Source: Mesostigma viride (lineage: Eukaryota > Streptophyta > Mesostigmatophyceae > Mesostigmatales > Mesostigmataceae). From it: a DNA stretch of 64,000 nucleotides. The notes under the pieces were generated by a model. It was not told the DNA's origin. It saw only the letters and a program-made list of their open reading frames with translations, and did no database searches. The stretch is from the NCBI GenBank assembly GCA_009746045.1, contig RPFO01000065.1, forward strand, positions 7,075,210 through 7,139,209. The letters are read 5' to 3'. Positions 1 through 64,000 of this stretch are shown here, piece after piece. A program made the translations under genes and the position numbers. Within the stretch, counting starts at the first letter, position 1. Every line of letters begins with the position of its first letter.

Positions 1-462
1 GACCACAATAATGAACAGGTAGGGCGACAGCACGCAGCCCTGCCACACACCCTTCTGTAAAGGGCATGGGGGCGTGGTCCCGTAAGAAGTGCGCACCGAA
101 GTGGTGGACCCTTCATACAGGTTGCGGATGACAGCAATCGGGGGGCGGGGGATCCAGAACAACTCGAGGATGTCCCAAAGCGCAGGCCAGAAAACCGAAT
201 CGAAGGCTTTGATGAAGTCCACCAGCACAAGGTGCAAAGGGGACTCACCAGGCTGAAGGCGTTGCAGTTCCTCCACCAGTCGGCGAGTAGCGAAGAGCGC
301 CTGTACTGTGTTGCGACCTGAACGGAAGCCGTGCTGAGTCTCGCTGAGGTGACCGTCCAGGGCCGTGCGCAGGCGGTTCAGGATGAGCCGCATAATAAGA
401 AGCTTGACGGGGGCACTTTGAATGCACACCCCTCTGTAGTTGCAGGCGACCCCTTGTTCTTG
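1..462 (-). pseudogene. LINE reverse transcriptase fragment (family A), cut by the window edge
   Basis: Read on the minus strand, this stretch gives a non-LTR reverse transcriptase palm in order: NYRGVCIQSAPVKLL (fingers), LSETQHGFRSGRNTVQALF, LVDFIKAFDSVFWPALWDIL (the first catalytic Asp block) and GVWQGCVLSPYLFIIVV at the window edge. The order and spacing match LINE reverse transcriptases. The YADD block would lie left of base 1. The reading frame is open through the palm but degenerates near 460. A second relic of the same family, with an almost identical GVWQGCVLSPYLFIIVVDH block, lies at 20740-21860. It is a 5'-truncated dead copy as far as can be seen. Activity cannot be judged because the element continues outside the window. 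Confidence 0.8.
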
Positions 463-866
463 TACAGCATCGTGCGAAAACTGTGTTGCCAGGCCGCTGG
501 ATGTGGTTGCGACGACAGCAGAAGGCGGTTGCAGATGGCTATACAAGGGGCGCTAGGGCATGGCTTCTCGACAGAGAGCATCTCTCTGCATGGCATAGCA
601 TGGCTAAATTCTTAATGCAACATCCATTGGTTGGGAGAATGGGAGTAATAATACGTAACACATATCCGTGAGCTGGACGACGACCTGACCCTGGCGCAGC
701 AACAACGGCGACGGGAGCTATGGCAGACCTACCTCGATCCAGCTCTGGCAGAACGCAGGGGGGAAGGTATAGTGGAGGGGGCGGTCATCCACGTCGACCA
801 CAATTGCCCTGGCACGCGCCCCCTGCCCCCCCAGCGACCCCAGCTTAATTAGGGAATACTATAGCA
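463..866. other. No gene recognised between two LINE relics
   Basis: Only short frames without recognisable protein similarity are visible. This may be the decayed 5' part of the family A LINE on the left or flanking DNA of the next relic. Confidence 0.4.
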
Positions 867-1271
867 GTGTGTGCACGCCGGCGACCTGGTTCTGTACGAT
901 GCGGGGGGGGGCGTGTTCTTGAGCTGAGCGCGGGTGCGGCCGTGCCCGCCATCTTGCACGATGTGCTCGAGCTTGTGGGCATCCCCCATCTTTGGCACCC
1001 TGCTGGTCCGCGCCGCCGTCTTCTCTCCGCCGATGAGATCGCACGACTGCCGAGCTGGGAGCTGGGGTGGGACGCGGCGCCCGCCCACTCCGGGCCGGCC
1101 CACGGCTTGGTGGATGTCACTGCCAGCGGCCCCTCCTGCCCCATCTGCTTGGACCTGCATCGCCCGGGTGACGGTCTCTGCCGCCTCCCTGCTTGCGGCA
1201 ACGTCTTCCATCAAGCTTGCATCGCCACGAGCCTGCACGCGACATCCGCCACCTGCAGCCCCCCGGCTTAA
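867..1271 (+). pseudogene. RING-like zinc-finger block upstream of the family B RT
   Basis: The open frame holds SCPICLDLHRPGDGLC, then LPACGNVFHQACI, matching the first half of a RING-H2 finger (C-x2-C, spacer, C, H, C). The last Cys pair is not clear, because only a single further Cys follows before the stop. RING fingers mostly act as ubiquitin-ligase adaptors. Here the block sits 5' of a LINE RT in the same orientation, so it may be part of ORF1 of the element or a captured host exon. The frame closes at 1271, and a different frame continues the C2H2-like block downstream. Confidence 0.45.
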
Positions 1272-1769
1272 TTGCCGGGCCGCGGTCCTTTCCCGGCCCC
1301 TTGCCTCCTGGCGTTCTCCCGCTGGGGCCCTCGCCCGCGTGTCCGTGCGCCGCCAGCCCAACGCGCATGCCCCGCCGGACACCTGCCTCCCCTGTGCGTG
1401 GTCGTGGGTCGCGCGCCGGATCGGCTGCCTCCTCCGGCGCCCCCCTCCCGGCCGTAGGGACCGTCCCCGGGCCGGTCTTGTCCTCCGGGCTGCCGCGAGC
1501 CCTGCTGGCCGCCCGGCGGCCGGCCCCGCCCTGGGTTCCGCGGCGGCCGCGGCCCCTGCAGCTGTCGTTCCTCTGGCTGAGGGTGCTCCCGACCCCTCAC
1601 CCTCTTGGCCCGGGGCCGCCTGCCCGGGTGGGCGCACCCCCTCAGATGGCTTCCATCATTATTGCCAAGTCGATGGTCTCCTTGGTGCATGACCCGTGTG
1701 GCGCGCGCCTGCCCAACCGGAATTTGTCGCTCCGGGTTGTGCATAGTCGGGCTTCCCACCCCCACATCA

Positions 1770-1895
1770 CAGAGGAAGCCATGCGCGCCATGGACTGCTA
1801 CGGCTGCCCGGCAGCCCGCCATCGCCAGCGGATTTTTTCGATCCACGGGTGGTACCAACATGAGCGGCAGTGCCGCCGCCAAACCCCCCAGAACG
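1770..1895 (+). pseudogene. C2H2-like finger block of the LINE relic
   Basis: In the frame that is open from 1193 to 2389, the peptide CYGCPAARHRQRIFSIHGWY is followed by QHERQC. This recalls the C-x2-C ... GW-x-x-H-x3-C finger found upstream of the RT in many LINEs, where it is thought to bind nucleic acid. The first Cys pair is C-x2-C; the second half is H-x3-C. The surrounding sequence is Pro/Ala/Arg rich. Confidence 0.4.
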
Positions 1896-2379
1896 GCCTG
1901 CCCGGCGGCCCGGCGGCCGCATGCACCGGCCTCCCGGTCAGGGGCGGCCCCTCGGTCGGCTCCCGCCCCTCCTCCGGCCTAGCTGGCAGGGTACGAGCGA
2001 TCCGGGGGACCTCTCGGCATGCAGGCTGGGCATTCCTGGCCATGCTCCCTTTTGCCGCCTGTACGCGCAACCCTTGCTATGACGCTCCTGGACGTCCCTC
2101 ACCGTGCCCGGAGCTTGTTCACGCCGCTGCGCCTTGCTTTCCCTGGCCCGGATGCACAGTCACCCCCTCGCGACGAACTGGGCCACAAGCTATTCAGTCT
2201 CGTCACCCCCCGGCTCCTCTTAGCGCCGTTGGAGCGGCGCGTGCGTGGCGTACAGGGTGCGGTCATCGCTCGCTGCCGGCGGTTCCTCCTATAGGTGATT
2301 CATTGGGAAGGGCTGTACATGTGGGCGCTGCAGCCTCCGGCCTCCAACCGGGGGTCGGGGGCCGCCTCCTTTGCCCGGG

Positions 2380-3418
2380 TGGAAGCTGACATCATGCGGT
2401 TGGTGAAGGTCGGTGAATTGAGTGAGGCCATGCAAAAGCTCGAAATGACCGCGTTGGCTCCCTCCACTCCCCCGACCCTGCAGGCTTTGCGCGACCTTCA
2501 CCCCGATGAACCTGCCTTCGCGGTGCCCGCCCCGGCCGGCCACCGGCCCCCCGCCCCGGCGCCCCCGCCTATATTGTCCTGGACCTGGACATCTTCACGG
2601 CTGTGCTGAAGGATCTGCCGAACGCCTAATCCACCGGCCCCTCGGGCTGGCGCTACGAGCACCTCTCCATGATGGCAGGCCATGACGGGGCAACCGCACT
2701 CTTTGAGGCTGCCGCCGACTTGGCCGCGGGGTGCCTGGCCCCAGCGGCGCGCCCTTGGCTGGCTGGGGCACGCGCCTCATTGCCCTCCTGAAAGACGACG
2801 TCCCCGGCCCGCCTGCACTGGCCGCATTCGTCCCATTGCTTGCGGCGAGGTCCTACGCAAGCTGATGAGTAAGGTCATTTGTCCCCAAAAGGCCCCCGAG
2901 TTTCGCGCCTACTTGGCTACTTCTGCCCCAACCGGAGTGATGATACTGAGGAGTCCGTCGCGGCCCAGCTTGGCGTCACCACCAAAGGGGGCAGCAACAT
3001 CATCGTGCACACAGTTCAGGCCTACCTATAGAGACGCATCCGATCCATGTGGCGCTGAAGGTGGATTGCCAGTTTGTAACAATGCGTTCAATGCTGTCAC
3101 CAAGGCTAGCATCTTTGAGGCCGTCGGCGAGGCGTTCCCTGACCTTCTTGCGTGGACAGCAGCCTGCTACGGCGAACCCACTCAACTCTCCTTCCTCGAT
3201 CATGGAGGATGGGACGTTCGCCGACGTCGCTTCCCGCACAGGAACCCAGCAAGGTGACCCCCTCGGCCCCTTTTACCTGTCCGCCCCGCTGCACAAGGCT
3301 CTCCAAGGTGTCCACGCTGCTCACCCGGATGTCGTGCTCCTCGCCTATATGGATGATATCCATGCCCTTGGCCCGGCCGACGCTGTGCACTATAGGAACT
3401 CGGGGGTGGTAAAAAAGT
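2380..3418 (+). pseudogene. Reverse transcriptase of family B LINE, broken
   Basis: Blocks appear in order but in changing frames. RLVKVGELSEAMQKLEMTAL and TLQALRDLHP form the typical leader. Next come LKDLPNA, a stop, STGPSGWRYEHLSMM, then ACGEVLRKLMSKVI. KVDCQFVTMRSML is a decayed region where LKVDxxNAFN would be expected. Last are GTQQGDPLGPFYL and VLLAYMDDIHALGP, the last holding the two catalytic Asp residues. The GTQQGDPLGP type of RT is widespread in algal, oomycete and chytrid LINEs. At least one stop and two frame changes show that it is not functional. Confidence 0.75.
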
Positions 3419-3929
3419 GGTAAAAGTGCAGTAAACGTGGGTGGTAAAAGTGGTAAAAACAACATTTTACCACTGTGGCATTAGGGAAGGGGGGGTCTTT
3501 CCCCCCTGCCCGCTGTGCACACTCAGGGATTAAAAGCACTAAGGTGCTCCATGACTCCCCAACAGGAGCACGTGTTTAATGGGTTAATGAATTGATTGAT
3601 CCTCAGTATACTGTCACGCGCATCCTCAGTATATTGTCACGCGCATCTTCAGTATATTGTCACGCACATCCTTAGTATATTGTCACGCGCATCCTCAGTG
3701 TATCATCACGCGCATCCTTAGTATACGGCACAAGCCCCTGTATCAGTGTATCTACGGGTAATTCTTCATGTAGCCCCCATGGGAGCATTTGTCAATTATC
3801 GTCTCCAACTAACATCTCAAATAATTTTTCTTGACAAGTAAGTGGCTTGTGCCTCCTCAGCGACAAGAATCCTCAGCAAATACTCACCCACTATGTGATT
3901 ATTATATGATAACCAACGCGCCAGTCTCC
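3419..3929. other. Intergenic stretch with a 23-bp tandem repeat
   Basis: No coding frame is recognised. The part at 3480-3590 (G-run, then ATTAAAAGCACT and a CCAACAGGAGCA block) resembles 24225-24360 and so belongs to an interspersed repeat. The tandem array at 3598-3728 is listed separately. Confidence 0.5.
3598..3728. repeat. Minisatellite, about 5.5 copies of a 23-bp unit
   Basis: Units follow the pattern ATCCTCAGTATATTGTCACG plus CGC, with single-base variants such as CTTCAG, CACACATC and CAGTGTATCATC. The last copy ends at a GTATACGGCA variant. Confidence 0.9.
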
Positions 3930-6206
3930 TCACTCGCACGTGCATACGTCCGGCTTCCACCGCGGCTCAGTTGCCCGCGAGTAGAACACCGTCATCGAGT
4001 CACTCAGTAGCGCACACGGCGCGTTCTCTGCCGTCGTCGACAACTCCTCCGAGCAGCACCGCCCCATGACGTCCCCCTTGCCCGGGTCATCCGCCCGCAA
4101 CGCCATGCAGCAGCCGACAACCTCGGTGCCGAAAATGGGCTTCCCGCCGTCCTTGGCCGCGCGGCTGTGATACATCGGCAGCTCGAGACGGCCGACCTCG
4201 AGCCGCGAATGCCCCACGTACGCTTTGAGGACCATGTTGCCGTTAAAGGGACCCTGGGGCCACCAGGGGAATGCCACGAGGCCCCTCTGGAACGCGGCGT
4301 AGGAGGAATCGTAGAGGCCCGCGTACGCAAGCGCGGCGGCGCGTGAGGTTGCGAACGCGAATCGGTCGTTGAGGCCGTACCAGCTCTCGGCTGCGGGCAG
4401 GTAGAGGTCGACAGGGGCGGCCCCCTGTGACGCGTGGGAGGCCGCCACCTGTTCGAGGACGTCCTCGGGAAACGGGTGCCACCACATGGCCTCCGTGCGC
4501 TTTTTTTTTTTCAGGGGGACAGAGCAAGGGAGAGAAGGGGAAAGGCGGAGGGGGGCAGAGGGGGGGGGAGGGTTTAGTATTTGCGTGTGTGAATGTGTGT
4601 GTATGTGTGCGTGGTGTTTGGGGAATTTTTCGTGCATGTAAAAGGAGTGGGGGTGGGGGAGGGGTATGGCATTCATGCCCACAGCACGCACAGTGAATGT
4701 GGGACGGCGAGAAGGTGGTCGCAGGTTCCAGTGGAAGGGCTCTGGGGTGTGGTAAATCGGCAAGAAAATGCACACATGGGCGATTGCGCAGAGTTGGCGG
4801 GTAGGCGTGGGAGGAGAAGGCTGGGTTGGGATTTCCCTCCAACCAGTGGCGGTGGGGAGAGACAGATAATGATTTTTGTCAACCGGCACACAGGCACGCG
4901 TGTAGCCAACAGGAGTGCGTATTAGCAACAGGCGTGCATGTAACAATTCTGTGTACTTGCAGGGCTGACCACCGCCCCCCAACATGGCCACACAATCATA
5001 AGGGAATGTACCCGTATAGAAAGGATCCTTATCCCACCCGCTAATTACCCTACAAACATCATTTAGTACTGCTAATCATTTTAGTATTGTCCTTTCTTAG
5101 GCCATGCGGTAGACAGCACTATGTTGTGGCTAGGCAACTCCCTAGGCAGCACTTCATCGCATCCTTCCGGCCACTCCCACCACGTGCGACGTCCCCGAGC
5201 TGACACTGCAATCTACACAAGTTAGCTGTCAACTTCTGCTGCCCACGTCACGTGCTTTAAAAACCCCGACACCACATGGAGGTACCACACAGACAACGAG
5301 AGTTCATGTGAGCAAGCATAGTACTTTTACAATTTTCATCATGTGCTATACAAATGCCCCTTCCATCACTTGATTTCAAAAGGGGGTGGCCCTGCAAAGC
5401 GGTAGTGCATTGCAGATCCCAGGGGACAGCGTACCGCACCGCAGACAAAGGGCAGACAGGTTTGCACCTACCGAGAACACCACCCAATCGTACGGCCGGC
5501 CGCCCCGCGTGGTCCTCTCGTGGTTCTGGATCAGCTCCACGCATCCCTTCTTCTGCAGCCAGGGCTCCCAGAGACCAAACGGTCTTATACTGGTATCCGG
5601 GCCCCCTCCACACACAAACGCGGGAGGCTCATTCTTGCCACAAAAGCACCGGGCGTGGGGGAAGCGGTCCGGCAGCTTCTGTGGCTGCGGCTGCTTCGTA
5701 TCGACCACGACGGACATGACGCGGCCCAACCCTAGCCGCGACAACTCCCGGCTTAGATCATGCCCCGTGCGCCCCGCGAAGCTGAGGTCGCCCGTCGCGT
5801 GGACGAAGACGTCGCCGTGGAAGGGGTCTACGAGGTACCGGTGCATGTTGTGAGCGGTGTCATTCAAGGAGGCGATGGGCCCAATCAGACAGATGGCCAC
5901 CGAGGGCCCTGGCTGCCCTTTGCGGTTCAGCTGCCATCTCCGGGCCGCCGACTCGTCCGACCGTGTACTTGGAGGATCACTCGGCGGCCCTGCCCCGCTT
6001 GTCGTAGGGGGTTTTGACGCTAATGGCTCGTATCCATGTTCACTAAGAGTTGATTTCTCCTGGCCCTCGGCTTCTGCTAGACCTTGCCCGGTAACAAAGT
6101 CCAACCCACCATGTCCCTGTCTCAGGGCAAGGAAAACAATATGAGACACTGAAAATAATAGCAGTGAGGACACTACGCTCCCGACAAAAGCAGTCCTCAG
6201 ACGCAT
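3930..6206 (-). CDS. Membrane-anchored glycosyltransferase-like protein, two exons
   Basis: Exon 1 is 6206-5472 (245 codons) and exon 2 is 4499-3930 (189 codons plus stop), joined by a 972-base GT..AG intron, giving 434 residues. The donor is TCG|GTAGGT, and the acceptor is a long A-run ending in AG. The junction reads YDWVVFS-RTEAMWWHPFPE, which restores a continuous domain. Residues about 7-28 (FVGSVVSSLLLFSVSHIVFL) form a signal anchor, so this is a type II Golgi-like membrane protein. A Ser/Pro-rich stem follows, then VAICLIGPIASLNDTAHNMH, a fold start seen in plant and algal glycosyltransferase-like proteins (DUF7796-like by memory). Near the end, ESWYGLNDRFAFATSRAA is the conserved SxxGLNDRFAF-type block. 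Acceptor and donor sugars cannot be read from sequence. It is transcribed divergently from the ammonium-transporter gene, 1.4 kb away. Confidence 0.75.
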
Positions 6207-6793
6207 TTTTGGGACCTCTCAGTAAAGGCTATCCCCCAGGTCTGGTTTGTTGGCCGCGCAGATTTTACCCTTACATTCCTCCCTAATGCTACTCACAGAA
6301 TTCAGGGCAATGAACATAAAGATCCTCGGGTATTCCAAACGGCATATTGCAATTCAGCTATGCGGCAGACAGCCTCGAATTAAGTACGCAGGCAGCCAAT
6401 TACATTCAATCAAATACGCAAGAAGCCATTTTCATTCCACATGAGCCGTGAGCGGCATTAGGCACCCACCCATGTTCATGCCGAGGAAAACTGGGTGCGC
6501 TTTGGACTCTTGTGCGAGATGACAGCCATGAGCCAGGTGGCACCGTGGCATGGCAGCACCCAATTTCTTCTCAGCACTCGGGTAAACTGCCACACGTCTC
6601 GGTGTGAGTTACGCCAGAATTAGAAACAATAATATTCAATGGACAAGGCCCATTCATGCCCACAGCAGCTCCCACAGCCGGCTGCCACAGCTGGCAATAA
6701 TTACTGTTGTTGTTGTGTTGACTGTTGCCCACGCCACCTGGCAACACTGTTGTTGTTGTTGTTGTTGTTTGGCTTGTTGCCCACCTGGCAACA

Positions 6794-6830
<37 letters not shown>

Positions 6831-7634
6831 ATGTTCCAAACGCCGCACATGAGCAGCAGATCTCTACTGGCAACACTGTACAAACCAGATCTGCTCCTTT
6901 TAGAATTTAGTAGTAAATGGAGGTCAATCAGGTCATGATACAACAACAACATCAACAGCTTTAGAATGTCGCCATGTGCCCCCTCGCCCGAGCAATACAA
7001 GCGAGATACTTGAGGCAATATACCATCCAGCCCTCGGCCAATATAGAATCTCTGCTACCCATGTGCGGCGTGGGAATCAACAACAACAACAACTGGAGGA
7101 AAATTGAACTCGACAAATGTGTCCGTCCCAAGCTGGCCCTGGACAGTTGCTTTCGAGATTTCCAGCAGCCAGCAAGGCAATTAGTAGCCATAGCCGCACT
7201 CGAAAACCCAAGTCCTACCTAAGTGTTCGATGCACCTTCAGTAAAGGCAACTGCAGTCCACTGCCGCGACATGGCACACGACGCCACAATTCAGTTGCTA
7301 GCTCCTTACAGAACATGTAACTACAACTCTTAAGCATGGGTAGGCCGCGAGCTCGACTACTGGCGACATGAAGACTTGCGCACGCGCAGCTGACAATATT
7401 CGTGAAATTTCGAGAAAGTTTCCAAGCCATGCCCAATTGTGAAATGCCGCGGCAGAATTTCGGACGAGATGTAGCGCGCGAATTGTGTCACACATCCTAT
7501 CATTCGAGACCTCCACACTACCAAAATGGTTGCGATGTATGCTTCACAGAATTGAGACGTTCAACCCAGCTGCGAAAAACACCACAGTCAACCACGCCCG
7601 AATTGTATCGAGGATCTTATAATTAATTGCTAGT
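6207..7634. other. Divergent intergenic region with (TTG)n tracts
   Basis: This spacer separates the glycosyltransferase-like gene (minus) and the ammonium-transporter fusion (plus), so both promoters should lie here. It holds three (TTG)n tracts at 6706-6832, short CAACAA runs near 6941 and 7080, and related AATTACATTC/AAGCC phrases near 6390-6440. No clear TATA box or coding frame was identified. Confidence 0.5.
6706..6832. repeat. (TTG)n microsatellite in three blocks
   Basis: Three TTG runs are separated by a partly duplicated phrase (TTGCCCACxxxxTGGCAACA). The last run has about twelve units. The giant array at 26821-28243 has the same unit. Confidence 0.9.
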
Positions 7635-10600
7635 ATGGACCCACCAACCCCAGAACCCATTCTGGTTCGACTTCATCGCCTGAAGGAGGCTGTTGAAACA
7701 TCCAGGACGGGCAGCCTGACTAACTTCGACAATGTCAGTGCCTTTTGGGTTCTGTTCAATGCGGTGGTGGTCATCCTCATTCGGAAAACGGTACGTCCTC
7801 GATTAGCCTGCCCGGCAGCGCAATGCTGCGCTACTTCATCGCTGGAAAAAATTAGAGCATTCCGGTGTTTCCGCGTGCATTTCTCTTCCTTCCCTGTGTT
7901 GAGCCCGCTCGACGCGGCCCGGCTTGACACCACCCTGTACCTGCTATTTCACATAGAACCACGCTCGCATGACTATGTTTGACGTGGCACGAAACCGCTG
8001 TCCCACGCTGGACCCGCCCCTGCGCGCGCCCAGGGTTTCCTGTGCCTGGAAGTGGGCGGCGTGCAGGCCCGTAACGCCAAGAGCATCCTCATCAAGTACA
8101 TCCTCGACATTTCACTCGTCATCCTCGTGTGGATGCTCATCGGCTACCCCATCGCGTTCGGGGGCGGGGAGGAGGCGCGCGCGTTTGTGGGCGGGGGTGA
8201 CTGGCCGTTTGGGGGCATGCAGCACGACTCGTATGCGGCCTGGTTCTGGCACCTGGGGTTTGCCGCGATGGCGACATCGATCGTGAGCGGTGAGTGTGAT
8301 GTCAATCTAAGTGAGGTGTGCCATATGGCAGTAGATAATGCGCCGCAATGACGAACGTCAACCGTGGACAGTGGGCATCATAAAGCGCGGTGAGGCATGC
8401 CGGATGGCACTAGGTAGCTAGCCACGATGGCCATGTCCACCATGGGCTGTGAGAATTTGAGCTGGCACGGCGTGGCAGTGCCTTATTCGCCGCAATCGCC
8501 AGTATGAATCGTAATCAGGGAGCAGGTGGGTGCGGCAATGGCAGGCATATGGAGTGGTCAGAATCCAATGTTATAGGGCTGATGTATGATACTGGTGTAT
8601 CTATGAATGTTATACGTCGTTCCCATGTTATAGGACTGACACTTGGATGCTGCGCTCTTTTGGGATGGCAGGTGTCACATCCCAAGACCCCATGCCCATG
8701 CCGGGTGCCTGGTTGCATGGCGTCGCATGTCGAAGATGTCCCACCCAGGTTACAAATGGCCGCATCATGGGGGCCCTGCCCACGTTAACCTAGCAAAATA
8801 GATGTGTGGGATTTTTGCATTGTTCGTCATGACCAGCACCGATCATCACGTCATGAACATCACTTGTCCGCGAGGATCTGTGCCCCATTACCCAACCCAA
8901 CTCAAACCAAACCAAACCAAACCAAACCAAACCAAACCAAACCAAACCAAACCAAACCAAACCAAACCAACCCAACCCCACCCGACCCGACCCGACCCGA
9001 CCCGACCACAATCACGTCATTACCAACAACAAGCACCCGACAGCAAACGCCTCGCTTGACCCCATGAAGACAATCATACTCGTAATAACAAACAAATAGC
9101 AAATCAAATCATATCATCCTCATAATAATAACAAATAATCATGCTAATAATAACAAATAAGCATCCTCAAAATAAGCACAAAATCACACTCGTAATACTA
9201 ACAAACCATCATTCTTATACTCACACTCGCACCAAACAGGTAGCCTGGCGGAGCGTTGCACGCTGCGCGCCTACCTGCTCACCAGCGCGAGCGTCGTGGG
9301 CGTGATCTACCCGTGCGCGGCGCACTGGGTCTGGTCCCAGTCCGCCTGGCTCTCACGCGATGACTCGCTCGGCCTCCAAGGCAGCCACCCAAGTGACGAC
9401 GGCAGCACCAACCATGGGTCCGAGCTCGCGTTTCACGATTTCGGGGGCTCGGCCGTCGTCCACGTGTGCGCGGGGTCGGTGGCCTTGGTCGGCGCGGCCC
9501 TGCTCGGCCCACGATTGGCCCGCTTCCGACCCACGGGGGAACGCCGCCAGGGGGGCCGCCGGTGGCACATCCGGGGGCATAACCTTGTCACGTCTGCCCT
9601 CGGCCTCTTCCTGATCTGGCTCACCTGGTACGGCTTTAATGCTGGCACCGCGTGCTCTTCGGGGGTCGAGTCCCTCCTCCTCCCGCTCTATGACATCCAA
9701 CCCCCGCCCGCCCCCGCCCCCGCGAGCAATACCGGAAAAGGCATCGACGTCACACCGGCCAACCCGATGCACCAGCTGTACTTCTACGGGGTGAGCCACC
9801 CAGGGAAGTGCGCGGGCAGGTCGGGCGCGACGCGCGTCGTCATCAACACGTCAGTCGCGGCCTGCGCCGGCGGGATCGCGGTTCTGTTGGCGACAGCATT
9901 CCTCCAGTCCCTCCCCTGGCTCCGTCGTGGCCTCGCGGCGCGCCTCGCTCCCCCGTCGCTGAGGAGATTCCTGCGAGTGGGCGGCCTGGGGGGAGGGGGG
10001 GGGGCGGCCAGAGGACCCCGCAGCTGGACGACCGAGACTCGCTGCTGCATCCGTCACTTGGAAAGACAGGTGGCGGCAGCAAGCGCGCCGATTGGTTCAC
10101 GCTGGATCTGTTCCCGGTCCTGAACGGTGTCCTGGGGGGTCTCGTTGCGGTCAGCGCAGGGGTTGATCGCTACTCCCCTTGGTCCTCTGCGGTCGTGGGG
10201 GCCATCGGGGCGGTGGCGTACATGGCGATGAGCGCGCTGCTGCTGAAGTTGCGGGTGGACGACCCACTGGATGCGGTGGGGGTCCACCTGGGGGGGGGCG
10301 CGTGGGGCACGATCGCGGTGGGGCTGTTCCAGTCGGGCGTGATGGATGGCAACGTGCATCAGCTGGGGTACCAACTGGTAGGTGTCGTGGTCGCTATAGT
10401 ATAAAGTGTCTGTTGGGTAGTAAGTGGGTTGGGCGACGCTCATTGGTACGTATCTCTGTGGATGTTATGTCAGTACTCTGTGGCATGAATACATCCTTTC
10501 GTGCCTCCGTTGTGTTGCCAATCTGACTGCTGTGGTCTATCGTCCGCTCAATGTCACATCTCTAAATTGTGAAAGTTTGCCATTGTAGGGTGGGGATGCT

Positions 10601-11130
10601 CCTTCCTGTGCTCTCGCTGTGAAGATTTTTTACATTACACCAAGTTTTGGGTATTGGCATGGACCCGTATCGGCTATAAGATGGTGACACCCATCAGCTG
10701 GGGGTGCCAGGTGGCAGCTCTCTCTGTGGAGTCTTCATTGTACCTGTATGGGCGTGTACTAGTACACAGCTACCATAGCCATACCTAGTAGCTATAGGAC
10801 AGTGACACCCACTGGCTTGGGTACCACGTGGTAGGATATCCCGTCTGTCTCTTCACTTTCTCAATGTGCGTGTGTGAGCAAAAGAGGAAAAAGCAAGATA
10901 GCAGTATTGATAAAATCAAGCATACTCCAAGTGAAACTAGCTCTGCCCACCAGTTACACCTGCCAGCTAACAGGAACAACCCCTTGAAAACTGCCTGCCA
11001 CTGCCACTGCCGGCCACCCCAACCCCCCACCCCCACCCAAACATTTCCCCCCCACAAGACCCATCTCTTCACACCACCAACACCAACACCACCAACAACA
11101 ACAACAACAAGAACACGCACGCACACACAA

Positions 11131-11188
<58 letters not shown>

Positions 11189-14100
11189 AAAACAACATCG
11201 AAACCCTTCTCCCAAACCCTCCCCCACCCACCCCACCAGCTGGGCCTTGTCACCATCGCGGCATGGGCGGCCACGCTCGCCCTTCTCCTCCTCGGCACCC
11301 TCCGCGTGACCCGCAACCTCCGCGTCTCCTTTGTCGCCGAGCAGTGCGGCCTCGACCTTCTCTTCCACAAGGGGCCCGCCTACCCGGAGTTCCTCGTCGA
11401 GAAGCTCAGGGATCTTCATGTGCCGGAGGGTTCCCAGGTGACGGTTCTCGCGCTCATGGTTGACGGCGACCGCGGCCTATTTTTCGCCGACCCGCTCGTC
11501 TACGAGTCCTCCATGGACACGCTCAAGTCCATCCTCGCGGGGCTGGTTAAGGCGTTCAACGTTGTGGACCTCAAGCCGTGCCGAGCGGGGATCATCGGGG
11601 TCGGCGTCACGGGGGGGGGCCAGGGGGAACGCGCCGCGGATGGCAGCATTGAGTTGGAGGGCGGCGACGACGAGGAGTGGCTGGGACTGCTCGCGTTCGA
11701 TCGGCAGGAGCATGCACTCCATTTCTGCTACGTGCTCATGGCATCGATGTTGAGGCAGGACTGGGACCCAGAGCTGAACGAGATGCCTGCGGCCGCGCGC
11801 GTCATGGTGGGTTTTATTTTTTTTTTTTTTTGGGGGGGGGGCCTTGAGAGGGAAGGGGGGGGGGGGGGGGAGGAGCACGTCGTGGTGGTTTTTGTGGGGG
11901 GGCGGAGAGGGGTGATGTCCTGAGGGGGGAGGGCGGGTGAAAGCGCGTCATGGTGGGTGTTTGGGGGGGTGGGGACAGCCTGATTGTGGGTGTTGGGGGC
12001 CAGGGGGCGGGTCTTGAGAGGGGTTTGTTCGGGAGAGAGGGGTTTAAGAGGGGGGGTCTTCAGAGGGGCTTGTTGGGGAGAGAGGGGTTTAAGAGGGGGG
12101 GTCTTGAGAGGGGCTTGTTGGGGAGAGAGGTGTGCGGTCTGAAAACTAGATTGCGTTGCAACAAAGGGGGGATGCCTCGTCGCAGGAGGTGATTTTGCCT
12201 GTCTCACGTGAGTGTTTTGGGGGGCCTGCGCCCCCCAATATATGGTCCATGCTTCCAACCTGAAGAGAACGCAGGCAGTTCATAGTGGAGGGGGTGTGGT
12301 TTTGGTGGGTGTATTGCTGCACATGCTTTGGGTGAGCGCTCCCTCGTGTAAAGTTCTTTGGATGATGCGACTCGCAATCTCTAGCAATTCTCCGCAACAG
12401 TGCTACGGTTAGCTGGTATGCGTTTCTGGCGTGCATTCCTTAGTCATACATTCACGGTCTTATGGGAGCGCTTTGCTGGGCAAAACGGTCACCATCATTT
12501 GAGTGCGCGTGCATACTTGAGTGCACGGTCACATCCTAAAGCGCTGGCTTGGCTGACGAACAAAAATAACGATGACGGTTGCTATTGGAATTTGCTGACA
12601 AGCACGGATGTAATCACCTTTGTTCACACATACACACACACCAAAAACATTTTACCTTCCCACCCCATTTCTTCACTTCACGCAGGACGCGATGGGCGAT
12701 GTCCTCTACAATGGCCTGCGGCTAAAAATAGGCATGGACACGGGTGACGTGGGCGACATGCTGCACAAGGCCATGTCACACAATGCGGATGACGCAAGGG
12801 CCAACGCCAAGGGAAGCCGGCGCGTCTCGCTAGGCTCTTCGCAGTACCCCCGCCAGCAGCAGCACCCGGTGGTGGCGTGGGACGTGTATGACCTGCCGGT
12901 ACGTTTACTAGAGGGCTAGACCCTGCGCCCTGAACCTGATGGTGGCGTGGGATGTGTATGACCTGCCGGTACGTCTAGAGGGCTAGACCCTGCGCCCTGA
13001 ACCTGATGGTGGAGTGGGATGTGTATGACCTGCCGGTACGTTTACTAGAGGGCTAGACCCTACGCCCTGAACCTGATGGTGGCGTGGGATGTGTATGACC
13101 TGCCGGTACGTTTACTAGAGGGCTAGACCCTACGCCCTGAACCTGATGGTGGCGTGGGATGTGTATGACCTGCCGGTACGTTTACTAGAGGGCTAGACCC
13201 TACGCCCTGAACCTGATGGTGGCGTGGGACGTGTATGACCTGCCGGTACGTCTAGAGGGCTAGACCCTACGCCCTGAACCTGATGGTGGCGTGGGACGTG
13301 TATGACCTGCCGGTACGTTTACTAGAGGGCTAGACCCTGCGCCCTGAACCTGATGGTGGCGTGGGACGTGTATGACCTGCCGGTACGTTTACTAGAGGGC
13401 TAGACCCTACGCCCTGAACCTGATGGTGGCGTGGGATGTGTATGACCTGCCAGTATGCGCACGAACAGGTTAGGGGAACCGCCCCTTTGTCCAGTATGTG
13501 GGCTTGCCAGTGTTCGCACGAACAGGTTAGGGGGACTGCCCCTTTGCCCAGTATGTGCGCTTGCCGGTACGTGCACGAACAGGTTAGGGGGACCGCCCCT
13601 TTGCCCAGTATGTGCGCTTCCCAGTATGCGCACGAACAGGTTAGGGGGACCGCCCCTTTGCCCAGTATGTGCGCTTGCCGGTACGCGCACGAACAGGTTA
13701 GGGGAACCGCCCCTATGCCCAGTATGTGCGCTTCCCAGTATGCGCACGAACAGGTTAGGGGGACCGCCCCTTTGCCCAGTATGTGCGCTTGCCGGTACGC
13801 GCACGAACAGGTTAGGGGAACCGCCCCTATGCCCAGTATGTGCGCAAGGGGTCGAGGGAAGATCCCCCACGGCTCACCCCGGGCCCTTGATTTTGTTGCA
13901 ATAGAGGGGCCCTTGATCTGTTACAATAGACGGGCCCTTGATCTGGTACAATAGACGAGCCCTTGATTTGTTACAGAAGACGGGCCCTTGATTTGTTACA
14001 ACAGCTACAGTAGGCGGCCAGCCTTACGCCCGGTTGATATTGAAAGAGAAGGTGGGATGAAACGCGAGATCCTTTTTCCTGTTAAGCTTGTTCTGCTGTT

Positions 14101-17100
14101 GTGCCTTATTATCTCCAGTAGCGAAGGCGTCTGAGGCTGTTGTCATGGTACTGCTGTGGATCGAGCCTACTCTTGGGAGTGGAGGGGGGTATATGGGGGC
14201 GTGCTTGGGGTTGTTGGTTGGGAGGGCGAGGGTGCATGGGAGAAGAGCATCATGGTGCCTGCTGATGCTGATAGCATCAACCTACCTAGGAATGGCTTAC
14301 CTCCAAAGTACTATCTTAACGGTGATTATGGCACCGCAGGCAGGCGCTCCCGTCTTCACTTGTGACCGGAACGGCTTTCCATAAAGTTATAGTTATATTG
14401 CCATTAACCAAAATCTACCTGGCACTCCCCTCTTGACTTTACTTGATAAGATTGACTCTCCCGCGCACATTAATTTGGATGCCTAACATCCACACATCTC
14501 ACATGCACTCGACACCCATGGTCCCCCCCTCCTCCCCAACCCCCTTTCCCCTCCCTCCCTTCCCCCAACCCCCTTTCTCCTCCCCCTGCCCCCCCCGCTG
14601 CCCCCCACCATCACCCCCAGGTGGTCCAACGTGCGCTATCCCTCTGCGAATGCGTGCCCGAGGGGCCCGGCCTCTACGCGTCCGACTCTGCTATACTTGG
14701 GGTGGCCGGCAACGCCGAGATGCCCTTCAAGCTCTACCACCACGGCGAGCACGAGCACCTGCGGCTGGCCGACCAGAGACGCCCCACCACTACATCCGCC
14801 CATACCAAGAGTACCGCCGCCAGTGCCGCCAGGAAAAACCGTCCGACGGGCCCGTATGGCGGCAGCAAGCCATGGGGCGGGCGGGGCGGGCGTGACGGAA
14901 ATAGCAGCGACATGGAATCAGACGGCGCGCACGCCGCGCTCGCTCGCGCGATAGCTCGCGTCACAGGTGTCGACCCTCCCCTGGGCCGGTCAGCCCACCG
15001 GAGGGCCGTCGTGTACAGGCTGGGCTTGGGGCCCGATGGTGGGGCGGGGCCCTCTAATTCCGCCACCCGCCGGCATGCCGGGGCGGGTGATGGCGGGGGG
15101 GGCAGGGACAGCCACCTCTACGGCCCACCCTCGAAGCGCTACGATAGATCCAGCTCCCATCCTATCAGCTCTATCACTTCCGGGAAGTCCTTGGCTTCCG
15201 TGACCTCTACCGGCCGTGACTGTGCGGCGGAGTCGGGTACCGGGAGCAACGGCGGCGCGCCAGGTGGCGGCAGCGGGAGCAGCGGCGGCGGCAGCGGCAG
15301 CCTGCCAAGTGGCGCCAGCGGGAGAGACGCCGTGCTCGACCCAGCAAGTGGCGGCGTGTCCGCCGATGCCTCCGCGGCGGCGGCGGCAAACCAGACGCGG
15401 ATCCTCCAGGTGGTCTTCCCGCAACTGCCCCCTGCCCCCGTGCTGCGGCCGATTCACACAAGGCCACTCTCTCCCTCGATCCTGGACGCGCCCGGTTTCA
15501 TTCGCAAGGCGCTCTCCCGTGCCGAAGCGGGCGATAGCGAGGGGGACTTTGCCGACGATGTTGACCGTACGATTGACGGCGGCGGTCTATCGATCCACGG
15601 TGACGATGGAGGGTCCCGCGAGCTTGCCCGAGGCCATGATGATGGGAATGCCCTCTCGACGCCTTCCCGCGGCTCCCACCTTGGTGGGCCTGCGAGGGCC
15701 AGGGAAGACAGCAATGGCGGCAGTGACGCGCGCTGGGCTATGGCAGGGAGGAGAGTGTGTTCTGCCGCACGCCACGCTTGGGGTGTGCTCGCACGCTGCC
15801 GCGCAGCCGTGTGGGCTCCACGCGTCGACAACGAGGGCAGGTACCAGGTATCCAGCTGGACAGGCCTTGGGGACCCTGGGGGGAGCGCGAGAGGAGGACA
15901 GGTGGGAGGAGGAGGAGGGGCGGGGGAGGGCGGCGGCGACCGTCCTTGGGGGGAATCGGGCGGAGGCACCCGGGGCGGTGACGGAGCATATCCATCACAT
16001 GGGCGTTCGAACTCGCTCGGCCACGAGTATGGGAGTGTCAGTGGTGGCCAAGCAGGCATTGGAGTTGGGGCGTCCAGCGGGTTCGGTCGCTCGCTGTCCG
16101 GCGATCCGTGGCACCTGGGGGCGAACGTCGGGGATGACTTGCTGTCCGGTGTGCCCAAGGAGGACCCCGCCGACTTCCTCACGTTTGCATCGACGTCCGT
16201 CGACGGCCTGAGCGCGCTCATGGCGTGGAACGAGCCGCTCACGAGGGCCTCGCTCGCGCTGGCGACCGGCACCATGCGCCGCCGGCTGGCCGAGCACGGC
16301 GGTTATGGGTGCCTCGAGAACGGGCAGGGCGGTTTCCTGATCGCGTTCCCGAGCGTCTGCTCCGCGCTGGCGTGGGCTGCCGACGTCCAGCTGGACCTGC
16401 TCTCGCTGCCCTGGGACCCGGCACTGCTGGCGCACCCAGACGCGCAGCCGGTCGACATGCCTCGATCCTCAAGCAGCGGCGGGCATCCGGGGTGTGCCAC
16501 CCCACGCATGGGGCCATCGACATCAGGGACGTGGGGGGGTTGGGGCGTGGCCACGCCTCGGCCCGCTGCCAACCCTAGTAGTGCGGGGGTTGGAAACGCA
16601 GCCCTAAACCCTCGTAGTTGGGGGGAAAGTGGGAACTCTGCCCCCAACGGGGGAGTTGGAAATTATGCCCCTGGGGGGGGGAGTGGGAACAGTCAGCCCA
16701 TGGGGGTGATATCGACACACCCACTCACACCATCGGGGCCCAATGTCGGCGCGAGCAGTGCCCAGGATGCGCCTGCTTCGATGGCCCAAACGCCCGACAA
16801 CGCTGGGCCGGGCAGAGGGGCCGCGATCCTCAGCTCGATTGTGGAGATTGCCACCCCCGTCAATGTGAGCCCTGCCACCCCCAGGGCTGGGAACCCAGCG
16901 GTCACAGGGGCAGGGGCAGCGTCCACACCGGGACCGACCCCACCAGGTGCATCCTCGAGTGGCCCAGGGAGCACACCGACGGTGTCTCCCCCCGGGGTGC
17001 CCCCTCCTCCGGTGTTGTTACTGCAGGGTCTTCGCGTGGGCATCGGCGTCCACAGCGGGAGGCTCGCGCAGAACGACGTGTGGGCGCACCCGGCGACGGG

Positions 17101-18211
17101 ACGCGCGGTCTACAGCGGGGTGACGGTGAAGGAAGTCAGCGAGCTGCGCCGGTGGGCGTTCTGTGCGCAGATTCTGGTCAGCGGAATGGCAGTCCGGGTG
17201 CTGACGCTCGAGGTTGCCCAAGAGGAGGCAGCGGAGGCAGCCGCGGGGAGGGGGAGGGCGCAGGCAGCGGCCGCGGCCGCGGCGGCGGCTTTTACTGCCG
17301 CGAACGTCAGGGCAACATCTCTGGGGGGGACCCCTTTGGCCTTGTCCCGAGCGCACTCGGCGAAGAACGCGGGCAACATGGCCTCATCATCATCTCCCAG
17401 GTTCGCCCCATACCCCAATGACTCGAAATCCCTGGGGGTAATGGGGAGTGGGGACCCTGGGACCAGGCCTCTGGGGGCTTTCTCACTGCCCCATCACCCT
17501 CGTCCATCCCACCTCGATCCTCACTCGCAGTCATGTACATCCCCCTGGGCACCCGGCCCAATGGAGGAGGCGGTCAGCGGAATGGCCGTGCTGCGGGCTT
17601 ATGATGGCCTACTGTTTGGGGAATGGGACAAGCACATGCCGGGCCACGATGCGTACTATAGCGGTCACTATGCCGCCGGGCAGCCACACGGGGGCCACCC
17701 CAACCCTCAGGGTCCCGGGGGGCCCAGCTCCCTGGGCTCTGCGGCCGCGGCGTCGCTCCGGATGCTGGGCGGCGGGTCGGGCCGCGGTGGGTTTGCGGCG
17801 ATCAGCGGGCTGAATCAGCCCTTTTTGTCGTCGTCATCGGCGATGGGGTCTCTGGCATCCGCGACTCGGTTCGTGTTCGAGTACCTGCCCGCCCCACTGC
17901 TGCTCCGTCGGGCCTACTGGCCGCTGCTCCGGCAGGAACGGCTGATCCGGCTCAACCTGGGGCTGGTCCCCTCGGGCGACTGGAGTGCCGAGTTTGGGCA
18001 GTGGGGGCTGCTGGGGGGGATGGGCGGCGGGGGTGGCGGCAGCACAGCGGGGGGCTTGTATATGACCGGGACTGATTGGACCCCCGGGGAACAGGTCGAC
18101 GGCAGTACGCGCAGCAGCCAGTATCTAAGGGCCCCGTGCACCTTGGCGGAGCTGCTTCACTTCACCGGCGACAGCAGTGGGGGTGGGGGGGCGGGGGATT
18201 GGGCAGCTTAG
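7635..18211 (+). CDS. Ammonium transporter fused to two class III nucleotide-cyclase homology domains
   Basis: Six exons: 7635-7790, 8034-8289, 9240-10377, 11240-11806, 12686-12898 and 14621-18211. All have GT..AG borders and compatible phases, giving about 1,973 residues. One base seems to be missing in a G-run near 9990-10003. Residues 1 to about 550 are an Amt/Rh channel with 11 expected helices. GFLCLEVGGVQARN, IVSGSLAER, DFGGSAVVH (His about 212), WYGFNAG and DDPLDAVGVHLGGG (His about 487) show that both pore histidines, the substrate-recruiting Asp and the Phe gate are kept. LGLVTIAAWA then LRVSFVAEQCGLDLLFHKG form the last helix and the Amt C-tail. Cyclase domain 1 follows (about 570-830: VTVLALMVDGDRG, GLRLKIGMDTGDV, VVQRALSLCECVPEG). 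Domain 2 (about 1292-1650: FASTSVDGLSALMAW, GQGGFLIAF, GLRVGIGVHSG) is split by a roughly 190-residue Gly/Ser/Pro insertion. The linkers are low-complexity. Inferred role: ammonium sensing or transport coupled to a cyclase-like output on the cytosolic side. Confidence 0.85.
8903..9005. repeat. Pentanucleotide microsatellite in intron 2
   Basis: About fourteen AACCA units are followed by four CCCGA units. It lies inside the second intron of the ammonium-transporter fusion. The opposite strand is GT-rich. Confidence 0.9.
9990..10003 (+). other. G-run where the transporter frame shifts
   Basis: Upstream exon 3 (through RRFLRVGGLG) and downstream exon 3 (from KRADWFTLDLFPVLNG) are in different frames. 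The switch falls in a G-run of about ten bases. Adding one base restores one continuous transporter domain. A sequencing or assembly slip is the simplest reading; a real frameshift would truncate the protein before the last helices. Confidence 0.7.
11090..11187. repeat. CAA / CA / poly-A tracts in intron 3
   Basis: ACCAACA-type units, an (AC)n run and about 29 consecutive A residues lie just 5' of exon 4. A pyrimidine-rich stretch with CCCACC repeats then leads to the acceptor CCACCAG. Confidence 0.85.
11950..12135. repeat. G-rich 48-bp tandem repeat in intron 4
   Basis: Units contain GGGGAGAGAGGGGTTTAAGA and GTCTTGAGAGGGGCTTGTT in about 2.5 copies. It follows T-run and G-run tracts at 11813-11870. 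No coding signal was seen. Confidence 0.75.
12868..13448 (+). repeat. 67/70-bp minisatellite duplicating the exon 5 splice donor
   Basis: Nine copies are visible. The first is the true exon 5 end (GTGTATGACCTGCCG|GTACGT at 12898/12899). Seven further copies with the same junction have ACCTGCCGGTACG starting near 12961, 13028, 13098, 13168, 13238, 13305 and 13375, and a ninth, decayed copy (CCAGTATG) lies near 13445. Units are 70 bp, or 67 bp where TTTACTAG is shortened. Reading past the first donor meets TAG within seven codons, so use of a downstream donor would truncate the protein inside cyclase domain 1. Confidence 0.9.
13449..13848. repeat. 57-bp minisatellite, seven copies, in intron 5
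   Basis: Each unit carries GCACGAACAGGTTAGGGG, CCGCCCCTTTGCCCAGTATG and TGCGCTTGCCGGTA. The GAACAGG phrase recurs every 57 bases from 13464 to 13806. Because 57 is a multiple of three, both strands show open repetitive frames, which are incidental. The seam phrase TTGCCGGTACG resembles the donor phrase of the preceding array. Confidence 0.9.
13884..14005. repeat. 24-bp minisatellite, five copies, in intron 5
   Basis: Units follow GGGCCCTTGATTTGTTACAA plus TAGAC with small variations. It directly follows the 57-bp array. Confidence 0.85.
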
Positions 18212-20318
18212 GGAGCTTTGGATCGTATCGGGGACAGATGCTGGCGCACGGGGGACGTCGAGGGACAACTGGTTGAAGGCAGCCCCTTTAGCTTTGCAAC
18301 TGGTTGAAGGCTACCAGTTTGTAAGGCAACCCAAATACGGTGGTTCCGCTTTGGGGGGGGGCGAGGGAAGCGTCGTTTGATGGCCTGATGGGGGTGCATG
18401 GCTTGAGGGTGGCTGGTGCCATCGCAGGGAAGAGGGGAAAGCAACAGCCAGAGTAAAAGGCCGGGGAGAAGTGGCTGGAGAGGGAAGGTTGGGGAGGGAA
18501 AGCTGGAGAGATGATGCCCAGGCGGGAAGGGTCTGAAGATCCAGGAACTATGGCATTGGGGGATGAACACTCTGGCGTGTGGGGATGCAGGGGGAGGTCA
18601 TATTTCGCAGCGGTCACGGCGGTGTGTCGCTTGTGCCTGCATGCAATGGCGTGCTCTACATGATGCCAAAATGGACGACCCTGCTGAATCTTGTTATATT
18701 CAGGGTGCGCTGTGAACAGCTTGGCAAGGGAGCCGCCTGACGTGTATTCGGGTTTTGGGTTAGGGTTTATGTATAGTAGCTACGCAAAGCGTTGCCTCAT
18801 GGACATGGCTTTGCGAGGCGAGCCTACAAAGTGCCTGACTGATCCCGCCACCTCGAAGGGGAGCCCACGTGACGGACACCTCCCGAGACTGCCGACTGCC
18901 GAGCCTCCCTCCCCTGGGACCCTCTGCAAGGAGCCATGGTCGGGTCAGTTAGGCTAGTCGTGCCTACCAGGCATTGTATGCAGCAGCCAGACTCTGTGTT
19001 CCTATACATGTAGATCTACAGCATGATACGGATGATTGAGGATGACAGCCAGGCTCTTTTTTCTTTCTTTTCTGGCAAAGCAACCCCAAAGGCGCGAAGC
19101 GATGAAGCTCGACATTGCTAGCATTCCTGACTGGCTTTGGTCTGGGCCCCAAATGATTACGGCTCCCTTGCCATGATCCCTTCCCCTCGCGAACCCTGGG
19201 TGCCCCTGTGATTGGCCGCTGTGGCATCCAGCGTCATCGCGTTGTTGCCTCGCTGGGTGGCCAACTGGCGATGGCTGGCTTCTGTTGTAGCCGTAGCTAC
19301 AGTAGCCAGTGCCATGCTGATTGAGCCAGGGCGGGCTACCGGGATTCGTGAATTTACACATAGACTGCGTCATGTGAGCATAATCAATGGGATGGAAATG
19401 GGATGGTGGCGGGCTACCAGGATGGCCACCCCTGCCATGTGTCCTTGGCACGGCTCGGGGCGGTCGAGGGAATGTGGCGACTTGCCACCTCCAGGCTGGA
19501 ATCGGTTGGAAAAGTGGAGAAGTTTGGAAGCGGAGGGTGGCGGGATGGTGGAAGATGTCCGGGGAAGAGGGCACAACGGGGGCATCCGTGGCTGCTTGAT
19601 AGTGGCGTGTTTCTGGCTGGTTTTGATGGCGTTGTCTGCTAGGATCCGGGCGGGAGACCATGAGCGCCGCTTGCTGGCATTGCGGATTCTTTGCCCTTGC
19701 GGGCATTACGGATGGTATGCCCTTGCAGGTATTACGAAGCGCTTGGCTGCTCGTTGGCAGCATCCTAAGTTCTGGGGGAGATTCAGGTGGGATGCTGCTT
19801 CAAATAGCAACATTTGCCGGGACTCAGCGGGGACCGTGCGTCATGGCATTGCCACTGAGTTGTTGGGTGGTAAATGTTGGGGGGTGTATCACTGTTTGCT
19901 GGCCGCTGTAAATTTGATGGCTGTCCTTGATGGTGAATTGTATATAGCCGTGCTTGCACTATATTACATTCCACGTGTGGGCGGTGCAAGTTATGACTTT
20001 ATTTTCTTGTGTAGTTGGCCGATCATGCCAAATGTGTGGCGTGGGGCCAAGCCTGTACATTGTGTGTTGATACGACAACCAACGTCGGCATTGGTTGTTG
20101 TATTCTAGGGCAAAGGGCCTGCTTGGTTTATCTGGATGCAGACGATAAGAATGAGGTCCAAAGTCCTGTAGTTTATGTTCACAGACTTGAGTTAGGGATG
20201 TAGGCTACACTGCTGCGCAAGACACCTGCACCAGCGGTCCCTGAAGGTCACTGTGCTTGTGCATATTCTCGCATATTGAATCATGGGCACTTTTCAATCA
20301 CAAATCAGTAGCAAATAC

Positions 20319-20351
<33 letters not shown>

Positions 20352-20739
20352 GTGAAAATTGTGTGCATGGCGGAAGCATTTTTTACATTGGGCTTGATTT
20401 ATGCTTTCCATGTTTAGTATTTGTAAAAGGTTTGTAAATCGGTAGAATTTGTTGATCAATATGCATGAGCTGTTTGCCTCATTGATAAGAGCTTGAGCCT
20501 TGCATGAGATTGATAACGTCTAGCATTTCTCATTTTAAAGCATTGGGTCTTAATTCAGAATATTCACGTAGTACTCTGGGGGTCTACAGTATGAAGCGAC
20601 CCAAGTACGTAACACCCAAAGGCCAAAACGCCCCTTCCTTCTCGATCAGGGGGGGGCTTTGCCCACAGGGGCTGGCGTGTGGGCCTGGACATGCAATGGT
20701 CTGCCATCTCTTCTTGTCCTGCATGGCAGTCCAATTAGC
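18212..20739. other. 3' flank of the transporter gene; no convincing gene
   Basis: A frame of 298 codons (19212-20108, plus) is open but Trp/Gly/Arg rich with no recognisable domain. Overlapping frames on both strands are equally open, so I treat it as non-coding. Parts may be a long 3' UTR; TGTAA-type signals used by green algae occur near 18320, 19908 and 20423. Short internal repetitions (TTGCCCTTGCGGGCATTACG and TATGCCCTTGCAGGTATTAC) occur near 19690-19735. Confidence 0.4.
20319..20352. repeat. (TTA)n microsatellite
   Basis: About eleven TTA units in A/T-rich DNA downstream of the transporter gene. Confidence 0.9.
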
Positions 20740-21860
20740 TAGGGAGAGGGAGGAAATGCGGTGAACAATCTGAGCTGGGACCATGAGGTCGGCCAGCAGC
20801 TGATCTGTGTATGGTTGATGGCTGGTCTGCCAACCCTTCTGGGTTTGTCCCTGGGGCCAGGCCAAGTCAGAACATGCCGCCCTCGGGTCTGGCCGAGCCG
20901 CTGGGGCGGCCAGCCAAACCAAGGGCGGCCGGTGTCTACCTGACTGGTTCGAGCAAGATGTCCTACAAATGCCATCCTACGCTGCCTAACCTCATCAGAA
21001 ATGCGATTCATACCCTTCTACAAAGACTCTAGTGACCGGTGGGTGGAAACTGAACCCTACATTCAGGACCTGTCGGAGCATCCTAGTTACTGTGCTGTTC
21101 AGCCGTTTGACCAGCTGGTCCGTGAGCGTCCAGGTCTTGGCCCCGCATGTGAGCACCGTGAGGACCAAGGCCTTGAAGAGCACTGGCTTGCGCGGTCATC
21201 CTCACCTAGGTCCTTCGAGTGCCAGCAGGAGTTGAGCGAGCGGAGCCTGGCGCAGGCCAGGCCGATGTGGGTGTCCACATTGTCGGCCGTGTCAGGGAGC
21301 ATGCTCACCAACAGTTGGTAAAGCGATCACGGAACTGCACCTTCAGACCCGGCGGGCGGGACTGTAACACCAATCCCCATCGCCTCTGTTTTGAAGCAAA
21401 TTTCCAGCCCCACCGCCCGAGCCTCCAAGCCCAGACAGTCCCTCCAGGTCTGAATGTGCTCGGGTCGCTCAATGAGGGTGTAATCATCCGCATAAATCAA
21501 GTCGGACACTGGCGATAACCAGGGCCATCGCCGCCCATGCTACGCCGGTGTTTAAGGATGTCCAAGCCAGGCTTGAACCGGCAAAGCGCGCACATGCCTG
21601 GCGCATGACCGTGATCCACGACAATAATGAACAGATATGGGGACAAGACACAACCTTGCCACACCCCATGGTCAGTGAAGGGCCGGGGAATGGTGGGGTG
21701 GTGCCTTCAACAGTCCGCAATACTGCCTGCACATGAACCCTCATAATTAAGCCACCGAATGCATGGCAGCAATAAATATGGTATAGTGGCACACGGTCCA
21801 GAGCCACCTGGGATGGCCCAAAGAGCCTCCCAGAGGAACGTGCGGGTGCCGGCATAGGAT
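20740..21860 (-). pseudogene. LINE family A relic: RT palm to C-terminal region
   Basis: On the minus strand, in order: a decayed ALWAIPG...NYEGS block, then GVWQGCVLSPYLFIIVVDH near 21660-21600, and DLIYADDYTLIERPEHIQTW with the catalytic YADD near 21490. VLTVLTCGAKTWTLTDQLVK and TRMLRQVLNVGF follow (RT connection region), then RRMAFVGHLARTSQVDTGRP near 20970. These are the usual post-palm blocks of LINE RTs. Several frame changes and stops break the ORF. The palm is the same subfamily as 1-462, while 25880-26240 carries the C-terminal blocks on the other strand. No endonuclease domain was seen. Confidence 0.8.
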
Positions 21861-23640
21861 GAACTAACTTAAGGTAGCCGGTAGTATGCTGAGCCCGGCA
21901 TACGCGGCGCTGCGAAGGCCATAGTCTAGCTGACTGAATTTGGGGCTCTGACGCAGTTGATATGAGCTCCGGCTGCTGCGCCGTCAGCCATGCCCCGGCG
22001 CGTGGCTCTCAAATTTACACATGCATGTTGTTCAGACGCCATGGTCGCAATGGTGCTCTATGCTCATCTATCTTATCAGCTTGTGGCTCTATGCTCTCTA
22101 AAGAACAATGTGACCAGGTTCTCAGGCACTTGGCCGGGCACGGTCTAGCTCGGCGACATTTATCTGCCATATCGATCCGCGGCCACCATGCAGATCGACT
22201 GGCCCAACTGGGAGCCACTGCTAAGTTCAGCACCCGGTGGAGTATTTGCGGCCACTGTACGTCATCCACTGTGCACACGTACGGCGACGACCAGGACATC
22301 CGTGCACTGAGGCGAGCAGCGCCGGGGCAGCCTCAAGCTTCACCTGCACGCCAGCCGATGGGCAGCCGACTGACGTCCCGGACACCATCCCAGCTTTAGT
22401 GGAGGAGCAGCTGGCGCCGATTGCTGCTGAGCAGGTAGCTCGCAGCCCTGGCTGCGCCTGACGGCCCGCTCAACATCAACACCGCCATTCATGCAAGGTC
22501 AACAACATTGAAGCCAAAGTCGCACACAACATGCTCCAGCCCCAGTTTACCGCTGCGCAAGAGCATTCGTTGCCGTCCAGGCCTCCGAGGCCACTGCATG
22601 AGCCACTGTGACCGCCCGCCTCAACCACCGAGGTGGAAGGCCGAGTTGGCCAAGGCATCGTGAAGCTGGAGGCAGTTGCTACACCGGCCAAGGTAGACGC
22701 CCTGGTCTGACGCAGGTCCCCGAGATCGCTAGCTGAGCGAACAGCCATGCACCATCGCCACCCAACCTGGGCCGGTCGGATCGAATGACAGCGACTGACC
22801 CCTCGAATCGCGCCTCCTGGGCTCAGACCTGCTCAAGAGCCTGCAGGCCGAAGTGCCGCCGAACCATGCAGGCGAACCCCCATCACCACCGCCAATACCA
22901 CCACTGGCTCTCCACCAGGAGCTGGAAGACAAGCGCCGCAATCGAGGCCGCTGACCGCGACCGTTGCCGCCTGGCATGCCGGGTCATGCTCAGGCGCCTC
23001 AACATGCAGCCGGAGGAGACCCCAGACTCTCTTCTCGACAAGCTCTGACAGGAACCAGCTCTTCTAGCGCGGCGGCATGTAGAGCTCTGCAAGGGACTAA
23101 TAATATGCAGTGACTCTGCAGGGCGCCTACCGCCTGCCCGCCCTGCCCCATCCACGGGACTTAAGGCTGGCCACGTACCCGCCGGCCAGCCAGTGGTACT
23201 CACCTAGGCTTTTGAGCGACATCGCAGCCCGAGCTAGTTCGGTTCCGCCTGCCCCAGCCACGGGACAAGGCTGGCCCCCCACCAATGGTCCTCACTTTCA
23301 GCGACATCACCGCCTGAGCTCGACCGGTTCCTCTCTCACCGCATTGAAGAAGCTGGCGAACTCCCCGTGCATGGTCACTTGACGTCGACCTGACGCCTGT
23401 CAGCCCAGCCGCAGTACCCCGCAATCAGTACGTGGCCCGACTGCATCCGCCACACTTGAGACCAGCCGCGACACTGAGCCCCAAGTGGACTGGCGGGGCG
23501 GGGACCTTTATCATCACCATTCCGGCAGGGCGCCTCTGAATGAGTTCCAAGGCTATCAGTGTGGCCACTGGACCAATGTGGGGCGTGGGCCAGCCCTACG
23601 CACTGCATCCGCTATGATTTTGCTACGTCCCACGAAGCTT
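21861..23640. other. Decayed coding-like DNA of unknown origin
   Basis: Short frames with a coding-like flavour occur on the plus strand, for example VNNIEAKVAHNML near 22500, VEGRVGQGIVKLEAVATPAK near 22630 and MLRRLNMQPEETPDSLLDKL near 22985. They are separated by stops and frame changes. The heptad-like Leu/Ala spacing would fit a decayed retroelement gag, but no zinc knuckle or other diagnostic block is present. I make no functional call. Confidence 0.3.
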
Positions 23641-23710
23641 TATTGCACCCACAGTATTGATTGTAGATGCTAGACTCTCCGAGTGAGCCTGTGGCCTGCC
23701 TTTCAAGACA
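23641..23710. repeat. Interspersed repeat, copy 1 (TATTGCACCCACAG family)
   Basis: Begins with TATTGCACCCACAG. Shares its opening with copies at 24139-24212 and 25509-25575. Confidence 0.6.
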
Positions 23711-24138
23711 ACGAGAGAGGGGGGGGTCCCATGTTCATGCCCCCTTCTTCTTGCTCAGTGCATCAAACAGTGATGATCGAAAGGTACAGTACATATACCT
23801 ACTCAAAAAGTTGGTACCCCCTGGCTCTCCCAACGGAGGCGCGTGAATGAATGAATGTCAACAACAATGATCTGTGGAAGCCCCGGCCCCGGGCTCTCTC
23901 GGCGCCGGGACAGAGCATTCAAGCTATTTGTCTAGATGGGGGCTGAATCGAAAATAACGGGACGGATATTGCTTAGGGCCATTACAGCACTAATTGTCGA
24001 ACGATATTAGCTCAGCGTTTTAGTATTAAATTATAGCTCTGGCAGCCTTGTGGCCGGCCATTACCTTGCACCTTAGTTAGCCGACGTGTCAGTTTACCCA
24101 CGCCTCAGATAGGGCAATGTAATGCTCCCACGTTTCAT

Positions 24139-24370
24139 ATTGCACCCACAGCTAGAACCCGGATCGTTTCGACGGGTCCGATTGTGCACGGGTCCTGTGG
24201 CGTGCCTGTGGCATATGAGGGAATGAGAGGGGGGGTCCATGCCCCCCGGCCTTGCGGCCCCGGCTGTGCACACCGATCTCATGGCCGGATTAAAAGCACT
24301 ATGTACCGATATGGTACGTGCTCCGTGACTACCCAACAGCTAGGAGCATCAGCATATAAATTAAATTAAG
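24139..24370. repeat. Interspersed repeat, copy 2
   Basis: Begins TATTGCACCCACAG, then CGGATCGTTTCGACGGGTCC and GTGGCGTGCCTG. It continues into a G-run and a GGATTAAAAGCACT block that resembles 3480-3590. Probably one old short interspersed element family. Confidence 0.55.
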
Positions 24371-24449
24371 AACATACACCGAGTCCGTCGGTTGGGAGCA
24401 TATGTATTACACACTATATCTCTGAGAAGGGGCATATATATGGTTTTCG

Positions 24450-24806
24450 GTGGCGCGGCCCTTGGCTCTTAGCCACGTGGCTGGGGCCTCCCTCACGGCA
24501 GGTTACACGGCGGACCGGGCGGAGCGGGCCAAGCTCCTGGCCTACGGCGACGTCGGGCACCATCGTGTGGTGCCCTTTGTCCTGGAGGAGTTTGGGGCCA
24601 TGGGGCCCCTGACCTCCGCCTTCTTCAAGGAGTGTTGCCGGCTCCGGGAGGACCGGCTGGACCTGGAGGGCCAGCGGGCCCCATGGTCGGCGCGGACCTG
24701 GACGTCATATTGGCGTCAGCGCTTGTCGGTGGCGCTGACTCGGGCCATGGCGGACATCATGCTCCGCCGTACGCGGGCTGATTTTGCGGTGCAGCAGGGC
24801 TATTAG
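24450..24806 (+). pseudogene. C-terminal fragment of a family B type LINE polyprotein
   Basis: The 118-codon frame contains GYTADRAERAKLLAYGDVG, VVPFVLEEFGAMGPLTSAFF and DIMLRRTRADFAVQQGY before the stop. The sequence around AxRAERAKxxxY ... PFVLEExGxxGP is the typical end of polyproteins whose RT contains GTQQGDPLGP (compare 2380-3418). The frame is open for its whole length, but the rest of the element is absent. It therefore looks like a 5'-truncated insertion, the common fate of LINE copies. Confidence 0.6.
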
Positions 24807-25879
24807 GTTCCTCCCGTTAGGCGTTTCCATTGGTCTTATCGTACTTCGTAGTATAGAGCTTTGACATGGCTCTGTATATAGGTTTATAGCTGGGCGTTTG
24901 CTTTGGTTTGAGTGATTTCACTCTGCTGTAAGTAATTATATTTTTAATATATATGGTTTTTAGTACATTCTGGGCTACAACCTGCAGGGCAGGAGGGTGT
25001 AAACTGCCACCACCTTAGTACTCTGGGCAGTGCACAAGGTGCACCTGCACCACCATGATGTATCATACCTAAAGTGAGGCCTGGCATGGGGTGGAAATTG
25101 ACCGTTATGGCTAGGCAAGGTCTATTAAGGCATGGCGTCTCAGCAGATCGAGAGTGACTCTCTGCATCATGGGCAAAGCAGGTGTATACGGGAGGGGCGC
25201 GGGCGGGGACCTGATATGATCAACCACAAGATGTGGACGCCCCCTGCGGGCTATAATAATAGCCCTAGCTTGTAATCACCATGGTAGTCACTGCCGCCAT
25301 GCATGGCAGCCATGCATGCCTAGAATGTTTGCCTAGCCAAGCCACCACCATACCTAGTCAAGTGCATGCACCGCTAACGCACGGTACACAACCATGCAGC
25401 CATAGCCTTAGCTTAGCCCTTGTATATACATGCAGCCATGCTACGTCCTGGCTATGATCAGCTTACTTGCCCGTGACGCTCCTTGTTATGATATGCTCAC
25501 ACGGGTCTTATTGCACCCACAGAACTGATTGCCGGATCGTCTATCGTACGTGTCCAATTGCTGGTGTGGCATGCCTCAGAGGTTAGGCCCCCAAGGAGGA
25601 CGACGATGTCAAGGAGGTGTCACACTGAGAAGGAGTTCCTGAGGGGAAACCCAGGCCAGAAGCGTGCTGCCCCCTCCCCCCCACCCGGCCTGCCAAGGAG
25701 CCAGTGGTGAAGAAGGAGAAGACTGATGACAAGGTTGTCTATGTGTTCTAGACACCTTATGATGATGCTGGGCCTTTGATAAATAGCCCTTTGACGTTTG
25801 CAGATAGGCCCTTGCCTTTGTACCTTTGTCTCTGCTACTAGATAGCAAACTTACCGTATAACTTTTATGGCATTCAAGG
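24807..25879. other. Intergenic DNA, no gene recognised
   Basis: A/T-rich flank, then GC-neutral DNA with GCATG/CATGC-rich stretches near 25280-25480. The frame near 25590-25750 (APKEDDDVKEVSH, then PAKEPVVKKEKTDDKVVYVF after a stop) looks like a decayed charged peptide but is too short to call. Confidence 0.4.
25509..25575. repeat. Interspersed repeat, copy 3
   Basis: Begins with TATTGCACCCACAG, then ATTGCCGGATCGTCTATCGT and GGTGTGGCATGCCT. It parallels copy 2 with about one mismatch in five. Confidence 0.55.
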
Positions 25880-26470
25880 TCGTCATTCTGACACGTACCT
25901 GACCTACGGCGCCGAGACCTGGACACTGACGCAGGAGCTGGAGCAACGACTCGATGGCACCGTCACCAAGATGCTGCGCAAGGCCCTTAACATCCCCTTT
26001 GGTTTGCACATTAGTAATGCGGATTTGTACGCTGATTTGCCCTATGTTTCCCACATTATTAGGCACAGGCGCCTGGGCCTAGCCGGGCACCTGGCCCGCA
26101 CAGATCAGGTAGATACATCAGATAGACTAGCTGGCACCAAGCCCGCCCAGCCTGGGCGATATGTCCTCACCTGGCGTGCCCCAGGCCGCGCGCGGCAGGG
26201 CCGCCACCCGTGGACTTTTCGTGATAGCTAGACTCGGCATGGACATGATGTGCTATACACTAGACGTGACGGGCTCACACCCGGCGGCCGGCGGGCAGCC
26301 TCCTGGTTTGTCTGTAATATGGAGGCAGATGGTGCGCAAGGATAGATGGCAAGTAGTGATGAAGGAGACCACCCCCAAGTCTGTGGGGGCTCCGCATGTG
26401 ACCGTGTCTGGCATTCATAGCGATTCGCGCCGCGGTGCCCACACCCCTGTAACTATAAGACCTAGATAGC
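25880..26470 (+). pseudogene. LINE family A relic: C-terminal region
   Basis: On the plus strand TYLTYGAETWTLTQELEQRL, TVTKMLRKALNIPFGL, HIIRHRRLGLAGHLARTDQV and RYVLTWRAPGRARQGR match, block for block, the minus-strand relic at 20740-21190 (CGAKTWTLTDQLVKRL, GHLARTSQVDTGRP, RHVLTWPGPRDKPRR). This is the region after the RT palm. The palm itself is missing, so the copy is 5'-truncated. The continuation to 26470 (RQMVRKDRWQVVMKETTP) is less certain. Confidence 0.7.
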
Positions 26471-26820
26471 TTACACCATCCATTCCATCCCATGTTCCCC
26501 TCCCACTGAGGACCGGCTTATGCTCACGTGATGCAGTCACGTGTCTAAATTAATTACATGGCAGACCCATTTTGGACTTACGTAAATTTACCGTAGTGCA
26601 TGTATGCCATGTGAATAATTAATTAGTGCACGGTTTTGGTGACATGTAAACATTCATTGTTCATCTACTCAACAAGCCTGACACGCCTATATAATTTGTT
26701 TGGCGATTGGACAAGTAGTTTGGCCTGTGCACTAGCGTGGCAGGCCCCTTTTGCCTAGTGTTAGGGACTTTGGGAATTTGTCCCTAGTCTTGAATTCGAC
26801 GCCGCGCCGGTACTGCACCG
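26471..26820. other. A/T-rich spacer, nothing recognised
   Basis: No coding frame or repeat family was identified between the LINE relic and the TTG array. Confidence 0.5.
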
Positions 26821-28243
<1,423 letters not shown>

Positions 28244-28722
28244 CACTACAATACGCTTCCGCGGACACCTTTTTCAGCGGGGAAAGTGCCCCCGGGCCTC
28301 CGGGGCAAATTCAGCAAGCGCTGCGGAACTTAGATACTAAAATTTCGTTTTTGGTTCGTACCGTACAGCCAATCATTTTGCGCCCGGATCAAATTGTGAT
28401 CTGGGCACTGAACACGAAATTTTCAGCGGAACGTACGAAACACCAAAGCAACTACAGAAAATTTTCAGTGACGAAACTGTAGTACCTTGTACCAAGTAAA
28501 ATGTAGTAGGACTTCGCTAAATTCACGTTCGGAATTTTTCCCCGCAAGATTCCCCCGCAAGATTCCCCCGCACGATTCCCCCCGCTAGGTTCAGGCTCCA
28601 GTCGATGCTCGCCAAATGGCGCAAAAAAAGAAACATATGTTAAAATCAACGGTGCGAATCCTCGTTACCGCTCGGGTAACATTCTCACTCATTTCGCGTC
28701 TCCTACGAACCGTATTGTAGTG
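28244..28722. mobile_element. Small CACTA-ended insertion inside the TTG array
   Basis: The 479-bp segment starts CACTACAATACGCTTC and ends with the inverse of CACTACAATACGGTTC (15 of 16 bases). It therefore has CACTA...TAGTG termini. TTG repeat lies on both sides, and removing the segment plus one copy of a GT dinucleotide rejoins the array in phase, so GT fits a 2-bp target duplication. Internally there is a tandem phrase CCCCGCAAGATTC near 28540-28585. No coding frame of note, so it would be non-autonomous. Confidence 0.6.
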
Positions 28723-28775
28723 GTTGTTGTTGTTGTTGTTGTTGTTGCGGTTGTTGTTGTTGTTGTTGTTGTTGT
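28723..28775. repeat. (TTG)n continuation right of the insertion
   Basis: TTG units with a single GCG interruption near 28747. They are in phase with the large array once the 479-bp insertion is removed. Confidence 0.9.
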
Positions 28776-29061
28776 GTCCCAACTGTTGGTACTGCATGCA
28801 CCGTACGACCCAATATTTCGGTACTGACGCCGTACGAATGCAGTAAAATTTGTACGAATCAAAGATACGGGTCGACTCGTGACTTGGCACTCGTAATTGC
28901 CAAGTACTGGCCCGCGGGGGTGGCTGATGGATCCAAAATAAAAAAAAGGCGGCTGGCGTGCCTGCATGAATGTAATTAATTAATTTTGGAAGACGAAGCT
29001 GCCCCATAGCCCCGCATGCCACAAACGCTATAGCGGAGAATGAAGATAAACGAAATTTTAC

Positions 29062-29300
29062 GTGACAACGCCAATCATGTTAAAACAAGTACCCTGTCAA
29101 CGCAATATTGTACGCGTTAGGCGACAAATTGCAGGAGATGGTCGACAATCTCGAGGGCGGGCGCCCCTCACGCAGGCCTCGCGTGCAGGCAGGTCGAGGC
29201 CCGAGCAGTCCTCCACCTCCTCTTCTGATGAGGAGGGAGGGGAGGAGGATGACACGCAGGATCAGGGTAACGATGAGCAGGAAGACGCGACCTTAATTAA
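29062..29300 (+). other. Acidic ORF fragment interrupted by the TTAA element
   Basis: The frame has a basic start (RVRRQIAGDGRQSRG) and a Ser/Glu/Asp-rich end (SSTSSSDEEGGEEDD, GNDEQEDAT), and is cut by the element inserted at TTAA 29297-29300. Right of the element (from 32753) a frame reading SVTPQASAATSTSTCPDTT, a stop, then SERRPRRTRSQ continues in similar style. It may be a disordered nuclear-type protein or a transposon ORF. No domain was recognised. Confidence 0.3.
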
Positions 29301-32300
29301 CCCCTAAATGGTCTGGCTGCCGATTTTCCGCCTAAAACTGAGTTACAGCCGACACGTCGGCCCCTTCTCGGGGGACCAAATGCCGCGAAAACTATTGAGA
29401 ATTAGGAAAAGTTTAGCTGAGAAGATTGAAAGTTTATAATTTTCCTCACAGCATGGTACTAGGGTTTGCATACTTCTGACAAAGTTATAGAGGTGTTCTG
29501 GCCGGTCAAAGTACAAGGGGTCAGGGTACTTTTTCACGTACAACGTGCATTCCGGAAAACGACGACCTGGCCATGGCGGCTTGCGCCCACGCATGGCATT
29601 TACGTTTTCGTTCGAATTTTCTGACCAAACTCAGGAAATTGATTTTATACGTCCTAAAGATGATACAGGCCAATTTTTGGTTCGCGGGAATGCCATTTGA
29701 TAGGTGTCGGCAGCGTTCTTGCTGGAAAAAACTGCGATCAGGCCGGACGATAGAAACGTTGACAGCAATACCTTTCCGGCGTATTTTAAAGGATATATTG
29801 GTTTCTTTGTACTTTTTATGATACATGGTAGTCGTAAACGTGCAAGGGTGGCCAGAACTCGCCGAATCCAGCGACCATGCTGCACAACTTTGGTGTGCCG
29901 AAATGCGCCATTTTGCGGCCACCGCCTGGGCCAAGGTAACGCCATCCATGCCTGGTAAAGCTTAATCATCGTTTTCCTATCGATGTTTGACGTTTATATA
30001 TACGTTCTAGCTTGTGTAGCACATTCTTTTTGCATTATTCATGCTCTTTCTTGACCCTGGCCTGGCCCCTTTCTAAAACACCCTTCTTAGATGCTTCCCT
30101 CAGTCAGTTGACCTGCCACAGGGTGATGGTGATAAGTTTTAGAGGCTGTATGGGTTTGGATACCTCCATATATGTTTGTTATACATTTCCCACACACATA
30201 TTGCATGAGTGTGAGGCAGTTGGCTGGTCTCTGTGGCATCATCAAGCATGAAACCGGTGAGTAGAAGCTTCCCATTGTCAGCATGTGCCACCAGGTGTGC
30301 TGGCCATCACCTGGCAAGCTATAGCAGCTTAGGCCTAGTTTATCCTTGCTAGGGCAAGCTGAAATAGGCTTAAAATCACTAGTTTGTTGGTGGCTGCCTC
30401 CTAGAATGCATGCCTTGCGTAGGGTATCCGTACCACGTTACCTACGTGCATGGACAAGGTGGCACCTGCACATAGGTGCCATGTAAGGGCAGTGTGATGA
30501 TGCAGTTATGTTTCCCCATCATTGTGGAAGGGAAATGTATTGTGTGGCATGGTTGGGGGCCATATTAGTAGGTATTAGTAGGTAGTATGCCCACTCCTAC
30601 CCCCTTGGTTGCTTTTTACCAACGGTACCCCTATGGGCTGTACTGGGTGTAACTGCTGGTATACCCACCCAAATGATGACCCCAATGGCTCAAACTGTTC
30701 AGCAACTAATTGTTTATCATCCCTGAAGTGGTAGGTGCCTAGCTCTTACAACATAATTCAAAATGCACATTCTACCAAAAATGAAAACGCTCGTCTTGAC
30801 CCCCCTGACTTTGGCGGCAGTTATACATGGCCTACCCTGCATATATGTAAGGTTGTGATATACCAACCCGAAGGGCAACTCATGGACATGCTTGGCCCCC
30901 AAGGACAGCCATTGGATATGGGCAGAGTGAGATCATACGCCGTATAATACGGTATAATACGTAATACGCTGGCTTTGAGCGTATGATTCATACGTTATAA
31001 TACGTTTTAGCGTATAATGACGTATAATACCGTATTATACCGTATGATGCCGTGTTTTCCGCGTTTTTTTTACGTTTTGCGCGGCTAGGATGCCAGAACG
31101 ACAGGGCAACGATTTGAAGCCACAGATTTCGTATCTCTACTATAAGTACTGACCCGTCTGAACTTTCACAATTCGACGCGATCTTATTTTGACATTGTGG
31201 TGCACAGTGCGCGCACCGTGCGGAGGTGGCCATGGCGACGTGCGTTCCGTTAAAATATGGCTAATCCGGCGGGCGACAGGCGAAAAAATTAAGCCGATGG
31301 TTAAAAGTGATGTTCTATTATGATGTTTCATAGCAAGATCTGCACTATTTGCAAATTCGCTGCCTTTGTTGGTACAGATTTGCACGGGGGTCTCATCCAA
31401 CGTCAATTTGGCCGCGATGAATAATCTAGCATGTGTGCCTGCGACGGTAGAACTCGACATTCGTGGGTTATTTTGATGCAGCAAGAGCCGTTTAGTAACG
31501 GACACCATGAAAATAACCTAAGCATCTTCGATCTGCGGCCATTTCCTGTCATTTCTAAAATGATTTCGTTCAGGCCTGCGCGATCCGCGGTTAATCCATC
31601 CATGGCTGGCTGGCTTTTCTTGCGCGCCTGGGTAGGAAATAATGCCGGCCGTGGTACGTTGATTTGCCGCATGTCACCGCCCAGTCTGTTTGCGCTCTTA
31701 ATGAACCTGGCATGAAACTTTTTGCGCCGTTTCTGGGTTTTTCTTGCTATTTTGTTCTCCACTTGTTGCAGTTGTGCTATCAGATTTTCCGCAGCTTTCA
31801 ATGGTTTTCCTTACGCTGCGTATGCCATGCTTCCTAAAGCTACCCAGAATTGATCGGGCAGTTATCTGGCTTTGCTACGCTTCCTGTATGGAGGTTTTCA
31901 CACGGTAGACATTCTATATTGCGTAGTCAAGGACCCTAGCTGCCTGGGAGCGGCATCACCGTTGCAAGGAGCTGGCGAGCTCATAGACGCCTGTCATGCT
32001 CTTCAGCCTGCTGGAAAACAAGGTTGTTGTATGGAAGGTGAGAATATGTGAGTTACTTATCACATCCCCACCTGTTTAGCCTCCGTGGTTCCCCAACGGG
32101 GACACGAGATTAATTAATATTAATTAATTAATTCAGTTAATTAATTAATTAATGCACACCACGAGTCACACACCTGTAGTCACATGCAGCTCAGTATATT
32201 CACATAGCATCGCACCATGCAAACATACTACATGCATTAATTGTATACTACTGTAGTATTTGCGTGCATGCACAGCCACATATATATATATTAAAATATA

Positions 32301-32748
32301 TAATTACTTGCATCAAAGTGAAGGCACCCAAGTAAACATAACCAATATAAAGCCACATATATACACATACACACAATTATGCATGCGCACGTTTACATTC
32401 TCAGTATTACATGCAATACATCGATCGTGTCCACAATATCCACCGTATAGAGTATAGCCGAGGGTAGGGCAACCTTGGATTATGTCCAAAACAGTGTTAA
32501 AAACATGTGGATTGATGGTGGGTGTCTTAAAATGTGTAAAATCAGAGTATTCTGAGTGTGTCCGTACGAAAACGTATAATACCGTATTATACCGCATTAT
32601 ACCGTATTATACATTATACTCCACCGTGACCGTATAACGCGTATAACGTACGATCTCACTCTGGATATGGGTGGGTTGGATGGCATCTGGTTTGCAAAAT
32701 TGTGAAGTTACAGCCGATGCATCGGCAGTATTTCTGCCCATTTAGGGG
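29301..32748. mobile_element. TTAA-flanked terminal-inverted-repeat element (piggyBac/Kolobok-type), 3.4 kb
   Basis: Both ends read CCCCTAAATGG inward, and both are flanked by TTAA (29297-29300 and 32749-32752). This is the signature of TTAA-specific cut-and-paste families such as piggyBac and Kolobok. Just inside each end is GTTACAGCCGA followed by four bases and TCGGC, forming a 14-base palindrome or near-palindrome. The element was invaded at 30923 by a hAT-like element; without that it is about 1.7 kb. The only sizeable frame, 29521-29949 on the minus strand, shows no recognisable transposase, so the copy is probably non-autonomous. Confidence 0.75.
30923..32663. mobile_element. hAT-like element nested in the TTAA element, 1.74 kb
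   Basis: The termini are CAGAGTGAGATCATACG at the left and the inverse of CAGAGTGAGATCGTACG at the right (16 of 17). They are flanked by a perfect 8-bp target duplication GATATGGG (30915-30922 and 32664-32671). An 8-bp duplication with CAG-type ends is diagnostic of hAT elements. Both subterminal zones are packed with CGTATAATAC-type repeats in both orientations (30936-31050 and 32565-32655), the usual transposase-binding arrangement. The best internal frame is 31403-31801 (minus, 132 codons, basic). It has no BED finger or hAT dimerisation motif, so the copy looks non-autonomous. Confidence 0.8.
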
Positions 32749-32752
32749 TTAA

Positions 32753-33699
32753 GTGTTACGCCGCAAGCCTCGGCCGCCACCTCTACCTCTACCTGTCCTG
32801 ATACTACCTAAACTAGTGAGGCTGCTTCTATTTACACCCCTAGCGAAAGACGACCGAGACGAACCAGATCTCAATGCATTTACATATGTACTACTGTAAT
32901 ACGCCATAGGCCATTTAATCAAACCCGTTTACTCCAGGAAAAGAGGAAGGAAACACAACTAAACTGCCGTGACCCAAGCTAATATGTGCTAATTCATTTA
33001 ACACACGCCGAGTGACCACACAAGGAGTGGAACGTGCATAAATGGTCACCAACGGTCCAACAGGCTCGGGCCGACCTGGCCCTCGCCTGCAGAAACACAG
33101 AAACACAAGCAGGTGCACAGATGCACGCCTGTCCACTACATTCTACAAAAGGATAAGGACCACTAATATAGTACGCGGCGCGGCGCCCAAAGGCACCCAC
33201 TATACCACAGTACTGTTACGGGGACAATCATGTCCAAACTAGAACTGCACGTAACCTAGGAACAACCGAGGCCAAGGACCTAATTTACGTCCGTAACTAC
33301 AACGAATTGTTACGCGACGTAACACCTCCCCCCCACAAAAGGTAGGGAGCCCTCTCCCTACGCAGAGAGGAGGGAACCAGAGGGGTAGGAAAATAATCCT
33401 AACGCACCCAGCACACACCAACACAATCGATAGACCATCCCAGATACAAAGCACCAATAGTTCACACGGTCTCCACCACCACGCCGGGTGGTGTAGGGTT
33501 AGCCAGCACCAAGCCTGGTGGTAGGTTCCCCTAACTGCCTGGAACGGAGTCCTGGCCGGGGGGACGGCACTGGGCAGGACACACAGAGTAAACACATCAG
33601 CGCTAAGGACCAAGAACAGCCAACCAACTGGCCAGAATATGAGGGCGACTCTACATACCGGAGGGACAACACCCTCAGGTCGGGCCTAAGGCCCTCTAT
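32753..33699. other. Junction DNA between the TTAA element and the retroelement
   Basis: No clear gene. The first 150 bases continue the ORF interrupted at 29300. The part from about 33240 to 33699 lies immediately 3' of the gag-like ORF on the minus strand and includes a purine/pyrimidine-skewed stretch (CACCTCCCCCCCACAAAAGG near 33325). It may be retroelement untranslated DNA. No LTR could be delimited. Confidence 0.35.
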
Positions 33700-34560
33700 C
33701 TAGTGGCCATCCGTCTGGTAAGTGCCACGAGAGGCCAGCAGGACCTCCAGGTAGGCCTGGTAGTGAGCCACATCCTCAACATTGTCATGCCTATCTACAG
33801 TGAGGAAAACATCGGCCCACACGCCGTCAGGAAAGAGGCCCAGGAAGGCCCAGTAATACCTATGCTGCGTGAGGACGACCTGGCCACGGGCCCAGTCCAG
33901 AAAGCCACAGGCAAAGAGGCGAAGGAAAGGCTCTACCGCGATCAGGCAAAGGGCCCGCAGGAGGAGGCAATGATACCGAATCCGAGGGCGCAGACCCGTC
34001 GGGAAGAACAGGTCCACCAGGGGCTCCACGTTGGACGGCCACAACCGGATGTGCCGAACCTCGCGGGAGCGCCACCGACGAACACACTGTCGCGACCCGA
34101 ATGTCTCTAGGTAGTCGCTGGCACGAGGAGGAGGGTGACCGCGGGAGTCTAGACCCTGGCCCGGGATAGGCGCCGGGCGGCGGGCATCCCACTCAAGGAT
34201 GGGCTGGAGGACCGTAGTGTACGCCGCACCCGGCACCGCAGGAAACTCTACTGTAAGGGCATCCGAAGCCATAATGCCCAGAGGGGGAGGGTAAGCCCAC
34301 TGAAACCCACCGTAGGTGTCCAAGTCGTTGTGGCGCCTCGCCCAGCGATACAGGACGCGCCGGACCAGGATCTCACCCTCGAACACCGGATCAGCTAAAA
34401 TAACCATGTCGAACGGAGGCCGATCAGTCTCAATGGGTAGGCCACGATCCCGGGGCGCCCGACACACCTGGGAGAACCCATAGGACATGGGAGAGATGGC
34501 AAGCTCGGCAGAGGCGCGCGGCAGGTCACACTGTCGGCAGGCGAGTGCGGACATACCATA
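33700..34560 (-). pseudogene. gag-like gene copy A, C-terminal part (left of the CACTA insertion)
   Basis: The minus-strand frame begins just inside the CACTA end and reads through GMSALACRQCDLPRASAELA, CRAPRDRGLPIETDRPPFDM and GQGLDSRGHPPPRASDYLET to RGTYQTDGH and a stop near 33700. Its first 140 residues are nearly identical to the C-terminal part of copy B (41622-42030), which proves continuity with the N-terminal part now at 38967-40160. The sequence after GLDSR exists only here and represents the true C-terminus. It looks like a capsid-like or gag-like protein by context only. No CCHC knuckle is present. Confidence 0.65.
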
Positions 34561-34574
34561 CACTAGGAACTCAG

Positions 34575-34875
34575 ATTCTGAGAATTTTCTCAAAACCCTC
34601 AATTTTCTCACCTTTTGTGAGAATTTTTTGAGAAAATTGAGAAAAATCTCAATTTTTTTCCGCAGACGCTAGGCAAAAAATCTCACCAGGGTGAGATTTT
34701 GGTGAGAAAAAGGGGGTTTTGGTGAGATTGGGGTGAGAAAAAACCCTAAAGTGAGAAAAAAGGTGAGAATGGGTGAGAAAAAGTCCGAAAAATTGAGAAA
34801 ATTGAGAAAATTGAGAAGTTTCTCACCAACACGAGAAAAATCACAAGTCAACGTGGTGAGAAATTTCTCACCAAG
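34575..34875. repeat. Left subterminal TGAGAAA repeat array of the CACTA element
   Basis: More than twenty GTGAGAAA or GTGAGATTTT motifs occur, first in inverted and then in direct orientation. A mirror array lies at 38615-38955. Such arrays are binding sites for CACTA transposition proteins. Confidence 0.8.
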
Positions 34876-35051
34876 AGTGTAACACGAGAAAAATCATGAG
34901 CTTTATTTCATTAAGTCCTGAACGTGAAAAAAAACTCAACACCACTTTGATATGCATTATAGGGTGCACAAAGGTGCAATTAATATAGGGTTGTCATACA
35001 ATATAAAACAGCACATCATTCCATAAACAATGCTGTCATGCCCAAATTAAA

Positions 35052-35994
35052 TCAATAGTCATCTTCTTCAGAACTGCTGTCCGAGGGGTTGCTTGCATCA
35101 ACATCATCTTCTGATGACATAGTGTCATCCCCACTAGTGTCGCAATAGTTCACAGCTTTACGCTGCCTTCCACTGGCCCTCTTTGCCATAGGGACCTCCT
35201 CAATTACAACGGTGGGCTGGCTAGGTCCAGCATCTGTGGGAGCACCACGCTTGCGGCTGCGCCCTCGAGCAGGTGCCTTGCCAGCGCGGCGCACCACGTC
35301 GCCATCACCTAGGTCTGCCGCTGCCACCTTCTTCTTCTTGGACCCCTTCTTCTTGCCTTTCTTCTTGCCACTAGGCGGTGGCGGTGGCATCGGCTCACCC
35401 TCCTCAATCACTTCAAACTGCGGCATGGTGGGGAAATCTGCTGCCACGCTGTGATACACATGGTTACTGAGGGCAGATTGCGCCTGATGTGCCATGCTCC
35501 ATGGCAGTTTGGCAGGGATTACCACCATTTCGGGAGCATAGCATTCATCGACGACATACCCAACTGAGCTCACTGCACCTGGCAACACAAGGCACGACGA
35601 CCTGGGGGCCTGTGCGCTGCTGATGACCACCAACCTCTCGTGGGGCAGGTGAGCGACATGAAGGCGATCAAAAAGCTCCACCTTCAACAACAGCTGCCAT
35701 TCCCAGCCCCCTCGTGGGTACTCTAACCTGGCCTTCAGAATGTGTGTAATGAAACCAAAGTCTACACCGCCCGGGCCATGCACCGCAACTCCCGCATTCT
35801 TGTGCCGCTTTCCCTGGGATTGGTCCGCAGCCTCCGTGCGGTAGTTGAACCCGTGTATCCTGACTTTGTGGAAAGAATCCGCGTAGCGCTTCACGCCCCC
35901 ACACGCCGCTACAATGCCTTGCGGCACAAGCGGCGTCAGGTTTAATGATGCCCATGCAAGCACGTTGAACGTTGTGTCAGCACAGCGATCTCGC
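35052..35994 (-). CDS. CACTA-element protein with a DUF4216-like region
   Basis: The last exon appears to start at 35994, after a pyrimidine-containing acceptor ending in GCAG. The open frame continues upstream to 36140 but is less protein-like there. The block KRYADSFHKVRIHGFNYRTE, then KRHKNAGVAVHGPGGVDFGF, ITHILKARLEYP and WQLLLKVELFD follow the pattern of DUF4216 in plant CACTA proteins (an NSGV-like turn, then a beta-rich F/Y-G...L.Y...LFK.xWF segment). The C-terminus is Lys-rich (GKKKGKKKGSKKKKVAA) and then acidic (DASNPSDSSSEEDDY), typical of a nuclear DNA-associated protein. The upstream exons and the main DDE transposase are missing or too decayed to see. Confidence 0.6.
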
Positions 35995-36430
35995 CTGCAT
36001 TCAAACAAACGCACACCGATAACCCAGCAAAGAGTATTATTATTGCAAGTATTGGTTATTAAAAAAAATAGAACAGATACAACACAGGACGCTTTTACTG
36101 GCGGCAAGATCATGGCACCCGGATGGGTAAAACCAAACAAACTAGATATTAATTACTAGGGCTGGCTTTGTGACAGTAAAACATGATTGCATGGCTAATC
36201 CCAAGGCGCCTTTCAATAGGACTGAATTAAAAAAACCAAAGCAGACGGCGTAAGTAGCATTTGCAAAAAACAAGGCTCACCAGTAGGCCTCGTCGCCATT
36301 CGCAGGGTCGCTGTAATCAGCCTTGGGAAGGGCATCTTCTACCAGCAAATCCCTTGCCGCGTTGTGTCAGCACAGCGATCCCCCCTGCATCCAAACAAAG
36401 GCACACCGATAACCAAGCAAAGAGTATGCA
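35970..36430. repeat. Direct repeat of about 68 bp inside the CACTA element
   Basis: GTTGTGTCAGCACAGCGATC, a short variable stretch, AAACAAA, GCACACCGATAACC and GCAAAGAGTA occur at 35970-36037 and again at 36361-36428. The first copy covers the acceptor of the DUF4216-like exon, so an exon or splice-site duplication is likely. Confidence 0.8.
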
Positions 36431-36464
36431 AATGTGTAGCCTTGTTCATTGAAACTATGGCTGG

Positions 36465-37350
36465 CTTACGCAAAGAGCGACTGTAAGATGACCTATACAG
36501 TGGGGCCGGAAACAGCTTGCTTGATCAGGGCGTGTTTTTCGAGCTTCACTGGCCGGGAGTGTCTAGTGGTGAGAACCATTGCTGCGATCGCTTTCCCACC
36601 ATTTACGAGGAAATACCCGCAAATGAAAAACCACTGAAACGGTCTAGCTAGTCAGTCATTACATTAGCCACATGCCATCATGCATGTTTCCAAACGTCCA
36701 GGAACTGCACACGGTGCAAATGCCATTTGCAGTGCAAAAATCCAGAGGACACGACCTCATTGCTTCATATTTGTATGCAGAAGACTAAAAAAGTAACATG
36801 CATTAATGGCCCGCATGCATAAAGGGCCTGAATTCTGATGCGGGCCCAACGGCAGCACCGCCAAAGCAGATAAGGGCCCGCAGTCTGATGCGGGCCCCAC
36901 GGCACCACCGCCATAGCAGAGCTCGAAGGTCGTGGTGCGCGTGAAACGTACGTATGCCCTTTGTCGGTAGGTGCCGTTGGGGTCAAATTGGGTGCCGCCA
37001 AAATCGGGCCGACGCGTCAATAGACTGAGGCCGTCGATGAGAGCCATCATGCGGCTTGGGGAACTTCAGCTAAGTTAACTTAACGCAAACCACTGGTCGC
37101 CCGCGTCGGGAACCGGCCCAACGGCTCTCCCGCAACAGAAAATTACGCGGCATACTGCATAAGTCGTCGGATTGTTACATTTCGACGGTCAAGATTTCAT
37201 GATGAGGTTTGCGTTCAATTTGCCGCAGTTTGCCGCCCAGAGAAAGTAGTTGTTGGACTCGTTGCCCACGATGAAACACAATCAAGCAAGCCGTTTCCGG
37301 CCCCACCGTGTAGGTCATGTAGTCGCTCTTCACGTCAGCCAGCCGTAATT
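36465..37350. repeat. Short inverted repeat with a coding-like segment in the CACTA element
   Basis: 36468-36525 (plus) and 37285-37345 (minus) both encode a peptide like AKSDxxMTYTVGPETACLI. The minus-strand version continues as VFHRGQRVQQLLSLGGKLRQ and IERKPHHEILTVEM. This suggests a transposase-associated exon duplicated in inverted orientation. Function unknown. Confidence 0.55.
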
Positions 37351-37859
37351 TCAATGCACAAGGCTACACATTTCCATCTCCATTCATATTCATAATCCTG
37401 CACGACTCGAAAACGCGGACAAGATAACGGCAGGCTCGAGCTACCATGGTCCGGATTCTCCCGATTTCTGGCCTGCGCTGGTTGTCTCCTTGATATTGGC
37501 AACTCTCTCCGGTAAGAGATTTTCCGCAGTTTGGCTGTTTCGAAACGTTAATTAAGTGAGATGCCTTCGGATCAGGAGACTCACACAGCCGCGAAATCAT
37601 GCCAAAGGTCATATGTTCGATCCCTTGCTGGTAGCTTCTGAGCTTTCTTATTTTCTGTGTTCCGCGGAATCTCAGATTTGGGCCGCTAGCGTTTTCACGT
37701 TTGTTGCTTTCTGATCCGACGACAACGTTGTGCCTTGCTCGTGTGACATCTGGCGCATGGTGTGATTCATGTGTATGGTGCTGCCTTGCCACATGGGGCT
37801 GCTTTGCCATAAGAGTGAGTGTTGGGTTCTACACATTTGCTGCATGGACCGTTAGGTGC

Positions 37860-38460
37860 TGGTGAGCTCTTCCTTGTAGAATGGTGATGTCTATGTCAAG
37901 GATCTGATGTCTTTTTTGTCTCTTGCACTGCTTTCATTTTAGGGGGAATTATAGGTGTCATTATTTTGGCATTTGAAGGTATAGATGTTTATCTGCAAGG
38001 GCCTGTTTTTTTTCCCCCGGCCTCTTGCATGCATGGATGTGTAGAATTGTATGTTGATGGAATTATGATTTGCCATACACATTTGCTGCATGGATTTTTA
38101 GGTGGTGCTGAGCTCAAGATCCTTGTAGAACGCTTACATCTATGTCAAGGATCTGATTTCTTTTCCTCTTGCGTATATTGTGTCGGTTTGCTTTATTTCT
38201 TGCAGGGACCACGAGAGTAAAATGCAAGCGGTTCCACTTTCAAGTCAGCATGTGACGCCCTGTCGACCGGCCCGCTTTTTAGCTAGCTACCATATAGTAT
38301 TTGATGATAGGCATTGAATGCGAAAGATGTCATAACGCCATAACAGACTGTGTTGAACAGGCATTGAATGCCGAAGATGTCATAACGCCATAACAGACTG
38401 TGTTGAAAAGGCATATTTGAATGCCGAAGATGTACATAACGCCATAACAGTGTTGAATAG
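37860..38460. repeat. Direct and tandem repeats near the CACTA right end
   Basis: A 75-bp phrase (GAGCTC..CTTGTAGAA..ATGTCTATGTCAAGGATCTGAT) occurs near 37863 and again near 38108. A unit of about 50 bp (GCATTGAATGCCGAAGATGT, CATAACGCCATAACAG) is repeated three times at 38310-38460. Confidence 0.75.
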
Positions 38461-38614
38461 TTGAATCAACGGGTTCTTGCAGCTGTAAACATTAAAATTA
38501 TTCAAACATTTAATGAAAAAATCATTATTGTTCGTGCTGTTTTGAACAGCGGTTGTTACTGGCACTGCATGCATGTGTCTGCTGCCAGCATATTGCATTA
38601 TGGGTGTGTTTTTC

Positions 38615-38955
38615 AGCGCTGTGTTTTCTCACTTTTCTCACTTTTCTCACGTCCTGTTTTTCTCACTTTTCTCACTTTTCTCACGTCCTGATTTTCTCAC
38701 TTTTCTCACGTTTCACACCTCCCGTTTTTCTCACTTATCTCATGTCCTGTTTTTTGAGATTTTTCTCACGTTTTTCCCCTTTTTTCACCTTTTTGGGGCA
38801 ATCTCACCCGGGTGAGAAACGTGTTTTCTCACCCATTCTCACCCCATTCTCACCCTTTTTTCTCACCTTTCTCACCCATTCTCACCCATTTCTCACCCTT
38901 TTTCTCACCTTTCTCACCCTTTTTCTCACAATTTCTCACCCATTCTCAAAGCCGA
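38615..38955. repeat. Right subterminal TTTCTCAC repeat array of the CACTA element
   Basis: About thirty TTTCTCAC or ATTCTCACCC motifs, the inverse of the left array. Confidence 0.85.
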
Positions 38956-38966
38956 GTTCCTAGTGT

Positions 38967-40314
38967 ATACCCCGGAATGGGCGTGTCACGCGACTCCGGC
39001 GTCGCGTGCACCACAGAAGGAGCCCTGTCCCGATCACCCTGGGACAACTCCCTGAGGGAATCGGCAGCGCGGGTGGCGCGAGGATCCTGACCGGTGGACC
39101 GAACAACCGCGGCCAAAGACCGCGAGGCCGAAGGAGGAGGGACCGGAGCAGGGGCTGACGCAGGGGCAGGAGCCGACACCGACGCAGGGGGCACTGGTAA
39201 AACAGGAGGTCGCGCCGGACCTGAAGCCAGAGAGGGCCGTGACGGACCCACCAACGACGCAGGCGCGCCGGTCTCCGTTGCCGGTGCACCCTCAGGCCAC
39301 ATGTTGAAAATGGGGCCCGTAGGGACAGGCAGTCCTGCATAAGATTGACTACCATCCAGGCCCCAGTCAGGAACCGGAATCCTCTGCGGAGGACCACCCT
39401 CCCAAAGTCTGGGAAGCCCGCTAGTATCGCCAAAGAAACCCCGCGACGTCTGCGCCTGAGCGGGAGGAGGCTCGGAAGCAGCGACGGAGGGCGAGCTAAC
39501 AGGGGCAGGAGACTCCCGCGTAGGCGCAGGTAGAGCGGTAACAGGCGCAGAGGCAGCAGGAGTCGCAGGAGCCGCCGGAACCACAGCGACCGCGGGCGCA
39601 GGCGGGGGCGCGGGCGAAGCCGTAGTCGCCGGGGCGACAGAAGGGGTAGGGGGCGCGGATCCAGCCGGCGTGGCCGGGACCTGCGCCTGGGCCGCAAGGA
39701 AGGCCCCAAACGCCGTGGTCAAAGACTGGATCTGAGCCTGCATAGCCGAGACCGTCGCCGAAAGAGGATCAGGCAAACCCGAAGGGGTAGGCTCCACTGC
39801 GACATCCCGGGTCGACCGAGGGGACGACGGGACCGGAGAGGGAGGGACAGACACCGAGGAGGCGGACGCAGCGCTCGAGGCAGAATAATCTGGAGTATAA
39901 TGTACCTCGGCTGGGGCGCCCGAAGGGGTAGGACCACTAACCGCTAGTCCCGCCGACTGATCAGCTATCTCCATGAACTCTACGGCCCGTAAAAGGTCGC
40001 AGGGGTTCTCGTCTACCTCAGCATCACCCTCAGCTGGAAGCCACGGGAACACCTCCCGTAGGCAGGTACGGCCCACAGGAGTGGAGAGGTAGGAGAACAC
40101 ACGGCAACACCGGAGAACCGCATCTATCTGCCGGGCAAGGCGGGACAGCTGGAACCACACCCCAACAAACAGTGTCCGGCATCATCGAAACCGTGCAGGA
40201 CAAGCTGGTGCGGCTCATCAGGGGAAGGACCATACCACGTGACCCCGAAGAGGGCCGCCCTGACTAAGCTCGCATGTTGGGCCTGAAGGGCCGGCTGCAC
40301 AACGCCACCCCGGA
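38967..40314 (-). pseudogene. gag-like gene copy A, N-terminal part (right of the CACTA insertion)
   Basis: Minus-strand sequence nearly identical to 42026-43378. It encodes the Pro/Ala/Ser-rich middle (VSAMQAQIQSLTTAFGAFLA, GAFLAAQAQVPATPAGSAPP) and RSTGQDPRATRAADSLRELS. It is broken twice. Near 40135 copy A has CTGCCGGGCAAGG where copy B has CTGCCCCAAGG, a 2-bp length change that shifts the frame. At about 40314 it stops at an inverted-duplication breakpoint before the N-terminal 50 or so codons. With 33700-34560 it made one gene before the CACTA insertion. Confidence 0.75.
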
Positions 40315-40315
40315 A

Positions 40316-41621
40316 AAATAAAATTTCTATACCGCTTAGCCATATAGCGACTAGGTCAGGAAAGTCTTATGAAAACGTAGTCCCCCTAGGACCTCCCCTT
40401 CTCTTCGGCAAGGCGGTAGGAGATCTCTTTAAACCTGTTCTGGATACTTCTGTAGCGATGCCTACCTCTGATCTTGAACGCCTTATTAGTAGATTTACGG
40501 CCACTGAGCCGGAAGCATTAGCTGCCATTGCTGCACATCCCCAACAATTAGGCAAGCACCCTTGTAAATTTGTAGGTGGGTTTTTATATGTGCAGATAGC
40601 AGATTCTCCCCCTCAATGGCGCCTGTATGTCCCTCCTATCTGTCGCTCCTCCTTGCTCTTTGAGTTGCAGGACTTAGCTGCTCACCAGGGTGGTAAACGG
40701 CCGTCATGACAGAGCCTACCCCTCCGGCTGAGAGCCCGCTGCCGTCCCTGCCCCTACCGGACCCTGAGCTGTATTTCGAGGCCCTTCCGGGCCGTTGGGT
40801 GTCGCGATCATGTTACCGGGGTGGCGTTGTGCAGCCGGCCCTTCAGGCCCAACATGCGAGCTTAGTCAGGGCGGCCCTCTTCGGGGTCACGTGGTATGGT
40901 CCTTCCCCTGATGAGCCGCACCAGCTTGTCCTGCACGGTTTCGATGATGCCGGACACTGTTTGTTGGGGTGTGGTTCCAGCTGTCCCGCCTTGGGGCAGA
41001 TAGATGCGGTTCTCCGGTGTTGCCGTGTGTTCTCCTACCTCTCCACTCCTGTGGGCCGTACCTGCCTACGGGAGGTGTTCCCGTGGCTTCCAGCTGAGGG
41101 TGATGCTGAGGTAGACGAGAACCCCTGCGACCTTTTACGGGCCGTAGAGTTCATGGAGATAGCTGATCAGTCGGCGGGACTAGCGGTTAGTGGTCCTACC
41201 CCTTCGGGCGCCCCAGCCGAGGTACATTATACTCCAGATTATTCTGCCTCGAGCGCTGCGTCCGCCTCCTCGGTGTCTGTCCCTCCCTCTCCGGTCCCGT
41301 CGTCCCCTCGGTCGACCCGGGATGTCGCAGTGGAGCCTACCCCTTCGGGTTTGCCTGATCCTCTTTCGGCGACGGTCTCGGCTATGCAGGCTCAGATCCA
41401 GTCTTTGACCACGGCGTTTGGGGCCTTCCTTGCGGCCCAGGCGCAGGTCCCGGCCACGCCGGCTGGATCCGCGCCCCCTACCCCTTCTGTCGCCCCGGCG
41501 ACTACGGCTTCGCCCGCGCCCCCGCCTGCGCCCGCGGTCGCTGTGGTTCCGGCGGCTCCTGCGACTCCTGCTGCCTCTGCGCCTGTTACCGCTCTACCTG
41601 CGCCTACGCGGGAGTCTAGAC
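40316..41621 (+). repeat. Inverted arm: integrase-finger fragment and gag-like 5' part
   Basis: This plus-strand segment is the reverse complement of 42563-43868. It carries the same two ORFs head to tail, overlapping by ATGA: 40458-40709 (H2C2 finger-like fragment) and the gag-like ORF from 40706. The gag-like frame breaks off at APTRES, at a junction where GCGGGAGTCT is shared with the neighbouring segment. Downstream of 41621 the reading frame continues only through antisense sequence to 41761. It is therefore a truncated, inverted duplicate. Confidence 0.85.
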
Positions 41622-43479
41622 CCTGGCCCGGGATAGGCGCCGGGCGGCGGGCATCCCACTCAAGGATGGGCTGGAGGACCGTAGTGTACGCCGCACCCGG
41701 CACCGCAGGAAACTCTACTGTAAGGGCATCCGAAGCCATAATGCCCAGAGGGGGAGGGTAAGCCCACTGAAACCCACCGTAGGTGTCCAAGTCGTTGTGG
41801 CGCCTCGCCCAGCGATACAGGACGCGCCGGACCAGGATCTCACCCTCGAACACCGGATCAGCTAAAATAACCATGTCGAACGGAGGCCGATCAGTCTCAA
41901 TGGGTAGGCCACGATCCCGGGGCGCCCGACACACCTGGGAGAACCCATAGGACATGGGAGAGATGGCAAGCTCGGCAGAGGCGCGCGGCAGGTCACACTG
42001 TCGGCAGGCGAGTGCGGACATACCATACCCCGGAATGGGCGTGTCACGCGACTCCGGCGTCGCGTGCACCACAGAAGGAGCCCTGTCCCGATCACCCTGG
42101 GACAACTCCCTGAGGGAATCGGCAGCGCGGGTGGCGCGAGGATCCTGACCGGTGGACCGAACAACCGCGGCCAAAGACCGCGAGGCCGAAGGAGGAGGGA
42201 CCGGAGCAGGGGCTGACGCAGGGGCAGGAGCCGACACCGACGCAGGGGGCACTGGTAAAACAGGAGGTCGCGCCGGACCTGAAGCCAGAGAGGGCCGTGA
42301 CGGACCCACCAACGACGCAGGCGCGCCGGTCTCCGTTGCCGGTGCACCCTCAGGCCACATGTTGAAAATGGGGCCCGTAGGGACAGGCAGTCCTGCATAA
42401 GATTGACTACCATCCAGGCCCCAGTCAGGAACCGGAATCCTCTGCGGAGGACCACCCTCCCAAAGTCTGGGAAGCCCGCTAGTATCGCCAAAGAAACCCC
42501 GCGACGTCTGCGCCTGAGCGGGAGGAGGCTCGGAAGCAGCGACGGAGGGCGAGCTAACAGGGGCAGGAGACTCCCGCGTAGGCGCAGGTAGAGCGGTAAC
42601 AGGCGCAGAGGCAGCAGGAGTCGCAGGAGCCGCCGGAACCACAGCGACCGCGGGCGCAGGCGGGGGCGCGGGCGAAGCCGTAGTCGCCGGGGCGACAGAA
42701 GGGGTAGGGGGCGCGGATCCAGCCGGCGTGGCCGGGACCTGCGCCTGGGCCGCAAGGAAGGCCCCAAACGCCGTGGTCAAAGACTGGATCTGAGCCTGCA
42801 TAGCCGAGACCGTCGCCGAAAGAGGATCAGGCAAACCCGAAGGGGTAGGCTCCACTGCGACATCCCGGGTCGACCGAGGGGACGACGGGACCGGAGAGGG
42901 AGGGACAGACACCGAGGAGGCGGACGCAGCGCTCGAGGCAGAATAATCTGGAGTATAATGTACCTCGGCTGGGGCGCCCGAAGGGGTAGGACCACTAACC
43001 GCTAGTCCCGCCGACTGATCAGCTATCTCCATGAACTCTACGGCCCGTAAAAGGTCGCAGGGGTTCTCGTCTACCTCAGCATCACCCTCAGCTGGAAGCC
43101 ACGGGAACACCTCCCGTAGGCAGGTACGGCCCACAGGAGTGGAGAGGTAGGAGAACACACGGCAACACCGGAGAACCGCATCTATCTGCCCCAAGGCGGG
43201 ACAGCTGGAACCACACCCCAACAAACAGTGTCCGGCATCATCGAAACCGTGCAGGACAAGCTGGTGCGGCTCATCAGGGGAAGGACCATACCACGTGACC
43301 CCGAAGAGGGCCGCCCTGACTAAGCTCGCATGTTGGGCCTGAAGGGCCGGCTGCACAACGCCACCCCGGTAACATGATCGCGACACCCAACGGCCCGGAA
43401 GGGCCTCGAAATACAGCTCAGGGTCCGGTAGGGGCAGGGACGGCAGCGGGCTCTCAGCCGGAGGGGTAGGCTCTGTCAT
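41622..43479 (-). CDS. gag-like protein, copy B, lacking its natural C-terminus
   Basis: Starts at MTEPTPPAESPLPSLPLPDP (43479), overlapping the upstream ORF by ATGA. About 310 residues are ordered-looking near the start (ELYFEALPGRWVSRSCYRGG, CLLGCGSSCPALG) and then Pro/Ala/Ser rich with a short helical stretch, VSAMQAQIQSLTTAFGAFLA. The C-terminal part (GMSALACRQCDLPRASAELA to GQGLDSR) is uninterrupted here but split by the CACTA element in copy A. At 41621 the frame enters the inverted arm and reads 77 foreign residues to 41392, so the true C-terminus (seen at 33700-34150) is lost. The gag assignment rests on its linkage to Ty3/Gypsy pol. No zinc knuckle or capsid major-homology block was recognised. 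Confidence 0.55.
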
Positions 43480-43868
43480 GACGGCCGTTTACCACCCTGG
43501 TGAGCAGCTAAGTCCTGCAACTCAAAGAGCAAGGAGGAGCGACAGATAGGAGGGACATACAGGCGCCATTGAGGGGGAGAATCTGCTATCTGCACATATA
43601 AAAACCCACCTACAAATTTACAAGGGTGCTTGCCTAATTGTTGGGGATGTGCAGCAATGGCAGCTAATGCTTCCGGCTCAGTGGCCGTAAATCTACTAAT
43701 AAGGCGTTCAAGATCAGAGGTAGGCATCGCTACAGAAGTATCCAGAACAGGTTTAAAGAGATCTCCTACCGCCTTGCCGAAGAGAAGGGGAGGTCCTAGG
43801 GGGACTACGTTTTCATAAGACTTTCCTGACCTAGTCGCTATATGGCTAAGCGGTATAGAAATTTTATT
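43476..43868 (-). pseudogene. Integrase N-terminal H2C2-like fragment
   Basis: The frame runs from near 43868 (SIPLSHIATRSGKSYENVV) through MPTSDLERLISRFTATEPEA to GGFLYVQIADSPPQWRLYVP, PICRSSLLFELQDLAAHQGG and a stop. The LYV...R.YVPPxxRxxLLxELxDxxAHxGGKR pattern is the zinc-binding entry to Ty3/Gypsy integrases, where H..H and C..C normally follow. Here the ORF ends at GGKRPS, without the C..C pair and without the DDE core, and overlaps the next ORF. So the integrase is truncated, and the truncation is present in both the direct and inverted copies. Confidence 0.55.
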
Positions 43869-45744
43869 TTTCCCCTCCCCCCCACCGAGGCCACAGGAAG
43901 GGCCTCACACGGGAGAGAGAGTCCTACGTGAGAAAGGAGATCAGGCATGCGAACAGCTGTATGAAAGAGGTAGGCATAGGAATCATCATCAGGTAGTTCA
44001 CCATAAGGGGTTACACCCATAGTAGTAGGAACTAGAGTAATATTGAGAACATCAAGGTCCTCGAAGAAGGAATAGTCTGCACGACGAGAGAGTGCATCTG
44101 GTACTATGTTATCTACACCCTTGACATACTGAAGTTTAAAAGGGGAAAACTGTGCTAAAAATTCCATCCAGCGCGCTTGCCGAGGGTAAGGTTGGGTTGG
44201 GAGAGAAGATGGGTAAGGGGACGATGATCCGTTTGGATAACTAACCTATAAGGATCTAGCTCACAGGGTTCATTCAGGCAGACATCAAATTGAGCACCTT
44301 TAAGGAAGTGCTGCCACGCGTGGCAACAATACACCACCGCTAAGAGTTCCTGCTGGTGGACGGGATAGTTACGCTCCGCAGGGAGCATTGTCCTAGAGAT
44401 ATATTCAATTGGCTGTAAGCCCTGACCCTGATCCTGGAGAAGGACACCACCTATAGCTACTTTACTAGCATCTGTAGCCACAACAAAGGGTTTAGTAGTA
44501 TCCGGTAGGATGAGTACAGGAGGGGAAAGGAGTAGGGATTTTAGGCACTGAAAAGCAGACTGACACTCACTACTCCAAACAAAGGGGATATCCTTCTTTA
44601 ATAAATGATTAATAGGGGCTGCTATAGTGGCGAAACGCGGGATAAAACGCCTATAGTAAGAAGCAATTCCTAGGAAACTACGTACACCTTTAACGTCGGT
44701 AGGAGTAGGCCATTCCTGAATTGACTTAGTTTTATCCGGGTCGGTAGCGACCCCGGCATCTGACAGAACGTGCCCTAAAAATGGGACACTCCTACCCGAA
44801 CGCACTTTAGCACGGCGCGCCCACAAAGAATTTTCAGCCATTATTTCTAATACTTTCTTTAAATCACGTAGGTGCGTTTCAAAATCAGGAGAGTAAATAA
44901 GAATATCATCTAAGTAAGCTTGAGCACAAGAACGGTCATGCTCAGATAAAGAAACAGAGGAGAAGGAGGGATCCTTTAGATCAGAGGACACCTGAGGAAG
45001 ATGAGAATTTCCCATAACAGGTCTAAGCACTTCATTCATTAACATTTGAAAAGAGGCAGGCGAGTTACAGAGTCCCATAGCCGCTACTCTAAACTGGTAA
45101 TGACCAAAAGGGGTAGCAAAGGCGGTTTTATGGCAATCCTCAGGAGCTATCCGCAACTGCCAAAAACCATCCGCACAATCCAGTACTGTGAAACAAGTGG
45201 AACCCTTAACCTTATTAAATATATCGTCAATACGAGGTAGAGGGTATTTAGATTTCACAGTAATATCATTCAACTTCCTATAATCAGTAACTAGGCGAAA
45301 CTTGCCATTTGGCTTAGGAACTAACAGGACACCAGCTGAGTAGGGGGAGTTACTAGGCTCTATCAATCCTGCTTCTAATAATGACACTAAAATCTGTTTT
45401 AGTTCCTTTAACTCGGTAGGGCCCATTCTATACATCGGAGAGTGCGTAGGAACTGCACCGTCCTTGATAACTACACGGTGTAAAACAGAACGAGGAGGAG
45501 GATAAGAAGGAGTCTTTTCTTCAAATACTTTTGAGGAATCTATCACAGCCATGTATCTTACTATTTCATTTTCAGTAAATCCTACTCCTATTGTATCCAC
45601 TGTATTTACATCTATATCCACACTATTGTTAGTGCTAGGTATCTGTTGTACTTCTAACTGAAGGAACATACATAATAGGTATCCATTTTGCTTTAATTCA
45701 GAACGTAATTCGTCATTTGACATTATTACTTCAGGTATAGGTCT
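43865..45744 (-). pseudogene. Ty3/Gypsy pol: reverse transcriptase and RNase H, frameshifted
   Basis: The minus-strand frame (about 530 codons) contains the RT leader HRVVIKDGAVPTHSPMYRMG, LVPKPNGKFRLVTDYRKLND, FTVLDCADGFWQLRIAPED and FRVAAMGLCNSPASFQMLMN. It then shows AQAYLDDILIYS (catalytic YLDD), FLGHVLSDAGVATDPDKTKS, RSFLGIASYYRRFI, RNase H PFVVATDASKVAIGGVLLQD and ELLAVVYCCHAWQHFL. A frameshift near 44168 separates LLSQPNLTLGKR from ARWMEFLAQFSPFKLQYVKG and NIVPDALSRRADY, the end of RNase H. The 5' piece lies at 54116-54260, cut off by the 8.4 kb element. Protease and the integrase core were not found. Codon use is A/T-richer than in the gag-like ORF next to it. Confidence 0.9.
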
Positions 45745-45839
45745 TACCCTACCAGCCATTAAGAATGTACTCCAGCACGCAAAATGTACTTCGTACCGAA
45801 GTTTGTCTTTTTATGCTGAAAATTGTCATGCATGATGTT

Positions 45840-46600
45840 TGCAACCAAAATAGACCTCGTACAAAGTTTGGTATCGATCGGACGTCATCTTGGTGACATT
45901 TGCTAGCAATAAAGGTACATTTTTGTCATTTTTTGTTAAATTAAATAGTAATAAATAGGAAACAGTACTAAATCACGTCAAACCATCATGGATATTTGCA
46001 AGCAACCTAATTACCACTAGAATAGACCATGCACAAAGTTTGGGGTCAATCTGAACTCAAAATAGTGACGTTTGCTAGCATAAATACTGCATTTTTTGCC
46101 ATTTTCAAGCATTTTGCTCAGTGTAAGCTACTAAACAATATCAAACTACGTCATAAAGCTATGAAATATTGGAAGCAACCTAAACACCACTAGATTAGAC
46201 CATGGGCCAAGTTTGGGCTCAGTCTGACGTCAAAATAGTGACGTTTGCTAGCATAAATGGTGCATTTTTTGCCATTTTCAAGCATTTTGCTCAGTGTAAG
46301 CTACTAAACAATATCAAACTATGTCAGAAAGCTATGAAATGTTGGAAGCAACCTAACACCACTAGATTAGACCATGGGCCAAGTTTGGGCCCAGTTTGAT
46401 CTCAAAATAGTGACGTTTGCTAGCATAAATGGTGCAATTTTTGCCTTTTTCAAGCATTTTGGTAAGTATAGTTGCCTCAAACTATGTCAGAAAACTGTGA
46501 ATTGTTGTAAATAACCTGTTTGCCACTACATTAGACCATCCTCAACTTGTAAGGTCAGGCATAGGTAAAGGTAGTGACATTTGCTAGCACTATATACAAG
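45840..46600. repeat. Satellite-like tandem repeat of about 175 bp, 4-5 units (copy 1)
   Basis: Units share TTAGACCATGGGCCAAGTTT, TAGTGACGTTTGCTAGCATA, TGCCATTTTCAAGCATTTTG and AAGCTATGAAATxTTGGAAG. Unit starts lie near 45850, 46022, 46196, 46370 and 46533. The outer units are the most diverged. Confidence 0.85.
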
Positions 46601-47234
46601 CATATTATGCCTCTTTTCGCATATACACATAAAAATAACAAGACATCATCATATCATGGCCTTAATACAAGGTGTGCAAATGCAAATCACACCAGATCGG
46701 ATGACCAATGATGGGTGGCTGCATGCCATCACATCTACCAGGCTGCAGGGTGAGAGGCCACATCGCTACAAGACAGGAATCCTCGCAATTGCACAACACC
46801 GCTAGTACACTGTGCACATACCCCAAGAGGATTTGGCTACAAGCCATAAAAGTTTGGCCATGCTAACACATTCTTCATCCAAGCAAAATGCAGCCTCTCC
46901 AAACTCAACTCGTTGATTTAAATTCAGCTAGGCCAGGCGTGCATGCTCTACTTGCCGACAACCATGAGTAAACTTGTCTACCACTTCATTCCATGCGCCG
47001 GTAGATGGCACCGTCTCATCTACCAGTCATCCCCGGCTCCCATTCCGCATCCTCCTCTCCCTCTCCCTCTCCCTCTTCCTCCTCCCCCTCCCCCTCCCAT
47101 TCTCCCTCCCCCTCTCCCTCCTCCTCCCCTCCTCCTCCCCCTCTTTCTCCCCCTCTTTCTCTCCCTCTTCCTCCTCCTCCCCGCCTTCACTGTCACTGTG
47201 CACAGCAGGGACGGCATCGTCTATGTGGGTGCCA
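46601..47234. other. Non-coding part of the 8.4 kb element with a pyrimidine tract
   Basis: Nothing coding is recognised. A C/T-only tract of about 140 bases (CTCTCCCTCTCCCTCTCC-type units) lies at 47040-47182, just 3' of the 553-residue gene. Copy 2 has a shorter version at 56885-57037. Confidence 0.6.
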
Positions 47235-48895
47235 TCACCTGCGTTCACGGTGCCAGCCTAGCTCCTGTGGAAAGAAGCGAGCGCGGCCAAATGCCTCGAC
47301 TGGGTGTGGGCAGCCGCACACGAACTGCGTCACCTCCGCCAGGGCATGATAGTCCTCATACTGCCCATCAGCCCACATCGCCTTGATGAGCAGGTGACCT
47401 CCCCTTTCCTGAACCTTAGTGACCCAGCCATGGAAGCGCTCCCTCTTCCTCGCTATCCCCGGAAACAGGGCACACAGGCGCATCCCGATAAGCGCACGTG
47501 CTCCATGCTCGGCAAAGTAGGCATTGCAGTCATCCTTTGCTGCTGCCCTGGCGGCGGTGGCAGTCTTGTAATGCTCAAAGTCAATCTGCGGGTGCTCTTT
47601 CAACGCCGCCACCGTGGCAGCTGACAGTTTGCCGGTACTGATCAGCTCAGGCTGGTGCACCTCTGCCGTACCGCCCACTGTCCAGTGCTGCAGGTGTACA
47701 TCAGAAATGGGGACCGTCATCCCTGCGCTGCCGCCACCTAATGTCACTCTAGAAAACTGGCCCGTCCACGACGGTGCGTAGTAAGGAGAGGCGACAATGC
47801 TGTCACGCTCCGTGCGATCGCCTTCCAGATCAAGGACCTTCACCAGCATGTGTGGTGCCCACGGCATTCCCTGCCCGCAGGTGACGGCTGGCCGCTTAAC
47901 AACGAGTAGGTCGCTGCGTCGTATGAGGCTTCCATTCACCTTGAAGGTGTGCCTGCCGGAAATCAGTGTGCGCAAAGCGGGCGTTGCCGTTGATGTGCTC
48001 CCTCGCGCAGCGGGCGCACATGCGCGGTTGATCTGCGCTTGAATCTCGCGGGCAGGGCAAGCGACGTGTGAGATTACTTGTTTTATGGGCAGCCTCAGTG
48101 CTCGTGTTGCCCGCGCAACCGACTGGTCGCCTGCAGATCGCAGCGGTAAGGGTACCGCCTTGTTCGCTTGCAGTTCACGCTTCTCTTTGAGCTTTTGCTC
48201 CATGATGTCGAACAGATTCTCGTTGTTGGCACGCACATCCTCCACGGACTTTGGCACCTGCTCAATCCATCCGTCCAGCAACTGCTGCTTCTCAGCGGCG
48301 ACGATGTCAGGAAAAAGGCTGTGAAGGCTAGCGCAGGTACATCTCCTGGCACCGCCCTCGTCCCATTCAAAAAGCGGCACTAGACCAGGACTTCCTTTGG
48401 GGCCTTGCCACGCTCTATGAGGAGGCACCCATAGACAGGATCTCCCTGCGGGGTGTACCCAATGGGCGTGACCCCGTCACAAGCCTCGCCATTAGGCCCT
48501 GTGGGCTGCCACTTGTTCACCGGTGCATTTACCAACGTCTCCGATGCGGCTAGGCGCCAGCGGACATACACGGTCATATCCGGGCCCCAAAACACTTCGA
48601 GATCGAACACCTTCGAAGAGCGGTGCCTCTCCCTCTCGGCTTCGGTTGCTGGCTCATCATCCAAGTCGGCGGTGGCGCCCGCGCCCGCACCCGCGCCGGC
48701 GCCTGCGCCCCCACCCCGCCCGCGCCCGCGCGCGCGCCTTGGGTGGCGCCCGCGCCCGCACCCGCGCCGGCGCCTGCGCCCCCGCCCCCGCCCCCGCCGG
48801 GCCCGCGCCCGCGCCCGCGTCTTGGGTGGCGCCCGCGCCCGCACCCGCGCCTTCTCCCCCGCCCCCGCCCCCGCCCGCGCCCCCGCCCGCGCCAT
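47235..48895 (-). pseudogene. Unknown element protein (gene A), frameshifted in copy 1
   Basis: Same gene as the intact copy at 57088-58749. Here a G-run at 48399-48402 has four G instead of five, which splits the frame into 48895-48380 and 48428-47235. Apart from this and a few substitutions (for example GQYEDY against GQCEDY) the two copies are nearly identical. That implies a recent duplication or transposition, followed by a slip mutation or a sequencing error. Confidence 0.75.
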
Positions 48896-48905
48896 GGGTG
48901 TGGCC
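48665..48905. repeat. GC-rich hexanucleotide array overlapping the 5' part of gene A
   Basis: CCCGCG and CCCCCG type units in several sub-blocks, including the repeated phrase CTTGGGTGGCGCCCGCGCCC. It encodes Ala/Arg/Gly or Gly/Ala tracts depending on frame. The start of gene A is therefore uncertain. Confidence 0.8.
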
Positions 48906-49269
48906 CGCGGCTGGCTTCTTCGGAAATGCGTCCATCGATTTCACCCACCGGCCGTCAGCGGTGGATGCACCCTTTCGGCCACGTTGTGACATCAAGCGCG
49001 GCGTCCCCAATAGAACAGTCATGCAATATGAATAATCATTAGTATCAACGATGCGTTCATGCAGGCGTGAACTGTGAAATACAACAAGCATGCAACAACG
49101 ACTCCAGCACACTTAGTAAATACTGCTCATAATATCTGTGGCACATGCAACATGGTTAAAACACACATGGATGACCTGTATGGCTGCACATGAACTGTCC
49201 ACCTAGAGAAGACTAGAAATTCAGCATGATATCAAGAGCCATCCACACAAATATATGTCTTACCGCAGC

Positions 49270-49927
49270 TTAGGGCTTCTTCGGGTTGAGTTGGCGAATC
49301 GAGCTTGTTGAGCCCTGCTCGAAGTAATGCTCAAATGCGATGCCCAGGCCCGCCAGCACATCATCAAATGTGATTAGTTTCACAGGTGGTCCGAAGAGTT
49401 CCAAACGTGGTTGCTAATTTTCAGGCAGTGCCTGAAGGCCGCCTCGAAAGTGAAACGCGAAAGTGAAAAGGGGTCACAAACCCTATGTTCATATCCTTGA
49501 CTCCCCCGTCGAGAACGAACCGAAAACCAGCGCCATGAACGAACTTGTGACGAGTAGATGACGACATCGTGGTTATGGCGTCGTACCCCCCCTGGTGCAG
49601 CTGCTGCTTTATCGCCGCCTTCCTGTCCTCTTGCTTCCGCCCGGGCGAAAACCAGGCGCTTCGCAATGCCTGGAGATGTGATATTCTAATGGGCTTCATG
49701 CACTCGTGGCCGCACTTACAGTCGAACGTCTCGTCGGTCACTAGGCTGCCGGCATGGGTGCTGCCGCTTAGCACTATGGCTGCGAACTTGCGCTTCCCAT
49801 GGTGTCCCATCACCATGATAGCGAAAGCCAGGAAGCAGATAGCCACGATTATGTCCCAGCAAAGCCATAGCACACCTTCCGTTTCGACCGCCATGTCGGC
49901 CACTAGTCCGGATAGCTCAATGTGCAC
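49270..49927 (-). CDS. Small Cys-containing element protein (gene B), copy 1, probably two exons
   Basis: Exon 1 starts at 49927 with MHIELSGLVADMAVETEGVL and a hydrophobic stretch (DIIVAICFLAFAIMVMG). It then has FDCKCGHECMKPIRISHLQA, LRSAWFSPGRKQEDRKAAIK and HKFVHGAGFRFVLDGGV. A second block near 49416-49270, preceded by AG, encodes LELFGPPVKLITFDDVLAGL, GIAFEHYFEQGSTSSIRQLN and PKKP before TAA. The C-x-C-x3-C ... R...F ... K..I..QL ... F...G pattern recalls the N-terminal domain of some eukaryotic DDE transposases, so this might be a truncated transposase head. That is inference only. The 5' end, including the first 25 codons, lies inside the palindrome. Confidence 0.45.
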
Positions 49928-50468
49928 CTGACCTTGACACTAATCGCACAAACAGCCACAATTTTGCAAGCAAGAAGACATGGCTACCTCGGCATTTCAT
50001 GAAATGTACTTCGTGAAATGCATTTCGTGAAATGTACTAAGGAACGTGATTGGCCGGCGTTCGCTCGCCAAATCTCGCAAAATGTACTAAGGCACGTGAT
50101 TGGTCCCGCAAAATGTACTAAGGAACGTGATTGGCCGGCGAAGATTCTGTAGGGAATTTTAATTGCAGCAAACAGAATCTTCGCCGGCCAATCACGTTCC
50201 TTAGTACATTTTGCGGGACCAATCACGTGCCTTAGTACATTTTGCGAGATTTGGCGAGCGAACGCCGGCCAATCACGTTCCTTAGTACATTTCACGAAAT
50301 GCATTTCACGAAGTACATTTCATGAAATGCCGAGGTAGCCATGTCTTCTTGCTTGCAAAATTGTGGCTGTTTGTGCGATTAGTGTCAAGGTCAGGTGCAC
50401 ATTGAGCTATCCGGACTAGTGGCCGACATGGCGGTCGAAACGGAAGGTGTGCTATGGCTTTGCTGGGA
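49854..50468. repeat. Near-perfect palindrome with 297-bp arms (copy 1)
   Basis: The arms are 49854-50150 and 50172-50468, with a 21-base loop. Each arm holds three variants of ACTAAGG(A/C)ACGTGATTGG, that is CCAATCACGT in the other direction (two followed by TCC and one by GCC, the latter giving CACGTG). Each also has repeated CATTTCGTGAAATGTACT motifs and the first 25 codons of gene B. Transcription outward on both sides from one hairpin is possible. Confidence 0.95.
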
Positions 50469-51660
50469 TGATTATCATCGTAGTACATCATATGTATTAC
50501 AGTACATTTCACGAAGTACATTTCATGGAGGCAGAGGGAAAGTTCCTGTTCATGGTGAGTCGGGGTTAGCAATCACGGCAATGTCGATACATGTACTTGC
50601 AGTATATACAAATGCCATAATGTCCTTAGATGCAGCATGAATGTCTATTGTTCGGATTTCTTTTATCACGATGCTTAGGATGCCTTCCGACAGAAATCTG
50701 CTGCGCTACAGGTCGGGAATACCTGAACTTGATATGCGTGGCCAGTGGCCATGGCAGCCGGGGTCGGTAAGAATTAACTTCGATAGCCATGAATAATGCG
50801 GAAAGTGAACGTTGTCCACCCGCTGCACAGGGAAAATGGCTGCACAGGAACGGCCTGACGTGATACTGTCGCAAAGCAGTTCTCATAAGCCGACAATTAC
50901 ACATTCGACTTATGATCGATAATCGGCGCAGGCCTTCGACATTCAAGCGCGCATCGAAACGTCGTGAGGATTTCGGACATTTAGATGAAGTTGGATTGTT
51001 TTCGGCCCTCGTATTTGCCATGATCTTGGCCATCCAATCTTTTTGCTTCGTGCACAGTTTGCGTTTGCAGTTAAGCGTAGGTACATGACAAGCTTGCGTT
51101 TGCGTTTGCGTTTGCGTTTGCCTTTGCCTTTGCCTTTGCGTATACATTTGCATGTGCGCTTGCGTTGCCGTTTGCTTATGCGTCCCAATGTATGTCTGGC
51201 TTTGGGCAATTCTATTTCCTTGTCGTTGGGATATGAGTGGGTGCTGGCGGTGGTGTTACTGTCGGCAGGTAGAGTGGCAGTGGCTTCAACTTCTGTTGCT
51301 TTTTCATTGCATTTGCATTTTCATTGGGTCTCTGTAGTTAACAACTGCTTTAAATATCTTTGTTAATAGCCGGCTTCAGCTGTAATTTCGATTGCATGTT
51401 GCTTTTGAATTGCATTCGCACTGGGCACATGCAGTGGGCATTAGGCATTGGTAGTGCAATTACACATGCAGTCACACTTGCAATTGCAATGAAGTTGAAA
51501 TTGAAGCTGCAGCTAAAATTTGCTACGTGCCTAACTGGTACAGTCGCATGTGCAGTCAACTTTGTGCTTGTTTATTATTATTATTTCTTCTTCTTATAAT
51601 TTCTTCTTATTATTATTATAATTTCTTCTTGCTTTTCGTAATGTGTGGTGGTTAGAATGG
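50469..51660. other. Unassigned part of the 8.4 kb element
   Basis: A minus-strand frame of 175 codons (50626-51153) ends in a simple-sequence start (QRQRQRQTQTQTQTQ from GCGTTT repeats near 51090-51140) and has no recognised domain. Short TTATTA runs occur near 51571-51630. No gene call. Confidence 0.4.
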
Positions 51661-51666
51661 TGATGG

Positions 51667-51811
51667 CAGGGGCAGGAGCAGGGGCAGGGGCAGGGGCAGG
51701 GGCAGGGGCAGGGGCAGGGGCAGGGGCAGGGGCAGGGGCAGGGGCAGGGGCAGGGGCAGGGGCAGGGGCAGGGGCAGGGGCAGGGGTAGGGGCAGGGGCA
51801 GGGGCAGGGGC
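51667..51811. repeat. (GGGGCA)n array, about 24 units (copy 1)
   Basis: Nearly perfect hexanucleotide, with one GGAGCA and one GGGGTA variant. The equivalent array in copy 2 (61519-61629) has about 18 units. The strand is G-quadruplex prone. Confidence 0.95.
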
Positions 51812-52084
51812 AATCATGAGTTGCTTTCGGCCTGGCATGTGCACCAGAACTGGCATATGTGCTCGCAATGCAGCTTGCTACTCTTGTTCCTTTTGTTTGC
51901 CTTTTCTTTTGTTTGGGAACTGTTCGTGCAGGGGGGTGGGATGAGGCCGCGAGTCTCTGGGCAGGGGCATTGACGTGGGTAGGTGTGTGTCTGGGCTAAG
52001 TCTGCAATTGTCGCTGCTGTGCTGTACTTCTGGCTGTGGCTTACGGTGCATTTGTGGCTTGGAGTAGGGGTGAGGCTAGGGTGG

Positions 52085-53345
52085 GCGCAGGCGCGGGCGT
52101 GGGCGTGGGCGTGGGCGTGAGCGTGGGCATGGGCGCGGGCGTGGGCGTGGGCGTGGGCGTGGGCGTGGGCGTGGGTGTGGGCGTGGGCGTGGGCGTGGGC
52201 GTGGGCGTGGGCGTGGGCGTGGGCGTGGGCGTGGGCGTGGGCGTTGGCATGGGCGTGGGCGTGGGCGTGGGCGTGGGCGTGGGCGTAGGCGTGGGAGTGG
52301 GCGTGGGCGTGGGCGTGGGCGTGGGCGTGGGCGTGGGCGTGGGCGTGGGTGTGGGTGTGGGCGTGGGCGTGGGCGTGGGTGTGGGCGTGGGCGTGGGCGT
52401 GGGCGTGGGCGTGGGCGTGGGTGTGGGTGTGGGTGTGGGCGTGGGCGTGGGCGTGGGCGTGGGCGTGGGCGTGGGCGTGGGCGTGGGCGTGGGCGTGGGC
52501 GTGGGCGTGGGCGTGGGCGTGGGCGTGGGCGTGGGCGTGGGCGTGGGCGTGGGCGTGGGCGTGGGCGTGGGCGTGGGCGTGGGCGTGGGCATGGGCGTGG
52601 GCGTGGGCGTGGGCGTGGGCGTGCGCGTGCGCGTGGGCGTGGGCGTGGGAGTGGGCGTTGGAGTGGGCGTGGGCGTGGGCGTGAGCGTGGGCGTGGGCGT
52701 GGGCGTGGGCGTGGGCGTGGGCGTGGGCGTGGGCGTGGGCGTGGGCGTGGGCGTGGGCGTGGGCGTGGGCATGGGCGTGGGCGTGGGCGTGGGCGTGGGC
52801 GTGGGCGTGGGCGTGGGCGTGGGCGTGGGCGTGGGCGTGAGCGTGGGCGTGGGCGTGGGCGTTGGCGTGGGTAGGTGTGTGTCTCAGCTACGTCTGCTAT
52901 TGTTGCAGCTGCGCTCTACTTCTGGCTGTGGCTTTGGGTATAATTGTGGCTTGGAGTAGGGGTGAGGCTAGGGTGGGCGTGGGCGTGGGCGTGGGCGTGG
53001 GCGTGGGCGTGGGCGTGGGCGTGGGCGTGGGCGTGGGCGTGGGCGTGGGCGTGGGCGTGGGCGTGGGCGTGGGCGTGGGCGTGGGCGTGGGCGTGGGCGT
53101 GGGCGTGGGCGTGGGCGTGGGCGTGGGCGTGGGCGTGGGCATGGGCGTGGGCGTGGGCGTGGGCGTGGGCGTGGGCGTGGGCGTGGGCGTGGGTGAGAAT
53201 GGGCGGGTGCGGGGGCAGGGGCATGGGCATGGGCGGGGGCGGGGCGGGGGCGGGGCGGGGGCGGGGGCGGGGGCGGGGGGGGCGGGGGCGGGGGCGGGGG
53301 CGGGCGGGGGGGGGGGGGGCGGGGGGGGGCGGGGGCGGGGGGCTG
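52085..53345. repeat. (GGGCGT)n arrays and G/C tract (copy 1)
   Basis: About 130 GGGCGT units at 52085-52872 are followed by a 100-bp spacer (GGTAGGTGTGTGTCTC ... GTGAGGCTAGGGTGGGC). About 37 units follow at 52973-53195, then GGGGGC runs to 53345. The spacer also precedes the first array (51975-52084), so the higher-order unit is spacer plus array. Frames such as poly-(Val-Gly) are artefacts. Confidence 0.95.
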
Positions 53346-54085
53346 GGGTTGGGTTTGGGTGGGTGGGTGGGTCATTGGTGCAATGTTTGGAGTTGGGGCT
53401 TGTGGGGGGGGGGGGGGGGGGGGGCGCATGGGGATTGCCATGCGCGTGCACGTGGGCGTCCGCGTGATCCTCTGTTCGTGTACATGTTCATGCATGTGCC
53501 ATGACGGCACAATGCATGTCAGATTCGTGACTTTATCGTGTGTTCCCTAGTTGCAAGTATTACTGCTAAAATTCATTGCAGCATTCCATTCCTTGCATAA
53601 TGCTTGATTGCTTGCATCAGTTCATTCTATACTTCGATCATGACCTGAAGTGCTTAAGTATTACCAGACTCTCGCGCAGTGTCAGAATGTCCAATTTTTA
53701 GCACACATGCATGTTTGCACACCAAAGCCCTCATTCCCATGTTGATAAGGCTAAGTAAAACATTTTTTTTTTGTGCGGTGATCCACGAAATGCAGCTGTG
53801 AATGGCTCTAGGAGGTCACCAATGGTGGCCAGACCTGTTATTGAGCATTGGGAGACGTTACAGGGGCATCAATCACAGTTACATTTAGTTCATATGTAGT
53901 TCAATTTAGTACATTATAGTATAAATGTAGTAGAAAATAGTACAACCTAGTATATTGTAGCATATACTAGTTCAACTACCTCCAGATGAGATCCAGGGGC
54001 TATGGGGACACTTTTTATGCAAAACTGAACTTGAAACAAGCAAAAAACAAGAAACTTGGAAAAACTCAAAATGTACTTGTGCTGG
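53346..54085. other. Right non-coding end of the 8.4 kb element
   Basis: No gene. Contains TTTAGTACATTATAGTATAA-type TAGTA-rich repeats at 53880-53975. It is conserved in copy 2 up to the window end. Confidence 0.6.
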
Positions 54086-54115
54086 AGTACATTCTTAACG
54101 GCTGGCAGGGTTACA

Positions 54116-54260
54116 GGAGGATCAACAGGTGTAGGAGGAGTAATATCTACCAAGGATAAATTTTCCAATCTATAATGACGTTCAGGTACCCAGTAAGAGC
54201 TATCTGGAAACCAAATGACCATGGTATCATAATTAATAGTAATCTTAGTTATTCTAGGGC
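54116..54260 (-). pseudogene. 5' piece of the Ty3/Gypsy pol ORF
   Basis: The minus-strand frame reads TITINYDTMVIWFPDSSYWV, PERHYRLENLSLVDI and TPPTPVDPPV, then meets the 8.4 kb element. After removing the element the frame continues as RPIPEVIMSNDELRSELKQN at 45744. A stop lies just upstream near 54265, so the pol 5' end (protease) is already lost or is in another frame. Confidence 0.75.
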
Positions 54261-54813
54261 TTCAGGCCTAGACTATCAGTACACGTGGCGTTGTCCCCGT
54301 CTCCCAAGTGGGATACGGACATGGACGGTAGTGTAGTACACTGGACATATCTCTACTAGGATTTAGATCCGCACGTGCCAGGATGGGCACGTGGGTGCTA
54401 GATATTAGCACTGAGATATGTAGTGCACACGCACGTGGGTATTCACGTGGTAGGGTTTATGAGCTGTGATGCAGACCACAAGGTGGTTGCAGTGCTAGTC
54501 CTGTACGGAGGTCCTAGGGGAGGTCCAGGACCGTCCACGTAGTGCTGTTAGGCAGTCGTTGCCTGTGGGCATCGTATCAGTCCTAGCTGGAGTAGATCTA
54601 GCTGGACGGAGCCAGCACCTCATTGGTTAGCACTAGTACAGGATAGCTAGGTTACCCTAACCTACGTGCCCATGCAATCCAGCCTGGCAAGCTTGCATGG
54701 GTTGATATTATGCCAGCCATTGCATAATCCAACACACGTTCGCATCCATTTGCACGAGTGCATTAACTTGCATTTATAAAAACTCTCACAGTTTTCATCT
54801 ATATCATTCCAAA
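54261..54813. other. Spacer between pol and the next ORF
   Basis: No coding frame. Contains several CACGTGG phrases (near 54277, 54378 and 54447). It could hold a decayed LTR or the promoter of the next ORF, but no direct repeat to delimit an LTR is visible in the window. Confidence 0.35.
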
Positions 54814-55585
54814 ATGTCGAACGTTTCTGGTCGTGAGGACTCTTCGGAGTCAAGCCTGTCCCCATCGTCCGAAGATTTGGACTACCGGGCGGCAGTGCGG
54901 GGCCGGCAGGGGAGGGATGATCACGCTGGCAGCGATGCCGGCAGTGGTCGCTCGTCTTCGGACGAGGACCCGCGGTACCTGGCTCGGCTGGCGGTGAAGC
55001 CGCCGATATACAATGTTTGGCGCCCCAACGCACCACCGGCTGAAGGGCAGCCCACGGCACCCGAGATGGTTACGGGGCCGGGGAGGGTGGTGCAGGTGTT
55101 GGGGGATGTCCCGTCGGATGGCTACGACGAGGACGAAGACCTAGTCGATCTTGAGCTGCCCGAGGACAGGGAGCAGAGAGAGGCGATGCTCCGCCGGGAG
55201 GCAGAGCGCCTTCGGCAGGAGGCCCAGCTCCGCAGAGAGTCGGAGCAGCAGCGCGAGCTGGAGGCTCAGCGCGAGGCTCAGCTGCGGGCGGAGACTGAGA
55301 TGGACAGGACAGCCCGGTTGCTCGCGGAGCGGCAGCAGGAGCGGGATCGCGTGGCCAGGGCAGGCCTGCGCGCGGAAGGTGCGCGCGAAGCGCCTCCCTA
55401 CGTTCTTCGCAAGAAGAACGAACTCTACACCTTTGCGCACAGGCGCACAGCGCGCAACTTCCGGCGCAGGGCTGGGGATGTGCTGCAGGAGACCGACTCG
55501 TCGGTGGAGATGCAGCCCGGAGACCAGGGCGAGGTGCTGGTTTTGATGGACCCGGCCATGGTGGAGGCAGAGCGTCTGGCCAAGA
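54814..55585 (+). pseudogene. Acidic coiled-coil ORF interrupted by copy 2 of the 8.4 kb element
   Basis: Begins MSNVSGREDSSESSLSPSSE after a short A/T-rich leader and stays open for 257 codons to the element border at MVEAERLAKI. It has a Ser/Asp-rich N-terminus and PPIYNVWRPNAPPAEGQ. Next is a long Arg/Glu/Gln heptad region (QREAMLRREAERLRQEAQLR, RRESEQQRELEAQREAQLRA), predicted coiled coil, then APPYVLRKKNELYTFAHRRT. Translation into the element adds unrelated residues and stops at 55737. No family was recognised. A gag-like protein of another retroelement or a host structural protein are both possible. Confidence 0.5.
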
Positions 55586-55679
55586 TACCCTACCAGCCAT
55601 TAAGAATGTACTCCAGCACGCAAAATGTACTTCGTACCGAAGTTTGTCTTTTTATGCTGAAAATTGTCATGCATGATGT

Positions 55680-56450
55680 TTGCAACCAAAATAGACCTCG
55701 TACAAAGTTTGGTATCGATCGGACGTCATCTTGGTGACATTTGCTAGCAATAAAGGTACATTTTTGTCATTTTTTGTTAAATTAAATAGTAATAAATAGG
55801 AAACAGTACTAAATCACGTCAAACCATCATGGATATTTGCAAGCAACCTAATTACCACTAGAATAGACCATGCACAAAGTTTGGGGTCAATCTGAACTCA
55901 AAATAGTGACGTTTGCTAGCATAAATACTGCATTTTTTGCCATTTTCAAGCATTTTGCTAAGTGTAAGCGACTAAACAATATCAAACTACGTCATAAAGC
56001 TATGAAATATTGGAAGCAACCTAAACACCACTAGATTAGACCATGGGCCAAGTTTGGGCTCAGTCTGATGTCAAAATAGTGACGTTTGCTAGCATAAATG
56101 GTGCATTTTTTGCCATTTTCAAGCATTTTGCTCAGTGTAAGCTACTAAAAAATATCAAACTATGTCAGAAAGCTATGAAATGTTGGAAGCAACCTAAACA
56201 CCACTAGATTAGACCATGGGCCAAGTTTGGGCCCAGTTTGATCTCAAAATAGTGACGTTTGCTAGCATAAATGGTGCAATTTTTGCCTTTTTCAAGCATT
56301 TTGGTAAGTATAGTTGCCTCAAACTATGTCAGAAAACTGTGAATTGTTGTAAATAACCTGTTTGCCACTACATTAGACCATCCTCAACTTGTAAGGTCAG
56401 GCATAGGTAAAGGTAGTGACATTTGCTAGCACTATATACAAGCATATTAT
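55680..56450. repeat. Satellite-like tandem repeat of about 175 bp (copy 2)
   Basis: Same 4-5 units as 45840-46600, with a few single-base differences. Confidence 0.85.
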
Positions 56451-57087
56451 GCCTCTTTTCGCATATACACATTAAAAATAACAAGACATCATCATATCAT
56501 GGCCTTAATACAAGGTGTGCAAATGCAAATCACACCAGATCGGATGACCAATGATGGGTGGCTGCATGCCAACACATCTACCAGGCTGCAGGGTGAGAGG
56601 CCACATCGCTACAAGACAGGAATCCTCGCAATTGCACAACACCGCTAGTACACTGTGCACATACCCCAAGAGGATTTGGCTACAAGCCATAAAAGTTTGG
56701 CCATGCTAACACATTCTTCATCCAAGCAAAATGCAGCCTCTCCAAACTCAACTCATTGATTTAAATTCAGCTAGGCCAGGCGTGCATGCTCTACTTGCCG
56801 ATAACCATGAGTAAACTTGTGTACCACTTCATTCCATGCGCCGGTAGATGGCACCGTCTCATCTACCAGTCATCCCCGGCTCCCATTCCGCATCCTCCTC
56901 TCCCTCTCCCTCTCCCTCTTCCTCCTCCCCCCCCCTCCCATTCTCCCCCCCTCTCCCTCCCCTCTCCCTCCTCCCCCTCCCCCTCCTCCTCCCCCTCTTC
57001 TCCCCCTCTTTCTCTCCCTCTTCCTCCTCCTCCCCGCCTTCACTGTCACTGTGCACAGCAGGGACGGCATCGTCTATGTGGGTGCCA

Positions 57088-58749
57088 TCACCTGCGTTCA
57101 CGGTGCCAGCCTAGCTCCTGTGGAAAGAAGCGAGCGCGGCCAAATGCCTCGACTGGGTGTGGGCAGCCGCACACGAACTGCGTCACCTCCGCCAGGGCAT
57201 GATAGTCCTCACACTGCCCATCAGCCCACATCGCCTTGATGAGCAGGTGACCTCCCCTTTCCTGAACCTTAGTGACCCAGCCATGGAAGCGCTCCCTCTT
57301 CCTCGCTATCCCCGGAAACAGGGCACACAGGCGCATCCCGATAAGCGCACGTGCTCCATGCTCGGCAAAGTAGGCATTGCAGTCATCCTTTGCTGCTGCC
57401 CTGGCGGCGGTGGCAGTCTTGTAATGCTCAAAGTCAATCTGCGGGTGCTCTTTCAACGCCGCCACCGTGGCAGCTGACAGTTTGCCGGTACTGATCAGCT
57501 CAGGCTGGTGCACCTCTGCCGTACCGCCCACTGTCCAGTGCTGCAGGTGTACATCAGAAATGGGGACCGTCATCCCTGCGCTGCCGCCACCTAATGTCAC
57601 TCTAGAAAACTGGCCCGTCCACGACGGTGCGTAGTAAGGAGAGGCGACAATGCTGTCACGCTCCGTGCGATCGCCTTCCAGATCAAGGACCTTCACCAGC
57701 ATGTGTGGTGCCCACGGCATTCCCTGCCCGCAGGTGACGGCTGGCCGCTTAACAACGAGTAGGTCGCTGCGTCGTATGAGGCTTCCATTCACCTTGAAGG
57801 TGTGCCTGCCGGAAATCAGTGTGCGCAAAGCGGGCGTTGCCGTTGATGTGCTCCCTCGCGCAGCGGGCGCACATGCGCGGTTGATCTGCGCTTGAATCTC
57901 GCGGGCAGGGCAAGCGACGTGTGAGATTACTTGTTTTATGGGCAGCCTCAGTGCTCGTGTTGCCCGCGCAACCGACTGGTCGCCTGCAGATCGCAGCGGT
58001 AAGGGTACCGCCTTGTTCGCTTGCAGTTCACGCTTCTCTTTGAGCTTTTGCTCCATGATGTCGAACAGATTCTCGTTGTTGGCACGCACATCCTCCACGG
58101 ACTTTGGCACCTGCTCAATCCATCCGTCCAGCAACTGCTGCTTCTCAGCGGCGACGATGTCAGGAAAAAGGCTGTGAAGGCTAGCGCAGGTACATCTCCT
58201 GGCACCGCCCTCGTCCCATTCAAAAAGCGGCACTAGACCAGGACTTCCTTTGGGGGCCTTGCCACGCTCTATGAGGAGGCACCCATAGACAGGATCTCCC
58301 TGCGGGGTGTACCCAATGGGCGTGACCCCGTCACAAGCCTCGCCATTAGGCCCTGTGGGCTGCCACTTGTTCACCGGTGCATTTACCAACGTCTCCGATG
58401 CGGCTAGGCGCCAGCGGACATACACGGTCATATCCGGGCCCCAAAACACTTCGAGATCGAACACCTTCGAAGAGCGGTGCCTCTCCCTCTCGGCTTCGGT
58501 TGCTGGCTCATCATCCAAGTCGGCGGTGGCGCCCGCGCCCGCACCCGCGCCGGCGCCTGCGCCCCCACCCCGCCCGCGCCCGCGCGCGCGCCTTGGGTGG
58601 CGCCCGCGCCCGCACCCGCGCCGGCGCCTGCGCCCCCGCCCCCGCCCCGCCCGGGCCCGCGCCCGCGCCCGCGTCTTGGGTGGCGCCCGCGCCCGCACCC
58701 GCGCCTTCTCCCCCGCCCCCGCCCCCGCCCGCGCCCCCGCCCGCGCCAT
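57088..58749 (-). CDS. Unknown element protein (gene A), intact, 553 residues
   Basis: Residues 1 to about 70 are Ala/Arg/Gly low-complexity encoded by the GC hexanucleotide array. Next come an acidic stretch (DLDDEPATEAERERH), VFWGPDMTVYVRWRLA, PIGYTPQGDPVYGCLLIERG, CTCASLHSLFPDIV, and a helical segment (NENLFDIMEQKLKEKRELQA). The last part holds ISGRHTFKVNGSLIRRSDLL, HWTVGGTAEVHQPELISTGK, ALIGMRLCALFPGIARKRER and GWVTKVQERGGHLLIKAMWA, the last resembling a small beta-barrel. No transposase, helicase or nuclease motif was recognised. The start is uncertain: an alternative upstream start in another frame (MSQRGRKGASTADGRWVKSM, near 58846) looks protein-like and would need a splice or frameshift in the repeat. 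It is probably required by the element, since the frame is intact. Confidence 0.6.
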   Translation of the reverse strand: MARAGARAGAGAGEKARVRARAPPKTRARARARAGRGRGRRRRRGCGRGRHPRRARGRGRGGGAGAGAGAGAGATADLDDEPATEAERERHRSSKVFDLEVFWGPDMTVYVRWRLAASETLVNAPVNKWQPTGPNGEACDGVTPIGYTPQGDPVYGCLLIERGKAPKGSPGLVPLFEWDEGGARRCTCASLHSLFPDIVAAEKQQLLDGWIEQVPKSVEDVRANNENLFDIMEQKLKEKRELQANKAVPLPLRSAGDQSVARATRALRLPIKQVISHVACPAREIQAQINRACAPAARGSTSTATPALRTLISGRHTFKVNGSLIRRSDLLVVKRPAVTCGQGMPWAPHMLVKVLDLEGDRTERDSIVASPYYAPSWTGQFSRVTLGGGSAGMTVPISDVHLQHWTVGGTAEVHQPELISTGKLSAATVAALKEHPQIDFEHYKTATAARAAAKDDCNAYFAEHGARALIGMRLCALFPGIARKRERFHGWVTKVQERGGHLLIKAMWADGQCEDYHALAEVTQFVCGCPHPVEAFGRARFFPQELGWHRERR

Positions 58750-59123
58750 GGGTGTGGCCCGCGGCTGGCTTCTTCGGAAATGCGTCCATCGATTTCACCC
58801 ACCGGCCGTCAGCGGTGGATGCACCCTTTCGGCCACGTTGTGACATCAAGCGCGGCGTCCCCAATAGAACAGTCATGCAATATGAATAATCATTAGTATC
58901 AACGATGCGTTCATGCAGGCGTGAACTGTGAAATACAACAAGCATGCAACAACGACTCCAGCACACTTAGTAAATACTGCTCATAATATCTGTGGCACAT
59001 GCAACATGGTTAAAACACACATGGATGACCTGTATGGCTGCACATGAACTGTCCACCTAGAGAAGACTAGAAATTCAGCATGATATCAAGAGCCATCCAC
59101 ACAAATATATGTCTTACCGCAGC

Positions 59124-59781
59124 TTAGGGCTTCTTCGGGTTGAGTTGGCGAATCGAGCTTGTTGAGCCCTGCTCGAAGTAATGCTCAAATGCGATGCCCA
59201 GGCCCGCCAGCACATCATCAAATGTGATTAGTTTCACAGGTGGTCCGAAGAGTTCCAAACGTGGTTGCTAATTTTCAGGCAGTGCCTGAAGGCCGCCTCG
59301 AAAGTGAAACGCGAAAGTGAAAAGGGGTCACAAACCCTATGTTCATATCCTTGACTCCCCCGTCGAGAACGAACCGAAAACCAGCGCCATGAACGAACTT
59401 GTGACGAGTAGATGACGACATCGTGGTTATGGCGTCGTACCCCCCCTGGTGCAGCTGCTGCTTTATCGCCGCCTTCCTGTCCTCTTGCTTCCGCCCGGGC
59501 GAAAACCAGGCGCTTCGCAATGCCTGGAGATGTGATATTCTAATGGGCTTCATGCACTCGTGGCCGCACTTACAGTCGAACGTCTCGTCGGTCACTAGGC
59601 TGCCGGCATGGGTGCTGCCGCTTAGCACTATGGCTGCGAACTTGCGCTTCCCATGGTGTCCCATCACCATGATAGCGAAAGCCAGGAAGCAGATAGCCAC
59701 GATTATGTCCCAGCAAAGCCATAGCACACCTTCCGTTTCGACCGCCATGTCGGCCACTAGTCCGGATAGCTCAATGTGCAC
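59124..59781 (-). CDS. Small Cys-containing element protein (gene B), copy 2
   Basis: Identical in layout to 49270-49927: exon 1 from 59781 with MHIELSGLVADMAVETEGVL, the hydrophobic stretch and FDCKCGHECMKPI, then a probable second exon ending PKKP at 59124-59126. No inactivating change was seen relative to copy 1. The function is unknown. A truncated transposase N-terminal domain is one possibility. Confidence 0.45.
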
Positions 59782-60322
59782 CTGACCTTGACACTAATCG
59801 CACAAACAGCCACAATTTTGCAAGCAAGAAGACATGGCTACCTCGGCATTTCATGAAATGTACTTCGTGAAATGCATTTCGTGAAATGTACTAAGGAACG
59901 TGATTGGCCGGCGTTCGCTCGCCAAATCTCGCAAAATGTACTAAGGCACGTGATTGGTCCCGCAAAATGTACTAAGGAACGTGATTGGCCGGCGAAGATT
60001 CTGTAGGGAATTTTAATTGCAGCAAACAGAATCTTCGCCGGCCAATCACGTTCCTTAGTACATTTTGCGGGACCAATCACGTGCCTTAGTACATTTTGCG
60101 AGATTTGGCGAGCGAACGCCGGCCAATCACGTTCCTTAGTACATTTCACGAAATGCATTTCACGAAGTACATTTCATGAAATGCCGAGGTAGCCATGTCT
60201 TCTTGCTTGCAAAATTGTGGCTGTTTGTGCGATTAGTGTCAAGGTCAGGTGCACATTGAGCTATCCGGACTAGTGGCCGACATGGCGGTCGAAACGGAAG
60301 GTGTACTATGGCTTTGCTGGGA
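59708..60322. repeat. Near-perfect palindrome with 297-bp arms (copy 2)
   Basis: Arms 59708-60004 and 60026-60322, loop 21 bases. One arm mismatch is visible near 60305 (GGTGTACTATGG instead of GGTGTGCTATGG). Otherwise as in copy 1. Confidence 0.95.
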
Positions 60323-61518
60323 TGATTATCATCGTAGTACATCATATGTATTACAGTACATTTCACGAAGTACATTTCATGGAGGCAGAGGGAAAGTTCC
60401 TGTTCATGGTGAGTCGGGGTTAGCAATCACGGCAATGTCGATACATGTACTTGCAGTATATACAAATGCCATAATGTCCTTAGATGCAGCATGAATGTCT
60501 ATTGTTCGGATTTCTTTTATCACGATGCTTAGGATGCCTTCCAACAGAAATCTGCTGCGCTACAGGTCGGGAATACCTGAACTTGATATGCGTGGCCAGT
60601 GGCCATGGCAGCCGGGGTCGGTAAGAATTAACTTCGATAGCCATGAATAATGCGGAAAGTGAACGTTGTCCACCCGCTGCACAGGGAAAATGGCTGCACA
60701 GGAACGGCCTGACGTGATACTGTCGCAAAGCAGTTCTCATAAGCCGACAATTACACATTCGACTTATGATCGATAATCGGCGCAGGCCTTCGACATTCAA
60801 GCGCGCATCGAAACGTCGTGAGGATTTCGGACATTTAGATGAAGTTGGATTGTTTTCGGCCCTCGTATTTGCCATGATCTTGGCCATCCAATCTTTTTGC
60901 TTCGTGCACAGTTTGCGTTTGCAGTTAAGCGTAGGTACATGACAAGCTTGCGTTTGCGTTTGCGTTTGCGTTTGCCTTTGCCTTTGCCTTTGCGTATACA
61001 TTTGCATGTGCGCTTGCGTTGCCGTTTGCTTATGCGTCCCAATGTATGTCTGGCTTTGGGCAATTCTATTTCCTTGTCGTTGGGATATGAGTGGGTGCTG
61101 GCGGTGGTGTTACTGTCGGCAGGTAGAGTGGCAGTGGCTTCAACTTCTGTTGCTTTTTCATTGCATTTGCATTTTCATTGGGTCTCTGTAGTTAACAACT
61201 GCTTTAAATATCTTTGTTAATAGCCGGCTTCAGCTGTAATTTCGATTGCATGTTGCTTTTGAATTGCATTCGCACTGGGCACATGCAGTGGGCATTAGGC
61301 ATTGGTAGTGCAATTACACATGCAGTCACACTTGCAATTGCAATGAAGTTGAAATTGAAGCTGCAGCTAAAATTTGCTACGTGCCTACTGGTACAGTCGC
61401 ATGTGCAGTCAACTTTGTGCTTGTTTATTATTATTATTTCTTCTTCTTATAATTTCTTCTTCTTATTATTATAATTTCTTCTTGCTTTTCGTAATGTGTG
61501 GTGGTTAGAATGGTGATG
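60323..61518. other. Unassigned part of copy 2
   Basis: Corresponds to 50469-51660 of copy 1 with few changes. No gene recognised. Confidence 0.4.
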
Positions 61519-61629
61519 GCAGGGGCAGGAGCAGGGGCAGGGGCAGGGGCAGGGGCAGGGGCAGGGGCAGGGGCAGGGGCAGGGGCAGGGGCAGGGGCAG
61601 GGGCAGGGGCAGGGGCAGGGGCAGGGGCA
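61519..61629. repeat. (GGGGCA)n array, about 18 units (copy 2)
   Basis: Shorter by about six units than in copy 1, otherwise the same sequence and flanks. Confidence 0.95.
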
Positions 61630-61904
61630 ATCATGAGTTGCTTTCGGCCTGGCATGTGCACCAGAACTGGCATATGTGCTCGCAATGCAGCTTGCTACTC
61701 TTGTTCCTTTTGTTTGCCTTTTCTTTTGTTTGGGAACTGTTCGTGCAGGGGGGTGGGATGAGGCCGCGAGTCTCTGGGCAGGGGCATTGACGTGGGTAGG
61801 TGTGTGTCTGGGCTAAGTCTGCAATTGTCGCTGCTGTGCTGTACTTCTGGCTGTGGCTTACGGTGCATTTGTGGCTTGGAGTAGGGGTGAGGCTAGGGTG
61901 GGCG

Positions 61905-63290
61905 CAGGCGCGGGCGTGGGCGTGGGCGTGGGCGTGGCGTGGGCGTGGGCGTGGGTGTGGGTGTGGGCGTGGGCGTGGGCGTGGGCGTGGGCGTGGGCGT
62001 GGGCGTGGGCGTGGGCGTGGGCGTGGGCGTGGTGGGCGTGGGCGTGGGCGTGGGCGTGGGCGTGGGCGTGGGCGTGGGCGTGGCATGGGCGTGGGCGTGG
62101 GCGTGGGCGTGGGCGTGGGCGTAGGCGTGGGAGTGGGCGTGGGCGTGGGCGTGGGCGTGGGCGTGGGCGTGGGCGTGGGTGTGGGTGTGGGCGTGGGCGT
62201 GGGCGTGGGCGTGGGCGTGGGCGTGGGCGTGGGCGTGGGCGTGGGCGTGGGCGTGGGCGTGGGTGTGGGCGTGGGCGTGGGCGTGGGCGTGGGCGTGGGC
62301 GTGGGCGTGGGCGTGGGCGTGGGCGTGGGCGTGGGCGTGGGCGTGGGCGTGGGCGTGGGCGTGGGCGTGGGCGTGGGCGTGGGCATGGGCGTGGGCGTGG
62401 GCGTGCGCGTGCGCGTGGGCGTGGGCGTGGGAGTGGGCGTTGGAGTGGGCGTGGGCGTGGGCGTGAGCGTGGCGTGGGCGTGGGCGTGGGCGTGGGCGTG
62501 GGCGTGGGCGTGGGCGTGGGCGTGGGCGTGGGCGTGGGCGTGGGCGTGGGCGTGGGCGTGGGCGTGGGCGTGGGCGTGGGTGTGGGCGGGGCGGGGCGGG
62601 GCGGGGCGGGGGCGGGGGCGGGGCGGGGCGGGGCGGGGCGGGGCGGGGCGGGGCGGGGCGGGGGCGGGGCGGGGCGGGGCGGGGCGGGGGGGGGCGGGGG
62701 CGGGGGCGGGGCGTGGGCGTGGGCGTGGGCGTGGGCGTGGGCGTGGGCGTGGGCGTGGGCGTGGGCGTGGGCGTGGGCGTGGGCGTGGGCGTGAGCGTGG
62801 GCGTGGGCGTTGGCGTGGGTAGGTGTGTGTCTCAGCTACGTCTGCTATTGTTGCAGCTGCGCTCTACTTCTGGCTGTGGCTTTGGGTATAATTGTGGCTT
62901 GGAGTAGGGGTGAGGCTAGGGTGGGCGTGGGCGTGGGCGTGGGCGTGGGCGTGGGCGTGGGCGTGGGCGTGGGCGTGGGCGTGGGCGTGGGCGTGGGCGT
63001 GGGCGTGGGCGTGGGCGTGGGCGTGGGCGTGGGCGTGGGCGTGGGCGTGGGCGCGGGCGTGGGCGTGGGCGTGGGCGTGGGCGTGGGCGTGGGCGTGGGT
63101 GAGAATGGGCGGGTGCGGGGGCAGGGGCATGGGCATGGGCGGGGCGGGGGCGGGGGGGGGGCGGGGGCGGGGCGGGGGCGGGGCAGGGGCGGGGGCGGGG
63201 CGGGGGCGGGGCGGGGGCGGGGGCGAGGGCGGGGGCGAGGGCGGGGGCGGGGCGGGGGCGGGGGCGGGGGCATGGGCGTGTGCATGGGCG
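61905..63290. repeat. (GGGCGT)n arrays with GGGGC blocks (copy 2)
   Basis: GGGCGT units at 61905-62585 and 62713-62815 are split by a pure G/C block (GGGGC units, 62586-62712) that copy 1 lacks. After the spacer, units continue at 62920-63100, then GGGGGC or GGGGC runs to about 63270. Scattered 5-bp GGCGT units shift the phase. Confidence 0.95.
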
Positions 63291-64000
63291 TTGGGGGGTC
63301 AGGGGGGCTGGGGTTGGGTTTGGGTGGGTGGGTCATTGGTGCAATGTTTGGAGTTGGGGCTTGTGTGTGTGGGGGGGGGGGGGCATGGGGATTGCCATGC
63401 GCGTGCACGTGGGCGTCCGCGTGATCCTCTGTTCGTGTACATGTTCATGCATGTGCCATGACGGCACAATGCATGTCAGATTCGTGACTTTATCGTGTGT
63501 TCCCTAGTTGCAAGTATTACTGCTAAAATTCATTGCAGCATTCCATTCCTTGCATAATGCTTGATTGCTTGCATCAGTTCATTCTATACTTCGATCATGA
63601 CCTGAAGTGCTTAAGTATTACCAGACTCTCGCGCAGTGTCAGAATGTCCAATTTTTTGCACACATGCATGTTTGCACACCAAAGCCCTCATTCCCATGTT
63701 GATAAGGCTAAGTAAAACATTTTTTTTTGTGCGGTGATCCACGAAATGCAGCTGTGAATGGCTCTAGGAGGTCACCAATGGTGGCCAGACCTGTTATTGA
63801 GCATTGGGAGACGTTACAGGGGCATCAATCACAGTTACATTTAGTTCAGATGTAGTTCAATTTAGTACATTATAGTATAAATGTAGTAGAAAATAGTACA
63901 ACCTAGTATATTGTAGCATATACTAGTTCAACTACCTCCAGATGAGATCCAGGGGCTATGGGGACACTTTTTATGCAAAACTGAACTTGAAACAAGCAAA
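63291..64000. other. Right non-coding end of copy 2
   Basis: Matches 53346-54050 of copy 1 apart from a shorter G-run and a few substitutions. No gene. Confidence 0.6.

Follow-up and report, generated by a model that had tools for sequence, protein, structure and literature searches.

In bacteria, ammonium transporters (Amt proteins) have been turned into sensors by the addition of kinase or chemotaxis domains. Ks-Amt5 of Kuenenia stuttgartiensis, an Amt-histidine kinase (PDB 6eu6), is reported to signal through its C-terminal domain and to have a defined extra ammonium site (PMC5764959). Other bacterial or metagenomic Amt fusions carry a C-terminal MCP (P0010) or PII (P0005, P0009) signaling domain and lack a cyclase domain. 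Among protists, the adenylyl cyclase of Paramecium and the guanylyl cyclase alpha of Plasmodium combine a membrane transport module with a class III cyclase in one protein; the module is a K+ conductance or a P4-ATPase and the cyclases are active (PMC12414865, PMC7858053). Chlamydomonas is suspected to have a still unidentified ammonium chemoreceptor that is distinct from uptake, and the membrane receptor COP5/HKR1, whose cyclase domain reportedly lacks key residues, has been tied to ammonium chemotaxis in this alga (PMC11621555).

The gene described here lies in a window of 64,000 nucleotides from Mesostigma viride, which is a streptophyte alga and not, as the initial annotation had it, a chlorophyte. 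As that annotation had proposed, a single gene combines a full Amt channel with a pair of class III cyclase-homology domains (CHDs) and long low-complexity linkers (Table 1). Like Ks-Amt5 and the MCP and PII fusions, the predicted protein has signaling-type domains on the C-terminal side of Amt; unlike Ks-Amt5, it is not bacterial and has cyclase-type domains in place of a kinase. The protist fusions differ from it in that their transport module is not an Amt and their cyclases are active, and COP5/HKR1 differs in its rhodopsin, kinase, and response-regulator architecture without an Amt. No title or abstract start found in the literature named an Amt-cyclase fusion.

The spliced gene encodes a predicted protein of 1972 residues, with an X placed at a run of G's within the Amt part. 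All five introns used are GT-AG and preserve the frame. An earlier description of six exons with matching phases had missed a frame change hidden inside exon 3, the continuation of which is labeled exon 4 here. A public gene model, jgi/Mesvir1 Mv10965-RA (P0001; 1508 amino acids, beginning MAMSALLLK), starts downstream of the frame change; it covers 45% of the query region, with 100% identity. P0001 reproduces three of the introns exactly (joins 10377/11240, 11806/12686, and 12898/14621), and its joins run from Amt through CHD1 into exon 7. Third-codon-position G+C was 0.60 to 0.87 over the exons. Exon 7 was free of stops for 1245 codons, whereas the longest such run among 300 mononucleotide shuffles was 480.

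Table 1. Features of the Amt-CHD gene in window coordinates
Feature	Position	Strand	Remarks
Whole gene, Amt - CHD1 - linker - CHD2 - tail	7635..18211	+	From splicing; public model P0001 for 3' part
Exon 1, Amt start	7635..7790	+	ATG at 7635; donor ACG/GTACGT; upstream of the public model's start
Exon 2, Amt	8034..8289	+	75.1 bits against Amt profile
Exon 3, Amt, as far as the G-run	9240..9999 (end approximate)	+	117.1 bits against Amt profile
10-G run, Amt reading frame changes	9995..10004	+	P0001 starts downstream; L097 likewise shifts frame around a long G-run
Exon 3 continued (= exon 4), Amt including second pore His	~10003..10377	+	81.4 bits against Amt profile
Exon 5, final helix and C-terminal region of Amt (to ~11392), then CHD1 start (from ~11423)	11240..11806	+	
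Exon 6, CHD1 middle (GLRLKIGMDTG)	12686..12898	+	Join present in P0001
Exon 7	14621..18211	+	
Exon 7 start, CHD1 end (LYHHGEHEHL; compare L097 WHHGEHML)	14621..14785	+	Shared with L097
CHD2 first half	16172..16417	+	Profile match, residues 1294-1375, 7.3 bits; 39.4 bits with wider profile
Low-complexity insert within CHD2, ~200 residues	16418..17023	+	Between the two profile matches
CHD2 second half	17024..17227	+	Profile match, residues 1578-1645, 5.0 bits; 19.4 bits with wider profile

The fusion does not depend on splice site prediction, because the last Amt helix (positions 354 to 399 of the Amt profile matched on exon 5, E 0.026) and the start of CHD1 are in the same exon. Two more loci of the Mesostigma genome, L097 and L094, carry the same Amt-CHD1 junction; one is about 3 Mb away and one is on another contig. 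L097 encodes Amt and CHD1 within one 675-codon open frame (72.7 bits against the bacterial-only profile described below) and aligned in one frame to residues 1 to 702 of the window protein, through Amt and CHD1 (E 1e-84). The same join was found in one frame in L094 (E 2.7e-11), and pieces of CHD2 lie downstream of Amt-CHD1 in L097 and L094. The domain thus adjoins the Amt C-terminal region at all three loci, and a signaling role is predicted for it. From these alignments, the window gene is one of at least three putative Amt-CHD fusion genes in Mesostigma, the paralogues being newly found. Since Amt helix and CHD1 share an exon or open frame in three of three genes, separate Amt and cyclase transcripts seem unlikely. 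The introns are long and repeat-rich, especially that at 12899-14620, as might be expected had two neighboring genes or the halves of an assembly chimera been taken as one; we consider this highly improbable, because Amt helix 11 and CHD1 share an exon in this gene and a reading frame at two further loci, and all three have the junction motif YP[DE]F[LM]V in common.

The Amt part matched Ammonium_transp (PF00909) with an E value of 1.5e-77 (261.4 bits; family cut-off, 23.2), so that the domain search suggested at the outset bore out this assignment. Seven pore positions were checked (Phe gates, filter Trp and Ser, Asp, and the His pair), and the window protein has F, W, D, H, F, T, and H there. 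Six of the seven are the usual residues, and the filter Ser is replaced by Thr; the pore histidines, Asp, and Phe gate reported earlier were all found at the aligned pore positions. Judged by alignment, the pore is nearly intact. Among entries with a solved structure, Ks-Amt5 ranked second by sequence match (136 bits). At the positions of its extra ammonium site (Q24, E31, N47, D50, T51, T109, and T112) the window protein has K, E, Y, D, I, S, and S, a conservation of two of seven, so no feature of the Amt part marks the protein as a sensor. Three other Mesostigma sequences, L097, L093, and L098, each retain five of these seven positions. Conservation of this site was ruled out as the mark of a sensor, because L093 and L098 are Amt loci without a detected CHD and score the same as L097. 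A Pfam search with residues 1 to 831 and exon 7 matched no kinase family at E<=1.

The near-intact pore and the poorly conserved Ks-Amt5-type site would both suit a protein that simply takes up ammonium and is regulated or anchored by its CHD tail, with no role in sensing. We think this quite unlikely, since the tail extends for about 1400 residues with both CHDs still recognizable and the related Ks-Amt5 is reported to signal via its C-terminal domain (PMC5764959).

CHD2 was readily recognized. With the linker excised, it scored 28.5 bits against a bacterial-only profile built from 56 class III domains, and none of 1000 shuffles scored above 5.6. CHD1 scored 0.7 bits against the same profile, a score reached by 26 of 500 shuffles and hence not separable from them; the profile after addition of the L097 CHDs gave 4.4 bits and weak separation (3/1000 shuffles). 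In all, three profile tests left CHD1 not clearly apart from shuffled sequences. Direct alignment of CHD1 with L097 CHD1 gave a score of 81 (shuffle maximum 57, 0/1000), and a wider profile that included L097 and other Mesostigma CHDs gave 16.1 bits (shuffle maximum 5.7, 0/1000). No solved-structure match for CHD1 was found at E<=10. The two class III domains of the initial annotation were thus recovered, CHD2 by profile and CHD1 through L097 and the wider profile, but not by Pfam: Guanylate_cyc (PF00211) matched neither CHD1 nor linker-excised CHD2 at E<=10. The joined halves of L097 CHD1 did match this family (47.2 bits against the Pfam cut-off of 21.9). In a separate observation, alignment of CHD2 with the bacterial domains misplaced the bacterial second half into the CHD2 insert.

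All six catalytic positions checked in CHD2 are changed, with S, L, G, V, K, and E where D, K, D, D, N, and R are expected. Ser and Gly occupy the metal aspartate positions, and L, V, K, and E occupy the base-binding and transition-state positions. CHD2 is clearly cyclase-like by sequence, with its active-site residues lost. When CHD1 was aligned to L097, the first metal aspartate position was Met and the second fell within an insert; the profile left CHD1 unaligned at the base-binding and transition-state positions. CHD1 of the window gene appears much decayed, with neither metal aspartate present, whereas L097 CHD1 retains both. A working ammonium-gated cyclase, whose CHD pair would produce cyclic nucleotide in response to ammonium binding or conduction by Amt, would account for two recognizable class III homologues. 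Against that stand the six of six changes in CHD2 and the Met and insert at the CHD1 metal positions, which make such an enzyme very improbable. Cyclic-nucleotide synthesis by the window copy is accordingly unlikely, and the original suggestion that ammonium directly controls it is not supported for this copy.

The loss of cyclase residues fits equally well a pseudocyclase and a decaying duplicate of a working Amt-CHD gene, whose tail or entire sequence is losing function. The frame change within the Amt part, perhaps a true lesion, would agree with decay, as would the third family member, L094, which shares the junction but whose pore is altered too (Phe replaces one His, and Leu replaces both gate Phe). 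We consider this reading unlikely: exon 7 is open over 1245 codons, the five introns are intact, third-codon-position G+C is 0.60 to 0.87, and the pore positions are retained. The frame change could be an assembly base-count error, a small intron, or a genuine frameshift or lesion. The L097 frame likewise shifts near a long G-run, so a base-count problem in the assembly is suggested. As for a short intron near 9880-10135 instead of a frameshift, none of the 73 frame-keeping GT-AG or GC-AG options was convincing.

The reading we prefer, at about even confidence, is that the gene encodes an ammonium transceptor or regulator whose tail is a pseudocyclase, acting in sensing or transport control rather than in cyclic-nucleotide synthesis. 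Amt proteins are usually trimers, and the window protein would be expected to assemble in the same way. Binding or transport of ammonium may shift the Amt C-terminal region, which runs directly into CHD1. CHD1 would pair with CHD2 within each chain, placing a two-fold unit on a three-fold scaffold. This pair should no longer bind two metal ions, and its output might be conformational or scaffolding, or it may serve as the regulatory subunit of a catalytic partner, possibly a different cyclase or, within a mixed trimer, the L097 protein.

A broader proposal, for which we hold only limited expectation, is that these genes represent a class of eukaryotic receptors whose tandem class III cyclase pair is under the direct drive of an Amt trimer, with L097 binding metal and possibly catalytic and the window protein a pseudocyclase regulator that joins mixed trimers. 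If true, this would supply an uptake-independent ammonium receptor of the kind missing in swimming green algae. An early-branching streptophyte alga seems to have followed the bacterial course in three genes or more, using class III cyclase domains instead of kinase or chemotaxis domains. The Amt-CHD architecture would be a concrete candidate type for the chemoreceptor suspected in Chlamydomonas, in a related flagellate. Further, a series from the L097 CHD, with its metal aspartates, to the window pseudocyclases would show a receptor enzyme becoming a noncatalytic regulator.

Searches for relatives in other organisms all used the divergent window copy as the query. Among long candidates (the best 8000 by shared words), residues 1 to 850 matched one protein, the gene's own model. 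The N-terminal half of Amt had no match at E<=0.001 among 2471 candidates of 0.55 to 1.75 times 1634 amino acids. The Amt part, searched against candidates of 0.55 to 1.75 times 831 amino acids, gave 14 matches among 8000 scored, and none of the 14 had a Pfam cyclase domain. These results are weak evidence that relatives are absent outside Mesostigma. Within Mesostigma, the three fused Amts formed one group (support 0.994), and the best counterpart in L097 was CHD1 for window CHD1 (81 versus 58) and CHD2 for window CHD2 (236 versus 167). The best explanation appears to be a single origin of the fusion, already including both CHDs, followed by duplication.

The gene at 7635-18211 (+ strand) is spliced into a product of 1972 residues through five GT-AG introns (243, 950, 862, 879, and 1722 bases), with the frame kept across each. 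Mesostigma viride is a streptophyte, and the EukProt entry jgi/Mesvir1 Mv10965-RA (P0001), a gene model for the 3′ part of this gene, is a 100% match that reproduces three of the exon joins exactly. P0001 starts inside the ammonium transporter (Amt) part, downstream of a 10-G run at 9995-10004; one Mesostigma genome paper describes its gene set as built from several evidence types, assembled transcripts among them (PMC7027972). Upstream of the G run the Amt part reads in a different frame, and an X was therefore placed in the protein at the run. The frame change may reflect miscounted bases, a small intron, or a broken gene. None of the candidate small introns was convincing. The frame of the paralogous locus L097 likewise shifts, around a 13-G run, which favors an assembly problem. 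The intron at 12899-14620 carries a 70-base repeat in about 8.5 copies (12870-13455), each duplicating the end of exon 6 and its splice donor, followed by seven copies of a 57-base repeat (13448-13845).

Features of the Amt genes carrying cyclase-homology domains (CHDs)
Feature	Location	Strand	Description
L097	G000:C1468:4046500-4056400, 7196 to about 1070 (end inferred)	-	Amt-CHD1-CHD2 gene
L094	G000:C2000:1222500-1232400, about 9296 to 608	-	third Amt-CHD gene
Window protein, Amt			about 567 residues
Window protein, CHD1	exons 5, 6, and start of exon 7		
Window protein, linker	between CHD1 and CHD2		about 460 residues
Window protein, CHD2			two halves, separated by about 200 inserted residues; tail follows

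The initial annotation described a full Amt with its pore residues, and the pore residues were borne out: the Phe gates, the His pair, the Asp, and the Trp are all retained, with a Thr in place of the filter Ser. Among solved structures, the top sequence match, at 144.6 bits, was 8qj3, whose 644-residue chain is entered as an ammonium transporter. The Amt-histidine kinase Ks-Amt5 (6eu6) came next with 136 bits; 2b2f scored 99.2 and 4nh2, the ammonia channel of E. coli, 55.6. Unlike Ks-Amt5, which has an extra ammonium site (PMC5764959), the window Amt keeps only two of the seven positions of that site. Five of seven are kept in each of L093, L098, and L097; since L093 and L098 are Amt loci with no detected CHD, the site was rejected as a marker of sensor versus transporter.

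A Pfam check of the spliced protein upheld the transporter (Ammonium_transp, E 1.5e-77) but reported neither CHD1 nor CHD2 at E<=10, and CHD1 matched no solved structure at E<=10. With a profile of 56 bacterial class III domains (80 loci fetched, 58 given, 56 kept), CHD2 scored 28.5 bits once its insert was removed (1000 shuffles, all <=5.6), and in the uncut protein both halves were matched in order at 7.3 and 5.0 bits (15.4 in all). CHD1 scored 0.7 bits on the same profile, a chance level reached by 26/500 shuffles and, after CHD2 joined the profile, by 4/500. Other early comparisons of CHD1 were mixed: its score against CHD2 directly was reached by 2/2000 shuffles; against the 56 bacterial domains, 17/300 reached the mean and 2/300 the maximum; profile-profile runs ranged from 98/200 to 0/200, best with CHD1 loops cut. 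Adding the L097 CHDs to the bacterial set gave 4.4 bits (reached by 3/1000 shuffles), and a wider profile with other Mesostigma CHD pieces gave 16.1 bits (shuffle maximum 5.7, 0/1000); uncut CHD2 reached 39.4 and 19.4 bits on the latter. CHD1 scored 81 against L097 CHD1 (shuffle maximum 57, 0/1000) and 58 against L097 CHD2 (1/1000). At the level of sequence, the paralogues settle the homology of CHD1.

The window copy has kept its pore residues and lost its cyclase residues. The six catalytic positions (D, K, D, D, N, and R) are present in 56, 46, 55, 56, 55, and 55 of the 56 bacterial rows; window CHD2 has S, L, G, V, K, and E. The profile left the catalytic parts of window CHD1 unaligned, and alignment to L097 places a Met opposite the first metal Asp and the second metal Asp position inside an insert. 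L097 CHD1 retains both metal Asp residues with the other four positions changed (D, Y, D, S, E, A), and L097 CHD2 retains the Arg alone (T, A, V, L, R, R). Judged by these residues, catalysis is unlikely for the window copy and uncertain for L097. Direct control of cyclic-nucleotide synthesis by the window copy is thus not favored, and L097, with its Amt in one frame and its CHD1 metal aspartates kept, is the better candidate for a catalytic sensor. Of 60 Mesostigma CHD pieces, those of L097 among them, 29 show a residue where the catalytic Asn is expected, and in 11 of the 29 it is Asn; loss of this residue is therefore common among Mesostigma CHDs.

By sequence, the Amt and CHDs belong to a single gene, and the fusion has a single origin. 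Amt exon matches in the 440-Mb genome (29) were grouped into 12 loci, the window included; 10 others were analyzed, with C1757 left out. Profiles detected CHDs in two of these 10, L097 and L094; none was found at E<=0.01 in the remaining eight, where downstream cover is uneven and a CHD as decayed as window CHD1 would escape detection. In L097, about 3 Mb from the window gene, a single frame of 675 codons runs through the Amt into CHD1 and covers the first half of that domain; the bacterial-only profile scores 72.7 bits on it, and window residues 1 to 702 align to it (E 1e-84, 31% identity). Pfam gave this frame Ammonium_transp at 2.5e-111 and Guanylate_cyc at 18.7 bits, under the 21.9 cut-off; with the CHD1 halves joined, Guanylate_cyc rose to 47.2 bits. 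L094 has the same Amt-CHD join (E 2.7e-11); one member of its pore His pair is replaced, as are the two gate Phe residues, and it is probably not a normal ammonium channel. An unrooted Amt-part tree (25 rows, exon pieces merged, some rows short) placed the three genes together with support of 0.994. Because window CHD1 and CHD2 (236 against L097 CHD2, 167 against L097 CHD1) each score best against their own L097 counterpart, the ancestral gene already carried both. Mesostigma seems to have a large class III cyclase-domain set, with 59 places related to L097 CHD1; given these and the 57 and 63 cyclase domains reported for Chlamydomonas and Volvox (PMC4620153), the fused CHDs could derive from such an expansion.

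Output from the window copy would be conformational or regulatory. Class III cyclases act as CHD pairs, and Amts are trimers; the tandem CHDs would give each chain its own pair. The Amt C-terminal region is predicted to run into CHD1, much as the kinase of Ks-Amt5 is reached via the C-terminal region (PMC5764959). COP5/HKR1 offers a parallel: it affects ammonium chemotaxis, and its cyclase domain reportedly lacks key residues (PMC11621555). Known related fusions join Amt to a kinase (PMC5764959) or, in our protein search, to MCP or PII domains, and channel-cyclase and ATPase-cyclase fusions are described in protists (PMC12414865, PMC7858053). An Amt-cyclase fusion was named in no title or abstract beginning retrieved, from literature largely outside subscription journals. 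The main text of a survey of eight Chlamydomonas AMTs (478 to 782 aa) does not contain "cyclase" (PMC11353525), and the main texts of two Mesostigma genome publications (including PMC7027972) mention neither ammonium nor cyclase.

Elsewhere in the window, an approximately 7.1-kb block occurs twice in direct order (45745-52871 and 55586-62669, 98.2% identity), through either recent duplication or an assembly effect. About 475 GTT units run without interruption at 26820-28243 (100% matches), and a retroelement frame with reverse transcriptase and RNase H lies at 44158-45810 on the minus strand (RVT_1, E 1e-28).
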